Shown here: positions 1 through 64,000 of the stretch, in pieces
Layout: each line of letters begins with the position of its first letter
Numbering within the stretch: the first letter of the stretch is position 1
Source of the DNA: Pseudomonas brassicacearum
Lineage (GTDB): Bacteria; Pseudomonadota; Gammaproteobacteria; Pseudomonadales; Pseudomonadaceae
Direction of reading: 5' to 3'
Length of the DNA: 64,000 bases
Assembly (NCBI RefSeq): GCF_009601685.2
Contig: NZ_CP045701.2
Coordinates: 2,914,001 to 2,978,000 of the forward strand
Notes under the pieces: model-generated
Told to the model about the DNA's origin: nothing
The model's input: the letters and a program-made list of their open reading frames with translations, nothing else
Databases searched by the model: none
Program-made: the position numbers and the translations under genes

Positions 1-993
1 CTTGCCCGGGACCTTCTGGTTGACCGTGGAACTGATGTCGTCGAACGATTCTTCGAAGTTATGGGTGTAGGAAAGGCTGCCGAACAGCACGGCCGGGTCG
101 AAGGTCTTGACCAGCGAAAGCCCGGGCGTGATCGACCACACGCCGTTGCCGGTAGGCAGGTCCTCTGGCACGAACAGGTTGGTGTTGGCCTGGGATTGGC
201 GCAGCTTGATGCCGAACGGGTCCTTGCCGGTGGGGGCCTTGATCCGCAGGGTAGCCACCGCATCCGGGGCGTTGATCGACTCATCCATGAACTTGTAGGC
301 GATACCGAAGTTGACGTCACCGATGGTGGGGTCCTGGGTCACGGTTTCTTCGCTGGTGACACCGGCTGCGCCGTTGTTCGCGCCGCCTGACTGATAGGTG
401 GATTCGCGGTAGATCACCGGGACGTTGAGGTCGAACTGCCAGCGGTTGTCAAAGTTATAGCGACCGGTGAGGTCCAGCGTCCAGGTGTCGGCCTTGATCC
501 GGTCGAGGTTGATGTTGCCCAGGAAAATCGAGTCCAGGGCCAGGAAACCGTTGAGGATCAGTTGTCGCGTGTCGTATCGCGAATACGTCACGCCGGTCTC
601 GAAACTGAATTTGCCGCCGCCGAAGAAGCCGCTGGCCTCGTCATAGAGGTTGGAGACGCTCTGGGCCGGCTGGGAATCATCGGCCAGGGACTGCCCATAA
701 CCGCTGCCGCCAGCCGTTGCCGCACCGCCGCCGGCCACGGTCTGGTTGCCTTTCATGTCGGCCGGGGATTTGGCCAGGCGCTTGGGCGGTGGAGCGGCGG
801 GTTGATCCTCCACCTGACGAACTCTCTGTTCAAGCACCGCCAAGGCCTTCTGCTGGACCTCGTATCTTTGCTTGAGCTCGAGAAGTTCCTGTTTCAGGGC
901 CTCGATGTCCGCATCCGGGGCCGCTTGCAACACGGTCGCCGGGAACAACGTGCTTAAACACATCACAGCGCGCAACGATACGGATCGATACAT
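1..993 (-). CDS. fapF: FapF, outer-membrane amyloid export porin (3' end outside window)
   Basis: Last gene of the fap operon. FapF forms a trimeric outer-membrane beta-barrel through which the amyloid subunits FapB, FapC and FapE are secreted. The N-terminus ([13 protein letters not shown]...) is a signal peptide ending near ALQA-type residues around position 24. It is followed by a short coiled coil with Glu/Leu/Gln heptads (about 28-55), a Pro/Gly-rich linker, and then alternating amphipathic strands rich in Tyr, Phe and Asp typical of a barrel. The coiled-coil plus linker layout matches FapF. The reading frame is open through base 1, so about the last quarter or more of the barrel is missing here. 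The start at 993 is chosen because it gives the complete signal peptide. It lies 46 bp after the fapE stop. Confidence 0.88.
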
Positions 994-1039
994 GAAATAT
1001 GCCGCCCCTATTTACCCAATGGTCGCAAATCAGCGTAGT

Positions 1040-1786
1040 TCAATAACCGAGGTTACGCAGGCCGCGTAGTTGGGTCAGGTTACAGTCCAACGCGCCGGCA
1101 CTGGGGCCGTTACTGTTCAGCACCACGTTGAGCTGCGTCATGTTGTTGACCAGGTTGCTGTTGCCCAGCAGGCGAGTGTTTTGCAGCAAGCCGCCCTGGG
1201 CCACTTGTTGCAGGGTGCTGCCCTGGTTGTGGTTGGCCTGGATCGCCATCTGCACGCCGCTGCCGGTGGCGGTGACCGCGATGCTGCCGGCGGAATTGCT
1301 GCCGCTGATGGTTTGGCCCTTGGTCAGCAACTGGCCTTGGGAAGGCATGAGCGCCGGCGCTTGGCTGCTCTCTTTTACGTTGATGTTGACGTTGTTGTAG
1401 GCCGTGTTGCCGTCGCCGGCGGCGCGTACGCTCTGGGTCACCCCCTGGCTCGTGCCAAGGCCGGCGCCACCGGTAATGTTGCCGCTGCCCTGTTGCGGGG
1501 CGCTGCCATTGCCGGTCTGCTTGATGGTGGAGACATAAAACTGGGGTTTGACGGTGGCAGCCTGGATCTGCATGGTGCTGGTGGCGCCGATCAAGTCGCC
1601 GCTGGCGTTGCGCCAGGTACTGCTCATGACGATGCCGAAGCTGATGACTCTGCCGGGCATGACATAACGACCGCGCAGCTCGGCAAGCTCCTGGTCCTTG
1701 ACTTCGATGGGTTTGAAGCCGGCATGGGCATAGCCCGAGGCGGTCGCGAGCAGGCAGGCCAGCGACAGCCAGTGTGAGGTTTTCAT
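1040..1786 (-). CDS. fapE: FapE, minor amyloid/chaperone-like fibril component
   Basis: Secreted Fap component of 248 residues, found with FapC in fibrils and thought to cap or assist them. A clear signal peptide (MKTSHWLSLACLLATASGYAHA) precedes a mature part starting GFKPIEV. The body is rich in Asn, Gln, Ser, Thr and Gly with repeated Asn/Gln strand motifs (NNVNINV, NLVNNMTQLNVV), as in the amyloid repeats of FapB and FapC. There is a single Cys near the C-terminus (LDCNLTQ). The start at 1786 has GGGAG 6 bases upstream; a longer frame to 1804 lacks a site. It sits between fapD and fapF on the same strand. Confidence 0.88.
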   Translation of the reverse strand: MKTSHWLSLACLLATASGYAHAGFKPIEVKDQELAELRGRYVMPGRVISFGIVMSSTWRNASGDLIGATSTMQIQAATVKPQFYVSTIKQTGNGSAPQQGSGNITGGAGLGTSQGVTQSVRAAGDGNTAYNNVNINVKESSQAPALMPSQGQLLTKGQTISGSNSAGSIAVTATGSGVQMAIQANHNQGSTLQQVAQGGLLQNTRLLGNSNLVNNMTQLNVVLNSNGPSAGALDCNLTQLRGLRNLGY

Positions 1787-1844
1787 GTGCTGCTCCCGGA
1801 GCATCCTGCTCCTCTGATACTTATGTTGGCAGTTAAGTCGGCGA

Positions 1845-2525
1845 TTAAAAGAAGTCGCTCTGTATGAAGCCGAAATCCATCAGTTCCGCATCCCTGACCG
1901 GGTTGAAACCGTCCAGCTTGTTACGGGCTGTCAGGGGTTGAGGAGGGCTGCGTAGTGCATTGGTCTTGTCGTAGCCCGGGCCGACGATCGCGAAGACGAT
2001 GCCGTTCCAGCCTTTGACGAAATCATCATGGGCGTAGCGCTTGTGGCCCAGCACCGGGTCGCCGATGTAGACCCATTGCTTGTCGGCCCGCTGCAACACC
2101 ACGAAGTGTTTGTAGCCACGTATTTCCATCAGGACCACCACCGGGATCGTCACCGCTTCGAGTTTCTCTGGCGGTATCCGGTAGCCTCGGGCGCGCATGC
2201 CGATGGCTTCCACGTAGCGCTTCATGTCCAGCATGGAAAAACCCTGGGTACGTACCAGGTTCTGATCGGCATTGACCAGCATGCCTTTGATGACGTGCTC
2301 TTCATCGACGTCAAGCCAATAGGCCTGGCGCAACACCGTTGCCAGCGCGGCGGCGCCGCAACTGAAATCGGTTTTCTGTTCGACGATGTCGCTGAATTTG
2401 CGCTCGCGTATGCTTTGCACCGGTTTGTAGACCAGCATGCCGCCTGGTAGGGCAGCGACCGGTATCTGCGCGGCCTCGGCCGTGCAGGCCAGGCAGAGCA
2501 GCAGGGAAACGGCAGTGACACGCAT
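1845..2525 (-). CDS. fapD: FapD, periplasmic C39-family cysteine protease
   Basis: Peptidase C39-like protein of 226 residues that takes part in Fap secretion or processing in the periplasm. The signal peptide (MRVTAVSLLLCLACTAEA) is followed by the bacteriocin-peptidase fold. The predicted catalytic residues are Cys56 (in DFSCGAAALATVL), His140 (YKHFVVL) and Asp156 (GDPVLG). The frame stays open upstream to 2645, but that part is the translation of a REP element, so the start is placed at 2525, directly before the signal peptide. Unlike the A-B-C junctions, the fapC-fapD junction is 172 bp and contains repeat DNA (see that entry). Confidence 0.9.
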   Translation of the reverse strand: MRVTAVSLLLCLACTAEAAQIPVAALPGGMLVYKPVQSIRERKFSDIVEQKTDFSCGAAALATVLRQAYWLDVDEEHVIKGMLVNADQNLVRTQGFSMLDMKRYVEAIGMRARGYRIPPEKLEAVTIPVVVLMEIRGYKHFVVLQRADKQWVYIGDPVLGHKRYAHDDFVKGWNGIVFAIVGPGYDKTNALRSPPQPLTARNKLDGFNPVRDAELMDFGFIQSDFF

Positions 2526-2576
2526 GATCAATCCGCCTAGTGGGCATCCAGGAAAAGCTCCCTGTGGAAACGAGCC

Positions 2577-2691
2577 TGTGGGAGCAAAGCTTGCTCGCGA
2601 TAGCGGTTTTAAAGCCAGCAGAGGGGCCGTATGTGACGACCTCAATCGCGTGCAAGCGATGCTCCTACAGAGCTACTACCCCCACAGGGGG
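2577..2691. repeat. REPIN-like palindromes plus G/C hairpin in the fapC-fapD gap
   Basis: A REP core (TGTGGGAGCAAAGCTTGCTC, 2577-2596) followed by ATAGCGG faces a degenerate inverted partner (GCAAGCGATGCTCCTACA, about 2652-2669). A separate CCCCC-ACA-GGGGG hairpin lies at 2679-2691, 6 bases past the fapC stop. The gap lies inside the operon. By analogy with known REP elements in operons, these hairpins may stabilise upstream fapABC mRNA or reduce read-through into fapDEF; this is inference. Confidence 0.75.
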
Positions 2692-2697
2692 ACTTTT

Positions 2698-3669
2698 TTA
2701 CATGCAAGCCTTGCAGCCGGCCGCGATGGACAGCGAGTTGCTCTGCTGGTTGCCCACGCCTGCCGACACGTTGGCGCCGCCGTTACCGGAGAAGCCGTTC
2801 ATGGAGTTGGTCATGGTGGCGTTGTTGATCACAGGGTTTTTCCAACCGTCGCGGGTCAGCACCTGCTGGGTGTTGCTGCCGGCCAGTTCAAAGGTTCCCA
2901 CAGCGGAGAACTTGAACTTGTCGTCATCGTGACCGCCGCCGTAACCGCCTTTGTTGCCCCAGCCGCCGTCGTCTTCGACGGTGCCGGTGCCTTTGGCCTT
3001 GAATGTGCCGGACGCGCTTGAGGTGCTGGTGAGGGTGTCGGTCTTGTAGGTCCGCACGCCTTTGTTGTCGACCACCAGGCCAGTGGAGGACTGATTGGCC
3101 TCGGCAGAGGCCTGTGCGACACGGCCACCCGACACTGCGATGGCCAGGTTGTTTTTCTGTTGGTTGAAGTTCCCGGCGGTCACGTTGATGCCGATGTTGC
3201 CGGAGCCATTGTTGCCCGCGTTGGTGAGCGAGGCGTTGTTGTGGGTCGAGTTGTTTTTTACATAGTTGTTGGTATTGGTTTGCGTGGCACTTGAGGCGGC
3301 GACAGCCGAGCCGAAGATGAAGCTTTCGTCAGCGGTAGCCAGCGCTGCGGCGTTGTCTTGTTGGTTACCGTCGCCAGCGGCGATGTTCGCCCCCATGTTA
3401 CCGTTGCTGCCATTGAGGGAATCGGTAGCTTCGGCGGTGTTCTTAGTGCCCTGGTTGAGCACCTCGTTGCCGTCGCTGTTCTGCTCATCCATCACGGTAG
3501 CCATCGCGCTGGCGTTGATGGAAAGCTGTTCTTCCCATGTTGGGCCTTTGGGACCATGGTGGCCATGATCATTGCCGTACCCGTTGCCGTTTCCTTGAGC
3601 TTGTGCAGCCATTGCCATGACAGCGGCGAGAGCGAAAACCAATGGTTTGAGTGCCATTGTAGGTTTCAT
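2698..3669 (-). CDS. fapC: FapC, major functional-amyloid fibril subunit
   Basis: Main structural subunit of the Pseudomonas Fap biofilm amyloid, 323 residues. A signal peptide ends AMAAQAQG. Three imperfect repeats, each ending in a GNxQQxNxLxIA-type strand, are visible: around SLNGSNGNMGANIAAGDGNQ, around LTNAGNNGSGNIGINVTAGN, and around SMNGFSGNGGANVSAGVGNQ. Linker 1 is Ala/Ser-rich. Linker 2 is longer and holds a Gly/Asp/His-rich patch (GGYGGGHDDDKFKF). The C-terminus carries the conserved CxxC of FapC (CKAC). The start at 3669 has AGGAG at good spacing. The frame is open to 3732, overlapping the fapB stop, but that region lacks a better start. Confidence 0.95.
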   Translation of the reverse strand: MKPTMALKPLVFALAAVMAMAAQAQGNGNGYGNDHGHHGPKGPTWEEQLSINASAMATVMDEQNSDGNEVLNQGTKNTAEATDSLNGSNGNMGANIAAGDGNQQDNAAALATADESFIFGSAVAASSATQTNTNNYVKNNSTHNNASLTNAGNNGSGNIGINVTAGNFNQQKNNLAIAVSGGRVAQASAEANQSSTGLVVDNKGVRTYKTDTLTSTSSASGTFKAKGTGTVEDDGGWGNKGGYGGGHDDDKFKFSAVGTFELAGSNTQQVLTRDGWKNPVINNATMTNSMNGFSGNGGANVSAGVGNQQSNSLSIAAGCKACM

Positions 3670-3728
3670 GGTGTTTCTCCTTGCGTGTCGTTGGTTAAGT
3701 GTCAGTACTTTCTTATGTAGCCTACGGG

Positions 3729-4322
3729 TCAATCAGCAACCCGGATGCTCAGGGTGTTAGCCATACGGTTTCCCACCCCGGCGCTCTGGTTCACCTGGAT
3801 TACCCCTCGGCTGCCGGTGAAGGCCTGGTCGCTGGTAACGACCTGGCGACTGCCGGTTGGGGCGCCAGTTGCTCCTGAGTTCGGTAGCAACGCCACGTTC
3901 TGTTGAGACAGGGCGCTGTCGTCAATGCTCTGCGGATGGGCACTGATGCCCACCCGCATGACATTGGCCATCTGGTTGTTGGCCCCGGCGGACTGGTTGA
4001 CGCCCAGCACACCGTTGCCATTGGTAAAGGAGTGGCCGCCGATTCGAGCGGTGGCATTCATGGAGGGGTTGGCCGGCGTGTCGACGCGTTGCTGCACGCT
4101 CGTGCTGGCCTGGGCGTGGCTGCCGATGGCGATGGCCCGCGCGTTGGTTTGCTGGGTCTGGTCGCCGGCCGCCTGGTTGACGTTGAAGTTGCCGGTGTAA
4201 TGGCTGCCGGAATCCTGCAGGTTGGCGCTGCTGACCGCTGCAACACCCGAATCGGCAAATACGTTGAAAGAGCTGAGCAGGGAAAGCATGAACAGGGCGA
4301 GAAGAAACAAGGCTGGCTTCAT
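3729..4322 (-). CDS. fapB: FapB, minor amyloid subunit (nucleator)
   Basis: Secreted protein of 197 residues with a signal peptide ending NVFA. Three repeats have the pattern G-x-x-x-VNQSAG-x-x-N-x-M-A-N (GNFNVNQAAGDQTQQTNA, GVLGVNQSAGANNQMANV, GVIQVNQSAGVGNRMANT), the same strand-loop-strand design as FapC but shorter. In characterised Fap systems FapB is a minor fibril component proposed to nucleate FapC. One base separates its ATG from the fapA stop, so translation is probably coupled; the fapC start follows 59 bases later. Confidence 0.93.
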   Translation of the reverse strand: MKPALFLLALFMLSLLSSFNVFADSGVAAVSSANLQDSGSHYTGNFNVNQAAGDQTQQTNARAIAIGSHAQASTSVQQRVDTPANPSMNATARIGGHSFTNGNGVLGVNQSAGANNQMANVMRVGISAHPQSIDDSALSQQNVALLPNSGATGAPTGSRQVVTSDQAFTGSRGVIQVNQSAGVGNRMANTLSIRVAD

Positions 4323-4323
4323 C

Positions 4324-4770
4324 TCACTGGCCTCCCGCCAGCCGACCCAGCGGAGCCAGGCCAGAACTCAACGAGCGGTTGATGGTGCCGGAGATCGCGC
4401 CGCCGCTACCGCCACCGTGACCGGCACTCATGCCTGGCATACCGTTGGGGTTGGTCACGACGTTCAGGCCTTGCACACTGGTATTGGGATTGATGGTGTT
4501 GCGGATCGACGAGCCGCTGGCCACGGCGGCGAATTCGCCATCGCTCAGTTCGGTGCTGGCGGTCGCCTGGTTGATTCGTTCGGAGGGGTTGGCATTGACG
4601 GTGGTCGGGTAGGGGTCTTTGCCACCGTTGCGACCAATTGCGATGGGCTGCACGTCACGGTTGAGCACAATGACGCCGTTGCCCTCAGCCTGCACTGGCA
4701 GACTGAGCGTTGCGCTGGCGGCGCAGCCGATCAACAGCAGACAGGTCAAACTTCTCTCGAAAGTCCCCAC
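4324..4770 (-). CDS. fapA: FapA, periplasmic regulator of Fap assembly
   Basis: First gene of the operon, 148 residues. A signal peptide (SLTCLLLIGCAASATLSLPVQA) is followed by a Gly/Asn/Ser-rich mature protein ending in a GHGGGSGG tract. FapA is reported as a chaperone-like factor that sets FapB/FapC fibril composition. The start codon is GTG at 4770, supported by AAGGA 9 bases upstream; no in-frame ATG lies nearby. It is preceded by a sigma-54-type promoter and a 310-bp regulatory gap. Confidence 0.88.
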   Translation of the reverse strand: MGTFERSLTCLLLIGCAASATLSLPVQAEGNGVIVLNRDVQPIAIGRNGGKDPYPTTVNANPSERINQATASTELSDGEFAAVASGSSIRNTINPNTSVQGLNVVTNPNGMPGMSAGHGGGSGGAISGTINRSLSSGLAPLGRLAGGQ

Positions 4771-4825
4771 GGCATCAATTCCTTCTTCGGTGGGCTGGCC
4801 CTGGTCCAGCGTGCGAAGAGGGGCA

Positions 4826-4844
4826 GAGCAGGTGTCGTGCCGAG
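4826..4844 (-). promoter_or_regulatory. Sigma-54 (-24/-12) promoter of the fap operon
   Basis: The minus strand reads TCGGCACGACACCTGCT. GG and GC are separated by exactly 10 bases, and the site matches TTGGCACG-N4-TTGCT at all but two positions. The predicted transcription start is near 4816, giving a leader of about 46 bases before the fapA GTG. A promoter of this class needs RpoN and an AAA+ enhancer-binding activator; no such activator gene lies in this window. Confidence 0.75.
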
Positions 4845-4905
4845 TTTCTAAAATCCTTTTAATTCAATGAGTTGTATTTGTGGGTGGCGTGCCGTGGGAC
4901 GAATC

Positions 4906-5078
4906 TGTTTCAGCGTTGAGACAAGGGGGAGGGTGACCAATCGGTCACATACTGTTCCAGGGCTCTGGATCCAGGCTTTTGGGCAGGTGTTTCAGAAGCT
5001 TGACAGTCTTGATGGCAATCCGGTGAAGCGGCGTTGGATCCGGCTCTGGAGTGACTGCGTTGTTTCAAGAATGAAACA
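4906..5078. promoter_or_regulatory. Upstream palindromes of the fap promoter (candidate activator sites)
   Basis: Two copies of one 18-bp design: TGTTTCA-GCGT-TGAGACA at 4906-4923 (one mismatch) and TGTTTCA-AGAA-TGAAACA at 5061-5078 (perfect). They lie about 90-107 and 245-262 bp upstream of the predicted start, distances usual for sigma-54 enhancer sites. A different perfect palindrome, GTGACC-AATC-GGTCAC, lies between them at 4933-4948. The rest of the 4771-5080 gap shows no gene. Confidence 0.6.
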
Positions 5079-5080
5079 GA

Positions 5081-5617
5081 TCATCCTTGTGGTCCGGCAT
5101 CAAGCAGGCGGCAAATGGCTGTGAACACCTGTTGTTGGCGTTGTACCCAATCACCTTCAATAATCTGGAAGGGTTGTCGATGGTGACTGAGCCAAGCCTC
5201 GATCGCTTCAAAAAACGCCAGCCGTTCTGCCAGTTCGGGCTGGCAACGCAAACCGTCGCCGGTCCATTCGACCTGCTCGGGGCTCAGCAGCAGGTGCAGG
5301 TCATAATGGCGGGCCAGCAGGGCCGGCTCGAGCCAGTCCGGGCAGTCGCCGAACAGGGTCTGGCTCCAGAGGATGTTGCTCAGCAGGTGAGTGTCGAGGA
5401 TCAACAGCGCGGGCCGGCGGGCCCGTGCTTCATCTTCCCAGGCCAGTTGGCCGGCGGCGATGTCGGTGATGTCGGCCAGGCAGGTGTCGCGCTGGGTCTG
5501 CTCCATGAAATGGCGCACGTATTCATCCACCCGCACGCCACCAAAGTGCTCCTGCAATTGCGTCGCCAGCCAACTCTTGCCGCTCGATTCCGGGCCGGTC
5601 AGCACCACCACCTTCAT
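5081..5617 (-). CDS. NadR-like nicotinamide riboside kinase (kinase domain only)
   Basis: P-loop kinase of 178 residues starting MKVVVLTGPESSGKS; the Walker A motif lies at residues 8-15. It matches the C-terminal ribosylnicotinamide kinase domain of NadR and lacks the N-terminal DNA-binding and NMN-adenylyltransferase parts of the 410-residue E. coli protein. Further kinase features are DEYVRHF, the Asp-containing LLILDTHLL strand, and the nucleobase-side LSPEQVEWTGDGLR. The ATG overlaps the pnuC stop by four bases (ATGA), so the two are coupled: the transporter imports nicotinamide riboside and the kinase traps it as NMN. The frame is open upstream inside pnuC, but 5617 is the natural start. 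Confidence 0.82.
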   Translation of the reverse strand: MKVVVLTGPESSGKSWLATQLQEHFGGVRVDEYVRHFMEQTQRDTCLADITDIAAGQLAWEDEARARRPALLILDTHLLSNILWSQTLFGDCPDWLEPALLARHYDLHLLLSPEQVEWTGDGLRCQPELAERLAFFEAIEAWLSHHRQPFQIIEGDWVQRQQQVFTAICRLLDAGPQG

Positions 5618-6177
5618 GCGCGCAGGGCCGGGTCGGCGCGCCATTGCCGCCAGCCTTGCACGGCCAGCAGGGTGAACAGGGCATAGAGTGCGGCGGTCAG
5701 GTGCAAGCCCTTGTAGATGAACAGGCCGACGAAAATCACGTCCAGGGCAATCCACAGCGGCCAGCATTGCACGCGTTTTTGCGCCATCCACCACTGGGCC
5801 ACGAGGCTGAAACCGGTGAGCGCGGCATCGAGCCAGGGCTGGGCGGCATCGGTCCAGTGGGCCATGGCGGCGCCCAACAGCAGGCTGCCTGCCGCACCAA
5901 TGGCCAGGCCGAGCAGCACTGACGAGCCGCCGAGGTGGCTGACCTGGCGTCCATCATGATTGTGCCCGGCGCGGGTCCATTGCCACCAACCGTAGAGTTG
6001 CAGCACCGCGTAGACAACTTGCAGCAGCATGTCCGAGTACAACTTCACCTCGAAAAAAATCCAGCTGTACAGCAACACCATGACCAGGCCGATCGGCCAG
6101 CACCAGGGGTTCTGCTTGACGGTCAACCAGACAGCGATTACGCCGAGGGCTGCGGCAAACAGTTCAAGCCCGGACAT
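5614..6177 (-). CDS. pnuC: PnuC-type nicotinamide riboside transporter
   Basis: Membrane protein of 187 residues with about seven hydrophobic segments and the PnuC signatures WPIGLVMVLLYSWIFFEVKLYSDMxLQ and YGWWQW, plus a C-terminal LWIALDVIFVGLFIYKGL segment. PnuC proteins facilitate entry of an unphosphorylated vitamin, which is then trapped by a kinase. The neighbouring NadR-like kinase points to nicotinamide riboside rather than thiamine or riboflavin. The start at 6177 has AAGGA 8 bases upstream. I see no recognisable TPP or NAD riboswitch in the 200 bp upstream. Confidence 0.87.
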   Translation of the reverse strand: MSGLELFAAALGVIAVWLTVKQNPWCWPIGLVMVLLYSWIFFEVKLYSDMLLQVVYAVLQLYGWWQWTRAGHNHDGRQVSHLGGSSVLLGLAIGAAGSLLLGAAMAHWTDAAQPWLDAALTGFSLVAQWWMAQKRVQCWPLWIALDVIFVGLFIYKGLHLTAALYALFTLLAVQGWRQWRADPALRA

Positions 6178-6334
6178 GGCGGTTCCTTGGGGAAATAGAA
6201 GAGGGCGGCGATTGTAAACGCTATGGCGTGGGCAGCTCCAATACCAATGTTGAATGGGCCGCTGTTGTCGCGAGCGGCTCGCTCCACATTGGTTTTGGGT
6301 TGGTCTCAGGTTTGGTGTCCACCGCGAATCCCTT

Positions 6335-6362
6335 GTGGGAGGGAGCAAGCCCGCTCCCACAA
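6335..6362. repeat. REP palindrome between pnuC and the chemoreceptor gene
   Basis: TTGTGGGAG ... CTCCCACAA arms enclose GGAGCAAGCCCG, forming one hairpin. It lies 16 bp downstream of the chemoreceptor stop and could also act as its 3' hairpin. A degenerate partner (GCGAGCGGCTCGCTCCACA) lies near 6269-6288. Confidence 0.7.
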
Positions 6363-6377
6363 AGGGTCCATCAATCC

Positions 6378-8012
6378 TTAGACCCGGAACTGCGTGAGCA
6401 ACCCGTTCAACTGTTCACTCAATGCCTTGAGGCGGGTGCTTGCCTGGCTGGACTGCTCGGCGGCCATGGCGGTGCTGTGGGACAGGCCGGCGGCCTGGGT
6501 GACGTTCTGGTTGATGTCTTCCACCACATGGGCCTGTTGCAGGGTGGCACTGGCGATGGAGGCGTTCAGGCTGTTGAGGTTGCGCAGGGCCTGGCCGATG
6601 GCGTTGAGGCTGGCACCGGCCAGGCCGGCTTGTTCAATGGTCAGTTGCGAAGCACGGCTGCTGTCGCCGATGACTTTCACGGCGGCTTCGGAGTGGGTTT
6701 GCAGGCGCTCGATCATCGCCTGGATCTCTGCAGTGGACTTCTGTGTACGCTGGGCCAGCAGCCGCACTTCATCGGCGACCACCGCAAAGCCCCGGCCTTG
6801 TTCGCCGGCGCGGGCGGCCTCGATCGCGGCGTTGAGGGCCAGCAGGTTGGTCTGTTCGGCAATGGAGCGAATCACTTCCAGCACGCTGCCAATCTGGGTG
6901 CTTTCACTCGCCAGCGTGCGGATCACTTCCACCGCCTGGTCGATGGTCTGGGACAGGTGGTCGATCTGCTGCAGGCTGCCATCGATGTTGACTTGGCCTT
7001 GCTGGGCCTGGGATTCGGCGTCGCGCATCTCACTGGCCGCGTGCTCGGCATTCTTGGCCACGTCCTGCACGCCATAGGTCACTTCATTGATCGCGGTAGC
7101 CACCAGCTCCATTTGTTGCGACTGCTGCTGGCTGCGTTCCTGCGCCTGCGCTGCGTCGTTGCCCAATTCGCTGGAGGATTGCCCCAGTGCACTGGCCGAA
7201 GCTTGCAATTGGGTCACCACGTGCCGCAACTTGGCGGTAAAGGCGTTGAAATGCCGAGCCAGTTGCGTGACTTCGTCCTGGCCGTGGGTGTCGAGGGTGC
7301 GGGTCAGGTCACTTTCGCCACTGGCGATGTTGGCCATGGCGTTCACCGTTTCCTGCAGGGGGCCGACGATGCTGCGCACGATCAGGGTCAACAGCAGGCC
7401 CATGAGCAGGGTGATGATCAGACCGACCACCGAAGCCTTGATTACCTGGGACAGAAACTCGGCCTCGACGTCATCCACATACACGCCAGAGCCGATGATC
7501 CAGCCCCAAGGCTCGAACAATTGGACGTAGGAGGTCTTGCCCACCGGGGCCTCGGCGCCCGGCTTCGGCCAGAGGTAGTTGATCATGCCTGCGCCCTTGG
7601 ATTTGGCGATGGCAACCATCTCGTTGAACAGCGCATAGCCGTTCGGGTCACGGATGGCCGAGAGGTTCTGGCCTTCAAGCTTCGGGTTGGCCGGGTGCAT
7701 GACCATCACGGGCGTCAGGTCGTTGATCCAGAAATAGTCACTCTGGTTATAGCGCAGGCCACGCACGGCGCTGAGGGCCTGCTTTTGCGCGGCATCACGG
7801 GTCAGGGTGCCAGCGGTTTCCAGGCCATGGTAGTAGCTCAGCACGCCGCTGGCGGTCTGTACCACGTGCTGGGTTTTCTGCACCTTGGCTTGGTAAAGGT
7901 CGGTGTGGATCTGATTGAGCATCAAGGCGCCGAGCGTGAACAACATCACGATGGCCACGACGAGGATGAGCCACAAGCGTCGGCTGATCGACACACTGCG
8001 CAAGCTATTCAT
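6378..8012 (-). CDS. Methyl-accepting chemotaxis protein with a periplasmic Cache domain
   Basis: Transmembrane chemoreceptor of 544 residues. TM1 lies at about 12-34, and a single-Cache (sCache_2-type) ligand domain at about 35-185 contains [15 protein letters not shown] and [15 protein letters not shown]2 is at about 190-212, followed by a HAMP segment and the MCP signalling domain with the invariant hairpin tip around [20 protein letters not shown]. The C-terminus (LLTQFRV) has no NWETF-like CheR/CheB tether. sCache_2 receptors often sense small organic acids, but the ligand cannot be read here. It stands alone without che genes, as usual for Pseudomonas receptors. The start has GGAG at proper spacing. 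Confidence 0.93.
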
Positions 8013-8285
8013 ACGCTGTCACTCCGGTTTTTTATTCTTGTCATATCGACGGCCGGCACTGTAGCGCCCGGCAGCTATCCCTAATTGACTTGAGTCACAA
8101 CGCGGCAGCGTTATCAGGGCTTGTCTGATAGGATTTCGGCCCCGCAGCGCAAAACCTGAGCCTGTTCTCATTTTTCATTGGTTTTTTTTGAAAGGTCGCG
8201 GTTATCGTGCACCCGCCGCGGGGTACCTGCATGACACTTGAATATTGATAAGACCTGCATGAACAGCGTCTTTTTTGGGGGATGA

Positions 8286-9116
8286 ATGGATTTGTGGACC
8301 GCCTTTTCGGCACTGATTCTTGGCGTAGTGGAAGGCCTGACGGAATTCCTGCCGATTTCCAGCACGGGGCACCAGATCATAGTTGCCGACTTGCTTGAGT
8401 TTGGTGGCGAACGTGCGATGGCGTTCAACATTATCATCCAGCTCGGCGCGATCCTGGCGGTGGTCTGGGAGTTCCGCCGCAAGATATTCGACGTGGTGTT
8501 GGGCCTGCCGACGCAACCCAGCGATCGCCGCTTTACCGCCAACCTGCTGATCGCCTTCATGCCCGCCGTGGTCTTGGGTGTGCTGTTTGCCGACTGGATC
8601 CACCACTACCTGTTCAACCCGATTACGGTGGCCGCCGCGCTGGTGGTGGGCGGTCTGGTGATGCTCTGGGCCGAGAAGCGCCAGCACCAGGTGCACGCTA
8701 TGACCGTGGACGAGATTACCTGGAAAGATGCGCTGAAGGTCGGCCTGGCCCAATGCATTGCGATGATTCCAGGCACGTCCCGTTCCGGTGCGACCATCAT
8801 CGGTGGCTTGTTGTTCGGGCTGTCGCGTAAAACCGCGACCGAGTTTTCGTTCTTCCTGGCGATGCCGACCATGGTCGGTGCGGCTGTCTACTCGGGCTAC
8901 AAATACCGTGAGTTGTTTGTCCCGGCGGATTTCCCGGTGTTCGCCATTGGCTTCGTCACGGCGTTCATTTTCGCCATGATTGCGGTCAAGGCCCTGCTGC
9001 GATTCATCGCCAGCCACAGCTACGCCGTGTTCGCCTGGTATCGAATCGCCTTCGGCCTGTTGATCCTGGCAACCTGGCAGTTCGGCTGGGTGGACTGGAC
9101 CGCTGCCAAGCCATGA
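8286..9116 (+). CDS. uppP: Undecaprenyl-diphosphate phosphatase UppP (BacA family)
   Basis: Integral membrane phosphatase of 276 residues that regenerates undecaprenyl phosphate, the lipid carrier for peptidoglycan and other cell-wall polymers; overproduction gives bacitracin resistance. Both family signatures are intact: [14 protein letters not shown] near the N-terminus and PGTSRSG around residue 163. There are about eight hydrophobic segments. A GGGG-rich ribosome site precedes the ATG. The stop overlaps the start of the next gene by four bases (ATGA). Confidence 0.95.
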
Positions 9117-9532
9117 ACGAACCAGGCAACCGCAAGCGCGCCGGACGCAATGCTGAAGGTCGCGTGCAGCATCTGCGGCTCAAGCTGATGGCGTTTGTGC
9201 TGCTCTGTGCCTTGCCGGTGTTCGGTTCGCTGCTGTTCGGGCTGCGGGCGGTGTCGTGGGTGCCGATGGTGGCTTATGGCGTCGTCAGCGTGGTGGCGTT
9301 CCTGCTGTACTGGAGCGACAAGCGCAAGGCGCGCGCCGACGCCTGGCGCACCCCGGAGAACGTGCTGCATGCGGTGGAGCTGGCCGGCGGTTGGCCCGGC
9401 GCCTTGCTGGCCCAGCAGCTGTTTCGCCACAAGACTCGCAAAGTGTCGTTTCAGGTCGTGTTCTGGTTCATCGTGCTGTTGCACCAGGTGTTCTGGATCG
9501 ACCAGTTGTTCCTGGGCCGCTTTGTGTTTTGA
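9113..9532 (+). CDS. DUF1294 family small membrane protein
   Basis: 139 residues: a basic N-terminal tail, two hydrophobic segments near 24-65, then the DUF1294 signature ([47 protein letters not shown]) and a last hydrophobic segment. Many relatives carry an N-terminal cold-shock domain; this one does not. Function is unknown. It is translationally coupled to uppP by a four-base overlap, so it is probably made together with the lipid-carrier phosphatase. Confidence 0.85.
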
Positions 9533-9536
9533 ATAA

Positions 9537-9887
9537 CTAGAGCAACAAGCCCGCCTGGGTGCGCTTGGGCAATTTGCTGACCACCAACTGGTGTGAACGT
9601 TGCAGCAGGCCACGCAGCTCTTCGCCATCCAGCGGGTAGGGCACCTGCATGATGACCCACTGGGCCCGCGCCAGGTAAGGCGCGGGGTGGATGCCCGGCC
9701 GATCGCAATGGCCCAGGAACAGGTCCTTGTCGACCTTGAACGCCAGCGAGTCGCCTCGCAGGCCCTGCAAGGCGAACATCTTGTTCCCGGCAATGGAAAA
9801 CACCCGCACGCCGCCCCATTTGTAGTCCTCCCTGGCACCGGGCAGGTCCAGGCAAAACTGCGCGACATCCTCTTCGCTCAACCTCAT
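9537..9887 (-). CDS. MmcQ/YjbR family protein
   Basis: 116 residues matching the MmcQ/YjbR family: an N-terminal LPGAREDYKWG motif, KMFALQGL, then SLAFKVDKDLF and a C-terminal helical part with RSHQLVVSKLPKR. Family members have a CyaY-like fold and are often called DNA-binding, but no clear function is established. It overlaps the upstream LysR gene by four bases, so both are probably one transcript. Its 3' end faces the DUF1294 gene 4 bp away. Confidence 0.85.
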   Translation of the reverse strand: MRLSEEDVAQFCLDLPGAREDYKWGGVRVFSIAGNKMFALQGLRGDSLAFKVDKDLFLGHCDRPGIHPAPYLARAQWVIMQVPYPLDGEELRGLLQRSHQLVVSKLPKRTQAGLLL

Positions 9888-10792
9888 ATCGTTCTATCTC
9901 CACAGCCCTCGAAGGCTTCCACCAAATGATCGATCCATGCACGCACCGCCGGCAACATGCCGCGCCGATGCGGGTAGACCGCCTGGAGCCAGCCATCGGG
10001 TGACGACCATCCAGGCAACAGTTCCACCAGTGTGCCGTCCTGCAATTCCTGCTCGCAATACATGCTCGGCAATAAAGTGAAGCCCAGGCCGGCGAGGGTG
10101 CAGGCCCGGCGCACAATGAAGTCGTCAATGCCCAGGCGGGCTTCCAGGCTCAGTTCCACACGCTGCCCGTCGGCGCTGACCAGGCGCAGGTGCACCTGGC
10201 GATCGGCTTCCAATGCCCCCAGCACCGGCAACTGCTTGAGATCATCCGGGGTTTCGATCCGCCGTCCTTCGACAAAGGCCGGGCTGGCGACCATCATCAG
10301 CCGCGCCTGGCGCAGACGCCGGGTCATCAGCAAGGGGTCTTCGTCCCCCAGGTCGCGCACGCGCAACGCCACATCGATGCCTTCGCTGATCAGGTCGACC
10401 CGCCGGTTAAGCAGGGTCATCTCCAGTTGCACCAAAGGGTATTTCACCAGGAAGGTTTCGATTATCACCGGCAGGAACTGGTGGGCCAGGCCCACCGGGC
10501 TCGATACGCGCAATCGGCCACGCGGTTCGCTGGACATGCTCGCCACCGCCTCGTCGGCCATCTCGGCCTCCAGCAACATCGCCTGGCAATGGCGCAGGTA
10601 ACGCTCACCGACCGCGGTCAACTTCAATTGGCGAGTGGTGCGTTGGAGCAACCGGGCGCCGAGGCGTTCTTCCAGCTCGGCAATCCGGCGTGACAGCCGC
10701 GATTTGGGAATCCCCAGCAATCGCCCGGCCGCCGCGAAACCGCCGGCTTCGACGACTTTGGCGAAGTAGTACAAGTCATTGAGGTCTTGCAT
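9884..10792 (-). CDS. LysR-type transcriptional regulator, divergent to azoR
   Basis: 302 residues. An N-terminal winged helix-turn-helix (LNDLYYFAKVVEAGGFAAAG, then LGIPKSRLSRRIAELEERLG) is followed by a LysR substrate-binding domain. The SRLSRRI recognition helix and this domain type are common in regulators of quinone- or electrophile-responsive oxidoreductases. It is divergent from the azoreductase gene across 129 bp with a TTGTCC-N8-GGACAA palindrome, the usual layout for a LysR protein controlling its neighbour. The inducer is unknown. Confidence 0.9.
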   Translation of the reverse strand: MQDLNDLYYFAKVVEAGGFAAAGRLLGIPKSRLSRRIAELEERLGARLLQRTTRQLKLTAVGERYLRHCQAMLLEAEMADEAVASMSSEPRGRLRVSSPVGLAHQFLPVIIETFLVKYPLVQLEMTLLNRRVDLISEGIDVALRVRDLGDEDPLLMTRRLRQARLMMVASPAFVEGRRIETPDDLKQLPVLGALEADRQVHLRLVSADGQRVELSLEARLGIDDFIVRRACTLAGLGFTLLPSMYCEQELQDGTLVELLPGWSSPDGWLQAVYPHRRGMLPAVRAWIDHLVEAFEGCGDRTI

Positions 10793-10803
10793 GTTGAGCT
10801 CGA

Positions 10804-10823
10804 TTGTCCTGTCAGTGGGACAA
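10804..10823. promoter_or_regulatory. Palindromic operator between the LysR gene and azoR
   Basis: TTGTCC-TGTCAGTG-GGACAA has perfect 6-bp arms and begins 12 bp upstream of the LysR start codon. Its size and place fit a LysR binding site used for autoregulation and azoR control; binding is inferred. Confidence 0.5.
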
Positions 10824-10921
10824 ACTATCGCATTTATGCTGTCTTATCGATCATTAGCTTCGTCGATAGGATGGTCACCCATTGATCGCCCGGTTGCGGT
10901 CCTCACTTGGAGAGCACTGAC

Positions 10922-11530
10922 ATGAAACTGCTGCACATCGACTCGAGCATCCTCGGCGACAACTCCGCTTCCCGCCAATTGAGCCGCGAAGTGGTTCAAG
11001 CCTGGAAAGCTGCCGAGCCAGGCATCACGGTGACCTACCGCGACCTGGCCGCTGACGCCATCAGCCATTTTTCCGCCCAGACCTTGATCGCCGCCGGCAC
11101 CAGCGCCGAATTGCGCGACGCAGCGCTCAAGCATGAAGCCGATCTCAGCGCGTCGGCGATGGCCGAATTCCTGGCCGCTGATGCGGTGGTCATCGCCGCG
11201 CCGATGTATAACTTCAGCATTCCGACCCAACTCAAGGCCTGGATCGACCGCATCGCCGTGGCCGGCCAGACGTTCCGCTACACCGAAGCCGGTCCCGAAG
11301 GCCTGTGTGGCGGCAAGAAACTGGTGATCGTTTCCACCGCAGGTGGTTTGCATGCCGGCCAACCGAGCGGCGTAGGGCACGAGGATTATCTGAAGCTGAT
11401 GTTCGGTTTCCTCGGCATCACCGATATCGAATTCGTCCGCGCCGAGGGCCTGGCCTACGGTGACGATATGCGCACCAAAGCCATGAGCGAAGCCACGTTG
11501 CAGATCGGCCAGCAGTTCGCTGCTGCATAA
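10922..11530 (+). CDS. azoR: FMN-dependent NADH-azoreductase
   Basis: Flavodoxin-like oxidoreductase of 202 residues that reduces azo compounds and quinones with NAD(P)H. Family motifs are the phosphate-binding [17 protein letters not shown] loop, the FMN-contacting [17 protein letters not shown], and the STAGG loop ([10 protein letters not shown]). The start at 10922 has GGAG 8 bases upstream; the frame opens slightly earlier without a site. Two-electron quinone reduction is the probable physiological role, consistent with a divergent LysR regulator. Confidence 0.93.
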
Positions 11531-11714
11531 GGCTTGCGTAAAGGCTCTAAGCTATTGGGGCAACCTTCGTAAAACCCTGTATTCTCGTCGTCATTGGATG
11601 GTCGGGATGCAGGGTTTTGCTGCATTCGGCGCTGGGCTTTATGGCGCAGGTTATGCACGGCCAAGACGGCGAGCGACGGGGCCTTCCCGTGCGCTGGTGA
11701 AGGTGGAAGATTCG

Positions 11715-12752
11715 ATGACGCGTTTTGGTGCAGCGTTGCTGCTTTGCTTGTGTGCCAGTCTCGGTCCAGTGCAGGCCGCCCCGGGGCCACATCCGCATTG
11801 GAGCGCCGGTTTCCATGAGCTGAGTTTTCTCGATCCGCTGGATCAGCAGCCGATGCATGCCATCGCCTTTTATCCGTCCACCGACCGGGAACAGTCCAGC
11901 CTGCTGGGTGGCTACCAGATCGATGCCGCGCCAGACGCCAAGATCGCTATCGGGCGCTTTCCGCTGTTGATGCTGTCCCCTGGCAATACCGGTACGCCGC
12001 TGGCCCTGCATGACCTGGCCACTTCGCTGGCGCGCAAGGGGTTTGTCATAGTGGCGGTGACTCATCCCGGCGACAACGCTCAGGATCACAGCCGGCTTGG
12101 CACCCTGAGCAACCTGTACGGGCGGCCGATCCAGATTTCCGAAGCCATCACCGCAACGCTCAATGACCCGATGCTCTCGCCGTTCGTCAATGCCGGGCAG
12201 GTCGGGGTGATCGGCTATTCGGCCGGTGGCGAAACCGCGCTGATCCTGTCCGGTGCGACGCCCGACCTCAATCGCCTGCGCCGCTACTGCGTAGAGCGGC
12301 CGGACGACCGGGACGCCTGCAATACCCAGGGCGAACTGATCGCTGATCGCGATGACCTGCAACCGGTGGCTGACCCCAGGGTCCGGGCGTTGTTGTTGAT
12401 GGCACCGTTGAGCCTGAAGTTCGGCCGTCATACCCTGGCTGATGTTCATGTGCCGGTGCTGCTGTACAGCGGCGATGGCGACAAACTCGTGGCCTTCGAC
12501 AAGAATGCCGCCGCTCTGGCCCGTAAGCTGCCCACTGCGCCGGACTTCAAGACCCTGGCCGGTGCGGGGCATTTTGTCTTCCTGGCACCGTGCACAGACG
12601 AGCAGATCGCCGCGATGCCGGCGCTTTGCACGGATGCTGACGGTGTCGACCGCAAGGACATCCACCGCACCATGATTTCCGAGGCCAGCCGCTTTTTCGG
12701 CGAGGCCTTGGGCAAGCCGACCCGGGCGGGGATGAGGACGGCTGATCAATGA
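11715..12752 (+). CDS. Secreted alpha/beta-hydrolase (dienelactone hydrolase / PAF-acetylhydrolase-like)
   Basis: 345 residues with a signal peptide (MTRFGAALLLCLCASLGPVQA). The hydrolase fold shows the nucleophile elbow GYSAGG (Ser), the acid in YSGDGDKLV and the catalytic His in GAGHFVF. LLMLSPGNTG is the oxyanion strand. Cys pairs (RRYCVERPDDRDAC, APCTDEQ...ALC) suggest disulfides in the periplasm or outside the cell. Relatives include predicted dienelactone hydrolases; the substrate is unknown. The frame is open from 11598, but the start before the signal peptide is preferred. Confidence 0.82.
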   Translation: MTRFGAALLLCLCASLGPVQAAPGPHPHWSAGFHELSFLDPLDQQPMHAIAFYPSTDREQSSLLGGYQIDAAPDAKIAIGRFPLLMLSPGNTGTPLALHDLATSLARKGFVIVAVTHPGDNAQDHSRLGTLSNLYGRPIQISEAITATLNDPMLSPFVNAGQVGVIGYSAGGETALILSGATPDLNRLRRYCVERPDDRDACNTQGELIADRDDLQPVADPRVRALLLMAPLSLKFGRHTLADVHVPVLLYSGDGDKLVAFDKNAAALARKLPTAPDFKTLAGAGHFVFLAPCTDEQIAAMPALCTDADGVDRKDIHRTMISEASRFFGEALGKPTRAGMRTADQ

Positions 12753-13042
12753 GGTAGTGCTGTTCACTTAAGCGTTCCCGGTGATCTTCCGTTCCGAGTT
12801 TTTGGTGTGTATATCCGTTTCTGCGGTAACGGCTACTTAGGGTTCCGCCCTGACGGCGGCTCACTTTTGGAAGAGCCGGGAGCCGGACCAGCCAAAAGTA
12901 AGCAAAAACGCTCATGCCCCACCACTTGGCACCTCGCTTAGGCTCGGTGTGCCCGAACGAAGGCATTGCTCCGTGGGCCCACTACGCAATACCTGCGTTC
13001 GGCCAGCGTGGTTAACGGGGCGCCCGAGATCAACGTCCACCG

Positions 13043-13394
13043 CGAGGCGGCCTTATAGCCGACCTGGCTCTTTCGGTCGTACACCCATCAGATCTGTTTG
13101 AGCAGGACCTGTGGAAGCAAAGCTTGCTCGAGAAGCGGCCTCACAGCCGACCTGATTCTCCCGTTCGTACGCCCATCAGATCTGTTTGAGCAGGACCTGT
13201 GGAAGCAAAGCTTGCTCGAGAAGCGGCCTCACAGCCGACCTGGTTCTCCCGTTCGTACGCCCGTCAGATCTGTTTGAGCAGGACCTGTGGGAGCAAAGCT
13301 TGTTCGAGAAGCGGCCTCACAGCCGACCTGGTTCTCCCGTTCGTACACCCATCAGATCTGTCTGAGCAGGACCTGTGGGAGCAAAGCTTGCTCG
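13043..13394. repeat. 88-bp tandem repeat array
   Basis: GATCTGTTTGAGCAGGACCT recurs at 13091, 13179, 13267 and 13355, a strict 88-bp period with only a few base changes. A partial unit precedes the first (from about 13043), and the fourth diverges after about 13394. Each unit carries a REP-like GAAGCAAAGCTTGCTCG or GAGCAAAGCTTGYTCG core. Confidence 0.92.
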
Positions 13395-13465
13395 CGATAG
13401 CGGTCGATCAGCTTGCATCAGCGCTGGATGTGCCGCCGTCTTCGCGAGCAAGCTTTGCTCCCACA
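13374..13465. repeat. REPIN (paired inverted REPs)
   Basis: TGTGGGAGCAAAGCTTGCTC at 13374 and its inverted partner ending at 13465 (GAGCAAGCTTTGCTCCCACA) are separated by about 50 bp and flanked inward by ATAGCGG and CCGCCGT. It forms the core of the larger inverted-repeat element and grades into its last 88-bp unit. Confidence 0.85.
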
Positions 13466-13753
13466 GATCTGACGGGTGTACGACCGGAAGAGCCAGGTCG
13501 GCTATCAGGCCGCCTCGCGATGGACGTTGATCTCGGCGCCCCGTTAACCACGCTGGCCGAACGCAGGTATTGTGGAGTGGGTATCCCGGCATGGATGCCG
13601 GGATACCCACGCTGGGCCATGGATGACCCTTCGCGGCGGGCCCACGGAGCAATGCCGGAGTGAGGGCACTCCGAGCCTAAGCGAGGTGCCAAGTGGTGGG
13701 GCAGAGCGTTTTTGCCATTCCTGAAACAAGCGCCGTTTCCCTAGTGAACAGTA

Positions 13754-14947
13754 TTACGAAGACGCGTTCATGGCTCGGCGACGCAGCAGCAGAGTCAGGC
13801 CCAGCCCAGTGACGGACAACAAGGCGGCACAGAAGAAAATCGACGAATAACCCAGGTTCAACGCCACCGCCCCCATCAGCGGACCGGCAATCGCCAGCGC
13901 CAGGTCAAAGAACACCGCATAGGCGCTCAAACCCGCACCCCGGCTGGTGTTCGGCACTTGCTTGATGGCCTCCACCCCCAGCGCCGGGTATACCAGCGAC
14001 AGCCCGAAACCAGCCAGCCCGGCACCGACCAGGGCGAACGCGGTGGACGGCGCCAGCCACAGCAATACCAGCCCGAGGGTTTCAATGCTCATGCAGGCAA
14101 TGGCCGAGTTGAAGCCACCGAAGCGGGCGATGCTGGAAATGAACAACAACCGTGCCAGGATGAAGCAGATCCCGAAGACCGTCAGGCACCAGGCCGCGCC
14201 GGTCCAGCCGCGACTGATATAGAACAATGTGATGAACGTGGTGAGCGTGCCATAGCCGATCGACGCCAGGCTCAGGCTCGCGCCGAACGGTGCAATGCGT
14301 CCAAACACCGCCCAGAAAGGCAAGCGTTCGCCACGAATGACCGGCACCGATGGCTTGTTGCGAATCATCAACAGCGCCGCCCCGGCCAGCACCGACAAAG
14401 CCACACCCAGGCTGGCGAACCCCAGCTCACCGACCATCACCACGCCCAGCGGGGCGCCGATGGCGATGGCTCCGTACGAGGCGATACCGTTCCAGGAAAT
14501 CGAACGGGCTGTGTGCTCCACACCCACCTGGCCCATGCACCAACTGATGGTGCCCACGCCAATCAGCCCTTGGGCCACGCCAAGCAGCAAGCGCCCAGCA
14601 ATCAGAATCAACAGGCTGGGCAGGGGAAAGCTTTGCAGCAAGATCGAGAGCAGCGTCAGCAAACCGCTGAGCACAATCCCCGACAGCCCGTAGACGATTG
14701 CCCGCTTCGTGCCGACGCTGTCCGACAGTCGCCCGGCCATGGGGCGGCTGAGCAGGGTCGCCAGGTACTGTGAACCGATGGTCAACCCGGCCACCACTGC
14801 GCTGAAGCCCAGTTGCTCGTGGACGTACCCCGGCAGCACGGCGATGGGCAGGCCGATGCATAGAAAGGCGATGAAGGTGTAGAAAACGATGGAAACGATC
14901 TGCAGGGTGATCGACAGGGAGCTGGAGGCAGGTGAGGGCGTGGGCAT
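13754..14947 (-). CDS. MFS transporter (YhhS/YfcJ-like)
   Basis: Major facilitator of 397 residues with about 12 membrane segments. MFS signature A is visible as GRLSDSVGTKRAI after TM2, and the N-terminus (LQIVSIVFYTFIAFLCIGLPIAVLPGYVHEQLGFS) closely follows the YhhS/YfcJ drug or arabinose exporter-like group. A longer frame begins at 14986; 14947 is preferred because relatives start close to this point. The gene is monocistronic. Substrate is unknown. Confidence 0.82.
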   Translation of the reverse strand: MPTPSPASSSLSITLQIVSIVFYTFIAFLCIGLPIAVLPGYVHEQLGFSAVVAGLTIGSQYLATLLSRPMAGRLSDSVGTKRAIVYGLSGIVLSGLLTLLSILLQSFPLPSLLILIAGRLLLGVAQGLIGVGTISWCMGQVGVEHTARSISWNGIASYGAIAIGAPLGVVMVGELGFASLGVALSVLAGAALLMIRNKPSVPVIRGERLPFWAVFGRIAPFGASLSLASIGYGTLTTFITLFYISRGWTGAAWCLTVFGICFILARLLFISSIARFGGFNSAIACMSIETLGLVLLWLAPSTAFALVGAGLAGFGLSLVYPALGVEAIKQVPNTSRGAGLSAYAVFFDLALAIAGPLMGAVALNLGYSSIFFCAALLSVTGLGLTLLLRRRAMNASS

Positions 14948-15071
14948 AGGGCTCGTTCGCGGGCGGCGGTAAGAGAGCCTCATCATGGCGTGAGGTGAGG
15001 ATAAAAGAAAGCAGGCTAACTAAATGGGTTTGGGAGGCTGAGTGCTCAGTTTGAAATGAGGTTGAATGTAC

Positions 15072-15104
15072 CGGCCTCATCGCGAGCAAGCTTGAACTCC
15101 CACA
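15072..15104. repeat. Single REP element
   Basis: CATCGCGAGCAAGCTTGAACTCCCACA, an isolated half of the same REP family found elsewhere in the window, in the gap between the MFS and ABC-F genes. Confidence 0.6.
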
Positions 15105-15125
15105 GGTTGTTGCTCTTTGGGATAC

Positions 15126-15157
15126 AAAAAAGCCCTGTCACATGGACAGGGCTTTGC
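15126..15157 (-). terminator. Rho-independent terminator of the ABC-F gene
   Basis: A perfect 9-bp stem (AGCCCTGTC / GACAGGGCT, 15131-15153) with loop ACATG is followed on the minus strand by TTTTTGT. It lies 33 bp past the ABC-F stop; a weaker T-rich side on the plus strand makes it partly bidirectional. Confidence 0.85.
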
Positions 15158-15185
15158 TTTTGCAGCGAACAGCCAAGGACTGTCC

Positions 15186-16775
15186 TTAGAACACCACACC
15201 CTGGCTACGCAGGTAGTCGTCATAGGTGCCGCTGAAGTCGACCACGCCGTCGGCGCTCAACTCGATGATGCGGGTGGCCAGGGAGGAGACGAACTCACGG
15301 TCATGGCTGACGAAGATCAGCGTGCCCGGGTAGTTTTCCAGCGCCAGGTTCAGCGCTTCGATCGATTCCATGTCCAGGTGGTTGGTCGGCTCGTCCATGA
15401 CCAGCACGTTCGGCTTTTGCAGGATCAGCTTGCCGAACAGCATGCGGCCTTGCTCACCACCGGAAATGACCTTGACCGACTTGAGGATCTCGTCGTTGGA
15501 AAACAGCATGCGGCCCAAGGTGCCACGAACCAGTTGTTCGCCACCCTGGGTCCACTGGCCCATCCAGTCGAACAGGTTGACGTCGTCTTCGAAGTCGTGG
15601 GCATGATCCTGGGCGTAGTAGCCCAGTTCCGCGGCGTCGGTCCATTTCACGGTACCGGCATCGGGTTCCAGTTCATTGACCAGGGTGCGCAGCAAGGTGG
15701 TCTTGCCGATACCGTTCGGGCCAATGATCGCCACGCGTTCACCGGCTTCGACGGTGAAGCTGAAGTCCTTGAACAGCGGCTTGCCGTCAAAACCCTTGGC
15801 CATGCGTTCGACAATGACCGCCTGGCGATGCAGTTTCTTGGTCTGTTCGAAGCGAATGAACGGGCTGACGCGGCTCGATGGCTTGACCTCGGCCAGTTGG
15901 ATCTTGTCGATTTGCTTGGCGCGAGACGTAGCCTGCTTGGCTTTCGAGGCGTTGGCCGAGAAACGGCTGACGAACGACTGCAGCTCGGAAATCTGCGCCT
16001 TCTTCTTGGCGTTGTCCGACAGCAGTTGCTCGCGGGACTGGGTCGCCACGGTCATGTACTCGTCGTAGTTGCCCGGGAACAGGCGCAGCTCGCCGTAGTC
16101 CAGGTCCGCCATGTGGGTGCAGACACTGTTCAGGAAGTGACGGTCGTGGGAGATGATGATCATCAGGCTCGAACGCTGGGTCAGCACGTTTTCCAGCCAG
16201 CGGATGGTGTTGATATCCAGGTGGTTGGTCGGCTCGTCCAGCAGCAGAACTTCCGGGTCGGAGAACAGCGCCTGGGCCAGCAACACTCGCAGTTTCCAGC
16301 CTGGCGACACTTCGCTCATCGGGCCGAAATGCTGCTCGATGCCAATCCCCAGGCCCAACAGCAGTTCACCGGCGCGGGATTCGGCGGTGTAGCCGTCCAT
16401 CTCGGCAAATTCGGTTTCCAGCTCGGCCACGGCCATGCCGTCTTCTTCGGTCATTTCTGGCAGCGAATAGATGCGATCGCGCTCGGCCTTGACCTTCCAC
16501 AGCTCCTCGTGACCCATGATCACGGTGTCGATCACGGTGAATTCTTCGTAGGCGAACTGGTCCTGGCGCAGCTTACCCAGGCGCACGTTCGGCTCGAGCA
16601 TGACCTGGCCGCCGGACGGCTCGAGGTCACCGCCGAGGATTTTCATGAAGGTCGACTTGCCGCAACCGTTGGCGCCAATCAGACCGTAGCGGTTGCCCGC
16701 GCCGAATTTGACAGAGACGTTTTCGAACAGTGGCTTGGCGCCGAACTGCATCGTGATGTTAGCTGTAGAGATCAA
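15186..16775 (-). CDS. ybiT: ABC-F ATPase, YbiT-like ribosome-associated protein
   Basis: 529 residues with two ABC ATPase domains and no membrane segment, the ABC-F layout of ribosome E-site translation factors. Walker A motifs are GANGCGKST and GPNGIGKTT; Walker B motifs with the [12 protein letters not shown] occur in both halves. The linker between the domains is rich in Lys/Arg/Gln ([10 protein letters not shown]...[11 protein letters not shown]), the P-site tRNA-interaction motif region. Length and sequence fit E. coli YbiT (about 530 residues). The start codon is TTG at 16775, supported by AGGAT 8 bases upstream; the next in-frame ATG is codon 9. A terminator follows. Confidence 0.9.
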
Positions 16776-17162
16776 AGGTTTATCCTGCGGAACATTCAGA
16801 GTAGCTAAGGGTGCGGCAGTACCTGTTCAGTACCTGTTTGCGCACGTTGCGACCGCGCAAAGGCGTCGCGGTCGCAAGCGCAAGGGTCCATCCGGCATAA
16901 GAGGACAGCAGCATACGGAGCGCCTGGCCCGGTAGACGTGCGCCGAAGCCGCGTTTGCGGTATCGGCCAAAGGGGGCGCGTAATAGTTGGCGGCGATTGT
17001 ACTGGTCTGGCCGCATAAACGATAGGGTATTGCCCGGGCAAGACAGTTTTTCACAATTGAAGGATAACTTTTGGTTACAAACTGTGGCTAGAATGCCATC
17101 GCACCCTGTGCCACCGCCCTTGCCGCTTGGCTGGCCCGGGGAGGCAACCTGATCACTCCAGC
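16776..17162. other. Intergenic region without a recognisable gene
   Basis: 387 bp between divergent genes. It holds a CGACCGCG...CGCGGTCG-type inverted repeat near 16849-16877 and an AT-richer stretch at 17040-17095 that probably contains the lpxO promoter. Short frames here have no coding character. Confidence 0.5.
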
Positions 17163-18077
17163 ATGGTGACGGTTTTCGTGAAGCTCATCATTGTCGCGAT
17201 CTACATCTTCTCCATTGCCTACGTTCACCTGCGCGGTCGCGTGCGGCATACGTTCGGACGCCAGTTGAGCGATCATTCGTCGTTTCTCGCGCCGATCAAT
17301 TGCCTACTTTACCTGTGCTCGAAACTGCCCAACAGGCCGTTCCTGAGCCCGGCGCAGTTCCCGGACCTGAGCCCGTTGCAGGCCCACTGGCAAGAGATCC
17401 GGGCCGAAGGCCAAGGCCTGTTGCACGCGGGGCAGATCAAGCGTTCCAATCAATACGACGACGTGGGCTTCAACTCGTTCTTCAAGACCGGTTGGAAGCG
17501 TTTCTACCTGAAGTGGTATGGCGACAGCCATCCTTCGGCCATGAAACTGTGCCCACGCACCACCGAACTGGTGCAGAGCATCGGCTCGATCAAGGCGGCG
17601 ATGTTCGCCGAGTTGCCACCGGGCTCGAAGCTGGTGCGGCACCGCGACCCATACGCTGGGTCCTATCGCTATCACCTGGGGCTGGAAACGCCCAACGATG
17701 CGGGCTGCTACATCAATGTCGATGGCGAGCCTTATCATTGGCGCGATGGCGAGGCGGTGATCTTCGACGAAACGTTCATTCATTACGCTCAGAACACCAC
17801 TGACCATAATCGCATCATCCTGTTCTGCGACGTGGAGCGGCCCATGAAGTTTCGCTGGGTTAGCGCGTTCAACCGCTGGTTCAGCCGCACCGTGATGGCC
17901 GCGGCCGGTGCGCCCAACGACGCGGGCGACAGGACGGGCGCCTTGAACCGGGCGTTCTCCAGGCTCTACAAGATCCGGTTGCAGGGCAAGGCCCTGAAAA
18001 AACGCAACCGCACGTTGTATTACCTGCAGAAGTGGGCTTTTTTTGGTGGTTTGCTGGCGATCTTTGTCTGGATCTGA
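17163..18077 (+). CDS. lpxO: LpxO-like lipid A 2-hydroxylase (Fe/2-oxoglutarate dioxygenase)
   Basis: 304 residues of the aspartyl/asparaginyl beta-hydroxylase family, very close in layout to LpxO, which hydroxylates the secondary acyl chain of lipid A. The N-terminal membrane anchor (FVKLIIVAIYIFSIAYVHLRGRVRH) is followed by the double-stranded beta-helix core. Iron and 2-oxoglutarate ligands are visible in VRHRDPYAGSYRYHLGL (His-x-Asp) and FDETFIHYAQN (distal His), with a downstream Arg in NRIILFCDVERP. A C-terminal hydrophobic helix ends the protein. The start at 17163 has a weak ribosome site but gives the family N-terminus. Confidence 0.85.
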   Translation: MVTVFVKLIIVAIYIFSIAYVHLRGRVRHTFGRQLSDHSSFLAPINCLLYLCSKLPNRPFLSPAQFPDLSPLQAHWQEIRAEGQGLLHAGQIKRSNQYDDVGFNSFFKTGWKRFYLKWYGDSHPSAMKLCPRTTELVQSIGSIKAAMFAELPPGSKLVRHRDPYAGSYRYHLGLETPNDAGCYINVDGEPYHWRDGEAVIFDETFIHYAQNTTDHNRIILFCDVERPMKFRWVSAFNRWFSRTVMAAAGAPNDAGDRTGALNRAFSRLYKIRLQGKALKKRNRTLYYLQKWAFFGGLLAIFVWI

Positions 18078-18090
18078 ATTTTTTACCCTC

Positions 18091-18210
18091 GTAGGAGCTG
18101 GCGAAGCCTGCGATCTTTTGATCTTTTGATCTTTTGATCTTTTGATCTTTCGCTTGAGATTCAAGTGTCTGGGGAAAGATCGCAGCCTCGTTTCACTCGA
18201 CAGCTCCTAC
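18091..18210. repeat. Type-2 REPIN with (GATCTTTT)n array, copy 1
   Basis: Outer arms are GTAGGAGCTG and CAGCTCCTAC, inner arms GCCTGCGATC and GATCGCAGCC. Between them sits a tandem octamer GATCTTTT, four perfect units plus GATCTTTC (18112-18151). The same element recurs at 22991, 27569 and 47065, with a partial copy at 30444. Confidence 0.9.
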
Positions 18211-18218
18211 GCTCCTAC

Positions 18219-18274
18219 GTTTCTTCGTTTCTTCGTTTCTTCGTTTCTTCGTTTCTACGTTTCTACGTTTCTAC
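18219..18274. repeat. Octamer microsatellite GTTTCTTC/GTTTCTAC
   Basis: Four GTTTCTTC followed by three GTTTCTAC, 56 bp with no interruption, directly after the REPIN and just past the ligD stop. No coding frame uses it. Confidence 0.9.
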
Positions 18275-18288
18275 GGGTCTATAGGGGT

Positions 18289-20256
18289 TCAGTCGTGGGG
18301 TTTTTGTGCATCCAATTGCTCCCACATCCTGGCCGTGATCCGCTGGCGGTGGTTGTAGCCTTCCCAAGGATCGGCGCCCAAGCCTTTGGCCCGTTCCAGC
18401 GCGGTATGAATGTCCCATTGCTGGGCGTTGCGCAGGGTTTGCAGTTCGGCCCGGGCAATCGGCACCGAGACCGGTAGCCCTGGCCTGGCGCGTACTGAGT
18501 AGGCGGCCACTGTGCTGGCACCGCGAGCGTTGCGCAGGTAGTCGACGAATATTTTCCCGACGCGGTTCTTTGGGCCCATGGTGGCCGTGATGCGCTCAGG
18601 CATTTGCCGGGTCAGAAACTGCGAGATGGCCTTGGCGAACGCCTTGGTGGCGTCCCAGCCCTCACTTCTCGCCAAGGGGACGATCACGTGCATGCCTTTG
18701 CCACCGCTGGTCTTGAGAAAAGCCTGCAAACCCAACTCGTCGAGCACCGCCAAGGTCATGTGGGTCGCCTCGATCATGGCGCTCCAGGGCAGCGAAGGGT
18801 CCGGGTCCAGGTCCAGAACGAACAGGTCAGGCGTCTCGATCCGGTCGTGGGTCGCGGTCCATGTGTGCAGCTCCACCGTGCCCATCTGCGCCGCGCTCAC
18901 CAGGGCGTGGATGTCATCGATTTCCATGAGCGCTGCATGGCCCGGGTCCAGGTGCGGATCCAACTGTTGGATATGGGGAATCTCCAGGCGATCGGCGTGC
19001 TTTTGAAAGAACTGCTCTTCGCCGATACCGTCCGGCGCCCGCAGTAGCGCGACCGGGCGCTGCTTGAGGTGCGGCAGGATCCAAGGAGCGATGTCCAGGT
19101 AATACTGCGCCAACTCGGCCTTTTGCACACCGCTGACACCGTCGATGACCCGATCGGGGTGGGTGATTGTCACGCCGTCGACTTTGGCCGCGCGGGCTTT
19201 GCTGCGGCGTTTGGGTTCTGGCGTCGTGGGTTTTATTGGCAGAGGCTGTTCGCGAAACACCTTGTCGGCCGGCATATTGCTCGACAAGTCCAGGAAAATA
19301 GCCTGCCGCACCTGGTTATCGCGAGTCCATTCAGTGAACTCGACCTCGCAGGTCAGGCCAGGCTCGACCCATTGCACGCCACGTCCCTGCACACCGTTGG
19401 GTGGCAACGCCAGGGGCGAAGCCTCGCGCTGCTGCGCACACAGTTGCGGGTGTAATTGTTTGATTTGCGCCTGGCTGAACCCCGTGCCGACCCGACCGGC
19501 GTACACCAGCCCAGACGGCCCGTTGACGGCCAGCAGCAACGCGCCGAAACCGTTGCGCTTGCCTTGGGGGCGGGTGAACCCGACGATGACGAAGGCTTGA
19601 CGCAACCGGCACTTGAGTTTTACCCAATCGGCGCTTCGCCGGGACATATAAGGGCTGCCCAGGCGCTTGCCGACCACGCTGTCCAGTGAGAGCGCGATGG
19701 TGCTTTCGAACATGTCGTGCTGGCTGGCGGAAAACGACTCGGAAAAACGCAGGCGCTTGCTGGCGTTGTTGCCAAGGGCTTTTTTCAGGGCGGCACGGCG
19801 TTGCTCCACCGGTGCCTGGCGCAGGTCGACACCATTGAGGAACGGCGCATCGAACAGGAAATACACCATGTCGACCGTGCGGTTGATGTCGAAGGCCTGG
19901 CGCAGGGCCGCGAAATCGCAGTGGCCGGTCTCATCGAGCAGCACCAGTTCGCCGTCGAGCCAACTGTCCCCCAGGTTCAACCCGGCCAGGGCGTCTGCAT
20001 GCAGCTTCAACCGCTCGGTCCAGTCCTGGTGAGTGCGATTGAACAGGCGGACTTCGCCACGTTCGATACGGGTCAGCAGCCGATAGCCGTGGAATTGGAC
20101 TTCATAGCGCCATTCGCCGGTGGGCGGTTCTTCCACAGGCGTGGCCAATTGCGGCGACAGGCGCTCGGGCAGGCTGTTTTGAGGCGCCTTGCGGGCCGTC
20201 GTAGCGTCAGACTCGGCGTTGGACAAACGAGCAGATTCACTCTTGGCGTTGGCCAT
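18289..20256 (-). CDS. ligD: LigD-family NHEJ protein, ligase plus polymerase domains, no PE domain
   Basis: 655 residues. The usual Pseudomonas LigD (about 840) is phosphoesterase-ligase-polymerase; the N-terminal phosphoesterase domain is absent here. Residues about 36-340 are the ATP-dependent ligase/OB fold (motif IV VVGKRLGSPY, motif V WVKLKC). Residues about 375-655 are the primase-polymerase domain with the DLDPDP metal motif and SGGKGMHVIVPL. Motif I, normally KxDG, reads QFHG at 54-57: the adenylated Lys is Gln and the Asp is His, so ligation should not be possible without another enzyme. The start at 20256 has AAGGGA upstream. ku lies 32 bp upstream on the same strand. Confidence 0.88.
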   Translation of the reverse strand: MANAKSESARLSNAESDATTARKAPQNSLPERLSPQLATPVEEPPTGEWRYEVQFHGYRLLTRIERGEVRLFNRTHQDWTERLKLHADALAGLNLGDSWLDGELVLLDETGHCDFAALRQAFDINRTVDMVYFLFDAPFLNGVDLRQAPVEQRRAALKKALGNNASKRLRFSESFSASQHDMFESTIALSLDSVVGKRLGSPYMSRRSADWVKLKCRLRQAFVIVGFTRPQGKRNGFGALLLAVNGPSGLVYAGRVGTGFSQAQIKQLHPQLCAQQREASPLALPPNGVQGRGVQWVEPGLTCEVEFTEWTRDNQVRQAIFLDLSSNMPADKVFREQPLPIKPTTPEPKRRSKARAAKVDGVTITHPDRVIDGVSGVQKAELAQYYLDIAPWILPHLKQRPVALLRAPDGIGEEQFFQKHADRLEIPHIQQLDPHLDPGHAALMEIDDIHALVSAAQMGTVELHTWTATHDRIETPDLFVLDLDPDPSLPWSAMIEATHMTLAVLDELGLQAFLKTSGGKGMHVIVPLARSEGWDATKAFAKAISQFLTRQMPERITATMGPKNRVGKIFVDYLRNARGASTVAAYSVRARPGLPVSVPIARAELQTLRNAQQWDIHTALERAKGLGADPWEGYNHRQRITARMWEQLDAQKPHD

Positions 20257-20288
20257 GGCAGATTCCCTTGTATTGCGCACGCCAGGGT

Positions 20289-21179
20289 TTACCCCCGGGA
20301 GGCCTTGGTGGCTTTTTTGGCAGGAGCGGATTTGCGGGGTTTCGTCGGTTTTGCAGCGACCTTCCCGGCGGATTTGTCGGTGGCCTTGCCCTTGCTGCCC
20401 AGGCTGCGCTTGAGCAACTCGGTAAGGTCGATGACATCGGCGGTCTTGCGTTGTTCTTCGCCCGGGTCGGTCTCCACCGCTTCAAGGCGGCCTTCGTTGG
20501 CCTTTTTCTCCACCAGTTCCATGATCTTGTCTTCGAAGCTGTCCCGGTATTCTTGCGGCTCCCAGTCGGCGCTCATGTCCTCGACGAGGCGCTTGGCCAT
20601 TTCCAGCTCGCCCTTGGCCAGGGTCGGGTTCGTGACCTCGTCGCCCAGTTCCAGGACATCAAGATCGCGCACCTGCGCGGGCCAGCGCAGCATCACCAGC
20701 ACCAGCGCCGATTCAAGGGGCATGAGCGCCGCCAAGTGCTGGCGGGTATGCAACACGACGTGGGCCAGGGCGACCTTGTTGGTCTTGACCAGGGTTTCGC
20801 GCAGCAGGGCATAGACTTTGCCACCGCGTTTGTCAGGGGCGAGAAAGTAGGGTGTATCGATGTTTTGCAGGGGGATCTTCTCGCTGTCGACAAAGGAAAA
20901 GATATCGATGGTCTGGGTGGACTTGGGGTGGGCGGAACGAATTTCTTCCTCGCTGAGCAACACGTACTGGCCTTTCTGATACTGGACGCCCTTGACGATG
21001 TCGTCCTTGGTCACTTCCTTGCCCGTAGCCTTGTTGACCCGTTTGTAGCCCACCGGGTCCATGCTGCGTTTGTCCAGCCAGTCAAAATCCACACCCTGGG
21101 AGGAGGTGGCCGACACCAGCGCGACAGGAATGTGGACCAGTCCGAAACTGATTGCGCCTTTCCAGATTGCCCGTGCCAT
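20289..21179 (-). CDS. ku: Ku, non-homologous end-joining DNA-end-binding protein
   Basis: Bacterial Ku of 296 residues that forms a homodimeric ring on double-strand ends and recruits LigD. It begins MARAIWKGAISFGLVHIPV and contains the core beta-barrel motifs (VGYKRVNKATGKEV, DIVKGVQYQKGQYV, TIDIFSFV) and LVEDMSADWEPQEYRD. The C-terminal tail is Lys/Ala/Pro-rich (KSAPAKKATKAS), as in Ku proteins whose basic tail contacts DNA. The frame extends upstream into repeat DNA, so the start is set at 21179. It forms an operon with the LigD-family gene. Confidence 0.95.
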   Translation of the reverse strand: MARAIWKGAISFGLVHIPVALVSATSSQGVDFDWLDKRSMDPVGYKRVNKATGKEVTKDDIVKGVQYQKGQYVLLSEEEIRSAHPKSTQTIDIFSFVDSEKIPLQNIDTPYFLAPDKRGGKVYALLRETLVKTNKVALAHVVLHTRQHLAALMPLESALVLVMLRWPAQVRDLDVLELGDEVTNPTLAKGELEMAKRLVEDMSADWEPQEYRDSFEDKIMELVEKKANEGRLEAVETDPGEEQRKTADVIDLTELLKRSLGSKGKATDKSAGKVAAKPTKPRKSAPAKKATKASRG

Positions 21180-21244
21180 GGTGGTGTCGTCCTCGCCGGT
21201 GGATGTCTTTCTGGTGACCTTCGCGCCTTGGGAAAAGTTTCCAT

Positions 21245-21334
21245 TGTGGATGCGAGCTTGCTTGCGACAGCGGTGGGGCAACTTGCATCAAGGGTGCCTG
21301 TAGCGCCGTCATCGCGAACAAGCCCGCTTGCACA
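21245..21334. repeat. REPIN variant upstream of ku
   Basis: TGTGGATGCGAGCTTGCTTGCGACAGCGG faces CCGTCATCGCGAACAAGCCCGCTTGCACA with about 35 bp between them, a diverged type-1 REPIN between ku and the small exported-protein gene. Confidence 0.7.
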
Positions 21335-21441
21335 TTGTCTCGCAGACGTTTCGTTACATCTTCACCCGGACATTTCGCTTAACAAGGGCGAACCTGCGGC
21401 GTAGCGTGCTTTCGATATGCCTGAACTCAAGAGGTGTCCGA

Positions 21442-21783
21442 ATGAACAGGCTGATAGTTGCCATCATGACGCTATTGCTGACCGCTGCCGCCCAAGCCGC
21501 CATGCCGGGCGCAGATCCCGTGGTTCTGGCCCAGAATCTTCCGGGCAACAACAATCCCTACAACAGCCCGACGCGGCGGGCCAATCCCAACAGCATGCAG
21601 GGCACGCGGTCCAATGTGCCGACGATTCATGACAACCCGACGGTGCCGGTACCGCGCCCACCGACCCTGGAAAACGGCGGCATCGGCAACGGTTACCCCC
21701 GCTCCGGCCAGCCATCGGGTTCGCCGCGTCCCACCATCGAGTCTCCTACGCCACCCAGGAGCACCCAAAATGGCAGCCGCTAG
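21442..21783 (+). CDS. Small exported Pro/Asn-rich protein of unknown function
   Basis: 113 residues. The signal peptide MNRLIVAIMTLLLTAAAQA is followed by a low-complexity mature region rich in Pro, Asn, Gly, Ser and Thr (PGNNNPYNSPTRRANPN, VPVPRPPTLENGG), probably disordered. I do not recognise a family. The start at 21442 is supported by AGAGGTG and the signal peptide. It lies 47 bp upstream of the sugar dehydrogenase on the same strand and may share its transcript. Confidence 0.75.
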   Translation: MNRLIVAIMTLLLTAAAQAAMPGADPVVLAQNLPGNNNPYNSPTRRANPNSMQGTRSNVPTIHDNPTVPVPRPPTLENGGIGNGYPRSGQPSGSPRPTIESPTPPRSTQNGSR

Positions 21784-21830
21784 GTTCCGGAGGCCGTCGT
21801 CCGCTTTTCACACCACAGAAGGAATTGTGC

Positions 21831-22979
21831 ATGTCGCGTAAAACACTCCTGGCCGTATGTTGCGCCAGTGCTGCCCTGACTCTCACCATGCCGGCTGCTG
21901 CCGCGCCAACCCAGTCATTCAAGAGCGAGGAGGGCACCGTGGAAGTGACCACCGTGGCCAAGGGGCTGGAGCACCCTTGGTCTGTTGCATTCCTGCCTGG
22001 CCAGGAGGGCATGCTGGTGACGGAGCGACCGGGCAACCTGCGCGTGGTCAGCGCCGATGGTCAATTGTCAGCGCCTTTGAGTGGCGTGCCTGTGGTATGG
22101 GCCAAGGGCCAGGGCGGCCTGCTGGACGTGGTGCTGTCGCCTGACTTCAAGCAGGACCGTACCGTCTACCTGTCTTATGCCGAGGCGGGCCCAGACGGCA
22201 AGGCCGGCACCGCCGTGGGGCGCGGGCAACTGTCCGAAGACCTCAGGAGCCTGAAGGACTTCGACGTGATCTTTCGCCAACAGCCCAAGCTGTCCACGGG
22301 CAACCACTTCGGCTCGCGCCTGGTCTTCGACCGCGACGGCTATCTGTTCATTACCTTGGGGGAAAACAACGAGCGGCCCACCGCCCAAGACCTGGACAAG
22401 CTGCAAGGCAAGGTCGTGCGCATCTACCCCGACGGCAAGGTGCCCGACGACAATCCCTTCGTCGGCCAGAAGAACGTCCGTCCCGAGATCTGGTCCTACG
22501 GCATGCGCAACCCCCAAGGTGCGGCCCTCAACCCGTGGAATGGCACGTTGTGGGAGAACGAACACGGCCCCAGGGGCGGTGATGAACTGAACATCATCGA
22601 GCGCGGCAAGAACTACGGCTGGCCACTGGCGACCCATGGCATCAACTACTCCGGCGCCCCGATTCCCGAAGCCCAGGGCAAGACCGTCGAAGGCACCCTT
22701 GGCCCACACCACGTCTGGCAGGTGTCACCGGGGCTCAGCGGCATGGCGTTCTACGACCATGATCGCTTCAAGGCCTGGCGGCGCAATGTGTTCATTGGCG
22801 CGCTGGTACCCGGGGAACTGATCCGCCTGCAACTGCAGGGCGACAAGGTCGTCCACGAAGAGCGTTTGCTGGGTGAGCTCAAGGCGCGAGTCCGGGATGT
22901 TCGCCAGGGCCCGGACGGATACCTGTATGTGCTGACGGATGAGGACGACGGGGCGTTGTACAAAGTCGGACTTAAATGA
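21831..22979 (+). CDS. Periplasmic PQQ-dependent aldose sugar dehydrogenase (YliI/Asd-like)
   Basis: 382 residues with a signal peptide (LLAVCCASAALTLTMPAAAA). The glucose/sorbosone dehydrogenase beta-propeller is recognisable from LEHPWSVAFLPGQEGMLVTERPG, GGLLDVVLSPDF, the GNHFGSRLVFDRDGYLFITLGE strand, WSYGMRNPQG and ENEHGPRGGDELN, which holds the PQQ/Ca-side residues in this family. It oxidises aldoses in the periplasm with PQQ; the natural sugar is uncertain. GAAGGA lies at good distance before the ATG at 21831. Confidence 0.9.
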   Translation: MSRKTLLAVCCASAALTLTMPAAAAPTQSFKSEEGTVEVTTVAKGLEHPWSVAFLPGQEGMLVTERPGNLRVVSADGQLSAPLSGVPVVWAKGQGGLLDVVLSPDFKQDRTVYLSYAEAGPDGKAGTAVGRGQLSEDLRSLKDFDVIFRQQPKLSTGNHFGSRLVFDRDGYLFITLGENNERPTAQDLDKLQGKVVRIYPDGKVPDDNPFVGQKNVRPEIWSYGMRNPQGAALNPWNGTLWENEHGPRGGDELNIIERGKNYGWPLATHGINYSGAPIPEAQGKTVEGTLGPHHVWQVSPGLSGMAFYDHDRFKAWRRNVFIGALVPGELIRLQLQGDKVVHEERLLGELKARVRDVRQGPDGYLYVLTDEDDGALYKVGLK

Positions 22980-22990
22980 CACAACGCCCT

Positions 22991-23120
22991 GTAGGAGCTG
23001 TGTAGGAGCTGTCGAGCGCAGCGAGGCTGCGATCTTTCCCCGGACACTTGAATCCCAAGCGAAAGATCAAAAGATCAAAAGATCAAAGATCAAAAGATCG
23101 CAAGCCTCGCCAGCTCCTAC
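22991..23120. repeat. Type-2 REPIN with octamer array, copy 2 (inverted)
   Basis: GTAGGAGCTG (22991, with a duplicated half) to CAGCTCCTAC (23120). Relative to copy 1 it is reversed, so the array reads AAAAGATC. Five units occupy 23061-23099, one of them shortened to 7 bases (AAAGATC). It separates the sugar dehydrogenase from the ilvA leader. Confidence 0.88.
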
Positions 23121-23166
23121 CTATTTGCCATTGACTTGCCACCAACGCGCCGCTAACTTCCAACCA

Positions 23167-23235
23167 TGACTTCGACCGTACTGCGCAGCCAGCCAAGCAT
23201 TATTACCGCCATTCCTTATTTGGCGGGTTAGCTGA
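23167..23235 (+). CDS. Attenuator leader peptide upstream of ilvA
   Basis: 22-residue open frame: Met-Thr-Ser-Thr-Val-Leu-Arg-Ser-Gln-Pro, then Ser-Ile-Ile-Thr-Ala-Ile-Pro-Tyr-Trp-Arg-Val-Ser and TGA. Three Ile, three Thr, two Val and one Leu codons cluster in a regulatory pattern for a branched-chain pathway. The last codons (TGG CGG GTT) form one strand of the antiterminator. The ribosome site is weak. This is too short to be found by length alone; it is called from its position and the RNA structures. Confidence 0.75.
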
Positions 23236-23272
23236 CGGCTGCACCCAACCCGCCCTGGAGGCGGGTTTTTTC
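23222..23272 (+). promoter_or_regulatory. Transcription attenuator of ilvA (antiterminator/terminator)
   Basis: Strand A GGCGGGTT (23222-23229, inside the leader codons), strand B AACCCGCC (23247-23254) and strand C GGCGGGTT (23260-23267) are exact. A-B forms an antiterminator; B-C forms an 8-bp terminator stem with loop CTGGA, followed by a T-rich run to 23272. A ribosome stalled at the Ile codons (23200-23214) leaves A free and allows read-through; one reaching the stop covers A and causes termination. Confidence 0.85.
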
Positions 23273-23311
23273 TTTCTGTCTCCTGGGCTCCGCCCGAACC
23301 AGGAGATCGCC

Positions 23312-24319
23312 ATGACCGTTACCCGCACCGAGCAAGCCCTGCTTGAGCACTACGTTAAGAAGATTCTCGCCGCGCCAGTCTATGAACTGGCCGTGCGCAC
23401 GCCGCTGCAAGCGGCTCCCGCACTGTCCGAGGCCTTGGGTAACCGGATCCTGCTCAAGCGCGAAGACCTGCAACCGACTTTTTCCTTCAAGATCCGCGGT
23501 GCCTACAACAAACTCGTGCAACTGACTCCGCAGCAGCGCGCCCGTGGCGTCATTACCGCGTCTGCCGGCAATCATGCCCAGGGCGTTGCGCTGGCGGCAC
23601 GGGAATTGGGTATTTCGGCGAGCATCGTCATGCCCGTGACCACCCCCCAATTGAAGGTGCTGGGCGTACGCAACCGCGGTGCCGAAGCGCTGCTGCACGG
23701 GGAAAGCTTTCCGTTTGCCCTGGCACATGCGTTGGAACTGGCCAAGCAGACCGGGCGGGAGTTCGTCTCGCCTTTCGATGACCCCGACGTGATCGCCGGG
23801 CAGGGCACCGTTGCCATGGAAATCCTGCGCCAGCACCCCGGCCAGCTGGATGCGATTTTCGTCCCGGTCGGCGGCGGTGGGCTGATCGCCGGGATCGCGG
23901 CCTACGTCAAGTACCTGCGCCCGGAAGTACGCATCGTCGGCGTCGAGTCGCAGCATTCTGCCTGTCTCCAGGCGGCGCTGGCAGCCGGCGAGCGAGTAAC
24001 CTTGCCAGAAGTGGGAACCTTCGCCGATGGCGTGGCCGTGGCGCAGATCGGCGTCCATGGCTTCGATATCTGCCGTTTCTGCGTCGATGAAGTGATGACC
24101 GTGAGCAACGACCAACTGTGCGCCGCGATCAAGGACATCTATGACGATACCCGTTCCATCACCGAACCGTCGGGCGCACTGGCGGTGGCAGGCATCAAGC
24201 AGTACGTGGCGCATACGGGGGCGCGAGGCCAGACGCTGGTGGCGATCGACTCCGGTGCCAACATCAATTTCGACAGTTTGCGCCACGTGGCCGAGCGTGC
24301 GGCGGTGGGCGCGATTTGA
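23312..24319 (+). CDS. ilvA: Threonine dehydratase, catalytic domain only
   Basis: PLP-dependent fold-type II enzyme of 335 residues converting threonine to 2-oxobutyrate and ammonia, the first step to isoleucine. The PLP Lys60 is in SFKIRGAYNKL, SAGNHAQGVA is the substrate loop, and VGGGGLIAG is the phosphate loop. Biosynthetic IlvA has about 504-515 residues with a C-terminal ACT-like domain that binds isoleucine. This protein stops at RHVAERAAVGAI, just where that domain begins, so it should escape allosteric inhibition. Control may be moved to the attenuator just upstream. AGGAG precedes the ATG. A catabolic role is the alternative, but the Ile-rich leader argues for biosynthesis. Confidence 0.88.
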   Translation: MTVTRTEQALLEHYVKKILAAPVYELAVRTPLQAAPALSEALGNRILLKREDLQPTFSFKIRGAYNKLVQLTPQQRARGVITASAGNHAQGVALAARELGISASIVMPVTTPQLKVLGVRNRGAEALLHGESFPFALAHALELAKQTGREFVSPFDDPDVIAGQGTVAMEILRQHPGQLDAIFVPVGGGGLIAGIAAYVKYLRPEVRIVGVESQHSACLQAALAAGERVTLPEVGTFADGVAVAQIGVHGFDICRFCVDEVMTVSNDQLCAAIKDIYDDTRSITEPSGALAVAGIKQYVAHTGARGQTLVAIDSGANINFDSLRHVAERAAVGAI

Positions 24320-24704
24320 GTTTTTTACGCCAAGTCACACTTTTTTCGAACCATGCGACGGATACCCGCTTGCGTCGCCGCATTCGGGACTACTCTGGTT
24401 TGCGAACAGGACCAGAAGCGATTGCACTTTGCATGGAAAAAACAGCCTTTTCTTGCATTTTGCACGAGCTCTTTGGCGCAGGAGAAGCTAAACGCTTGAT
24501 TCAGATCAATCCGCAAGGTCGTCAATACAGGCATGCTTCTTGCGGGATGATGCAAGAGTTCGCCTGACGAACTCAATGACTGAAAATGCTGGAAAGAACG
24601 AACGAACGGCACGGTATTCGTAGTCCCAGTCCGCAGGGAAGAAAACGGACGAAAATACCGCCGGCGTGAACATAAGTTGGCCGCCTCAACAGGAGAGAGT
24701 CGCC
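24320..24704. other. 385-bp gap with two adjoining hairpins
   Basis: No convincing gene. Two perfect stems share bases: TCTTGC/GCAAGA (24538-24557, loop 8) and GAGTTCG/CGAACTC (24556-24574, loop 5), so they compete. They lie 130-170 bp upstream of the DUF1652 gene and could belong to its leader. A short frame at 24434-24567 has no ribosome site and is not called. Confidence 0.4.
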
Positions 24705-24986
24705 ATGTTTCTATCTGCCCTCGAAATGCGAAACATCATTGAAAGCAGCTTGTTGCCCAAGCGCTCGCAATGCACCTTGTCACCTGAGCTTAAGATGACG
24801 GTCAAGATTTACGACGATCACCAAACCGATCGCGTGGCCTTGGTCAAGACCGATATCGACGCCAATAAACTCATCGGTTGCCGGGCCATCAACGACCTGA
24901 TCGCCGAGTTGCGTACCGAGCTCGATCACAACCCTGCCGCTGGCAATCACTTTCATCAGCAACACCACCGGATGACCGGGCGCTGA
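24705..24986 (+). CDS. DUF1652 family small protein
   Basis: 93 residues beginning MFLSALEMRNIIESSLLPKR, the typical opening of DUF1652, a small soluble family common in Pseudomonas. KMTVKIYDDHQTDRVALVKT and a helical C-terminal part follow, with a His/Gln-rich tail. Function is unknown. AGGAGAGAG upstream gives a strong ribosome site at 24705. It stands alone, convergent with mtlZ. Confidence 0.85.
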   Translation: MFLSALEMRNIIESSLLPKRSQCTLSPELKMTVKIYDDHQTDRVALVKTDIDANKLIGCRAINDLIAELRTELDHNPAAGNHFHQQHHRMTGR

Positions 24987-25013
24987 TGACGGCCTTGTTG
25001 TAAGCCTGACGCT

Positions 25014-25047
25014 CGGGTCCGGTCATGTCCGAACCCGGCGTCCAGTT
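25014..25047 (+). terminator. Possible terminator between DUF1652 gene and mtlZ
   Basis: CGGGTCCGG-TCATGT-CCGAACCCG (25014-25037, one G-T pair) is followed after eight bases by TTTTT on the plus strand. The distance between stem and T-run is longer than usual, so this is tentative. The stem itself could serve both convergent transcripts. Confidence 0.4.
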
Positions 25048-25064
25048 TTTCTGCGATGTGTCAT

Positions 25065-26003
25065 TCAGTCCAGTTGTTGCCTGTAGGGCAGGTCTGGCCC
25101 GGTTTTGCCGCAAGTCAGGGCGGCGGCACGAATGGCAAACTCAAGCATTGTGCTGATCTGTTCCCGGGTCAGGGTGTGCAAGCCCTCGACCGAATCCAAT
25201 CGTTGTTCCGTCAGCCATGCAATCAGCGCGGCCTGGAACGTGTCGCCTGCACCTACGGTATCGGCGATCTTCACCGGACAGGACGGCAGCGACCATGAGC
25301 CGTGTTGGCGACTGAAGACCGTAGCGCCCTCGCCACCACGGGTCAGGAAGACCAATTGGCAGCGGTTCCCCAGCCAACCTCCGATGATGGCCTCCGGCTC
25401 CTTCCCGGGGTAGAGCAGCTCCAGGTCTTCGTCACTGACCTTGATCAGGTCGGCATATTGCACCAGCGTCGCAATCCGTGAGCGCCACAGTTCGATATCC
25501 GGCTGCGGGTTGAGCCGCACGTTGGGGTCGAGGCTGATCAGGCGCCGGCCGCTTTCGCGTTGCATCAGGGCCAGGAGGGTGTCGGCGATGGGCTGGACCA
25601 CCAGCGAGAACGAGCCGAAATGCAAGCCGCGCACTTCGGGGCTCAGGCCTGGTATATGGGCCAGGGTCAGTTGTCGGTCCGCACAGCCTTCGCCGCGAAA
25701 ACTGTAGTGGGGCGAACCATTGGCGCCTACGGCAACCATCGCCAGGGTGGTCGGTGCGTCGAAGTCCACCAGGTATTGGGCGCTGACACCTTCATTGAGC
25801 AGCACCTGCCGCAAGCGCCGGCCCAGGTAGTCGGTGGACAGCCCGGTAAACAGCGCCGACTCAACACCCAGGCGGCGCAGCCCTACGGCCACGTTGAATG
25901 GTGAACCGCCGGCAATGGCCTTGTAGTTCACTTGCGAGGCTGGGCCATCCGCCTCGGTTTCACTGAAAAAATCAAACAGTGCTTCACCACACACCAAATA
26001 CAT
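25065..26003 (-). CDS. mtlZ: Fructokinase MtlZ (PfkB family)
   Basis: Ribokinase-family sugar kinase of 312 residues that phosphorylates the fructose made by mannitol dehydrogenase. The PfkB signatures are GGSPFNVAVGLRRLG near residue 32 and DTVGAGDTFQAAL near 247, where GAGD holds the catalytic Asp. It is the last gene of the mannitol operon, 12 bp after mtlY, as in the P. fluorescens order mtlEFGKDYZ. Confidence 0.92.
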   Translation of the reverse strand: MYLVCGEALFDFFSETEADGPASQVNYKAIAGGSPFNVAVGLRRLGVESALFTGLSTDYLGRRLRQVLLNEGVSAQYLVDFDAPTTLAMVAVGANGSPHYSFRGEGCADRQLTLAHIPGLSPEVRGLHFGSFSLVVQPIADTLLALMQRESGRRLISLDPNVRLNPQPDIELWRSRIATLVQYADLIKVSDEDLELLYPGKEPEAIIGGWLGNRCQLVFLTRGGEGATVFSRQHGSWSLPSCPVKIADTVGAGDTFQAALIAWLTEQRLDSVEGLHTLTREQISTMLEFAIRAAALTCGKTGPDLPYRQQLD

Positions 26004-26015
26004 AGTTGCCCGCTC

Positions 26016-27503
26016 TCAAAGGGTTGCGACGTGTTGTCGATAACGTTCATAAGCCTGCTGCGACGCCGCGACATGCGCGGCGATTGGCCGGGTTTCGCTG
26101 GCCGGGTCGAGCTTGACGCAGCGCTCGCACAGCTCGGCCAGGCCTGTCTGTGAACCGGAGTGGCACCATGCCGCCTGGATCGCCGCCCCCAAGGCAGCGG
26201 CTTCGCTCTGTTCGGTGCAAATGACCGTGGTGTCCATGATGTCGGCGACGATCTGCCGCCACTGTGCGCTCTTCGAGCCACCGCCGATCAGGCGAATGCT
26301 CTGGGCCTGGAGTCCGTTGGCCCGCAGCAGGTCCAAGCCATAGCGCAAACCGAAGGTCGTGCCTTCGACCACGGCGCGACACAGGTTGGCCCGGGTCAGG
26401 TTGGTAGTGGTCAGGCCCAGCAGGCTGCCGGTGGCATGGGGCAGGGCGGGAACGCGCTCACCGTTGAGGAACGGCAGCATGCACACACCCTCGGCGCCAA
26501 TCGGAGCCTGGGCGACCAGGGCGTTGAACGTGTCGATGTCCAGCGCTAGCAGTTCGCGAATCGCCCCGGTGGCGTTGGTCAGGTTCATGGTGCAGATCAG
26601 CGGCAGCCAGCCACCGCTGGAGGAGCAGAACGTCGCCACGGACGGCTGTGGGCTGACCGCCGGTTCGGCGGCATAGGCGTAGACCGTGCCGGAGGAGCCG
26701 AGGCTCATGGTGATCACACCGGGCTGGATGTTCCCGGTGCCGATGGCGCCCATCATGTTGTCGCCACCGCCACTGGCCACCACCGCCTCGGGGTTGATGC
26801 CCAGGTGCGCAGCAATGGCCGGCAGGAGGCGTCCGACCGGCTGATGGGCCTCGATCAGTTCCGGCAGTGCCGCTTGCAAGCGTGCGCTGGGGTCGATGTG
26901 TTGTAACAGTTGCATGTCCCATTGGCGGGTGCGTACGTTGAAATAGCCGGTTCCCGAGGCGTCGCCGTATTCGCTGCAATGGCGGCCGGTGAGCCAGTAG
27001 TTGAGGAAGTCATGGGGCAGCAGGACGCTGGCGATGCGTTCGAAAACCTCGGGGTGCTGCTCCCGTGTCCAGAGCAGCTTGGAAACCGTGTAGCCCGGCG
27101 CGATCACCACGCCGAGGCGTTCGAGGCTGCCGTCTTCACCGCCCAGGTACGTCAGGAGCCGATCGTTTTCCGGCGTTGTCTCGGTGTCGCACCACAGCTT
27201 GGCCGGGCGCAGCACCTGGCCTTGGTCGTCGAGCAACACCAGGCCGTGTTGCTGGCCGGAAACGCCGATGCCGAGGATCGCCTGGCCATCGACCCCGGCG
27301 GTTGCCAAGGCCTGGTGAGTCGCCAGGGTGAATGCATCGAGCCATTGCTGGGTGTCTTGTTCGCGGCATCCGTTGGGGCCGCTGATCATGGAATGCGCCG
27401 CGGCACCCTGGCCGAGGACCTGGCCACTGGTCGCGTCCAGGATCAGTGCCTTGGTGCCTTGGGTGCCGCAGTCGATGCCCAGGAACAGTTGTTGGTTTGC
27501 CAT
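26016..27503 (-). CDS. mtlY: Xylulokinase MtlY (FGGY family)
   Basis: 495-residue carbohydrate kinase starting MANQQLFLGIDCGTQGTKALILD (phosphate-1 motif). GVSGQQHGLVLLD and the C-terminal GGGSKSAQWRQIVADI are FGGY signatures, and the family Asp is in ASGGGDNMMGAIGTG. It belongs to the xylulokinase branch; in the mannitol/arabitol operon it acts on D-xylulose from arabitol oxidation. The frame runs upstream to 27650 through a REPIN translating as a Lys/Arg/Asp-rich repeat, which is not real coding. The start at 27503 has GAGGA. Confidence 0.93.
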   Translation of the reverse strand: MANQQLFLGIDCGTQGTKALILDATSGQVLGQGAAAHSMISGPNGCREQDTQQWLDAFTLATHQALATAGVDGQAILGIGVSGQQHGLVLLDDQGQVLRPAKLWCDTETTPENDRLLTYLGGEDGSLERLGVVIAPGYTVSKLLWTREQHPEVFERIASVLLPHDFLNYWLTGRHCSEYGDASGTGYFNVRTRQWDMQLLQHIDPSARLQAALPELIEAHQPVGRLLPAIAAHLGINPEAVVASGGGDNMMGAIGTGNIQPGVITMSLGSSGTVYAYAAEPAVSPQPSVATFCSSSGGWLPLICTMNLTNATGAIRELLALDIDTFNALVAQAPIGAEGVCMLPFLNGERVPALPHATGSLLGLTTTNLTRANLCRAVVEGTTFGLRYGLDLLRANGLQAQSIRLIGGGSKSAQWRQIVADIMDTTVICTEQSEAAALGAAIQAAWCHSGSQTGLAELCERCVKLDPASETRPIAAHVAASQQAYERYRQHVATL

Positions 27504-27568
27504 GGAAATCCTCGGATCAAAGAACAAAACATGGAACCTGTGGCTGGAGATTGCTCCCGCCGGGCTCT

Positions 27569-27741
27569 GTAGGCGCTGGAGAAGCCTGCGATCTTTTGAT
27601 CTTTTGATCTTTTGATCTTTTGATCTTTTGATCTTTCGCTTGGGATTCAAGTGTCTGGGGAGAGATCGCAGCCTCGTTGCACTCGACAGCTCCTACACAG
27701 CTCCTACACAGCTCCTACACGGCTCTACACAGCTCCTACAC
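27569..27741. repeat. Type-2 REPIN with octamer array, copy 3 (between mtlD and mtlY)
   Basis: GTAGGCGCTG (27569) to CAGCTCCTAC. The octamer array (27590-27637) has five GATCTTTT plus GATCTTTC, one unit more than copy 1. The right end is extended by further near-copies of CAGCTCCTACA with an 11-bp period up to about 27741. It fills most of the 304-bp gap inside the mtl operon; no gene lies there. Confidence 0.9.
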
Positions 27742-27807
27742 GGCGCCTATACAGTTTTTGGGGCAGTGTGAGCTTGCCCCTTGCCACAAGAGTGGATCGT
27801 GTCGAGC

Positions 27808-29289
27808 TTAATTCACGTCAGCCAGTACCCGCTCAAGCGTTCGCGTTACCCCGTGCTCGCGCAGGCTATTGCAGCACCATTCGAATGCTGCCACGAACTC
27901 CGGCGAGCGGGGAATGGCGGTGCCAAAGATTTCTTCCACCTCCAGCACCCGCTGGGTCACCAGCGCATCATCGGCCACCAGTGCCTGGCAGAACGCTGCC
28001 CGTGGGTCCGGGATTGAATACGTCACGCCGTTCTCGTCCACGCCCTTCAAGTAGACGGCCCAGGCGGCTACCACCAGCGCCGCGCGGCGGGTTTCGCTAC
28101 CGTCGGCGATCAAGCGGTTGATGGTCGGCACCGTGAATTTTGGAAACTTCGACGAGCCGTCCGAACAGACCCGCTCCAACTGGTCGGCAATCGCTTGGTT
28201 GGAAAAACGCTCCACCAGGGTGTTCTTGTAGTCGGTCAGGTCGATGCCCGGCACTGGCGCCAGTTGCGGCGTCACGTCCAGGTCCATGTAGGCGCGCATG
28301 TAACGCACGAACAGCGGATCGTTCATGGTCTCGTGGACGAAGCGATAACCCTTGAGAAAGCCCAGGTAGGTCAACGCCAGGTGGCTGCCGTTGAGCAGCT
28401 TGATTTTCATCTCTTCATAGGGTGTGACGTCATCGGTGAATTGCACGCCGACCTTTTCCCAGGCCGGGCGACCGTTGACGAACTTGTCTTCCAGGACCCA
28501 TTGCACGAACGGTTCGCAGACCACCGGCCAGGCGTCGTCGATGCCATGTTCGTCATGCAGTTGCAGGCGATGGGCCACGCTGGTCATGGGCGTGATGCGA
28601 TCGACCATGGCATTGGGGAAACTGACGTTGCGGTCGATCCACTGCCCCAGCTCCGCGTCGCGCAACGCGGCGAAGGCCAGTAATGCCTTGCGGGTCACGG
28701 CGCCGTTGTGAGGCAGGTTATCGCAGGACATCAAGGTGAACGCCGGGGTGCCGGCCGCGCGGCGCTTGGCCAGGGCGGCGCAGAGGAAGCCGAAGACGGT
28801 TGTCGGCGCGTCAGGATGGGCCAGGTCGTGCTGGATCTGCGGCAGGTGGGCCATGAACTCGCCGTTGCTGTCGTCGATGCAATAGCCACCTTCGGTAATT
28901 GTCAGCGAAACGATGCGGATCTGCGGATCGGCCAGCTTGTCGATCAGCGCCTGGGCGCCATCTTCAGCCAGCAACATGTCATTGATCGCGCCGATCACGC
29001 GCACTTCGGTGTCATCGGTGTCGCCCAGTTCGTACAGGGTGAACAGGTAGTCCTGGCCGGCCAGGTCATCCCGGGCACGGCGATCTTCGGCTCGCAGGCC
29101 CACGCCACAGATGGCCCAGTCCAGGTCGGTGCCGGTATTCATCAGCGCATCGGTGTAGTAGGCCTGGTGCGCCCGGTGGAAGCCGCCGACGCCGATGTGG
29201 GCGATGCCCTGGCGGATGTCACCCAAAGGGTAGGCGGGCAGGGCGACGCCAGGGTTGAGGTTGTGCAGGTTTTGTCGGTTGAGTTTCAT
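27808..29289 (-). CDS. mtlD: Mannitol 2-dehydrogenase MtlD
   Basis: Polyol-specific long-chain dehydrogenase of 493 residues, the same length as the characterised P. fluorescens enzyme. It oxidises D-mannitol to D-fructose (and D-arabitol to D-xylulose) with NAD+ and needs no zinc. The N-terminal Rossmann part includes GVGGFHRAHQAYYTD. The catalytic segment KIKLLNGSHLALTYLG carries the Lys, Asn and His of the active site (Lys295, Asn300, His303 in the known enzyme). Start 29289 is chosen over an upstream TTG. It follows mtlK by 15 bp. Confidence 0.95.
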   Translation of the reverse strand: MKLNRQNLHNLNPGVALPAYPLGDIRQGIAHIGVGGFHRAHQAYYTDALMNTGTDLDWAICGVGLRAEDRRARDDLAGQDYLFTLYELGDTDDTEVRVIGAINDMLLAEDGAQALIDKLADPQIRIVSLTITEGGYCIDDSNGEFMAHLPQIQHDLAHPDAPTTVFGFLCAALAKRRAAGTPAFTLMSCDNLPHNGAVTRKALLAFAALRDAELGQWIDRNVSFPNAMVDRITPMTSVAHRLQLHDEHGIDDAWPVVCEPFVQWVLEDKFVNGRPAWEKVGVQFTDDVTPYEEMKIKLLNGSHLALTYLGFLKGYRFVHETMNDPLFVRYMRAYMDLDVTPQLAPVPGIDLTDYKNTLVERFSNQAIADQLERVCSDGSSKFPKFTVPTINRLIADGSETRRAALVVAAWAVYLKGVDENGVTYSIPDPRAAFCQALVADDALVTQRVLEVEEIFGTAIPRSPEFVAAFEWCCNSLREHGVTRTLERVLADVN

Positions 29290-29304
29290 CGCAGGTCTCG
29301 GCAA

Positions 29305-30408
29305 TCAGGCGGCGGCGCGCAGCGCGCGGGTCACCGCAACGCCCTCGGCATCGAATAAATGGCAGTGTTCAGCGTCCAGGTGCAAGCTCAGTTGCTCGCC
29401 GAAACGGCTCGCCAGGTCGCCGCGCACCCGCATGGTCAAGGCTTCGCCGGACGCCGTGACGACGTGACAGAAGGTGTCGCTGCCCAGCCGCTCGCTGACG
29501 TCGGCGGTGACTTGCAGGGTGCAATCACCCGGTTGCGCCAGGTTCAGGTGTTCCGGGCGAATCCCCACGGTCACCGCGCCGCCGACGCTCAGGCTGGCAC
29601 CGCTCAAGGGCAGGCTGATACGCGTGCCGGCGTCCAGCAGCACTTCACAGCCCTGGCTGTCCAGGCCGGTGACCTTGCCTTTGAGAAAGCCCATCTTCGG
29701 CGTGCCGAGGAACCCGGCGACAAACAGGTTGGCCGGCTGGTGATACAACTCCAGCGGCGAGCCGACCTGCTCGATGCGCCCGCTGTTGAGCACCACCACC
29801 TTGTCGGCCAGGGTCATGGCTTCGACCTGGTCGTGGGTCACGTAGATCATGGTCGCCTGCAATTCTTTGTGCAGGCGTGCCAGTTCCAGGCGCATCTGCA
29901 CCCGCAGGGCGGCGTCGAGGTTGGACAGCGGTTCGTCGAACAGGAAGATTTTCGGGTTGCGCACGATGGCCCGGCCGATCGCCACCCGTTGGCGCTGGCC
30001 ACCGGACAGTTGCTTGGGCTTGCGCTCGAGCATCGGCCCCAGTTCGAGGATGCGCGCGGCTTCGTTGACCTTCTTCTCGACCTCGGCCTTGGGCACACCG
30101 GCCAGGTCAAGGGCGAAGGACATGTTCTTGCGTACGCTCATGTGCGGGTACAAGGCGTAGGTCTGGAACACCATCGCCAGGTCGCGCTTGGCCGGGCTGA
30201 CTTCGGTGATGTCCCGGCCGTCCAGTTCGATGGTGCCCTCGCTGACCTCTTCAAGGCCGGCGATCAACCGCAGCAGCGTGGACTTGCCACAGCCCGACGG
30301 GCCGACGAAGACCACGAACTCGCGGTCGTTTACCTCAAGGTCGATGCCCTTGATGATGGAGAAGCCTTCGAAGCCCTTTTGCAGATTCTTTATTTTCAGG
30401 TTGGCCAT
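29305..30408 (-). CDS. mtlK: Polyol ABC transporter ATPase MtlK
   Basis: 367-residue ATP-binding subunit of the CUT1/MalK type. It shows Walker [10 protein letters not shown], signature [14 protein letters not shown] and Walker [13 protein letters not shown], then a C-terminal MalK-type regulatory OB domain from about residue 240 (VGIRPEHL). It powers the MtlE-MtlF-MtlG importer for mannitol, sorbitol and arabitol. GGAGG precedes the ATG. A partial REP lies between it and mtlG. Confidence 0.94.
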
Positions 30409-30443
30409 GATGATGGGCCTCCACTTGTTATTTATTCAGTTGG

Positions 30444-30507
30444 CTGGGAAAGATCGCAGCCTCGTTGCACTCGACAGCTCCTACAGGGATTGGGTAGGAG
30501 CTGGCGA
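30444..30507. repeat. Partial type-2 REP between mtlG and mtlK
   Basis: GGGAAAGATCGCAGCCTCGT ... GACAGCTCCTAC followed at once by GTAGGAGCTGGCGAA. These are the ends of a type-2 REPIN brought together without the octamer array, in a 108-bp intra-operon gap. Confidence 0.8.
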
Positions 30508-30516
30508 ATTGGCGGT

Positions 30517-31347
30517 TCATTTCACCGCGCCGAAGGACAAACCGCGCACCAGCTGTTTCTGGCTGATCCAGCCAAAGATCAGGATCGGCGCGCAGGCCAG
30601 GGTCGAGACGGCCGACAATTTGGCCCAGAACAAACCTTCCGGGCTGGAGTAAGAGGCGATCAACGCCGTCAGTGGCGCGGCTTTGGAAGAGGTGAGATTC
30701 AGCGACCAGAAGGCCTCGTTCCAGCACAGGATCAGCGACAGCAGCACGGTGGACGCCAGGCCGCCCTTGGCAATCGGCAGCAGCACGCGGACCATTTCCT
30801 GCCAGAGCGTGGCGCCATCCAGGCGTGCGGCTTCGAGGATGTCGCGAGGGATGTCCTTGAAGTAGGTGTAAATCATCCAGACCACGATGGGCAGGTTGAT
30901 CAAGGTGTAGATGATGATCAACGCGGTGCGCGTGTCCAGCAGGCCAAACTGCTTGGCCAGCAGGTAGATCGGCATCAGCACGCCCACTGGCGGCAGCATC
31001 TTGGTGGAGAGCATCCACAACAACGTGCCTTTGGTGCGCTGGGTTTCATAGAACGCCATGGAGTAGGCCGCCGGCACCGCGATCAGCAGGCACAGGGCGG
31101 TGGCGCTGAAGGAAATCACCACCGAGTTCCAGGCGAAGCTGAAGTAGTTGCTGCGCTCGTTGATGTGCAGGTAGTTCTCCAGCGTGGGCGCGAAGATGAA
31201 CTGCGGTGGCGTGGCGAACGCGTCGATTTCGGTCTTGAAGCTGGTCAGCACCATCCAGAAGATCGGGAAGAAGATCAGGATCGCGATGGCCCAGGCCAAC
31301 GTGCCCAGCAGCAGGCTCTGCAGGCGACGGGATTGTTGAAGAGTCAT
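30517..31347 (-). CDS. mtlG: Polyol ABC transporter permease MtlG
   Basis: 276-residue inner-membrane permease of the MalG type with six hydrophobic segments. The cytoplasmic EAA loop reads EAARLDGATLWQEMVRVLLP, which contacts the ATPase. GAGG lies before the ATG, and 10 bp separate it from mtlF. It acts with MtlF as the translocation channel for hexitols. Confidence 0.94.
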   Translation of the reverse strand: MTLQQSRRLQSLLLGTLAWAIAILIFFPIFWMVLTSFKTEIDAFATPPQFIFAPTLENYLHINERSNYFSFAWNSVVISFSATALCLLIAVPAAYSMAFYETQRTKGTLLWMLSTKMLPPVGVLMPIYLLAKQFGLLDTRTALIIIYTLINLPIVVWMIYTYFKDIPRDILEAARLDGATLWQEMVRVLLPIAKGGLASTVLLSLILCWNEAFWSLNLTSSKAAPLTALIASYSSPEGLFWAKLSAVSTLACAPILIFGWISQKQLVRGLSFGAVK

Positions 31348-31357
31348 GGCGACGGCC

Positions 31358-32290
31358 TCAATGCTTGTCGGTGAGGTTTTTGCCGATCATCCGGACCAGG
31401 ATGATGGCGGCGATGTTGGCAATGACCACGGCGATCAGGCCACCGGCCGAAGCCATGCCGACGTCGAACTGCACCAGTGCCTGGTTGTAGATCAGGTAGG
31501 CAAGGTTGGTGGAGGCGTAGCCGGGGCCACCGTTGGTGGTGGTGAAGATCTCGGCGAACACCGACAACAGGAAGATGGTCTCGATCATCAGCACCACGGC
31601 AATCGGGCGGGCCAGGTGCGGCAGGGTCAGGTGCCAGAAGATCGCGATCGGCCCGGCACCGTCCAGGCGGGCGGCTTCTTTCTGTTCCTGGTCCAGCGAC
31701 TGCATGGCGGTCATCAGGATCAGGATCGCGAACGGCAGCCATTGCCAACTCACGATGATGATGATCGACAGCAGCGGGTAATGCGCTAGCCAGTCCACTG
31801 GCTGGGCGCCGAACAGTTTCCATACCGAGGCGAGGATGCCCGAGACCGGGTGGAAGATCAGGTTCTTCCAGATCAGCGCGCCGACGGTGGGCATGATGAA
31901 GAACGGCGAGATCAGCAGGACACGGACGATGCCGCGACCGAAAAACTCACTGGCCTCCAGCAGCGCGCTGATCAACACCCCCAGCACGATACTGATCAGC
32001 AGCACGCTGCCCACCAGCAACAGGGTATTGGTGGCGCCGGGTATGAACCCCGAATCGGTCAGGAAATAGGTGAAGTTCTCCAGCCCGACGAATTGGTTTT
32101 CGCCGGGGTAGAGCAGGTTGTAGCGGATCAGCGAGAAGTAGACGGTCATGCCCAGCGGCACGATCATCCACAGCAGCAACAAGGCCACCGAAGGACTGAC
32201 CAGGAACCAACCGGGGTTCGCCAGGCGGATCTTGCGTGCCGGAGGGGCAATCTCGACGGGGGCTTTGGCAGTTGTTGTTGAGCTATTCAT
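31358..32290 (-). CDS. mtlF: Polyol ABC transporter permease MtlF
   Basis: 310-residue MalF-type permease. A cytoplasmic N-terminal tail is followed by six hydrophobic segments and the EAA loop KEAARLDGAGPIAIFWHLTLP. Position and sequence fit MtlF of the P. fluorescens mannitol operon. The gap to mtlE (163 bp) contains a REPIN. Confidence 0.94.
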   Translation of the reverse strand: MNSSTTTAKAPVEIAPPARKIRLANPGWFLVSPSVALLLLWMIVPLGMTVYFSLIRYNLLYPGENQFVGLENFTYFLTDSGFIPGATNTLLLVGSVLLISIVLGVLISALLEASEFFGRGIVRVLLISPFFIMPTVGALIWKNLIFHPVSGILASVWKLFGAQPVDWLAHYPLLSIIIIVSWQWLPFAILILMTAMQSLDQEQKEAARLDGAGPIAIFWHLTLPHLARPIAVVLMIETIFLLSVFAEIFTTTNGGPGYASTNLAYLIYNQALVQFDVGMASAGGLIAVVIANIAAIILVRMIGKNLTDKH

Positions 32291-32329
32291 GAGTGCTTAC
32301 TCTTATGCGACGCATTCCCTGTGGCGAGG

Positions 32330-32434
32330 GAGCTTGCTCCCGCTGGACCGCGCAGCGGGCCCATGCCGATAGGCAATCCTCTCGATCGCCAGGGCGGGCT
32401 TCGCCCGCCAGCGGGAGCAAGCTCCCTCGCCACA
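32330..32434. repeat. Type-3 REPIN between mtlE and mtlF
   Basis: TGTGGCGAGGGAGCTTGCTC at 32330 mirrors GAGCAAGCTCCCTCGCCACA ending at 32434, with CCGCTGG/CCAGCGG continuing inward. This is a sequence family distinct from the GTGGGAGC and GTAGGAGC types. It lies just downstream of the binding-protein gene, where a stable hairpin commonly supports higher binding-protein expression (inference). Confidence 0.9.
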
Positions 32435-32453
32435 AATGGATATTTACAAGCCT

Positions 32454-33764
32454 TTACTTGGGATACCCAGCGCGTTTCATCTCGCGTTCGGTGGTGGACT
32501 GCGCGGCGGTCAACGCCTGGTCCACGGTTTGCTGGCCGGTCAGCGCGCCCGAAAAGAACTTGCCCACTTGGGTGCCGATGGCCTGGAACTCGGGAATGGT
32601 CACCAACTGGATGCCGATGTAGGGCACAGGCTTGAGGGTAGGTGATTTCGGGTCGGCGACTTTCAACGACTCCAGCGTCACCTTGGCAAATGGCGCGGCC
32701 TTCATGTACTCATCGCTGTAGGTCGAGGCACGGGTGCCTGGCGGTACGTTGGCAATGCCGTCGGTCTTGGCGACCAGTTGGCTGTATTCCTTGGACGTCG
32801 CCCAGGTGGTAAAGACCGTGGCCGCTTCCTTGGCTTTGGAGCTGGTCGGGATGGCCAGCGACCAGGAGTACATCCACGAAGTGCCTTTGTCGGTTTTTTC
32901 GTGGGGGGCGAAGGTGAATCCAACGTGATCGGCCACCTTGCTCTGGGTCTTGTCGGTGACGAACGAACCGGCAACGCTGGCATCCACCCAGATCGCGCAT
33001 TTACCGCTGTTGAACAGCGCCAGGTTTTCGTTGAAGCCGTTGCTGGATGCGCCCGGCGGGCCGGATTTCTTCATGTTGTCGACGTAGAAATTGAGTGCCT
33101 CTTTCCACTCGGGCCCATTGAATTGCGGCTGCCATTTTTCATCGAACCAGCGCGCGCCATAACCGTTGGCCAAGGTGGTGATGAGCGCCATGTTCTCGCC
33201 CCAACCGGCCTTGCCCCGCAGGCACAGGCCATATTGTTCCTTGGATTTGTCGGTGAGTTTTTCGGCGAACTCACCGATCTGGGTCCAGGTCGGGTGTTCG
33301 GGCATCGTCAGCCCGGCGTCCTTGAACAGGTCGGTGCGGTAATAGGTGATCGAGCTTTCGGCATAGAACGGCAGGGCGTACAGCGAGCCTTTGACTGACA
33401 AGCCATCGCGCACGGAAGGGAAGACGTCGTCCAGGTCGTAGGAAGCCGGCAGGTCTTTCATCGGCTCCAGCCAGCCCTTGGCACCCCAGAGTGCAGCTTC
33501 GTACATGCCAATGGTCAGCACGTCGAACTGACCGCCTTGGGTGGCGATGTCGGTGGTCAGGCGCTGGCGCAGGACGTTTTCTTCGAGCACCACCCAGTTG
33601 AGCTTGATGTCCGGGTGCTCGGCCTCGAAGGTTTTCGAGAGCTTTTGCATGCGGATCATGTCGCTGTTGTTGACGGTGGCAATGGTGAGGGTCTGTGCGC
33701 CGAAACTGACGCTGCTGAGGGTCATGCAGGTGGAGACAAGCAGAGCTTTTACCGAAGGTTTCAT
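32454..33764 (-). CDS. mtlE: Polyol-binding protein MtlE
   Basis: 436-residue periplasmic extracellular solute-binding protein (family 1), first gene of the operon. The signal peptide (MKPSVKALLVSTCMTLSSVSFGAQ) is followed by the SBP_bac_1 fold (TLTIATVNNSDMIRMQKLSKTFEAEHPDIKLNWV). It captures mannitol, glucitol or arabitol for MtlFGK. AAGGAG lies 6 bases upstream of the ATG. The promoter region upstream holds a direct repeat suited to MtlR. Confidence 0.94.
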   Translation of the reverse strand: MKPSVKALLVSTCMTLSSVSFGAQTLTIATVNNSDMIRMQKLSKTFEAEHPDIKLNWVVLEENVLRQRLTTDIATQGGQFDVLTIGMYEAALWGAKGWLEPMKDLPASYDLDDVFPSVRDGLSVKGSLYALPFYAESSITYYRTDLFKDAGLTMPEHPTWTQIGEFAEKLTDKSKEQYGLCLRGKAGWGENMALITTLANGYGARWFDEKWQPQFNGPEWKEALNFYVDNMKKSGPPGASSNGFNENLALFNSGKCAIWVDASVAGSFVTDKTQSKVADHVGFTFAPHEKTDKGTSWMYSWSLAIPTSSKAKEAATVFTTWATSKEYSQLVAKTDGIANVPPGTRASTYSDEYMKAAPFAKVTLESLKVADPKSPTLKPVPYIGIQLVTIPEFQAIGTQVGKFFSGALTGQQTVDQALTAAQSTTEREMKRAGYPK

Positions 33765-33889
33765 CGCGCACTCCTTTTCCGCGCCCAGAAGGCTGCAGAA
33801 GGACAGTTATTGTTTTTGTGTCTTCCGGATGAAGGGAAGAATGTGCGCTGATTACAGCCCTCAATGGACGGCATGACAAATCATCCGTC

Positions 33890-33918
33890 GCACTTGTGCT
33901 GATACTATTTTGCACTGG
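33890..33918. promoter_or_regulatory. Candidate MtlR operator of the mtl operon
   Basis: A direct repeat GCACTTG (33890-33896) and GCACTGG (33912-33918) spaced 22 bp, two helical turns, as AraC-family activators use. It lies about 125-155 bp upstream of the mtlE ATG. Assignment to MtlR is inferred from position and spacing only. Confidence 0.4.
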
Positions 33919-33945
33919 ATAGGAGTTGTGGCGATGGAAGTTATC

Positions 33946-34033
33946 TGTGGGAGCAAGGCTTGCCCGCGATGCAGGCGTCTCGGTTCCCCAAGAGACCGCG
34001 TCATCTTCATCGCGGGCAAGCCTTGCTCCCACA
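33946..34033. repeat. Type-1 REPIN between mtlR and mtlE
   Basis: TGTGGGAGCAAGGCTTGCCC at 33946 mirrors GGGCAAGCCTTGCTCCCACA ending 34033, with GCGATGcAG/ATCGC continuing inward. It lies 32 bp past the mtlR stop and upstream of the mtlE promoter region. Confidence 0.92.
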
Positions 34034-34065
34034 TTGAATCCCGTCACAGAAATGATTCGAGATTC

Positions 34066-34971
34066 TCAGCCCTGGTTCTGCTCGGTCAACCGTTGCACCG
34101 CCAGCCGCCGGTAGTGGGAAGGGGTCATGCCCTTGAGCTGCTGGAAACGCCGGTTGAAATTGGAGATGTTGTTGAAACCGGATTCAAAGCACACGTCTGT
34201 CACCGGTTTGTCGCCGTCGGCCAGCAACTCGCAGGATTTGCTGATGCGCAGGCGATTGACGAATTCAATGAAGCAGCGGCCAGTGGCCTGCTTGAACACG
34301 CGGCTGAAATAGGTGGGTTTCATGCCCAGGTGCTCGGCCACTTCTTCCAGGGACAGTTCCCGGGCGTAATGGGCGAAGATGTAGTCCACCGCGCGGTTGG
34401 TGCGGTCGATGCTGTGTTCGTCCGCCGCTTGCGGCGCGGTCGCGCCGGAAAGCAGTTGATAGTCGTCCGTGGCGGCCAGCAGCTCCATCAGGATGAAAAA
34501 ATGCCCCAGGCGGCTCATGCCCTGGGAATCGGCGATACGCTGCATCAGGATCATGGCTTGGCGAATGGTGCGCTTGCAGCGGAATTCGATGCCGTACTGG
34601 GCGCGTTCGAGCAGCGGGGCGACCGTCTTGAGTTCGGCGAATACCTGGTGACCGCTTTCGAACAGCTCGTCGGTGAAGTTCACCAGCATGTCGCGCTTGG
34701 GCACCACTTCGTCCTCGGCCACCTGGCTGATCCAGTTGTGGGGCAAGTTGGGGCCGGTGAGGAACAGCGACTGGGGATAGAAGTTGCCGATGTAGTCGCC
34801 AATGAACACCTTGCCGGAACTGGCGACGATCAAGTGCAGTTCGTATTCCTTGTGGAAATGCCAGCGCACCAGCGGGCAGGGAAAGCCGTGCTGACGGTAG
34901 ATGATGGACAACCCGTTATGGTCGTCCATCAACTCGTAGGAGGGGTCAGTGATTCTGGCTGTTCGGGTCAT
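34066..34971 (-). CDS. mtlR: MtlR, AraC/XylS-family activator of the mannitol operon
   Basis: 301 residues with an N-terminal cupin-type sensing domain (about 30-130, with CPLVRWHFHKEYELHLIV) and two C-terminal helix-turn-helix motifs (LSLEEVAEHLGMKPTYFSRVFKQATG; PVTDVCFESGFNNISNFNRRF). In P. fluorescens MtlR sits directly upstream of mtlE and activates the operon with mannitol, sorbitol or arabitol; the same order is present here. It is codirectional with mtlE, separated by 300 bp. Confidence 0.93.
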   Translation of the reverse strand: MTRTARITDPSYELMDDHNGLSIIYRQHGFPCPLVRWHFHKEYELHLIVASSGKVFIGDYIGNFYPQSLFLTGPNLPHNWISQVAEDEVVPKRDMLVNFTDELFESGHQVFAELKTVAPLLERAQYGIEFRCKRTIRQAMILMQRIADSQGMSRLGHFFILMELLAATDDYQLLSGATAPQAADEHSIDRTNRAVDYIFAHYARELSLEEVAEHLGMKPTYFSRVFKQATGRCFIEFVNRLRISKSCELLADGDKPVTDVCFESGFNNISNFNRRFQQLKGMTPSHYRRLAVQRLTEQNQG

Positions 34972-35041
34972 GGGCCTGGCGCTTTTATTGTTATCGCCGT
35001 TGGATAATGCCCCCTTCGCCAGGCAGGTGCCACTCTGACGT

Positions 35042-36334
35042 CTAAGCGTTGCGGTTTTTTTCTTCGATCCACTGGGACATGTATTGGGTGCTTTTGTGCT
35101 GGTGGTGACGCAGCATGCTGCCGGTGAAATTGTCCCGGCGCCGTTGTGCCAGGTCCGCCCGGCAAGCGTTGATGCTGTCGATCAGCGCCGGGCCGTGCAC
35201 CTGTTGACGGTAGCGGTTCGCCAGTAAAGCGAGGCCTGCATCCTGGGCCTGGGTCCAGCGCGCCTGGTCGTTGTACAACTGCACTGCCGCGCTGGCGATG
35301 CCTTCGGCACTCTGGGCAATCGCGCCGGGCCAGGGCATGTCGCCGTGCATGGCTTCGGCCCCCACGGGTGTGGTGACGTTGGGGGTGCCGCAGAGCATGG
35401 CATCGATCAGCTTGCCCTTGATGCCAGCGCCGAAACGCAGCGGCGCCAGGCAGATGCGTGCCGCCGACATCACCTGCAAGGCGTCCTCGGCCCAGTTCAT
35501 GATATGAAAGCCCTGGGCCGGGTTGTGCAGCGCGGCGGCCTTGGGCGGGGTGTAGGCGCCGTACAGGTGCAGCTGCGCGCCGGGCAATTGTTGGCGGATC
35601 AGTGGCCAGATGGCGTTTTTCATCCAGAGCACGGCGTCCCAGTTCGGCGCGTGGCGAAAGTTGCCGATGCTCAGGAAATGCGCCCGGTCTTCGAACGGCA
35701 CCGACTGTTCGTCGGGCAGGTCCAGCATCAACGGGCACCAGTGCAACAGGTTGCGGGGCAACTTGAAGTGTTCCACCAACAGTTCGATTTCAACCTCGGA
35801 CACCATCAGGTTGAGGTCGCAGCGATACAGTGCCGCGATTTCCCGCTTGGCCAGGTCGGTGTCGGCCATCCGCTGGAACTCCTCGCCCAGGGGCGGGGCG
35901 AAGAGGTCGCTGAAATCCTGGCAAGACTCATCGCGCTTCAGGCGGTCCTTCAAGCGCTGATGCCGGGCGTGGCGCAGGCTCTGCAAATCTGACGTCTCCA
36001 GTACCCGCAGGGCGCCGGGGCAGTGCTTCTCGACCCGCCAGCCGAACTGTTCTTCCATCATGAATTGGTCAAACAGCACGATGTCCGGCGCAAGCGTGCT
36101 GATGAAGGCGTCGAAGCTGCTGTCATTGAGTTCGATCGGCACTTCACGGATACCCAGCGCGAGCAGGTCGGCACGCTGCTCGCCGGGACCCGCCGGACTG
36201 CTGAAGGTGATGTCCCAGCCTTGCCCGAGGAACGTCTCCAGTATCTGCATGACGTGCCCGCTGGCAGCCGACGAGCGCGGCTCGGGCCAGACATAGCCGA
36301 TAACCAGGACCTTGGTGGCGCAGGGGGAATGCAT
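35042..36334 (-). CDS. Glycosyltransferase, GT4-like GT-B fold
   Basis: 430 residues. The N-terminal Rossmann part starts TKVLVIGYVWPEPRSSAASGHVMQILETF. The C-terminal donor domain has LSIGNFRHAPNWDAVLW, then LHLYGAYTP, and LAPLRFGAGIKGKLIDAMLCGTPNVTTPVGAEAM, in which the Lys-plus-small-residue loop binds the sugar nucleotide in GT4 enzymes. There is no membrane segment. Acceptor and donor are unknown. It stands alone, not within an O-antigen or exopolysaccharide cluster, between mtlR and a signalling cluster. AGGAA lies upstream of the ATG. Confidence 0.82.
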   Translation of the reverse strand: MHSPCATKVLVIGYVWPEPRSSAASGHVMQILETFLGQGWDITFSSPAGPGEQRADLLALGIREVPIELNDSSFDAFISTLAPDIVLFDQFMMEEQFGWRVEKHCPGALRVLETSDLQSLRHARHQRLKDRLKRDESCQDFSDLFAPPLGEEFQRMADTDLAKREIAALYRCDLNLMVSEVEIELLVEHFKLPRNLLHWCPLMLDLPDEQSVPFEDRAHFLSIGNFRHAPNWDAVLWMKNAIWPLIRQQLPGAQLHLYGAYTPPKAAALHNPAQGFHIMNWAEDALQVMSAARICLAPLRFGAGIKGKLIDAMLCGTPNVTTPVGAEAMHGDMPWPGAIAQSAEGIASAAVQLYNDQARWTQAQDAGLALLANRYRQQVHGPALIDSINACRADLAQRRRDNFTGSMLRHHQHKSTQYMSQWIEEKNRNA

Positions 36335-36411
36335 GAGCAGGGAGTTCCTCGAAGCGAATCAGGCGCCGTCGGCGCGCGGGGCGCCGATAGTGACCAAGAA
36401 TCGGCCGGGGC

Positions 36412-36792
36412 TCAAGCAAGAATGCGTTTGACCTTGTCCCGTAATTGATCGATGGAGAAGGGCTTGCCAATCACCGACATGCCGTCAGGCACATCGATGC
36501 TTTCGGCATAACCGCTGGCAAACAGCACAGGCAGCTGTGGCCGCACGGCCCGGGCCTGTTTCGCCAATTCGCGCCCGTCCATGACCGGCAGGCCGACGTC
36601 GGTCATCATCAGTGCGATGGGCTGCGCGTCGTTGCGCAAAAATGCCAGCGCCTGCTCACAACCGTCCGCCTCCAGGACCCGGTATTCCAACTCCTCCAGT
36701 ACGTCGACGATCAACATCCGCACGATGTCATCGTCTTCGACGACCAGGATGGTGGACGGGGTGGCGGGAGGGGGGGTGGACATAGTAGACAT
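36412..36792 (-). CDS. Stand-alone response-regulator receiver protein
   Basis: 126 residues consisting of a single receiver domain. TILVVEDDDIVRMLIVDVL gives the acidic pair, Asp65 (MMTDVGLPVMDG) is the phosphoacceptor, FASGYAES the Ser/Thr strand and IGKPFS the Lys. There is no output domain. It belongs to the subgroup with a xSGYAE strand, usually paired with hybrid kinases. The frame continues upstream through low-complexity DNA; the start is taken at 36792, and 36783 is an alternative. It is divergent from the large hybrid kinase. Confidence 0.82.
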   Translation of the reverse strand: MSTMSTPPPATPSTILVVEDDDIVRMLIVDVLEELEYRVLEADGCEQALAFLRNDAQPIALMMTDVGLPVMDGRELAKQARAVRPQLPVLFASGYAESIDVPDGMSVIGKPFSIDQLRDKVKRILA

Positions 36793-36834
36793 TCTCGAAG
36801 AAGGGAACGGGAGGGAGGCTCGAAAAAAAAAGCC

Positions 36835-36871
36835 TCTTTCATGAGTCTCTTTCATGAGCCTCTTTTATGAG
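36835..36871. repeat. Triple 13-bp tandem repeat in the leader of the receiver gene
   Basis: TCTTTCATGAG occurs at 36835, 36848 and (as TCTTTTATGAG) 36861, a strict 13-bp period, next to an AGGCT...AGCCT hairpin with an A9 loop (36816-36835). It lies in the 277-bp divergent region between the receiver gene and the hybrid kinase. A further inverted repeat TTGTAC-N15-GTACAA lies at 36902-36928. Confidence 0.75.
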
Positions 36872-37069
36872 TAAGCTGCGAGGCGGCACAAGTTCCCAAG
36901 GTTGTACAAGAAAGGATCTATAGTACAAGAGCTGACAAGGATAGTCGCTTCCTTGCTATAAGGTAGATCGTCGCGGGACTTGCGCCTTTGACTCGTCAGA
37001 TAATGTGGATCCAAGTACCGTTTTTCGGGCAAACTCCACGGTTTTCAACTGTCCACCAAGGCCCTTTCC

Positions 37070-40000
37070 ATGATTCCTTCGTCTTCGGTCGACGAGCAAA
37101 GTTTTCGCAAGCTTCTGAGCCGCAATATCAGCCTGCCGCTGGGCATAGGCGCCCTCAGCGCGGCGTTTTTCATCATCCTTATCACGTACCTGCTGTCGGT
37201 GTTCCAATGGGTCGGGCATACCGACCGGGTGATCAATAATGCCAACGAAGCGTTCAAGCTGAGCGTGGATCTGGAAACCGGCATGCGTGGCTTTCTCTTG
37301 AGCGGTGACGAGCATTTCCTCGACCCCTATGAAGTCGCCAAGCCCAGGATTGCCGTTGTGCTGGACACACTGTTGGAATTGACAGCCGACAACCCCGTCC
37401 AGACCGACCGTCTGCACAAGATACAAGCACTCCAGGCCGAGTGGGCCAATTACGCCCAGGACATGATCGACCTGCAACGCACCAGCGGCGATTACCGGGG
37501 AGCGTTGAAGGCCGGGCGCGGCAAGCGCCTGACCGACGAGATTCGCCAGTCTTTCGAAGACATTGTCGCGACCGAGCAGCAACTGCGTGCGGCGCGCAAT
37601 GAGGAGGTGCGTACCACCACGATCTGGAGTATCGCCCTGTACCTGCTGTTCGTTGCCGCAGTCAGTGGGTTGCTGGCCTACGTCGGCCGCCGGGATCTGT
37701 TGAGCCTGTCCGAGAGCTACAGCGCCAGCTTGAAAGTCCAGCAACGCAGCGCCTTGCACCTGGAGAAGCAGGCCTGGTTACGCAATGGCCAGACACTGCT
37801 GGCCGAGCAGGTCCTGGGGCAGTTGTCGCTGAACCTGTTGGGCCGCAACATCCTGCAGTTCTGTGCCAAGTACCTGGGCGTCGCTGTCGCTGCGCTTTAT
37901 GCGCGCGAAGAAAATGGAGTCCTCAGGCGCGTTGCCACCTACGGTCTGTCCCGGGAGGACGAAGAGCAACAGCAGGTGATCGTCGCCGGCGAAGGCATCG
38001 CCGGCCAGGCCGTGCAGCAGGGGCGCCTCATCCGCCTGGACGACGTGCCGGACGATTACCTGAAAGTCAGCTCCGGATTGGGGCAAGGTCTGCCCAATAG
38101 CGTGCTGGTGGCACCCACCAGTGACGATGACCGGATCAACGGTGTCATCGAGCTGGGTTTCTTGCGGCCATTGACCGAGCGCGACATCGAGCTGCTGGAG
38201 CTGATTTCCGGCAATATCGGCACCTCCATCGAAGCCGCCCGTTATCGCCAACGCCTGCAGGAAGTGCTGGCCGAAACCCAGCAGTTGAACGAAGAACTGC
38301 AAGTGCAGCAGGAAGAGCTCAAGACCGCCAACGAGGAACTGGAGGAGCAGTCGCGCATCCTCAAGGAGTCCCAGGCCCACCTGGAAGCCCAGCAGCAGGA
38401 ACTGGAGCAGACCAACGAGCAATTGGCCGAACAGCGCGACGCCATGGACCACAAGAACAGCGAGCTGAACCTGGCCCAGATCCAACTGCAGGAGCGCGCC
38501 GAAGAACTGCAGCGTTCGAGCAAGTACAAATCCGAGTTCCTGGCCAACATGTCCCACGAGCTTCGTACACCGCTCAACAGCTCGCTGATTTTGTCCAAGC
38601 TGCTGGCGGAAAACCCGCAGCAGAATCTCAGCGAGGAGCAGGTCAAGTTTGCCGAGTCGATCTACTCCGCCGGCAACGACCTGTTGAACCTGATCAACGA
38701 TATTCTCGACATCTCCAAGGTCGAGGCCGGAAAGCTGGAAGTACGCCCGGAAAACACCAGCGTGCAGCGTCTGGTGGAAGGACTGCGGGCCATGTTCGAG
38801 CCGTTGGCAGCCGACAAGGGCCTGGGTTTCGAGGTCCAGCTGTTGCCTGATGCGCCGGCAATGCTCTACACCGACCGCCAGCGCCTGGAACAGGTGGTCA
38901 AGAACCTGTTGTCCAATGCCGTGAAGTTCACCGAGCAAGGCACCGTCAGCCTATCGGTGGCCGGGCAGCCGGGCTCGGGCATCGCGTTCATGGTGCGCGA
39001 CTCCGGGATCGGCATCGCCGCCGATCAGCAGCAGAGCATCTTCGAAGCGTTCCGCCAGGCCGATGGCACGACCAACCGTCGTTATGGCGGTACCGGCCTG
39101 GGGTTGTCGATTTCCCGGGACCTGGCCACGTTGCTGGGCGGCTCGATCTCCGTTTCCAGCGAGCCGGGGAAGGGCAGCGTATTTACGCTGGTATTACCTG
39201 AACGTTACGTCGAGCCTGGAGACTCGCCGATGGAACCGATGACGTTCACCCCGACGGCCACCGCGCCAGCGCCGGCTGCGTCAAAAGTCGCATCGGCGCC
39301 GCTGATCGCTGAAGTGGATACGCCGATTGCCCGATTTGCCGACGACCGCGACAAGGCGCCGTTCGACACCCGATGTATCCTGGTGATCGAAGACGAGCCC
39401 AAGTTCGCCCGGATCCTGTTCGACCTGGCCCATGAGCTCGGTTACGGGTGCCTGGTGGCCCACGGTGCCGATGAAGGCTTCGACCTGGCATTGCAACTGG
39501 CGCCCGACGCGATCCTGCTGGACATGCGCCTGCCGGACCACTCCGGGCTGACCGTGTTGCAGCGGCTCAAGGAGCGGGCCGAAACCCGGCACATCCCGGT
39601 GCACGTGATTTCCGTCGAAGACCGCGTCGAAGCGGCCATGCACATGGGGGCCATCGGCTATGCCGTCAAGCCGACCACCCGCGAAGAACTCAAGGATGTA
39701 TTCGCTCGCCTGGAAGCCAAGCTGACCCAGAAGGTCAAGCGGGTGCTGCTGGTGGAGGACGATGACCTGCAGCGCGACAGCATTACCCGCCTGATCGGCG
39801 ACGATGACATCGAGATCACCGCCGTTGGCCTGGCCCAGCAAGCCCTGGACCTGCTGCGGACCAACGTCTACGACTGCATGATCATCGACCTCAAGTTGCC
39901 GGACATGCTTGGCAATGACCTGCTCAAGCGCATGTCCAGCGAAGACATCTGTTCCTTCCCGCCGGTGATCGTCTACACCGGGCGCAACCTGACCCGCGAC

Positions 40001-40552
40001 GAAGAGGTCGAACTGCGCAAGTATTCACGCTCGATCATCATCAAGGGCGCCCGCTCGCCAGAGCGCCTGCTGGATGAAGTGACACTCTTTCTGCACAAAG
40101 TCGAATCCCGGTTGTCCCATGAACGGCAGCGGATGCTCAAGACCGCCCGCAGCCGCGACAAAGTGTTTGAAGGCCGCAAGGTGCTGCTGGTGGATGACGA
40201 TGTGCGCAACATCTTTGCCCTGACCAGTGCCTTGGAGGCGAAGGGGGCGATCGTTGTCATCGGCCGTAACGGCCTGGAGGCGATCGATCGCCTGAACGAA
40301 TTCGACGACATCGACCTGGTGCTGATGGATGTCATGATGCCGGAGATGGACGGTTTCGAAGCCACCGCGCTGATCCGCAAGGACCCGCGCTGGCGCAAGC
40401 TGCCCATCATTGCCGTGACGGCCAAGGCGATGAAGGATGATCAGGAACGCTGCCTGGCGGCCGGTTCCAACGACTACCTGGCCAAGCCGATCGATCTGGA
40501 TCGTCTGTTCTCGCTGATTCGCGTGTGGTTGCCGAATATGGAAAGAATTTAG
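37070..40552 (+). CDS. Hybrid sensor histidine kinase: CHASE3-GAF-HisKA-HATPase-3xREC
   Basis: 1160 residues. TM1 is at about 24-46, a periplasmic CHASE3 domain at about 50-180 (MRGFLLSGDEHFLDPY), TM2 at about 183-205 and GAF at about 245-390. A long charged coiled coil follows at about 393-485, then HisKA with His496 (NMSHELRTPLN). The ATPase domain shows NLLSNAVKF, DSGIGIA and GGTGLGLS (about 600-712). Three receivers follow with Asp818, Asp940 and Asp1087; the second has SII-IKGA around its Lys. It heads a tightly packed cassette with CheR, CheB, a second kinase and a receiver; the stop overlaps the CheR start by one base. The signal is unknown. Confidence 0.92.
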   Translation: MIPSSSVDEQSFRKLLSRNISLPLGIGALSAAFFIILITYLLSVFQWVGHTDRVINNANEAFKLSVDLETGMRGFLLSGDEHFLDPYEVAKPRIAVVLDTLLELTADNPVQTDRLHKIQALQAEWANYAQDMIDLQRTSGDYRGALKAGRGKRLTDEIRQSFEDIVATEQQLRAARNEEVRTTTIWSIALYLLFVAAVSGLLAYVGRRDLLSLSESYSASLKVQQRSALHLEKQAWLRNGQTLLAEQVLGQLSLNLLGRNILQFCAKYLGVAVAALYAREENGVLRRVATYGLSREDEEQQQVIVAGEGIAGQAVQQGRLIRLDDVPDDYLKVSSGLGQGLPNSVLVAPTSDDDRINGVIELGFLRPLTERDIELLELISGNIGTSIEAARYRQRLQEVLAETQQLNEELQVQQEELKTANEELEEQSRILKESQAHLEAQQQELEQTNEQLAEQRDAMDHKNSELNLAQIQLQERAEELQRSSKYKSEFLANMSHELRTPLNSSLILSKLLAENPQQNLSEEQVKFAESIYSAGNDLLNLINDILDISKVEAGKLEVRPENTSVQRLVEGLRAMFEPLAADKGLGFEVQLLPDAPAMLYTDRQRLEQVVKNLLSNAVKFTEQGTVSLSVAGQPGSGIAFMVRDSGIGIAADQQQSIFEAFRQADGTTNRRYGGTGLGLSISRDLATLLGGSISVSSEPGKGSVFTLVLPERYVEPGDSPMEPMTFTPTATAPAPAASKVASAPLIAEVDTPIARFADDRDKAPFDTRCILVIEDEPKFARILFDLAHELGYGCLVAHGADEGFDLALQLAPDAILLDMRLPDHSGLTVLQRLKERAETRHIPVHVISVEDRVEAAMHMGAIGYAVKPTTREELKDVFARLEAKLTQKVKRVLLVEDDDLQRDSITRLIGDDDIEITAVGLAQQALDLLRTNVYDCMIIDLKLPDMLGNDLLKRMSSEDICSFPPVIVYTGRNLTRDEEVELRKYSRSIIIKGARSPERLLDEVTLFLHKVESRLSHERQRMLKTARSRDKVFEGRKVLLVDDDVRNIFALTSALEAKGAIVVIGRNGLEAIDRLNEFDDIDLVLMDVMMPEMDGFEATALIRKDPRWRKLPIIAVTAKAMKDDQERCLAAGSNDYLAKPIDLDRLFSLIRVWLPNMERI

Positions 40553-41367
40553 TGGAACGTGACACTGACATTGAAATTCGTCTGTTGATCGAAGCGATCT
40601 ACCTCAAGTACAGCTACGATTTTCGCGATTATTCCGGTGCGTCCATCAAGCGCCGGGTCCACCATGCGCTGAGTCAGTTCGAGTGCAGGACCATTTCGGC
40701 ACTGCAGGAGCGCGTGCTGCACGACCCGGGAGCGTTCATGCAGTTGCTGCAATTTCTGACGATTCCCGTCAGCGAGATGTTTCGCGACCCCTCGCATTTC
40801 CTGGCAATCCGCGAAGAAATCGTGCCGCTGCTCAGGACGTATCCTTCGATCAAGATCTGGATCGCCGGTTGCAGCACGGGGGAAGAGGTTTATTCCATGG
40901 CGATTCTGCTGCGCGAAGAAGGCCTGCTGGACCGTACCTTCATCTATGCTACCGATATCAATCCGCACTCGTTGGATAAAGCCAAACAGGGGATTTTTTC
41001 CCTGGAAAACGTGCGCGCCTATACCCAGAACTACCAGAATGCCGGAGGCCGGCGCTCGTTTGCCGATTACTATACCGCCGCCTACGATTATGCGATGTTC
41101 GACAAAACCCTGTGCGAGAACGTGACCTTTGCCGATCACAGCCTGGCGACCGACAGTGTCTTTTCAGAAACTCAGTTGATTTCCTGTCGTAACGTATTGA
41201 TATATTTCAATAAGAAACTACAAGATCGTGCATTTGGACTGTTTCATGAGTCCCTTTGTCACCGTGGTTTCCTGGTACTGGGCAGTAAGGAAACGTTGGA
41301 TTTCTCGGCTTACGGCCATCGATTCGAGCCGTTGGTCAAACAGGAACGGATCTATCGCAAGTTATGA
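40552..41367 (+). CDS. CheR-family SAM-dependent protein methyltransferase
   Basis: 271 residues covering the CheR helical N-domain and the methyltransferase fold. IAGCSTGEEVYS (104-115) is the SAM motif, YATDINPHSL binds the cofactor, and SCRNVLIYFN matches the CheR signature. The start is GTG at 40552, sharing a base with the kinase stop (TAGTG), with GGAAAG upstream; the longer ATG frame from 40525 lies inside the kinase gene. The stop overlaps the CheB start (ATGA). No chemoreceptor is in the cassette, so the methylated partner is probably the hybrid kinase or another protein. Confidence 0.88.
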   Translation: MERDTDIEIRLLIEAIYLKYSYDFRDYSGASIKRRVHHALSQFECRTISALQERVLHDPGAFMQLLQFLTIPVSEMFRDPSHFLAIREEIVPLLRTYPSIKIWIAGCSTGEEVYSMAILLREEGLLDRTFIYATDINPHSLDKAKQGIFSLENVRAYTQNYQNAGGRRSFADYYTAAYDYAMFDKTLCENVTFADHSLATDSVFSETQLISCRNVLIYFNKKLQDRAFGLFHESLCHRGFLVLGSKETLDFSAYGHRFEPLVKQERIYRKL

Positions 41368-41951
41368 ACCAGACGAAGGACAGATCCAACCCGCCCATCG
41401 AAGCCATTGTCGTCGGTGCGTCGGCCGGTGGTGTCGACGCGCTGCTCAGGGTGTTCGGACACCTGCGCAGAGGCTTTGGCGTGCCGATCCTGGTGGTATT
41501 GCATTTGCCGGATGAGCGCGACAGTCAACTGGCCCACGTATTCGGACATCGTCTGGCGGTGCCGGTGGAGGAAGCCCGGGACAAGCAAGACATCATGCCG
41601 GGAACCTTGTATGTCGCCACGCCTGGCTATCACTTGTCGGTCGAAGCTGACCGTAGCCTGTCGTTGAGCCTGGAAGAGCCGGTGCATCACTCGCGGCCGT
41701 CCATCGATGTGTTGTTTGAATCGGCCGCCGATGTCTACGGCCAGAAATTGCTGGCCGTGGTGCTGACCGGCGCCAACAATGATGGCGCCTGGGGCTTGGC
41801 CAAGGTCAGGGCGGCGGGAGGAATCACGGTGGTCCAGGACCCCGATGAGGCCCAGGTCTCGACCATGCCCGAAGCGGCGCTGGCCCTTCACGACCCCGAC
41901 CATATCCTTACTTTGCAAGGCATCGGCCAATTGCTGGCCGGGCTGGAATGA
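41364..41951 (+). CDS. CheB-type methylesterase, catalytic domain only
   Basis: 195 residues, only the CheB C-terminal esterase/deamidase domain without the receiver domain of classical CheB. The catalytic triad is Ser20 (VGASAGG), His47 (VVLHLPD) and Asp140 (LTGANNDGAWG). Without a receiver it should be constitutively active or controlled by its partners. It overlaps CheR and the next kinase by four bases on each side, indicating strict co-translation and stoichiometric control. Confidence 0.9.
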   Translation: MNQTKDRSNPPIEAIVVGASAGGVDALLRVFGHLRRGFGVPILVVLHLPDERDSQLAHVFGHRLAVPVEEARDKQDIMPGTLYVATPGYHLSVEADRSLSLSLEEPVHHSRPSIDVLFESAADVYGQKLLAVVLTGANNDGAWGLAKVRAAGGITVVQDPDEAQVSTMPEAALALHDPDHILTLQGIGQLLAGLE

Positions 41952-43237
41952 ACTACATGCCAAGAGATATTCAAGCCAAACTGCTGATCGTCGATGATCT
42001 GCCTGAGAATCTGTTGGCCCTGGAAGCGTTGATCAAGGGGAGTGACCGCGAGGTCTTCAAGGCCCAGTCGGCGGACGAAGCGTTGTCGCTGCTGCTGCAA
42101 CACGACTTTGCCCTGGCGATTATCGATGTGCAGATGCCGGAGATGAACGGGTTCCAACTGGCCGAGCTGATGCGCGGCACGGAGAAGACCCGCAGCATTC
42201 CCATCATCTTCGTCAGTGCCGCTGGCCGTGAACGCAACTATGCCTTTACCGGGTATGAAAGCGGAGCGGTGGACTTCCTGCACAAGCCGCTGGACACCCA
42301 GGCGGTCAAAAGCAAGGTCAATGTATTCGTCGAGTTGTACCGCCAACGAAAGGCCATGAAGGAGCAGGTCGTAGCCCTTGAGCAGAGTCGCCGCGAGCAG
42401 GAGGTCCTGTTGCAGCAACTGGAGGCCACTCGCGGCGAACTGGAGCAAGCGGTGCGCATGCGTGATGACTTCATGTCCATCGTTGCCCATGAGGTGCGCA
42501 CGCCCCTCAATGGTCTGATTCTCGAGACACAACTGCGCAAGATGCACCTGGCCCGGGACAACGCCGCAGCCTTCAGCCTGGACAAGGTGCGGGCGATGGT
42601 CGAACGTGACGAGCGGCAGATCAAGAGCCTGATCCGACTGATCGAAGACATGCTGGATGTTTCGCGGATTCGCACCGGCAAGCTGTCGATCCGTCCGACC
42701 CGCCTCAACTTGACGGCATTGGTGGAAAACCTGCTGCACAATTTCCAACCGCAGATCGCCGTCGCCGAATGCTCGTTGACCTGCTTGGCCGAACCGTCGG
42801 TGGAGGGGCTTTGGGATGAGTTTCGTATCGAGCAGGTGGTCTCGAACTTGTTGACCAATGCGTTGCGCTACGGCGGCAAGGGCCCGATCGAGGTGCGCGT
42901 CTACAAGACGCCCGACCACGCCTGTATCGAGGTCCAGGATCACGGCATCGGCATCAGCGAGGAGAACCAGAAACGGATCTTCCAGCAGTTCGAGCGCGTA
43001 TCGTCCAAGGCGGCCGCTGCCGGCCTTGGGCTTGGGCTGTTCATTTCCGAGCAGATTGTCACGGCCCATGGCGGGACGATCACGGTCAACAGCCGCCTTA
43101 ACGAAGGGGCGTTGTTTCGTGTTTGCCTGCCTTTGCAGAAAACTGTCTTGGACAAAACCGCCGAACAGACGCAACCTCTGAGAGACCCCAAGGTCGTATC
43201 AGCAGCTATTGATCGAACGAAGGCTTCTCATGAGTGA
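41948..43237 (+). CDS. Soluble REC-HisKA-HATPase sensor kinase
   Basis: 429 residues. An N-terminal receiver (Asp60 in IIDVQMPEMNG) is followed by a coiled coil (about 135-172), HisKA with His181 (VAHEVRTPLNG), and the ATPase domain with NLLTNALRYGG, DHGIGIS and LGLGLFIS. No membrane segment is present, so its input is phosphotransfer to the receiver, probably from the upstream hybrid kinase. The ATG overlaps the CheB stop (ATGA); its own stop overlaps the next start by eight bases. Confidence 0.9.
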   Translation: MNYMPRDIQAKLLIVDDLPENLLALEALIKGSDREVFKAQSADEALSLLLQHDFALAIIDVQMPEMNGFQLAELMRGTEKTRSIPIIFVSAAGRERNYAFTGYESGAVDFLHKPLDTQAVKSKVNVFVELYRQRKAMKEQVVALEQSRREQEVLLQQLEATRGELEQAVRMRDDFMSIVAHEVRTPLNGLILETQLRKMHLARDNAAAFSLDKVRAMVERDERQIKSLIRLIEDMLDVSRIRTGKLSIRPTRLNLTALVENLLHNFQPQIAVAECSLTCLAEPSVEGLWDEFRIEQVVSNLLTNALRYGGKGPIEVRVYKTPDHACIEVQDHGIGISEENQKRIFQQFERVSSKAAAAGLGLGLFISEQIVTAHGGTITVNSRLNEGALFRVCLPLQKTVLDKTAEQTQPLRDPKVVSAAIDRTKASHE

Positions 43238-43607
43238 AGATGCGCAAGATGTTGTATTGATCGTCGAGGATGACCCGTCGATCCTGATGGTGTTATCGGC
43301 TTACCTGTCTGGCGAGGGATACCGGGTGCTGCAGGCCGAAAACGGTGCCCAGGCGTTCGAGATCCTGGCGAGCAAGCCTCATCTGGACATGATGATTACC
43401 GATTTCCGCCTGCCGGGTGGTATCTCCGGGGTGCAGATCGCCGAGCCTGCGGTCAGGTTGCGTCCCGAGCTGAAGGTCATTTTCATCAGTGGCTACGCCC
43501 AGGAAGTGCGCGACACTGACAGCCTCCTTGCCCGCGAGGCGCCGATCCTGGACAAGCCGTTTGACCTGGATGAGCTGCAGAGCATCATGCAGTCGATGTT
43601 GTCGTAG
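43230..43607 (+). CDS. Single-domain response regulator, last gene of cassette
   Basis: 125 residues, a lone receiver. VVLIVEDDPS is the acidic pocket, Asp58 (MMITDFRLPGG) the phosphoacceptor, FISGYAQE the Ser strand and LDKPFD the Lys. It starts inside the last codons of the preceding kinase. It has no output domain, so it may act by protein contact like CheY, or as a phosphate sink. Confidence 0.88.
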   Translation: MSEDAQDVVLIVEDDPSILMVLSAYLSGEGYRVLQAENGAQAFEILASKPHLDMMITDFRLPGGISGVQIAEPAVRLRPELKVIFISGYAQEVRDTDSLLAREAPILDKPFDLDELQSIMQSMLS

Positions 43608-43682
43608 GTTTTTAGAAGGCTTGTTTGGATTGGGCAAGCTTGTGTAGAGCATGACTTGTGAGGGGCGCACGGCTATTTGAAG

Positions 43683-43732
43683 CGAGCAGCCTTGCTCCCA
43701 CAGAATCAGGGACCTTCCCACAGAATCAGGGA
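43683..43732. repeat. Half REP with a 16-bp direct repeat
   Basis: CGAGCAGCCTTGCTCCCACA (43683-43702) is half of a type-1 REPIN. CCCACAGAATCAGGGA follows twice at 43697 and 43717, a 20-bp period. It lies between two converging signalling operons; no typical terminator is seen. Confidence 0.65.
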
Positions 43733-43745
43733 GCCGCCCGCAGAG

Positions 43746-45419
43746 TCAAACGGTCTGGATCATCTCCCGCACCTTGGCCGTCAATAGATCAAACGTGAAC
43801 GGCTTGGTGATCATCTGCATCCCTGGGTCAAGGAAGCCGCCGCGTACCGCGGCATGTTCCGCGTAACCGGTGATGAACAGTACCCGCAGGTCCGGGCGGA
43901 TCTGCCGGCCTATTTCCGCCAGTTGCCGGCCATTCATGCCGGGCAGGCCCACGTCGCTGATCAGCAGGTCGATGCGTTGGCCTGACTGCAGGATCGGTAC
44001 CGCGCCGTTGGCGTCGGCCGCTTCCACAAAGGCATAGCCCAGCTCGCTCAATACCGCGCTCACCAGCACTCGCACCGCGGGATCGTCCTCGACGATCAAC
44101 ACGGTCTCACCGTCCTGCGCATAGGGTGCGTTTGGGGTGGTGACCTGAGGTTCGCGTATTTCTTCACCGCGAAAGCGCGGCAGGTAAAGGTTCACGGTGG
44201 TGCCTTTGTCGACTTCGCTGTCGATGGTCACATGGCCACGCGATTGCTTGCTGAACCCATAGATCATCGACAGGCCCAGCCCGGTGCCCTGGCCGATTGG
44301 CTTGGTGGTGAAGAACGGGTCGAACGCGCGACCGATGATCGCTTCGGGCATGCCGCAGCCGCTGTCCTGCACGCTCAGTACCACATAGTCGCCGGGTGCC
44401 AGATTGGTGTAGGCATCGGTGAAATCGGCGTCCAGGTGCTGATTGCAGGTCTTCACCACCAGGTTCCCACCGTTGGGCATGGCATCCCGGGCGTTGAGGA
44501 CCAGGTTGAGCAGGGCGCTTTCCAGTTGGTTGGGATCGGCTTCGGCGACCCAGAGCTGTTCGTCCAGCTGCATGTCCAGGCGGATGCTTTCGTTGAGGCT
44601 GCGTTGCAGCAGCTCGCCCATGGACAGCACCAGGGTGTTCATCTGGACGGCCTTGGAGTCCAACGATTGCCGACGGGAAAACGCCAGCAGGCGATGGGTC
44701 AGGCCTGCGGCGCGGTTGGCCGAGGTCACGCCCAGGTCGATCAGGCTGTCCAGGTCCTCGGTGCGGCCACGGGCCAGGCGTCGGCGCAGCAGTTCGAGGC
44801 TGCCGATGATCCCGGTAAGCATATTGTTGAAGTCGTGGGCAATACCGCCGGTGAGTTGGCCGACCGCTTCCATTTTCTGTGACTGGCGCAGGGCTTCTTC
44901 GTTATGGCGCAACTGGGCGGTGCGTTCTTCCACTTGCTGCTCAAGGGTTTCAAGGGTGGTTTGCAGGCGCAGTTCGCTGTTGCTGAGATCGATCAGGCGG
45001 TCGCGGGCTTCGTACTGCCTTCGACGGCCTCGCAGGGCGGTGGTCACCAGGCTGATCAGGGTCACTGGATGGAACGGTCGCTCCAGAAAAGTCACGTTGC
45101 CCAGTTGCGTACCGATACGCGCCGCCGGGTCCTGTTCCGGGCCGCCATGGTGGGTGAGCAAGACAATGGGCAGGTCAGACCAGGCCGGCTGCTGCTCGAT
45201 GTGCAGGAACAGCGCTTCCAGATCAGCCCCCACCAAGGCCTCCGAGGAAATCACCAGCAGGCCGGCACCTTTTTCCAATTCTTCGCACAAATGGCCCAGA
45301 TGATGGCAAACGAGGCCGGCGAAACCGGCTTCGTTGAGGATCATCAAGGCGATCTGGCTGTCCCGTCCCAGCGGCGCGAGGATCAGCGTTCGCTCGGGCA
45401 GGGGCTCGACCAGGGTCAC
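43746..45419 (-). CDS. Hybrid histidine kinase with degenerate N-terminal receiver, KaiC partner
   Basis: 557 residues. Residues 1-130 look like a receiver fold lacking the phosphoacceptor (GLLVISSEAL where Asp is expected; TFLERPF keeps the end of the fold). A coiled coil follows at about 140-180, then HisKA with His195 (GGIAHDFNNML), HATPase (NLVLNARDAMPNGG, DSGCGMP, GTGLGLSM) and a C-terminal functional receiver (DLLISDVGLPGMNG, FITGYAE, TKPF). No membrane segment. The start is GTG at 45419, overlapping the kaiC stop as GTGA, so kinase and KaiC-like ATPase are co-translated. The pseudo-receiver plus kinase next to KaiC recalls cyanobacterial CikA, with domains in another order. Confidence 0.88.
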   Translation of the reverse strand: MTLVEPLPERTLILAPLGRDSQIALMILNEAGFAGLVCHHLGHLCEELEKGAGLLVISSEALVGADLEALFLHIEQQPAWSDLPIVLLTHHGGPEQDPAARIGTQLGNVTFLERPFHPVTLISLVTTALRGRRRQYEARDRLIDLSNSELRLQTTLETLEQQVEERTAQLRHNEEALRQSQKMEAVGQLTGGIAHDFNNMLTGIIGSLELLRRRLARGRTEDLDSLIDLGVTSANRAAGLTHRLLAFSRRQSLDSKAVQMNTLVLSMGELLQRSLNESIRLDMQLDEQLWVAEADPNQLESALLNLVLNARDAMPNGGNLVVKTCNQHLDADFTDAYTNLAPGDYVVLSVQDSGCGMPEAIIGRAFDPFFTTKPIGQGTGLGLSMIYGFSKQSRGHVTIDSEVDKGTTVNLYLPRFRGEEIREPQVTTPNAPYAQDGETVLIVEDDPAVRVLVSAVLSELGYAFVEAADANGAVPILQSGQRIDLLISDVGLPGMNGRQLAEIGRQIRPDLRVLFITGYAEHAAVRGGFLDPGMQMITKPFTFDLLTAKVREMIQTV

Positions 45420-46918
45420 CGGTGTTCATCCTTGAGCAGCGGGTTGCTCTCGCCCATGTACGTGGGAACCCCTCGCAGGACGCCCTGGAAGGCCTCAAGC
45501 GGCTCGCCGATGGTCATGCCCGACCCGTTGATGCGGTATTCGCGGATGGTCGACTCATGGCTGCCCGTGCGTTTCTTGATGATGGAAATCGCCCGGCGAA
45601 CCTTGCCCACTGCCTCGAAATAACGCAATAGAATCACCGTGTCGGCCAGGTAAGTAATGTCCACGGGCGCCTGCATGTCGCCGACCAGACCGTGCTGTGC
45701 AACCGTCATGAAGGTCGCCGCGCCCTTGCGGTTGAGATAGAGCAACAATTCATGCATGTGCAGCACCAGGGCGTTCTCCTCCGGCATGGCCGCCTGATAG
45801 CCATTGATGCTGTCGATGACCACGGTCTTGATGTCACCCTCATCGACACAACGGCGCACGCGGTAGGAGAACTCGCCGGGGGACAGCTCGGCGGCGTCTA
45901 CTTGTTCGATCAGCAGGTTGCCGGTCTCTTGCAGGGCCTGCAGATCGATGCCGATGTTTTTCATGCGCTCGAACAGCAAGCCCAGTTCTTCATCGAAGAT
46001 GAACAGCGCGGCCTTCTCCCCGCGGTGCACGGCGGCGGCGGCAAAAATCAGCGCTATCAGCGACTTGCCGGTCCCTGCCGGGCCCAGGATCAACGTGCTG
46101 GAGCCGGTCTCGATACCACCGCCCAGCAGCGCATCCATCTCGTCGATGCCGCTGGAGAGTTGCTGACGCAGGTAGCGGCCGCGGTGTTCGGCGGCCACCA
46201 GGCGTGGGAAGACGTGTACGCCGTCGCCCATGATGGTGAAGTCATGGTAACCGCCACGGTATTTCTGCCCGCGATACTTGACCACCCGGATCCGGCGCCG
46301 TTCGGCGCCATAGTTGGGGGTCAGTTCCTCCAGGCGAATCACCCCGTGGGCGACGCTGTGCACGGTTTTGTCCAGAGACTCGGTGGTCAGGTCGTCGAGT
46401 AACAGGACCGTGGCATCGTAGCGCACGAAGTAGTGCTTGATCGCGAGGATCTGGCGACGATAGCGCAAGGAGCTTTGCGCCAGCAGGCGAATCTCCGACA
46501 GGCTGTCGAGCACCACCCGGGTTGGCTTGACCCGTTCGACCACTTCGAAGATCTGTCGGGTCGCTTCGCCCAGTTCCAGGTCCGAGGAGTACAGCAGGCT
46601 CTGCTGGTGCTCGGCATTGAGCAGGCTTTCGGGCGGGGTCAGTTCGAAAATATGAATGTTGTCGTCCAGCGTCCACCCGTGGGAGGTTGCGCCCTGACGC
46701 AGTTCACGCTCGGTTTCCGATAGCGTGATGTATAACGAGCGCTCGCCAGCCTTGGCGCCGGCCAACAGAAAATGCAGCGCGACCGTGGTCTTACCAGTCC
46801 CCGGTTCCCCCTCGAGCAGGAACACATGGCCGCGGGACAAACCACCGGAAAGGACGTCGTCAAGTCCTTCGATGCCGGTGGCGGCTTTTGCACTGATCAA
46901 CTCGTTAGATGTAGACAA
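45416..46918 (-). CDS. KaiC-like double RecA-fold ATPase
   Basis: About 500 residues with two KaiC domains. CI has Walker A GEPGTGKTT; CII has GPAGTGKS (Lys285). CII keeps the catalytic Glu pair (Glu310-Glu311 in FDEELG), while CI has Ser67-Glu68 in place of the CI pair. At the CII autophosphorylation site (Ser431-Thr432 in Synechococcus) this protein has Thr422-Tyr423 in DITYLADT. No KaiA or KaiB gene lies in the window. The start is taken as TTG at 46918 because GAGAGGG lies six bases upstream; ATG 46933 has no site. It is co-translated with the downstream kinase. Confidence 0.9.
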   Translation of the reverse strand: MSTSNELISAKAATGIEGLDDVLSGGLSRGHVFLLEGEPGTGKTTVALHFLLAGAKAGERSLYITLSETERELRQGATSHGWTLDDNIHIFELTPPESLLNAEHQQSLLYSSDLELGEATRQIFEVVERVKPTRVVLDSLSEIRLLAQSSLRYRRQILAIKHYFVRYDATVLLLDDLTTESLDKTVHSVAHGVIRLEELTPNYGAERRRIRVVKYRGQKYRGGYHDFTIMGDGVHVFPRLVAAEHRGRYLRQQLSSGIDEMDALLGGGIETGSSTLILGPAGTGKSLIALIFAAAAVHRGEKAALFIFDEELGLLFERMKNIGIDLQALQETGNLLIEQVDAAELSPGEFSYRVRRCVDEGDIKTVVIDSINGYQAAMPEENALVLHMHELLLYLNRKGAATFMTVAQHGLVGDMQAPVDITYLADTVILLRYFEAVGKVRRAISIIKKRTGSHESTIREYRINGSGMTIGEPLEAFQGVLRGVPTYMGESNPLLKDEHR

Positions 46919-47064
46919 AAATAGCCCTCTCATGACTAGGGAAGTGGGCAGCAGGCGGGGTAACGCCTGAATTTAACTGCCTGAACACTTGACCTTTGGC
47001 GGTGATGGCGGTTCCGCTTACATCGATAAAACGAGGTGTACTGCACAACTTTGGTAGGCGCTGT

Positions 47065-47189
47065 GTAGGAGCTGTCGAGCGAAGCGAGGCTGCGATCTTT
47101 ACCAAGCCCATCGAATGACAAGCGAACACTCGAACTCTCTAGATCAAAAGATCGTCAGAACGCGGCCCGAGCCTTCGGCAGCTCCTACA
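47065..47189. repeat. Type-2 REPIN, copy 4 (degenerate, one octamer)
   Basis: GTAGGAGCTGTCGAGCGAAG (47065) to CAGCTCCTAC (47189). Only one AAAAGATC unit is left (about 47142-47150) and the centre has diverged. It supplies the TAG stop codon of the TPR-protein gene (47185-47187). Confidence 0.85.
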
Positions 47190-48243
47190 GGCCTTGTTGC
47201 AGCGCCGGGTCGTCAGGGTTCAACTGTTCAAGTTGCGCCTGCAGGATCTGAACATTCTGCAACTGACCGGTCTCCTTCCAGTAGTTGATCAGCAATACCC
47301 GCGCCTTGCGATCGGCGGGGTAGCGCTGGACGATTTCCTGCAGCTGTTTCTGCGCTGCTTCCACTTCCTGCTCGGCATGCAGGGTAGTCGCCAGGTCATA
47401 GCGGTAATGGCGGTTCTCGGGGTCCAGTTCCACAGCTTTTGCCAAGCCGAGCACGGCATACTCGTTCTGGCCGTGTTGCAGCAGCCACATGCCCAGCGCA
47501 TGTTGCAGATAGGCCGACGCTGGCTGGGCTTTCAACTGTCGGGCGAGCAATAGTCGCGCGGCTTCGCCCTGGCCTTGTTTGTCCAATACTTCGATCTGCA
47601 TGACCAGCGCCGGCAGGTTGTCCGGTTGCAGGCGCAAGGCCTGCTCAAGCGCCAGTTGGGCTTTCTTCAATGCGCCGTTGTGCAGGTGCAGCCGAGCGAG
47701 CTGGAAGTAGGACTCAGCGGTTTTCGGCGCGTCTTCGAGTACCTGCTCCCAGGTGTCGATGGCTAACTGCATCGCCCCGAAATACAGGCCGAGGTCATCC
47801 GGGGAGAGGCCCAGCAGCGCATTCACGGCGGCGAATCGGACATTCTGGTCGTCATCATCCAGGAGCGGGCCGAGCAACAGGCTGCGCTGACCTGTCGGCA
47901 CCAGCCCGACGATGCTGCCAATGGCGGCCCGACGCACGTCCGGCGATTCGCTGTGCAGATCCGCATCCGCCAGCTTCAGGGCTTGGGGGCTGGGGTAGTT
48001 GGGCAGTTCGGCGTGCAGCCATATGCGGCGCTTGGGCGACAGGTCTGGACGCCCCAGTTGCTGGTAAAGCATCCGCGCCGCCCCAGGCTGCCCGTTGCGG
48101 GCGCTTCCCAAGGCTTCACTGTAGCCACGCTTGATCGCTTCCGGGATCTGCGGCGTGGTGCTGCGCAGCCATACCGCGACAAGACCAATCACCAACAGGA
48201 CACAGAGGCTGAGGAGCAGATAGCGGCGGCGAGACGAAGACAT
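47185..48243 (-). CDS. Membrane-anchored TPR/HEAT-repeat protein
   Basis: 352 residues. One N-terminal membrane helix (RYLLLSLCVLLVIGLVAVWL) is followed by a periplasmic part. HEAT-like segments occupy about 100-165 (SPDVRRAAIGSIVGLVP, DDQNVRFAAVNALLGLSP). At least four TPR-like helix pairs then follow (AESYFQLARLHLHNGALKKA, LQHALGMWLLQHGQNEYAVL, RYDLATTLHAEQEVEAAQKQL). I recognise no specific family name. It is probably a scaffold for a periplasmic assembly. The stop codon TAG lies inside the REPIN arm, so the C-terminus may have been set by the repeat insertion. Start 48243 is chosen just before the anchor; the ribosome site is weak. Confidence 0.75.
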   Translation of the reverse strand: MSSSRRRYLLLSLCVLLVIGLVAVWLRSTTPQIPEAIKRGYSEALGSARNGQPGAARMLYQQLGRPDLSPKRRIWLHAELPNYPSPQALKLADADLHSESPDVRRAAIGSIVGLVPTGQRSLLLGPLLDDDDQNVRFAAVNALLGLSPDDLGLYFGAMQLAIDTWEQVLEDAPKTAESYFQLARLHLHNGALKKAQLALEQALRLQPDNLPALVMQIEVLDKQGQGEAARLLLARQLKAQPASAYLQHALGMWLLQHGQNEYAVLGLAKAVELDPENRHYRYDLATTLHAEQEVEAAQKQLQEIVQRYPADRKARVLLINYWKETGQLQNVQILQAQLEQLNPDDPALQQGL

Positions 48244-48355
48244 GCAGGTAATCCATAACCAGGAGCGTGAAATGCCGCAAGCTTCGGTCAGGTGGGGGCT
48301 TGAGTCAAACTCTGTGAAGCCTCTCATGCACCCAGAGTAAGCTTGCCCGAGTCAA

Positions 48356-48440
48356 TGTGGGAGCATGGCTTGCCCGCGATGAGGGGGGTATCAGCAATGC
48401 AACTGACACACTGCTATCGCGAGCAAGCTTTGCTCCCACA
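48356..48440. repeat. Type-1 REPIN upstream of the TPR-protein gene
   Basis: TGTGGGAGCATGGCTTGCCC (48356) faces GAGCAAGCTTTGCTCCCACA (ends 48440). The two halves differ slightly, so the outer 7 bp pair best. Confidence 0.88.
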
Positions 48441-48483
48441 GGGCACTCCCACAGGAGGAGGTCGAGGTTAGCGCCAGCCGAAA

Positions 48484-48514
48484 AAAAGCCCCGCGTCCAA
48501 ATGAGAAGCGGGGC
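48484..48514 (-). terminator. Rho-independent terminator of mexEF-oprN
   Basis: Stem GCCCCGC (48488-48494) / GCGGGGC (48508-48514), read on the minus strand, is followed by TTTTTTT and begins 50 bp past the oprN stop. Confidence 0.88.
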
Positions 48515-48564
48515 AAAAATTTGGCTGGTTGCGGCCAACCAAAGGAGCTCGGTTGAGAAGGGGG

Positions 48565-49986
48565 TCAGTTGCTGGCAACGGTCTCCGGTTTCCAGCCGCC
48601 GCCCAGGGCCTTGTAGATCGCGACGATGCCGCGGTACAGGTCCACTTCGGCCTGGGCCTGGGTGTCTTCGGCGGCCAGGCGTTCGCGCTGGGCGTCGAGC
48701 AGCACGAGGAAGTCCACAGTGCCTTCGCGGTAGCGAATCTCGGCCAGGTCGGCGGCGGCACGGCTCGATTCACTCTGGCGGATCAGCGAGATCAGCCGTT
48801 GTTGGCGCTTGCCGTAGTCACTGAAGGCGTTCTCCGATTCTTCCAGGGCCAGCAGCACTTGCTGTTCGTAGGTCGCCAGGGCGCCGTCCGCCTCGGCGTC
48901 GGCACCGCGCAAGCGCGCCCGCACGCTGCCCAGGTCGAAAGCCGCCCAGGTAATGCTCGGGCCCAGCGCCCAGGCGTTGGCCGCCGAGGAGCCGATCTGC
49001 GAGCCGCGTCCAGCCGTGAAGCCCAGGAAACCGCTCAGGCTGACCCGTGGGAACAGATCGGCCTTGGCCACGCCTATGCGCGCCGTGGCAGCGGCCAGTT
49101 GGCGTTCGGCACTGAGGATGTCCGGACGCCGTTGCAGCAGTTCACCCGGGTCGCCGATGGGCAGGGCCTTGGCGATGGCCGGCAACTGTTTCGGGCTCAG
49201 GTCCACGCTGAGTTTGTCCGGACGCTCGCCCAGCAACGTGGCGATGCGATTGCGTTGGCGCACCTGTTCAGCCTGCAGTTGCGGCACGCTGGCCTCGACC
49301 GAGGCCAGGCGGGCATCGGCACGCACCACATCGAGCTGATCGCCGACGCCGGCATCACGCAGGCTTTCGGTGATCTTGCGCGAATCCTGCTGGTTCTTGA
49401 GGTTCGCCAGAGCAATTTTTTCCCGCAGTTGCGCGCCGCGCAACTGACCGTAGGCATCCACCAATTCGGCGATCATCGTCACCTGCAATTGATAGAGATC
49501 GGCTTCGGCGGCCTGCTGATCGGCGTCGGTGGCTTCCAGGTTGCGTTGGATGCGTCCGAACAAGTCCAGCTCCCAGGCCATGTCCAGGCCCAGGTCGTAA
49601 CGCTCGGTATTGACCCGGTCGGTGGTCTGCCCCGGGATCTGGCCTTTGCCCAGGTTGCTGCTGGCACGGCTGGTGATGGTCGGCATGGCGTCATTGCTGG
49701 CGTCATCGCGAATCGCCCGGGCGGCCCGCAGACGGGCGAAAGCCACGCGCAACTCGCGGTTGCCTTCCAGGGATCGGGTCACCAACGCGTTGAGGGTCGG
49801 GTCGTCGAACTGCTGCCACCAGATGCCTTCGAAACGGGCACGGTCGAAATTCTTCTGGCCGGCGGCGCCGTCGGTGGCGGTGGTGATATTCGCCGCCTCC
49901 GTTTGTGGGGCCTTGTAGTCCGGGCCCACGGCGCAGGCACTCAAGGCCAACGCCAGCAGGCTCGGCACGAACGCTTTCAAACTCAT
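48565..49986 (-). CDS. oprN: OprN-like outer-membrane efflux channel lipoprotein
   Basis: 473 residues of the OprM/TolC family (outer-membrane factor, NodT-type lipoprotein). A lipobox in the signal peptide (LALSACAVGPDY, Cys near residue 20) gives lipid anchoring. The two repeated OEP halves follow, with helices such as ALVTRSLEGNRELRVAFARLRAARA and LLQRRPDILSAERQLAAATARIGVAKADLFP. GGAGG precedes the ATG, which overlaps the mexF stop by four bases. A terminator follows, so it is the last gene of the pump operon. Confidence 0.9.
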   Translation of the reverse strand: MSLKAFVPSLLALALSACAVGPDYKAPQTEAANITTATDGAAGQKNFDRARFEGIWWQQFDDPTLNALVTRSLEGNRELRVAFARLRAARAIRDDASNDAMPTITSRASSNLGKGQIPGQTTDRVNTERYDLGLDMAWELDLFGRIQRNLEATDADQQAAEADLYQLQVTMIAELVDAYGQLRGAQLREKIALANLKNQQDSRKITESLRDAGVGDQLDVVRADARLASVEASVPQLQAEQVRQRNRIATLLGERPDKLSVDLSPKQLPAIAKALPIGDPGELLQRRPDILSAERQLAAATARIGVAKADLFPRVSLSGFLGFTAGRGSQIGSSAANAWALGPSITWAAFDLGSVRARLRGADAEADGALATYEQQVLLALEESENAFSDYGKRQQRLISLIRQSESSRAAADLAEIRYREGTVDFLVLLDAQRERLAAEDTQAQAEVDLYRGIVAIYKALGGGWKPETVASN

Positions 49987-52900
49987 TGTTGCGCCTCCAG
50001 TTTCAAAGCCCGGGCCGCCTTGCGGGCCTCGCTGCGCTCGACGAAGTTGCGGATCAGTACATAGAACACAGGGGTGAGCAGCAGGCCGAAGAAGGTTACG
50101 CCCAGCATCCCGGAGAACACCGCTACACCCATGGCATGGCGCATTTCCGCACCGGCGCCGCTGGAGAACACCAGGGGCACCACGCCCATGATGAAGGCGA
50201 AGGAGGTCATCAGGATCGGCCGCAGACGCAGACGGCACGCTTCCAGCACCGCCGCCAGCGGATTCAGGCCCTCGAGCTGTTTATCCTTGGCGAACTCGAC
50301 GATCAGGATTGCGTTCTTGCACGCAAGGCCTACCAGTACGATCAAGCCGATCTGGGTAAAGATGTTGTTGTCGCCGCCGGAGAGAATCACCCCGGTAATT
50401 GCCGACAGCAGGGTCATCGGTACGATCAGGATCACCGCCAATGGCAGGCTCCAGCTTTCGTACTGTGCCGCGAGCACCAGGAACGCCAGCAGTACGCAGA
50501 GCGGGAACACGAACAGCGCGGTGTTGCCCGAGAGGATCTGCTGGTAGGTCAGATCGGTCCACTCGTAGGTCATGCCGTTGGGCAGTTCGTCCTTGAGCAG
50601 TTTCTCGATGGCTTTTTCAGCCTGGCCGGAGCTGTAGCCCGGGGCGGCGGCACCGTTGATTTCAGCGGTGATGAAGCCGTTGTAGTGCATCACACGGTCT
50701 GGCCCCGAGGTATCGCTGACCTTGATGAAGGTCGCCAGCGGGATCATCTCGCCACGGTTGTTGCGCACCTTGAGCTGGCCGATCTGGTCCGACTCGAGGC
50801 GGAACTGCTGCTCGGCCTGGACGTTGACCTGGTAGGTACGGCCGAAGCGGTTGAAGTCGTTGGCATACAGCGAGCCCAGGTAGATCTGCAAGGTGTCGAA
50901 AATGTCGCTGACGGCCACGCCATGGGTCTTGGCTTTTTCACGGTCGATGGCGGCATCGACCTGGGGCACGTTCACGGTGTAGCTGGTGAACAGTCCGGCC
51001 AGTTCCGGCACGTTGTGGCTCTTGGCGATGATGTTCATGGTTTCTTTGTACAGCTCGTCGTAGCCCAGGTTGCCCCGGTCTTCGATTTGCAGGCGGAAAC
51101 CACCGATCGTGCCCAGGCCCTGTACCGGCGGCGGCGGGAAGATCGCCATGTAGGCTTCCTGGATCTCCGAGAACTGGCCGTTCAAGGCACCGGCGATGGC
51201 GCCGGCCGACATGCTCGGGTCCTTGCGCTCGTCGAAGGGCTTGAGGGTCACGAACACGATGCCGGCGTTCGGGCTGTTGGTGAAACCGTTGATCGACAGG
51301 CCCGGGAAGGCCACGGCGCTTTCAACGCCCGGTTGCTTGAGGGCCAGGTCGGACATGCGCTTGATCACGTCTTCGGTACGATCCAGGCTCGCGGCGTCCG
51401 GCAGTTGGGCGAAGGCCACCAGGTATTGCTTGTCCTGGCCAGGCACAAAGCCAGTCGGCGTGGTGGAAAAACCGAAGAAGGTCAGCACCATCAGGCCTGC
51501 ATAGAGCACCAGCGCGATGCCGCTGCTACGAATCACCCGGGCGACGGTGCCCACATAACCATGACTGGCACGCTCGAAGAAGCGGTTGAACGGACGGAAC
51601 AGCCAGCCGCCGAATACCTTGTCCAGCAACCGCGAGAAACGGTCCTTGGGCGCGTCATGGCTCTTGAGCAGCACCGCGGCCAGCGCCGGCGACAGGGTCA
51701 GGGAGTTGAACGCCGAGATCACGGTCGAAATCGCAATGGTCAAGGCGAATTGTTTATAGAACTGCCCGGTCAAGCCACTGATGAATGCCGCCGGAACGAA
51801 GACCGCGCACAGCACCAGGGCGGTGGCGATGATCGGGCCGGTCACTTCGCTCATGGCGCGCTTGGTGGCCTCCACCGGCGTGAGCCCGAGACCAATGTTT
51901 CGTTCGACGTTCTCCACCACCACGATCGCATCGTCCACCACGATACCGATCGCCAGTACCAGGCCGAACAGCGACAGGGCGTTCAACGAGAAGCCAAACA
52001 GGTGCATCACCGCGAACGTACCGATCAGCGAAACCGGTACCGCCACCAATGGAATGATCGAGGCGCGCCAGGTCTGCAAGAACAGGATCACCACCAGCAC
52101 CACGAGAATCAGTGCTTCGAACAGGGTGTGCACCACCGCTTCGATGGAGCCACGGACGAAGATCGTCGGGTCATAGACGATGCTGTAGTCCATCCCGGCC
52201 GGGAAGCCCTTCTTCAACTCTTCCATCTTCTGGCGGACGTCGTTGGAGATCTGGATGGCGTTGGAGCCCGGACGCTGGAAGATCGGGATCGCCACCGCCG
52301 GCTGGTTGTCCAGCAGCGAACGCAGGGCGTATTGGCTGGAACCCAGTTCGACCCGGGCGATGTCCTTCAGGCGAGTGATCTCACCGTTGGCGCCGGAACG
52401 AACGATGATGTTCTCGAACTCTTCCTCATTCACCAGGCGACCCTGGGTGTTGATCGACAGCTGGAAAGCCTGGGCATTGGGCGCTGGCGGCGCACCCAGG
52501 GCGCCGGCAGCCACCTGGCGGTTCTGTTCGCGGATCGCGTTGACCACGTCGGTGGCAGTCAGGTTGCGCGAAGCCGTCTTGTTCGGATCCAGCCAGACTC
52601 GCAGCGAGTAGTCGCCCATGCCGAACAGTTGCACATCACCCACACCACCCAGGCGCGCCAGCTCATCCTTGATGTTGAGCAGGGCGTAGTTGGACAGGTA
52701 GAGCATGTCGTAGCGTTTGTCCGGCGAGGTCAAGTGCACGACCATGGTCAGGTCGGGCGAGGCCTTGTCCACCGTGATACCGATCCGGGTCACCTCTTCC
52801 GGCAGCTTGGGCTCGGTCCGGGTGACGCGGTTCTGCACCTGCACCTGGGCGTTATCCAGGTCGGTGCCCAGGGCGAAGGTGATGGTCAGGGTGATCTTGC

Positions 52901-53162
52901 CGTCGGCGGTGGACTGCGAGGACATGTACAACATGTTCTCGACACCGGTGATGGCTTGCTCCAGGGGCGCGGCCACGGTTTCGCCGATGACCTTGGGGTT
53001 GGCGCCCGGGAAGTTGGCGCGCACGACCACGGTCGGCGGCACGACTTCCGGGTATTCGCTGATCGGCAACTGGAACAGCGAGATGGCGCCGGCGATCAGG
53101 ATCAGCAGCGAAAGCACCGCTGCGAAGATCGGCCGCGAAATGAAGAACTGGGAAAATTTCAT
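49983..53162 (-). CDS. mexF: MexF-like RND efflux pump
   Basis: 1059-residue proton-driven inner-membrane transporter of the HAE-1 RND family. The N-terminus (MKFSQFFISRPIFAAVLSLL) and segments such as QLPISEYPEVVPPTVVVRAN, VDKASPDLTMVVHLTSPDKR and the TM4 proton-relay region with two adjacent Asp (GIVVDDAIVVVENVERN) follow MexF very closely from memory. In P. aeruginosa MexEF-OprN exports chloramphenicol, trimethoprim, fluoroquinolones and quinolone-signal precursors. It lies between mexE (15 bp) and oprN (4-bp overlap). Confidence 0.94.
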   Translation of the reverse strand: MKFSQFFISRPIFAAVLSLLILIAGAISLFQLPISEYPEVVPPTVVVRANFPGANPKVIGETVAAPLEQAITGVENMLYMSSQSTADGKITLTITFALGTDLDNAQVQVQNRVTRTEPKLPEEVTRIGITVDKASPDLTMVVHLTSPDKRYDMLYLSNYALLNIKDELARLGGVGDVQLFGMGDYSLRVWLDPNKTASRNLTATDVVNAIREQNRQVAAGALGAPPAPNAQAFQLSINTQGRLVNEEEFENIIVRSGANGEITRLKDIARVELGSSQYALRSLLDNQPAVAIPIFQRPGSNAIQISNDVRQKMEELKKGFPAGMDYSIVYDPTIFVRGSIEAVVHTLFEALILVVLVVILFLQTWRASIIPLVAVPVSLIGTFAVMHLFGFSLNALSLFGLVLAIGIVVDDAIVVVENVERNIGLGLTPVEATKRAMSEVTGPIIATALVLCAVFVPAAFISGLTGQFYKQFALTIAISTVISAFNSLTLSPALAAVLLKSHDAPKDRFSRLLDKVFGGWLFRPFNRFFERASHGYVGTVARVIRSSGIALVLYAGLMVLTFFGFSTTPTGFVPGQDKQYLVAFAQLPDAASLDRTEDVIKRMSDLALKQPGVESAVAFPGLSINGFTNSPNAGIVFVTLKPFDERKDPSMSAGAIAGALNGQFSEIQEAYMAIFPPPPVQGLGTIGGFRLQIEDRGNLGYDELYKETMNIIAKSHNVPELAGLFTSYTVNVPQVDAAIDREKAKTHGVAVSDIFDTLQIYLGSLYANDFNRFGRTYQVNVQAEQQFRLESDQIGQLKVRNNRGEMIPLATFIKVSDTSGPDRVMHYNGFITAEINGAAAPGYSSGQAEKAIEKLLKDELPNGMTYEWTDLTYQQILSGNTALFVFPLCVLLAFLVLAAQYESWSLPLAVILIVPMTLLSAITGVILSGGDNNIFTQIGLIVLVGLACKNAILIVEFAKDKQLEGLNPLAAVLEACRLRLRPILMTSFAFIMGVVPLVFSSGAGAEMRHAMGVAVFSGMLGVTFFGLLLTPVFYVLIRNFVERSEARKAARALKLEAQQ

Positions 53163-53177
53163 CTTGGATTCAGTCCC

Positions 53178-54431
53178 TTAACCGCGTGGGGTCGCAGCGG
53201 CCAACTTGCCTGCCGAGTCTGACGCGGCCTTGGACGGCGCGACTTGGGGCAGGTTGCTGGCTTCGAGCGCTTTTCGTTGTTGTGCCAGGGCGGCGATGGT
53301 TTCTTCACTGGCCATCGGCACGGTTTCAGGCGTGACCGGCGAACCGGGGCGAGCCCGTTGCAGCCCTTTGACGATGATGGTGTCGTCCTTGCTCAGGCCG
53401 TTGCGCACGATGCGCAGTCCTTCGATCTTCGGCCCCAACTCGACGGCGCGGTAGGCCGGCTTGTTGTCGGCGTCCATCACCAGTACGAACTTCTTGCCCA
53501 GGTCGGTGCCCACGGCTTCGTCATTGATCAGCACGGCGGAATAAGTGCCGCTGCCCACCAGTTTCAGTCGGGCATACAGCCCTGGGGTGTAGGCGCCGTC
53601 CTTGTTGTCGAACACGGCGCGGCCACGGATGGTGCCGGTCTGCGGGTTGACCTGGTTGTCGATGAAATTCATGTGGCCCAGGTGCGGGTTGCCGTCCTCA
53701 TTGGACAGGCCCATATAGACCGGCGTGGCCTGGCCGCGCTTGCCCTGGCGGGCAAGTCGGGTGTACTTGAGGAAGACGCGTTCGTCGGCATCGAAGTAGG
53801 CGTAGACCTTGTCGGTGGAAACCACGCTGGTGAGCGGGGTGACGTCTGCAGTCACCAGGTTGCCGGCGGTGATATCCGCCCGGCTGACGCGACCGCTGAT
53901 GGGCGAGGTCACCCGGGTGAAGCTCAGGTTCAGCTTGGCCAGGTCCAATTGTGCCTGGATAGCCGCGGCGGCGGCCCGGGCTTCCTGGGCGGCGCTGGTA
54001 CGCGAGTCGGCCAGTTCGGCGGAAATGGCGTTGCTCAAGCGCAGGCGTTCACCACGCTGGGCTTCGTTCGCGCTGCGGGTGGCGGTGGCGCGAGCCTGGG
54101 CCAGTTGGGCTTCGAGGCGACGTACTTCAGCCTGGAAGGGGCGTGGGTCGATCTGGAACAACAGGTCGCCTTTCTTGACCAGCGCACCTTCGGTGAAGGC
54201 CACTTCGTCGATCTGCCCGGAGACCCGTGGGCGGATCTCGACGGTTTCCGGTGCTTCAAGGCGGCCGGTGAACTCATCCCATTCGTTGACAGGCTGCTCC
54301 AGCACCTTGGCCACACTGACTTTGGCCGGCGGCATGGACGCTGCCGTGTCGGGAGTCTTGCCGCAGGCGCTCATCACCAGCACCGCCAGCAGCGCGAGGG
54401 GAAAACGCAGTTTTGAAAGTGAATGTTCCAT
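53178..54431 (-). CDS. mexE: MexE-like periplasmic adaptor of the RND pump
   Basis: 417-residue membrane-fusion lipoprotein. Signal peptide plus lipobox (LLAVLVMSACGKTP) anchor it to the inner membrane. The lipoyl/hairpin part includes RPRVSGQIDEVAFTEGALVKKGDLLFQIDPRPF and an Ala/Arg-rich coiled-coil hairpin. A beta-barrel and membrane-proximal domain follow, and a Ser/Ala tail ends in ATPRG. The start at 54431 is placed at the signal peptide. An upstream palindrome is a candidate control site. Confidence 0.93.
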   Translation of the reverse strand: MEHSLSKLRFPLALLAVLVMSACGKTPDTAASMPPAKVSVAKVLEQPVNEWDEFTGRLEAPETVEIRPRVSGQIDEVAFTEGALVKKGDLLFQIDPRPFQAEVRRLEAQLAQARATATRSANEAQRGERLRLSNAISAELADSRTSAAQEARAAAAAIQAQLDLAKLNLSFTRVTSPISGRVSRADITAGNLVTADVTPLTSVVSTDKVYAYFDADERVFLKYTRLARQGKRGQATPVYMGLSNEDGNPHLGHMNFIDNQVNPQTGTIRGRAVFDNKDGAYTPGLYARLKLVGSGTYSAVLINDEAVGTDLGKKFVLVMDADNKPAYRAVELGPKIEGLRIVRNGLSKDDTIIVKGLQRARPGSPVTPETVPMASEETIAALAQQRKALEASNLPQVAPSKAASDSAGKLAAATPRG

Positions 54432-54507
54432 GGATAGCATCCGCCAATGTATTGAGAATGGGCGGATGATGCGTGGCACAAGGCAGAGGAACGAATCGAA
54501 TGAAGCA

Positions 54508-54531
54508 AAGGTAACTATCATTCAGAATGAT
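54508..54531 (-). promoter_or_regulatory. Candidate MexT-type box / palindrome upstream of mexE
   Basis: The minus strand reads ATCA-TTCTG-AATGAT-AGTT-ACCTT. The known MexT pattern is ATCA-N5-GTCGAT-N4-ACYAT; spacing is identical and 11 of 15 fixed positions agree. It contains a perfect ATCATTC-A-GAATGAT palindrome (54517-54531). It lies about 80-100 bp upstream of the mexE ATG. No mexT or mexS gene adjoins. Confidence 0.5.
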
Positions 54532-54620
54532 ATAAGCCATCGATAAGGACTCTGGTCCGGCAATACGGTTCATTAGATGTGGAATTATTGTGGCGGGGGG
54601 ATTTATCCCCTCACCACCGC

Positions 54621-55385
54621 CTACTGTGGCAGATAAATGTCATGAACCCGCTTGACTGTCCCATCCGCGCGAAGCGCTTCAACCGCTTCGCGCAAATCCT
54701 CGACCATTTTTGGCGAGCATTGCTTCGAGCAGGCCAGGTATAGATCGGCGCTGCTGCCGACCGGGCTCATGAGCAGTTTGCGCTTGGATACCTTCGGCCA
54801 GATGTACCGACTCTCCGGTACACCGTTGAACCACGCATCGATGCGCCCCATCAAGAGCAACTGGGCGGGGTTGTCGCCAATGGCCAGCGGATGGATCTGC
54901 TCATCGCTGAACCCTTCTGTGCGCAGGATATCTTCCTGTGCGCTGCCCAGGCCGACGCCGATCTTGCGGTAGGTTTCCTTCGCTTGGGCAAAGCTGCTCA
55001 CCCGCCGCTCAAGGCTGAAAAAAGCGCGCTCCATGGGCATGATCGAAGCGATCCAGGTGAAGCGATCCTCACGGGTGGGGATGCGCGAAAGGGGCGTGAT
55101 CAAGTGGTCCTGTTCTTCACTGACATGCTTCTGTGCCCTGGCCCAGGGGAGCACATGGATTTTCACGGCGTATCCGGCCTTGGTCATTGCCGCCACGGCG
55201 ACATCGCCAACGATTCCGTGGCCCCTGGGGTCGTCGACGAATGTCAGCGGCGGCGCGTCGAGGATATGCAGTTCTATCTCCAAGGGTTCACCGCGTGCAT
55301 TGTTGACAGCCAACAGCGGTAACAACAGACAAAGCCTGGATAGCGCTCTGGTGGGGGCATTCAAAACGCGTTTGCTCGGGCTCAT
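54621..55385 (-). CDS. Periplasmic substrate-binding protein (SBP_bac_3-like)
   Basis: 254 residues with a signal peptide (LSRLCLLLPLLAVNNARG) and an amino-acid-type binding-protein fold (LHILDAPPLTFVDDPRGHGIVGDVAVAAMTKAGY, then KIGVGLGSAQEDILRTEGF). It belongs to the orphan group of such proteins in Pseudomonas, with no permease or ATPase nearby. The Cys pair CSKQC could form a disulfide. It may be a sensor or scavenging protein rather than a transporter part. Start 55385 is chosen at the signal peptide; upstream Met codons exist. Confidence 0.75.
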   Translation of the reverse strand: MSPSKRVLNAPTRALSRLCLLLPLLAVNNARGEPLEIELHILDAPPLTFVDDPRGHGIVGDVAVAAMTKAGYAVKIHVLPWARAQKHVSEEQDHLITPLSRIPTREDRFTWIASIMPMERAFFSLERRVSSFAQAKETYRKIGVGLGSAQEDILRTEGFSDEQIHPLAIGDNPAQLLLMGRIDAWFNGVPESRYIWPKVSKRKLLMSPVGSSADLYLACSKQCSPKMVEDLREAVEALRADGTVKRVHDIYLPQ

Positions 55386-55628
55386 GATCAATACTTCAGG
55401 CATGGAAAGTGGGGCGTCATCCAAAAGGGGGCGCGGAAAACAGCGTCTTGCAGGCCGACGTTTTATGTCATGTAGCGCACCCGAAGCGGGTTTGCCACAG
55501 TCGTCTTATCAGCACACGCCAGTCTGTTGCCTTGGCCTGGCTGCGTGTACTTGAAGGTATAGATCATCCGGTCGACAAAAACCTTGAGCCTGCGCATTGG
55601 TTTTTGTTTGGGTGCAAAGAGGTGTGAT

Positions 55629-56507
55629 TCATACGGGGGTGGCTCGGGCTTGCTCGGCAATCAACTGCACCAGTATCCCCGCCGGTTCGGTGAGGCTTTG
55701 TCGAGGTCGATGGACGAGCCCGACATCACGGTGGAAGGTGTGCTCTGCGAGGTCGAGGGCGCGCACACCCTCTGGCCATTTGCGGTGGGTCGCGGTTTGC
55801 GGCACCAAAGCCACACCGACGCCGTTTCCAACCAGTTTGATGATGGCTTCCAGTTCATCCAGCTCGCTGACTTCATGCAAGGCGAAATGCATCTTGCGCA
55901 GGAAACGGTCCACCTGCCGGCCACCGAACGACGCCCGGTCATAACGAATGAAGGGTTGGCTGCCAAGCAGTTCGACCCAGTCTTCTCCGGGGAGCGCGCT
56001 TGGAACGATCAGGCGATACGGCTCAAGCGCCAGGGTCATCCAGCGCAGATCGCTTTGCAGCGAGAAAGGCGGGCGGATGATGGCGGCCATGTCGATTTCG
56101 CCGGCATCCACCTGGTTGATCAACTCCATCGACACGCCAGGCAGCACCCGCGTGCGGCACTGCGGACATTGTTGGTGAAACCTGGCGAGCGCGTCTGGCA
56201 GGAAGGAGCGCTGCACCGAAGCGATAGCGCCAATGTTCACCAGCACGCTGGGGGCAAGCCCGGCAGGGCTCGCGCCAAGATTGTCGTAAAGGCGCAACAA
56301 CTCTTGCGCTTGCAAGAGTATTTGATGGCCCATTCGATTGAGGTGGGCCGTGCGTCCCTTGCGGTCGAAAATCTCGAAGCCAAGCTCGGCCTCCAGGCGC
56401 TGGATCTGTGCGCTGACCGCCGCCTGGGTGAGGCCGATTTTATGGCCTGCGGCAGCGAAAGTACCTTCCCGTGCTACGGCGATAAGGGTCTTGAGTTCTT
56501 TTATCAT
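55629..56507 (-). CDS. LysR-type regulator, divergent to a VOC-family gene
   Basis: 292 residues. Winged helix-turn-helix (LKTLIAVAREGTFAAAGHKIGLTQAAVSAQIQRLEAELG) then a substrate-binding domain. It is divergent from the VOC gene with CACAA-N7-TTGTG between them, which makes that gene the likely target. It is not a MexT candidate by sequence feel, although it lies 1.2 kb from mexE. Confidence 0.9.
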   Translation of the reverse strand: MIKELKTLIAVAREGTFAAAGHKIGLTQAAVSAQIQRLEAELGFEIFDRKGRTAHLNRMGHQILLQAQELLRLYDNLGASPAGLAPSVLVNIGAIASVQRSFLPDALARFHQQCPQCRTRVLPGVSMELINQVDAGEIDMAAIIRPPFSLQSDLRWMTLALEPYRLIVPSALPGEDWVELLGSQPFIRYDRASFGGRQVDRFLRKMHFALHEVSELDELEAIIKLVGNGVGVALVPQTATHRKWPEGVRALDLAEHTFHRDVGLVHRPRQSLTEPAGILVQLIAEQARATPV

Positions 56508-56508
56508 T

Positions 56509-56525
56509 CACAAATATTAATTGTG
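56509..56525. promoter_or_regulatory. Palindromic LysR-type operator
   Basis: CACAA-ATATTAA-TTGTG starts 2 bp upstream of the LysR ATG and lies about 85 bp upstream of the VOC gene. It fits an autoregulatory and divergent control site; binding is inferred. Confidence 0.5.
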
Positions 56526-56609
56526 TTACTGAGAGAAATATATTGTTTTTCTTGTTTGGAACCGAGCCTTACGATGGCCCGGTCCTTATAAAAAGCAACA
56601 GGAGCCGTG

Positions 56610-57035
56610 ATGAGCCTTTCCCCATTCCACCTCGCAATCCCTGTTTATGACCTTCCAGGCGCCCGGGCCTTTTATGGCGAAGTGTTTGGGTTGCAAGAGG
56701 GGCGTTCCAGTGCCCACTGGGTCGACTTCAACTTCTATGGCCACCAGTTGGTTATCCATGAACAGCCAAAGACCGCTTCCCAAGAGAGCGTGCACAGCAA
56801 CCCGGTCGATGGGCACGACGTGCCGGTGCCTCACTTCGGCATCATTCTGGGTTGGCAGGAGTGGGAAGCGCTGGCCGAGCGGCTGAAATCCTTTGGCACC
56901 GAGTTCGTGATCGAGCCTTACGTACGTTTCAAAGGACAGGTTGGAGAGCAGGCGACGATGTTTCTGTTCGATCCTTGCGGTAATGCGCTGGAATTCAAGG
57001 CGTTCAAGGATATGAGCCAGATTTTCGCCAAATAG
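56610..57035 (+). CDS. VOC-superfamily (glyoxalase/dioxygenase-like) protein
   Basis: 141 residues with the two beta-alpha-beta-beta-beta modules of the vicinal oxygen chelate fold. Candidate metal ligands are His in FHLAIPV, His in GHQLVIHE and in VPHFGII, and Glu in [22 protein letters not shown] and [11 protein letters not shown] are typical. Substrate is unknown. AGGAG lies 6 bases before the ATG at 56610; the preceding GTG is not preferred. Confidence 0.85.
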
Positions 57036-57071
57036 AAGGAAGGGGCGTGCCGACAGGTTGATAGTGGCTGG

Positions 57072-57101
57072 CTTGTGACGCTATTACTTAATGGTCACAA
57101 G
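57072..57101. promoter_or_regulatory. TetR operator 1 (upstream of the tetR gene)
   Basis: CTTGTGAC-N14-GTCACAAG, 8-bp perfect arms, 35 bp upstream of the TetR start. It shares the GTGAC-N14-GTCAC spacing with the sites at 57857, 59508 and 59620. Its place implies autorepression. Confidence 0.75.
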
Positions 57102-57136
57102 TTGTCAACGATCTTCAGGATGCGTAAGCTGCCTCC

Positions 57137-57757
57137 ATGAACCAGCCCTCAATACCTTCGCCCAGCACCCGCGGCCCCGCCGATCACGACATTCGAAACC
57201 AGATTGTCGCGGCGGCCAACGAGCATTTCAGTCAATACGGTTATGGCAAGACCACGGTGTCCGACCTGGCCAAGGCCATCGGGTTCTCCAAGGCCTACAT
57301 CTACAAGTTCTTCGACTCCAAGCAGGCGATTGGCGAGGCCATCTGCAGCCAGTGCCTGGCAGAAATCGTCGCGGCGGTGGAGCAGGCCATCAGTGAAGAC
57401 GGGCTTTCAGCGACGGAGCGTTTTCGCCGCCTGGTCAAGGCCCTGATCACCACAGGCGTTAACCTGTTTTTCAATGACCGCAAGCTCTATGACATTGCGG
57501 CGTTTTCCGCGTCGGAGCAATGGCCCAGTTCGCAAGTCTATAACGCACGGATCAAGAGCTTCGTGTTGCAAATCGTGCGCGAGGGACGGGAATTGGGCGA
57601 GTTCGAACGCAAGACGCCACTGGACGAAACCGTAGACGCGATCCATCTGGCGCTGCGGCCTTTCGTCAATCCGTTGTTGCTGCAGTACAGCCTCGATTAC
57701 GTCGAGGTTGCCCCCACGCTCACCTGCAACCTGATCTTGCGCAGCCTCATGCCTTGA
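57137..57757 (+). CDS. TetR-family repressor of the adjacent RND pump
   Basis: 206 residues. The N-terminal helix-turn-helix reads DIRNQIVAAANEHFSQYGYGKTTVSDLAKAIGFSKAYIYKFFDSKQAIGEAI, followed by an all-helical ligand/dimer domain. The nearest transport genes are the outer-membrane channel at 58020 and the adaptor-pump operon at 59690. The same palindrome occurs upstream of this gene and in the divergent pump promoter region, so it very probably represses both. Ligand is unknown; pump substrates are the usual inducers. Confidence 0.9.
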   Translation: MNQPSIPSPSTRGPADHDIRNQIVAAANEHFSQYGYGKTTVSDLAKAIGFSKAYIYKFFDSKQAIGEAICSQCLAEIVAAVEQAISEDGLSATERFRRLVKALITTGVNLFFNDRKLYDIAAFSASEQWPSSQVYNARIKSFVLQIVREGRELGEFERKTPLDETVDAIHLALRPFVNPLLLQYSLDYVEVAPTLTCNLILRSLMP

Positions 57758-57856
57758 ACTGTGGCTGAAGATTGCACCCAGGCCATTGCAGGCGCTTTAC
57801 CCATCCGATTCGCCTCCCGCTCCAGCGGCTGATAGTCGCCTTTATTTATCCACTTC

Positions 57857-57880
57857 GTGACCATTTGCACAAATGGTCAT
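57857..57880. promoter_or_regulatory. TetR operator 2 (isolated, between two 3' ends)
   Basis: GTGAC-N14-GTCAT at 57857-57880, with an internal perfect palindrome TGACCATTTG-CA-CAAATGGTCA (57858-57879). It lies in the 262-bp gap where tetR and the channel gene converge, so no recognised promoter is adjacent. The rest of 57758-58019 shows no convincing gene. Confidence 0.7.
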
Positions 57881-58019
57881 ATCTTTGGAATGTCGTTCCC
57901 CAGGGTAAAAAGCTGCCTTTGTGCTTGCTCAGACGCCCATGATGCGTGCCATGAGGCCCCAATGAAACCGGCGCGGTGTGGCCCAGGTCAGCACGGTGAT
58001 TGCCTTGTATCTGATCAAC

Positions 58020-59480
58020 TCAGCGAGCTGCCACCGGCTGGGCTTCAGGGGGCTGCCAGCCACCGCCCAGTGCCTTGAATGCCGCCACCGCCGCCCGTGC
58101 CGACTCCATGCGCGCTTGCGCCCGCGCATCGGAGACTTGCAGCAGCGTCGCGTCGGCATTCAGAACATCGATCAGACTGGCCGTGCCTTTCTGATAGGCA
58201 ATGAATGACGATTGGCGGGCCTGCGTCAGCGAGGTTTCGCCCTGGGTGAGGGTGCTCGCCTGGGATTCTCGATTCACCAGCGCGGAGAAGGCATTCTCGA
58301 CGTCCTCGGTGGCGCGCAATACGGACTGACGGTAGGCCGCCAGCGCTTCGGCTTCCTGCCCCTTGGCCTGATCGATATGCGCATTGATGCGGCCAAAGTC
58401 GAAGAGTCTCCAGCGCAGGCCCAGTGTGCCGGCCGCCTGGCTGGCATCGCCAGTGAAGAGGTTGCCGCCGGAAACCGCTGTGGCACTGCCCAGTAACGCA
58501 CTGAGGGAAAATTTCGGGTAGTACTCAGCGACGGCTTCGCCGATACGCGCATTGGAGGCGGCAAGACGGCGCTCGGCCACGATCAGGTCGGGCCTGCGGC
58601 GCAGCAGATCGGCGGGGGTTCCCATGGCTGTTATCTGTGGCGCCAGAGGGATGCTTCGTCCGTTCGCCAGTTGCGTGCGATGGGTGCCGGGCGGCGTGCC
58701 AAGCATGACATCCAGCGCATTCATGGCGGCATCCAGGCCGGTCTGCAGCACGGGCACCGTCGCCTGGACCTGCGACAGGGTGCCCTCGACCTGGTGAACC
58801 TGATAGCTGGCCGCAACGCCCTTGCTGTAGAGCAGTTGGGCTTTCTCCAACAGATCCTGCTGCGTCTTGACTTGTTGATTGGCGATGTCCAGCCGTGCCT
58901 GCAACCCGCGGGCGCTGATGTAGAGATCGGCGGTCTGCGCGGCAACGACCAGTCGTGTGGCCGCGACGCCAGCCTCGGACGCCTGGTATTGGGCCAATGC
59001 GGCCTCGCGTCCACGGCGCAGGCCGCCGAAGAGGTCGATTTCCCAGCTGGCCCCCACGTTAAGTTCGTAGGCGTTGCCGTACCGATCGTATCCAGGCGTC
59101 GAGTTCAGCACTTGGCCAAGGGGTGTTTCCACGGATTGGTATGAGCGCGCGGCCTGCCCGCTGATGTTTCCAGAGGGCAATAACGCGGCATTTGCAGCCC
59201 CCAGGCCTGCCCGTGCCTGGGTGACGCGGGCCGAAGCCTGGGCCAGGTCCAGGTTCTGCTCAAGTGCCTGGGCAATCAGGTCGCTGAGCACTGGGTCAGC
59301 AAAGCCTTCCCACCAGGCGACGAGGCTGGCCGATGTCGCTGCGGACCTCTGCTCGACAGACGCCTGGCCCAGGTAACGATGCGCCAGCGCAGCGTCCGGA
59401 CGCTGGTAGTCCGGACCGACCGTGCAGCCTGTCATCAAGCTGAAGCTCACCAGCAAAGCAGCGGGGTGGAGGGGCGACAT
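58020..59480 (-). CDS. Outer-membrane efflux channel lipoprotein (NodT/OprM family), second pump
   Basis: 486 residues with a lipobox signal peptide (LLVSFSLMTGCTVGPDYQRP). Two OEP repeats are present: DPVLSDLIAQALEQNLDLAQASARVTQARAGLGAANAALLPSG and RRRPDLIVAERRLAASNARIGEAVAEYYPKFSL. A Gly-Trp-Gln end (KALGGGWQPP) is typical. AGGAG lies before the ATG. It is divergent from the adaptor-pump operon across 209 bp containing two TetR operators, so the three proteins should form one tripartite pump. Confidence 0.92.
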   Translation of the reverse strand: MSPLHPAALLVSFSLMTGCTVGPDYQRPDAALAHRYLGQASVEQRSAATSASLVAWWEGFADPVLSDLIAQALEQNLDLAQASARVTQARAGLGAANAALLPSGNISGQAARSYQSVETPLGQVLNSTPGYDRYGNAYELNVGASWEIDLFGGLRRGREAALAQYQASEAGVAATRLVVAAQTADLYISARGLQARLDIANQQVKTQQDLLEKAQLLYSKGVAASYQVHQVEGTLSQVQATVPVLQTGLDAAMNALDVMLGTPPGTHRTQLANGRSIPLAPQITAMGTPADLLRRRPDLIVAERRLAASNARIGEAVAEYYPKFSLSALLGSATAVSGGNLFTGDASQAAGTLGLRWRLFDFGRINAHIDQAKGQEAEALAAYRQSVLRATEDVENAFSALVNRESQASTLTQGETSLTQARQSSFIAYQKGTASLIDVLNADATLLQVSDARAQARMESARAAVAAFKALGGGWQPPEAQPVAAR

Positions 59481-59507
59481 TGAGACTCCTGGAGCCGTGG
59501 ATGGGTT

Positions 59508-59531
59508 GTGACCATATTATATTATGGTCAC
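59508..59531. promoter_or_regulatory. TetR operator 3 (divergent pump promoter, channel side)
   Basis: The strongest copy: 13-bp perfect arms GGTTGTGACCATA and TATGGTCACAACC (59504-59535) around TTATAT. The GTGAC-N14-GTCAC core is at 59508-59531. It begins 24 bp upstream of the channel ATG, positioned to block its transcription. Confidence 0.85.
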
Positions 59532-59619
59532 AACCTGTCAATGAGCGCTCATAGGAGTCAGTCGCGCGGTCACCTATGAATTGGCAAGTATTGCTGTGAT
59601 GAGTGCTCCGTGATGAGTT

Positions 59620-59643
59620 GTGACGATTGACAGAAATGGTCAC
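59620..59643. promoter_or_regulatory. TetR operator 4 (adaptor-pump side)
   Basis: GTGAC-N14-GTCAC, with the GTGAC arm at 59620-59624 and the GTCAC arm at 59639-59643, 47 bp upstream of the adaptor ATG. Inner bases are less symmetric than in operator 3, but spacing is identical. Confidence 0.75.
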
Positions 59644-59689
59644 TAGATTGAGAATGAGGCTCCTGTCCTATCTGCCCAAAAGGGAACCT

Positions 59690-60799
59690 ATGCTCCGGCT
59701 TCGACCTGTCACCTTTGCCGCTTGCTTGTTGCCTCTCGTCCTGACGGCGTGTGGCGACTCATCCACCGCTAAAGATCCACGCACGCTTGCGCCCCTGGTG
59801 CGGGTCTCTGAAGTCCAGGGTTCGTCTGATCTCTCGCGATCTTTTACCGGCGTCGTGGCGGCTCGGGTCCAGAGTGATCTGGGCTTTCGGGTAGCGGGCA
59901 AGGTGCTTGAGCGCCTGGTCGATAGCGGACAGGTCGTCAAACGCGGCCAGCCGTTGATGCGCCTCGACCCCATCGACCTGGGGCTGCAGGCGCGAGCCCA
60001 ACAGGAAGCGGTCGCTGCCGCTCGGGCCCGGGCCAAGCAGACCGCCGATGACGAGGCACGCTATCGCGACCTGGTCGCCGCAGGCGCTATTTCCGCATCG
60101 GGCTATGACCAGATAAAAGCGGCTGCCGATACTGCCGAGGCACAACTCAGCGCTGCGCAAGCGCAGGCTGACGTCGCCCAGAACGCTTCGGGTTATGCCG
60201 TGCTGCTCGCCAATGCCGACGGTGTTGTGATGGAAACGCTTGCCGAGCCCGGGCAAGTCGTCAGCCCCGGGCAAACCGTGGTTCGACTGGCGCGGGCGGG
60301 GCAGCGCGAAGCCGTTGTGCAATTGCCCGAGACGCTGCGACCTGCCGCAGGCGCTACCGCACAGGCGACGCGTTATGGCGTCACCACCGGAGCGGTCACC
60401 GCGAAGCTGAGGCTGCTTTCGGATTCGGCTGACCGCGTGACGCGTACCTTCGAGGCGCGGTATGTGCTGGAGGGTGCGCTGGCCAATGCGCCGCTGGGTT
60501 CGACCGTCACGCTTCGCATCGCCGAAGACAGCGTGCAACGCCAGGCACTGCAAGTGCCGATCGCTGCCGTTTTTGACCCGGGCAACGGCACCGGCGTGTG
60601 GGTCATAAAGGGGGAACCGGCGAAAGTCACTTGGCGACCTGTGCACATTCTGAGTTTGAGCGATGACACTGCGCGAGTCGCCGGCAATCTCAATGTTGGC
60701 GAGCGTATTGTCGGGCTCGGCGCCCACCTGCTGCGTGAAGGTGAGCAAGTGCGACTGGCTCAACCGGGTGATGTGAAGGTTGCCGGGGGCCGTCAATGA
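59690..60799 (+). CDS. RND efflux periplasmic adaptor lipoprotein
   Basis: 369-residue membrane-fusion protein. The lipobox is in LLPLVLTACGDSS. The lipoyl part has SDLGFRVAGKVLERLVDSGQVVKRGQPLMRLDP and later LLANADGVVMETLAEPGQVVSPGQTVVRLA, with an Ala/Gln-rich helical hairpin between them and a beta-barrel after. AGGGA precedes the ATG at 59690; an upstream in-frame ATG lies in the operator region. The stop overlaps the pump gene by four bases. Confidence 0.9.
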   Translation: MLRLRPVTFAACLLPLVLTACGDSSTAKDPRTLAPLVRVSEVQGSSDLSRSFTGVVAARVQSDLGFRVAGKVLERLVDSGQVVKRGQPLMRLDPIDLGLQARAQQEAVAAARARAKQTADDEARYRDLVAAGAISASGYDQIKAAADTAEAQLSAAQAQADVAQNASGYAVLLANADGVVMETLAEPGQVVSPGQTVVRLARAGQREAVVQLPETLRPAAGATAQATRYGVTTGAVTAKLRLLSDSADRVTRTFEARYVLEGALANAPLGSTVTLRIAEDSVQRQALQVPIAAVFDPGNGTGVWVIKGEPAKVTWRPVHILSLSDDTARVAGNLNVGERIVGLGAHLLREGEQVRLAQPGDVKVAGGRQ

Positions 60800-63700
60800 G
60801 CCTCAATTTATCGGCACTCGCCGTTCGCGAGCGCTCCATTACCGTGTTCCTGATCTTCCTGATTGCCGTCGCGGGCACCTTGGCGTTCTTCCAGTTGGGG
60901 CGTGCCGAGGATCCACCGTTCACGGTCAAGCAGTTGACTGTCATCACCGCATGGCCGGGCGCGACCGCCCAGGAGATGCAGGACCAGGTCGCCGAGCCGC
61001 TTGAAAAACGCCTGCAAGAGCTGAAGTGGTACGACCGCACGGACACCTACACCCGTCCCGGCCTGGCGTTCACCATGGTGTCGCTGGTCGATCGCACGCC
61101 ACCTGCGCAAGTGCAGGAGGAGTTCTATCAGGCGCGCAAAAAGCTCCAGGACGAAGCACTCAAGTTGCCGGCGGGCGTGATTGGGCCGATGGTCAATGAT
61201 GAATTTTCCGATGTGACGTTCGCGCTGTTCGCCCTGAAAGCCAAAGGCGAGCCGCAGCGCCTGCTGGTACGTGATGCTGAGTCGTTGCGCCAGAGCCTGT
61301 TGCACGTGGCGGGCGTGAAGAAGGTCAACATTATCGGTGAGCAGCCCGAGCGGATCTTTGTGTCGTTCTCCCATGATCGACTGGCCACCTTGGGCGTCTC
61401 GCCCCAGGATATCTTCGCCGCGCTGAACAATCAGAACGTACTCACGCCCGCTGGCTCGATCGAAACCAACGGGCCACAGGTCGTCCTGCGGGTGGACGGC
61501 GCCTTCGATAAATTGGCGAACATTCGTGACACGCCCCTTGTGATTCAAGGCCGCACGCTCAAGCTCTCGGACGTCGCGACAGTCGAGCGTGGATATGAAG
61601 ACCCGGCCACTTTCCTGGTGCGCAACAATGGCGAAGAGGCCTTGTTGCTGGGGGTCATAATGCGTGAGGGCTGGAACGGCCTGGACCTGGGCAAGGCGCT
61701 GGACGCGGAGACCGCCAAGATCAATGAAGGCATGCCACTGGGCATGACGCTGACCAAGGTCACCGATCAAGCCGTGAACATTGACTCGGCCGTCGGTGAG
61801 TTCATGGTCAAATTTTTTGTCGCGCTGCTGGTTGTAATGCTCGTTTGCTTTCTCAGCATGGGCTGGCGTGTAGGCGTTGTGGTCGCAGCCGCCGTACCGT
61901 TGACACTGGCGATAGTGTTTGTAGTGATGGCGGCCACCGGAAAGAACTTCGACCGGATCACCCTGGGTTCGTTGATCCTGGCACTCGGGCTGCTGGTGGA
62001 CGACGCGATTATCGCGATCGAAATGATGGTGGTGAAAATGGAGGAGGGCTACGACCGGATCAGAGCCTCCGCCTATGCCTGGAGCCACACCGCCGCACCG
62101 ATGTTGTCCGGTACGCTGGTAACGGCGATTGGCTTCATGCCCAACGGTTTCGCGCAGTCGACCGCCGGCGAATACACCAGCAACATGTTCTGGATCGTCG
62201 GCATTGCCCTGATCGCTTCTTGGGTGGTGGCGGTGGCGTTCACCCCTTACCTGGGGGTGAAGCTGTTGCCGGACATCAAGCAGGTCGAGGGCGGTCACGC
62301 GGCAATCTACAACACCCGTCATTACAATCGCTTTCGCCAGGTCCTGACCCGCGTCATCGCGCGCAAGTGGTGGGTGGCCGGCACCGTGGTCGCGACATTT
62401 GTCGTGGCGATTCTCGGCATGAGCCTGGTCAAGAAACAGTTCTTTCCGACGTCAGACCGTCCCGAGGTGATGGTCGAGGTGCAGATGCCCTATGGAACCT
62501 CCATCGAGCAGACCAGCGCCGCCACTGCCAAGGTCGAGGCCTGGTTGCAGAAACAGGATGAGTCAAAAATCGTCACGGCCTACATCGGCCAAGGCGCGCC
62601 ACGTTTCTACCTGGCGATGGCGCCGGAACTGCCCGACCCTTCGTTCGCCAAGATCGTGGTGTTGACGCAGAGCCAGGAAGCGCGCGAGGCCCTCAAGTTC
62701 CGTCTCCGCGAGGCGGCTGCCGAGGGGCTCGCACCAGAGGCGCGTATCCGTGTGACGCAACTGGTGTTCGGTCCGTATTCGCCATTTCCGGTTGCCTACC
62801 GGGTGATGGGGCCTGACCCGTCGAAATTGCGTGAAATCGCAGACCAGGTCCAGAGTGTCATGCAGGCGAGCCCGCTGATGCGGACCGTCAATACCGACTG
62901 GGGGGCGCTGACGCCGACGTTGCATTTCAGTCTGGACCAGGATCGTTTGCAGGCGGTGGGGCTGACGTCAAATGCCGTTGCCCAGCAGTTGCAATTCCTG
63001 CTCTCGGGGGTACCGATCACGGCGGTTCGCGAGGACATCCGCTCAGTGCAGGTGGTCGGTCGTGCTGCCGGTGATATCCGGCTCGATCCGGCCAGGATCG
63101 AGGGGTTTACCCTGGTGGGTGCGGCAGGCCAGCGCATTCCGCTGTCCCAGGTCGCAGAGATTGATGTGCGTATGGAGGAGCCGATCCTGCGGCGACGTGA
63201 TCGCACGCCAACCATCACCGTGCGCGGTGACATTGCCGAAGACTTGCAGCCGCCAGACGTATCGAGCGCGATCGTCAAGCAACTGCAGCCGATCATCGCC
63301 AGCCTCCCTGACGGCTACCGGATCGAGCAGGCCGGGGCCATCGAGGAATCGGGCAAGGCCGGCAAGGCGATCGTGCCGCTGGTGCCGATCATGGTGGCCC
63401 TGACGCTGCTGATCATCATCGTGCAGGTGCGTTCGATCTCGGCCATGATCATGGTGTTCCTCACCGCACCGCTGGGCCTGATTGGCGTGGTGCCGACCCT
63501 GCTGATCTTCCAGCAGCCGTTTGGGATCAACGCCTTGGTCGGCCTGATCGCACTCTCGGGCATCCTGATGCGCAATACGCTGATCCTGATCGGGCAGATC
63601 CATCACAACAAACAGGAAGGACTGGACCCGTTCCATGCGGTCATCGAAGCCACGGTACAACGGGCCCGTCCGGTACTGCTGACGGCGCTGGCGGCCATCC

Positions 63701-63876
63701 TGGCGTTCATCCCCCTGACACACTCCGTTTTCTGGGGGACGCTGGCCTACACACTGATCGGGGGCACGTTCGTTGGCACCATCATGACGCTGGTGTTCCT
63801 GCCAGCGATGTATTCCATCTGGTTCAGGATCCGTCCTGACTATTCAACGCATGCTCAGACCGTTCCGCAGGTTTAA
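60796..63876 (+). CDS. RND efflux pump, second system (single adaptor type)
   Basis: 1026-residue RND transporter with 12 membrane segments and two large periplasmic loops. The TM4 region retains the adjacent Asp pair (LGLLVDDAIIAIEMMVVKMEEGYD). The N-terminus (MSLNLSALAVRERSITVFLIFLI) and RAEDPPFTVKQLTV place it with the VexK/TriC-like branch rather than with MexB/MexF. Substrates cannot be deduced; that branch includes exporters of bile-salt-like or triclosan-like amphiphiles. It is translationally coupled to the adaptor and is probably under the local TetR repressor. Confidence 0.92.
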   Translation: MSLNLSALAVRERSITVFLIFLIAVAGTLAFFQLGRAEDPPFTVKQLTVITAWPGATAQEMQDQVAEPLEKRLQELKWYDRTDTYTRPGLAFTMVSLVDRTPPAQVQEEFYQARKKLQDEALKLPAGVIGPMVNDEFSDVTFALFALKAKGEPQRLLVRDAESLRQSLLHVAGVKKVNIIGEQPERIFVSFSHDRLATLGVSPQDIFAALNNQNVLTPAGSIETNGPQVVLRVDGAFDKLANIRDTPLVIQGRTLKLSDVATVERGYEDPATFLVRNNGEEALLLGVIMREGWNGLDLGKALDAETAKINEGMPLGMTLTKVTDQAVNIDSAVGEFMVKFFVALLVVMLVCFLSMGWRVGVVVAAAVPLTLAIVFVVMAATGKNFDRITLGSLILALGLLVDDAIIAIEMMVVKMEEGYDRIRASAYAWSHTAAPMLSGTLVTAIGFMPNGFAQSTAGEYTSNMFWIVGIALIASWVVAVAFTPYLGVKLLPDIKQVEGGHAAIYNTRHYNRFRQVLTRVIARKWWVAGTVVATFVVAILGMSLVKKQFFPTSDRPEVMVEVQMPYGTSIEQTSAATAKVEAWLQKQDESKIVTAYIGQGAPRFYLAMAPELPDPSFAKIVVLTQSQEAREALKFRLREAAAEGLAPEARIRVTQLVFGPYSPFPVAYRVMGPDPSKLREIADQVQSVMQASPLMRTVNTDWGALTPTLHFSLDQDRLQAVGLTSNAVAQQLQFLLSGVPITAVREDIRSVQVVGRAAGDIRLDPARIEGFTLVGAAGQRIPLSQVAEIDVRMEEPILRRRDRTPTITVRGDIAEDLQPPDVSSAIVKQLQPIIASLPDGYRIEQAGAIEESGKAGKAIVPLVPIMVALTLLIIIVQVRSISAMIMVFLTAPLGLIGVVPTLLIFQQPFGINALVGLIALSGILMRNTLILIGQIHHNKQEGLDPFHAVIEATVQRARPVLLTALAAILAFIPLTHSVFWGTLAYTLIGGTFVGTIMTLVFLPAMYSIWFRIRPDYSTHAQTVPQV

Positions 63877-63929
63877 ACAAGCGCACTTGTGCTTTTTAGT
63901 GACATTGACTGAGATATGAAGAGGTTCCA

Positions 63930-64000
63930 ATGATGACTTCCCAAGGTCAAAAACGCATCGTCGTCACCGGCGTGGGCATTGTCGGCCCGTTGGGCTGTGG
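63930..64000 (+). CDS. Beta-ketoacyl-ACP synthase-like protein (5' end only)
   Basis: The first 23 codons read MMTSQGQKRIVVTGVGIVGPLGCG, the standard opening of FabF/KAS-II-type condensing enzymes; the catalytic region lies beyond the window. Start 63930 or 63933 is possible; GAGG lies 5-8 bases upstream. It lies 53 bp after the pump gene on the same strand with only a weak GCAC-TT-GTGC hairpin between, so it may extend the pump operon. Confidence 0.72.
   Translation, partial: MMTSQGQKRIVVTGVGIVGPLGC

Follow-up and report, generated by a model that had tools for sequence, protein, structure and literature searches.

The window, a 64,000-nucleotide stretch of Pseudomonas brassicacearum DNA, encodes a KaiC-like ATPase and a hybrid histidine kinase with an N-terminal pseudo-receiver (PsR), which probably form a dedicated two-protein module free of KaiA and KaiB, in which the KaiC ring ATPase would bind the PsR and thereby control the kinase. 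We infer both the KaiC–PsR binding and the direction of signaling from sequence, and the direction could be reversed. The features of the module and its surroundings are as follows.

45416 to 46933, minus strand: KaiC-like double-domain RecA/KaiC ATPase, 505 residues from ATG (500 if from TTG at 46918)
46202 to 46882, minus strand: KaiC CI domain, residues 18 to 244, with Walker A GEPGTGKT at 42 to 49
45464 to 46162, minus strand: KaiC CII domain, about residues 258 to 490, with Walker A GPAGTGKS from residue 284
45650 to 45655, minus strand: codons of T427 and Y428, aligned with KaiC S431/T432
45429 to 45433, minus strand: AAGGA, nine bases upstream of the GTG of the kinase, ribosome-binding-like as read from the sequence
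45416 to 45419, minus strand: GTGA overlap of the KaiC stop TGA and the kinase start GTG
43746 to 45419, minus strand: hybrid histidine kinase, PsR-HisKA-HATPase-REC, 557 residues
44940 to 45419, minus strand: pseudo-receiver and long α5 helix, kinase residues 1 to 160, with D20, S59, E60 and R114
44175 to 44861, minus strand: HisKA and HATPase_c, residues 187 to 415, with H195 and N309
43767 to 44102, minus strand: C-terminal receiver, residues 440 to 551, with D445, D489, T517 and K539
37070 to 43607, plus strand: convergent cassette of hybrid kinase, CheR, CheB, REC-kinase and response regulator (context, outside the module)
47185 to 48327, minus strand: TPR gene upstream of KaiC (context, outside the module)

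The overlap of the two genes, claimed in the original prediction, is plain in the GTGA common to the KaiC stop and the kinase start; a scan for promoters and terminators found one and two sites against 0.8 and 3.0 expected. The ATPase contains two KaiC ATPase domains (PF06745), each with a Walker A motif, and the catalytic glutamate (EE) positions read SE in CI and DE in CII, with one Glu retained in each. The S431/T432 Ser–Thr phosphorylation pair of clock KaiC is absent and T427–Y428 stands in its place; in the KaiC groups at 33% identity or above, the first of these positions is Ser or Thr and the second is Tyr. The protein scores 167.3 bits against the circadian clock KaiC model TIGR02655, short of the curated cut-off of 546.25. 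Since the KaiC of P. protegens (P0063) is 90% identical and P. protegens strain 14B2 (L191) carries the same KaiC–kinase pair, the window kaiC is probably the ortholog of an already studied Pseudomonas protein. Terrettaz et al. 2023 reportedly describes a KaiC-like protein of environmental Pseudomonas, studied in P. putida KT2440 and P. protegens CHA0. Related KaiCs have been studied already both in Pseudomonas and in Methylorubrum (kaiC2–kaiR2). A candidate second KaiC in the same genome, a 501-residue frame at 5690277 to 5690813, reads as RadA by sequence. A role in anti-phage defense was rejected, as the PADLOC matches of KaiC (best E 1.7e-10) span only short segments at its P-loops; the kinase gave no PADLOC match. 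Viral copies were also sought, and no relative was found among 28 pattern-matching stretches in the viral_contigs set.

The partner had been described as a pseudo-receiver lacking the phosphoacceptor Asp, followed by an active-looking kinase and a true receiver, and each part of that description stands. The phosphoacceptor His (H195), the N-box Asn (N309) and the receiver residues D489 and K539 are all present, consistent with an active hybrid histidine kinase. The kinase and C-terminal receiver together find their best match in the CckA type (NCBIfam PRK13557; PDB 5idj and 5idm), at scores under the family cut-offs. The first ≈130 residues have the predicted structure of a receiver fold, and the PsR profile matches receivers in the PDB (best E 5.8e-6). 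The receiver active site is missing, with S59, A15-P16 and R114, as placed by eye, at the phosphoacceptor, acid-pair and Lys positions, respectively. None of 43 aligned PsRs matches PF00072 at E 0.1, and an Asp occupies the phosphoacceptor position in 2 of 33 paired PsRs outside Pseudomonas. Structures of KaiA, KaiB and CikA are absent among the matches listed for the PsR model, which excludes nothing.

The pair is conserved well beyond the window strain, as anticipated, and a pairing unique to that strain is ruled out by its occurrence across Pseudomonas and other genera. Among 149 Pseudomonas genomes, the KaiC ortholog lies directly before such a kinase in 82 of 82 cases, and the pair is found in all 33 loci of other genera with a KaiC at 41% identity or above. 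A reciprocal test in 398 Pseudomonadota genomes places 38 of 40 KaiC matches next to a PsR and 38 of 41 PsR matches next to a KaiC, and a PsR-first scan of named genomes recovers the pair in 79 of the best 80. Against a dedicated module, the PsR is absent from six loci with a KaiC at 33 to 35% identity, and separate plasmid searches yield the PsR in 125 records (E 1e-15) and KaiC in 239 (E 1e-60).

Within these pairs, the PsR is the constant element and the kinase behind it has been exchanged. The 33 partners outside the genus, assigned to output types by motif (with Pfam applied to two of them), comprise 23 CckA-like, 7 HWE and 3 HExRxP kinases. With long-branched rows removed, the KaiC tree requires three changes for HWE, at least two of them forced by well-supported branches; including those rows gives four changes, three of them forced. 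Mirror distances (n = 32, uncorrected for tree shape or differing rates) correlate better for KaiC–PsR (r = 0.857) than for KaiC–HK (0.639), and the corresponding partial correlations are 0.75 for KaiC–PsR given HK and 0.10 for KaiC–HK given PsR. Furthermore, all 47 aligned paired PsRs, whichever of the three output types follows them, have both D20 and R114. The N-terminal domain of the GGDEF partners was considered as a member of the same PsR family and rejected (hhalign probability 0.9%); a five-sequence model (pLDDT 79.8) is receiver-like, as are most of the 50 Foldseek matches listed, and on this predicted structure the two domains have the fold alone in common.

The Pseudomonas kinase persists without KaiC in 20 genomes, and the kinases of 13 of these were aligned, leaving out the truncated one of G129 (L060). 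D20 and R114 are retained in only one of the 13 and E60 in two; 11 of the 13 form one clade, so the co-loss of D20 and R114 represents two or three events, not 12. W80, S81, D82, R132 and Q135 are conserved in all 13, and the PsR therefore appears to have a role without KaiC as well. Two further genomes each harbor a complete pair and a second PsR elsewhere: an orphan PsR kinase on G833 contig 11 keeps D20, E60 and R114 intact with no adjacent KaiC, and a degenerate PsR on G747 contig 21 has lost all three, so that the presence of KaiC in a genome is not by itself decisive for these residues. In eight mapped KaiC-less Pseudomonas, the TPR gene directly precedes the kinase.

The neighboring CheB/CheR cassette had been proposed to form one network with the pair. 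The linkage itself is real, in that the cassette CheR lies within 25 kb of the pair and convergent to it in 76 of 82 Pseudomonas genomes; however, this CheR is commoner than the pair (138 of 149 genomes versus 82), the pair is far from it or on another contig in the remaining 6 of 82, and no CheR or CheB match was found in the 39 loci, each of about 10 kb, taken from other genera. The unlinked pairs and these 39 loci rule out the cassette as an obligate partner, the case for a shared network is weak, and the neighborhood is genus-level synteny.

In the mechanism that we propose, coupled translation would yield KaiC and the kinase together, as the sequence and the recurring overlap suggest. KaiC, by analogy with its family, would form a double ring, hydrolyze ATP and perhaps autophosphorylate at T427. 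The PsR face with D20, E60 and R114, which conservation and co-loss point to and which on receiver topology falls, by eye, in the phosphorylation pocket of a normal receiver, would then sense which state KaiC is in, such as the nucleotide or phosphate that it carries. From the predicted model, the signal may pass from the PsR through the long α5 helix to the kinase dimerization helices and so alter how far H195, and after it D489, is phosphorylated; D489 would feed a downstream target.

We consider it unlikely that the signal runs the other way, with the kinase as sensor or input, its PsR acting like KaiA on the ATPase or autophosphorylation of KaiC, and KaiC as an effector on targets of its own. 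Precedents do exist, in that the PsR of KaiA is described as binding quinones, affecting its stimulation of KaiC (PMC12632262), and Synechocystis KaiA3, a receiver-domain protein, as stimulating KaiC3 phosphorylation (PMC11372060); an extra stretch of ≈120 residues between PsR and kinase in several pair members could also sense a signal. On the other hand, no recognized sensor domain other than the PsR was found in the window kinase, and the exchange of histidine-kinase motif type among the 33 partners outside the genus fits outputs and not sensors. That the two genes are neighbors only, co-inherited for expression or horizontal transfer, with no contact between their products and with different targets, is less probable still. 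This type of KaiC occurs in those 239 plasmid records, with the partner adjoining it in all three that were opened, so joint transfer alone could hold the gene order, and the Pseudomonas kinase does survive without KaiC; yet such transfer does not readily account for the PsR tracking KaiC more closely than the kinase domain of the same gene does, or for the joint loss of D20 and R114.

We give very little credence to the idea that the pair is a KaiC-based timer, hourglass or circadian, whose output is the PsR kinase, and found no evidence for the timing module raised in the original prediction. The protein does belong to the KaiC family, and a KaiA-independent hourglass made of Rhodobacter KaiB and KaiC has been reported (PMC11372060). 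However, the predicted lack of KaiA and KaiB is borne out by a search of the whole single-contig window genome (KaiA as PF07688, also without a match in the window kinase), and KaiB is missing from 46 of 50 pair-bearing genomes and unlinked in the other 4. Ser/Thr–Tyr replaces S431/T432, although a Tyr at the second site is described for some cyanobacterial KaiC3 proteins (PMC5520375), and Pseudomonas KaiC is described as having stress and biofilm roles, a circadian function being without evidence in that account (PMC11832031).

A survey holds that non-cyanobacterial KaiC systems must use an output pathway other than that of Synechococcus (PMC5520375), and a 2025 article calls the switching of bacterial pseudo-receivers a mystery (PMC12632262). 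A constant PsR, exchangeable kinases and co-variation with KaiC make our preferred module a concrete candidate for such an output, down to two residues; the KaiC–PsR tie across Pseudomonadota suggests how a KaiC without KaiA and KaiB may relay its signal, and such a link would assign a function to a class of pseudo-receivers. More tentatively, the Pseudomonadota KaiC class may share one KaiB-free mechanism, in which the ring docks the PsR, the dead pocket (D20, E60, R114) serves as the KaiC reader, and HisKA hybrids or HWE kinases are plugged in behind, with distant KaiCs using another receiver-fold adaptor before GGDEF-type c-di-GMP enzymes; if true, KaiC proteins that lack KaiB would thereby gain their missing output path.

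CikA, too, belongs to a KaiC system and combines a histidine kinase and a pseudo-receiver; it has a GAF domain before the kinase and the PsR after it, whereas the window kinase has an N-terminal PsR, no GAF domain and a canonical C-terminal receiver. The likeness to CikA drawn at the outset therefore extends to a kinase with a pseudo-receiver but not to its placement, nor to KaiB, which is absent here and which the PsR of CikA is described as binding, along with quinones (PMC12632262). In KaiA and KaiA3, as proposed here, a receiver-fold domain works with KaiC, but the PsR of the window is fused to a histidine kinase and not to the KaiA C-terminal domain, and the genome has no KaiA Pfam match. 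SasA is a histidine kinase that reads KaiC, as we propose for the window kinase, but is described as doing so with a KaiB-like thioredoxin-fold domain (PMC5520375) in place of the predicted receiver fold. CckA-type hybrid kinases resemble the window kinase in the kinase and C-terminal receiver and differ from it in its N-terminal PsR as input. Finally, kaiC2–kaiR2 of Methylorubrum extorquens AM1, likened here by description and not by sequence, is likewise a two-gene kai cluster without kaiB; its KaiC2 is reported to be phosphorylated at one site, Ser426, as could be expected of a Ser–Tyr KaiC, and a stress phenotype is described (PMC8069551).

The KaiC-like ATPase gene and the hybrid kinase gene stand at the end of a minus-strand series ordered MFP-RND-OMF-TPR-KaiC-kinase (43746–54521 of the window), with these features:

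45416–46933, minus strand: KaiC-like protein, 505 amino acids
43746–45419, minus strand: hybrid kinase, 557 amino acids, directly after the KaiC gene
Upstream of KaiC, minus strand: TPR gene
Upstream, on the same strand as the pair: RND efflux operon, as read from the sequence
Downstream, convergent, 138 bp from the pair: cassette of hybrid kinase, CheR, CheB, REC-kinase, and response regulator genes

The kaiC stop and the kinase start overlap in GTGA at 45416–45419, as originally predicted, and AAGGA lies nine bases ahead of the kinase GTG. If started at TTG 46918, the KaiC-like protein has 500 amino acids, the commonest length among the relatives listed. It contains two PF06745 stretches, is matched along its length by solved KaiC structures, and retains the Walker A motifs of both CI and CII. 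Each domain also keeps one of its catalytic glutamates, with SE in CI and DE in CII. Its score falls far under the curated clock-KaiC cut-off, and Ser or Thr followed by Tyr is found at the phosphosite, among the commonest forms listed, in KaiC groups of at least 33% identity. The window spans 2914001–2978000 of a 6.58-Mb single-contig genome, from a Pseudomonas whose closest named relatives are P. brassicacearum, P. kilonensis, and P. corrugata. Searches of that genome found a single KaiC with two domains, the one described here; PF06745 was also matched, more weakly, at three further loci, one of which reads as RadA.

The KaiC-kinase pairing is real and broader than the original prediction could tell; it is not unique to this strain and extends across Pseudomonas and Pseudomonadota. 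A KaiC match of some kind (E 1e-30) is present in 119 of 149 Pseudomonas genomes and an ortholog of at least 50% identity in 82 (79 at ≥75% and three at 50–52%, with that of genome G052 in a split frame), and in all 82 the kinase N-terminus directly follows KaiC on the same strand. Outside the genus, the pseudo-receiver (PsR, residues 1–160 of the window kinase) directly follows KaiC at 33 of 33 loci where KaiC is at least 41% identical (L108–L139 and L142), and longest-ORF mapping of 32 of these loci showed a 4-base overlap in 16. A set of 398 Pseudomonadota genomes (six of them pair-bearing Pseudomonas, counting the source of the window) was examined in both directions: of 40 KaiC matches at E ≤ 1e-70, 38 have a PsR match beside them, and of 41 PsR matches, 38 have such a KaiC beside them. 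The two KaiC exceptions (genomes G763 and G543) have KaiC at 35% identity, and the three PsR exceptions are an orphan on contig 11 of G833, a degenerate copy on contig 21 of G747, and, in G580, a match to an OmpR-like true receiver. Finally, a PsR-first scan of named genomes gave at least 597 pattern matches and at least 595 relatives; among the best 80 of these, 79 of them titled Pseudomonas, KaiC lies directly upstream in 79 (including L150, at a contig end), with L208 from Pseudomonas sp. ANT_H4 as the sole exception.

What stays constant beside KaiC is the PsR rather than the kinase. Sorted by motif, the 33 partners in other genera comprise 23 CckA-like, seven HWE, and three HExRxP kinases, with Pfam in agreement for two of them (HWE for L112, HisKA for L132), and PsR residues D20 and R114 (window kinase numbering) are unchanged whichever of the three outputs follows. 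The HWE outputs require four changes on the KaiC tree, at least three of them forced by well-supported branches, or three changes, at least two forced, once three long-branched rows are removed. Over 32 loci, the distance correlation with KaiC is 0.857 for the PsR, a value reached by none of 2000 permutations, versus 0.639 for the kinase domain; the partial correlation is 0.75 for KaiC-PsR given the kinase and 0.10 for KaiC-kinase given the PsR. The two correlations with KaiC differ by 0.22 (5–95%, 0.12–0.31; 500 taxon bootstraps). Because PsR and kinase are one polypeptide, such a gap would not arise from gene co-inheritance alone, but unequal rates or kinase-domain saturation could contribute.

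KaiC has been lost naturally from some Pseudomonas genomes: of the 102 in which the kinase N-terminus is matched, 20 lack a KaiC of at least 50% identity. In eight that were mapped (G045, G145, G096, G003, G009, G106, G076, and G030) the kinase directly follows the TPR gene, so the neighborhood of KaiC exists without KaiC too; the first three have the same RND operon ahead of TPR-kinase. On contig 9 of G129 (L060, about 5821–6238), a KaiC remnant of 27 codons precedes a PsR starting at residue 77, as if a deletion had run from within KaiC to the middle of the PsR. A kinase tree built by a quick method groups the window-type kinases of Pseudomonas, whether or not KaiC accompanies them, in a single supported set of 24 rows; 11 KaiC-less rows form one clade, L055 is a nested recent loss, and L056 is unplaced. 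D20 and R114 are invariant in 47 paired PsRs, 46 of which have E60 and one Asp. Among 13 KaiC-less PsRs, drawn from 13 of the 20 genomes, the recent loss L055 alone retains D20 and R114, and E60 persists in two; W80, S81, D82, R132, and Q135 are retained in all 13. Because 11 of these 13 rows form one clade, the residue co-loss represents two or three events, and co-loss of D20/R114 with KaiC is suggestive rather than conclusive. In our reading of these sequences, the PsR face at the former phosphorylation pocket would serve KaiC, not the kinase. The degenerate PsR kinase of G747 (L228, 2827–5139), a second copy in a genome with an intact pair on contig 12, has lost D20, E60, and R114. The orphan kinase of G833 (L227, 3453–4850) has no adjoining KaiC and retains all three residues; since a complete pair lies elsewhere in that genome, KaiC may act on it in trans.

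Six loci with KaiC at 33–35% identity (L140, L141, and L143–L146) yielded no PsR match. The gene next to KaiC carries a GGDEF motif in five (L140, L141, L143, L144, and L145), and the L140 partner is GAF-GGDEF-EAL by Pfam. The N-terminal pieces of these five partners show no detectable sequence relation to the PsR family, and we rejected them as members. Folded as one small alignment, they give a receiver-like model, which suggests that an arrangement of KaiC, receiver-fold adaptor, and output enzyme may be wider than the KaiC-PsR family; it is possible that these KaiCs control c-di-GMP. Many Pseudomonas genomes also have a second kind of KaiC, 27–31% identical to the window KaiC and with other phosphosite residues, and no PsR match lies beside it at the two loci looked at (L071 and L072).

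KaiC also occurs on plasmids (239 of 72,556 records at E 1e-60; for example, NC_003064.2 503399–504907). Sinorhizobium, Agrobacterium, Rhizobium, Ensifer, or Neorhizobium account for 143 of the 239 records, identity is below 60% in 151, and a PsR match (E 1e-15) is found in 125 plasmid records. In all three plasmid regions opened (pAtC58, Caballeronia p2, and one Roseateles plasmid), a gene annotated as a response regulator or ATP-binding protein directly follows KaiC. On Caballeronia p2, an IS3 transposase gene comes after the signaling gene beside KaiC.

The absence of KaiA and KaiB beside the pair was borne out genome-wide, as searches of the organism's own genome found neither. A KaiB match (E 0.001) is missing in 46 of 50 pair-bearing genomes, and in the other four (G784, G596, G699, and G612) KaiB and the pair lie on separate contigs or at least about 300 kb apart; KaiB-free working therefore looks like a property of the KaiC-PsR family. 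We found no support for a timing module, given this absence and the replacement of the S431/T432 pair of clock KaiC by T427-Y428. Nor did the proposal of one network with the facing CheB/CheR cassette gain support, although the convergent arrangement across 138 bp was confirmed. The cassette CheR is present in 138 of 149 Pseudomonas genomes; among the 82 with the pair, it is convergent and within 25 kb in 76 and distant or on another contig in six (G020, G043, G023, G144, G133, and G083), and no CheR or CheB was found beside KaiC in 39 other-genus loci of about 10 kb. The cassette is a genus-level neighbor, and its position makes a functional link to the pair possible. The CheR match has one in-frame TAA in 12 of the 138 genomes, G032 and G143 among them.

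No description of a KaiC-PsR pair with exchanged outputs was found in the literature searched. For Pseudomonas KaiC, PMC11832031 states roles in stress and biofilms and no evidence of circadian function, and PMC11372060 also mentions stress. In Methylorubrum AM1, an extract of PMC8069551 describes a kaiC2-kaiR2 cluster and phosphorylation of KaiC2 at Ser426. Passages of PMC5520375 give Tyr as the second phosphosite in some cyanobacterial KaiC3 proteins and state that the output pathway of KaiC systems outside cyanobacteria must differ. For the KaiC system of the window, the finding is the yoke of PsR and KaiC.
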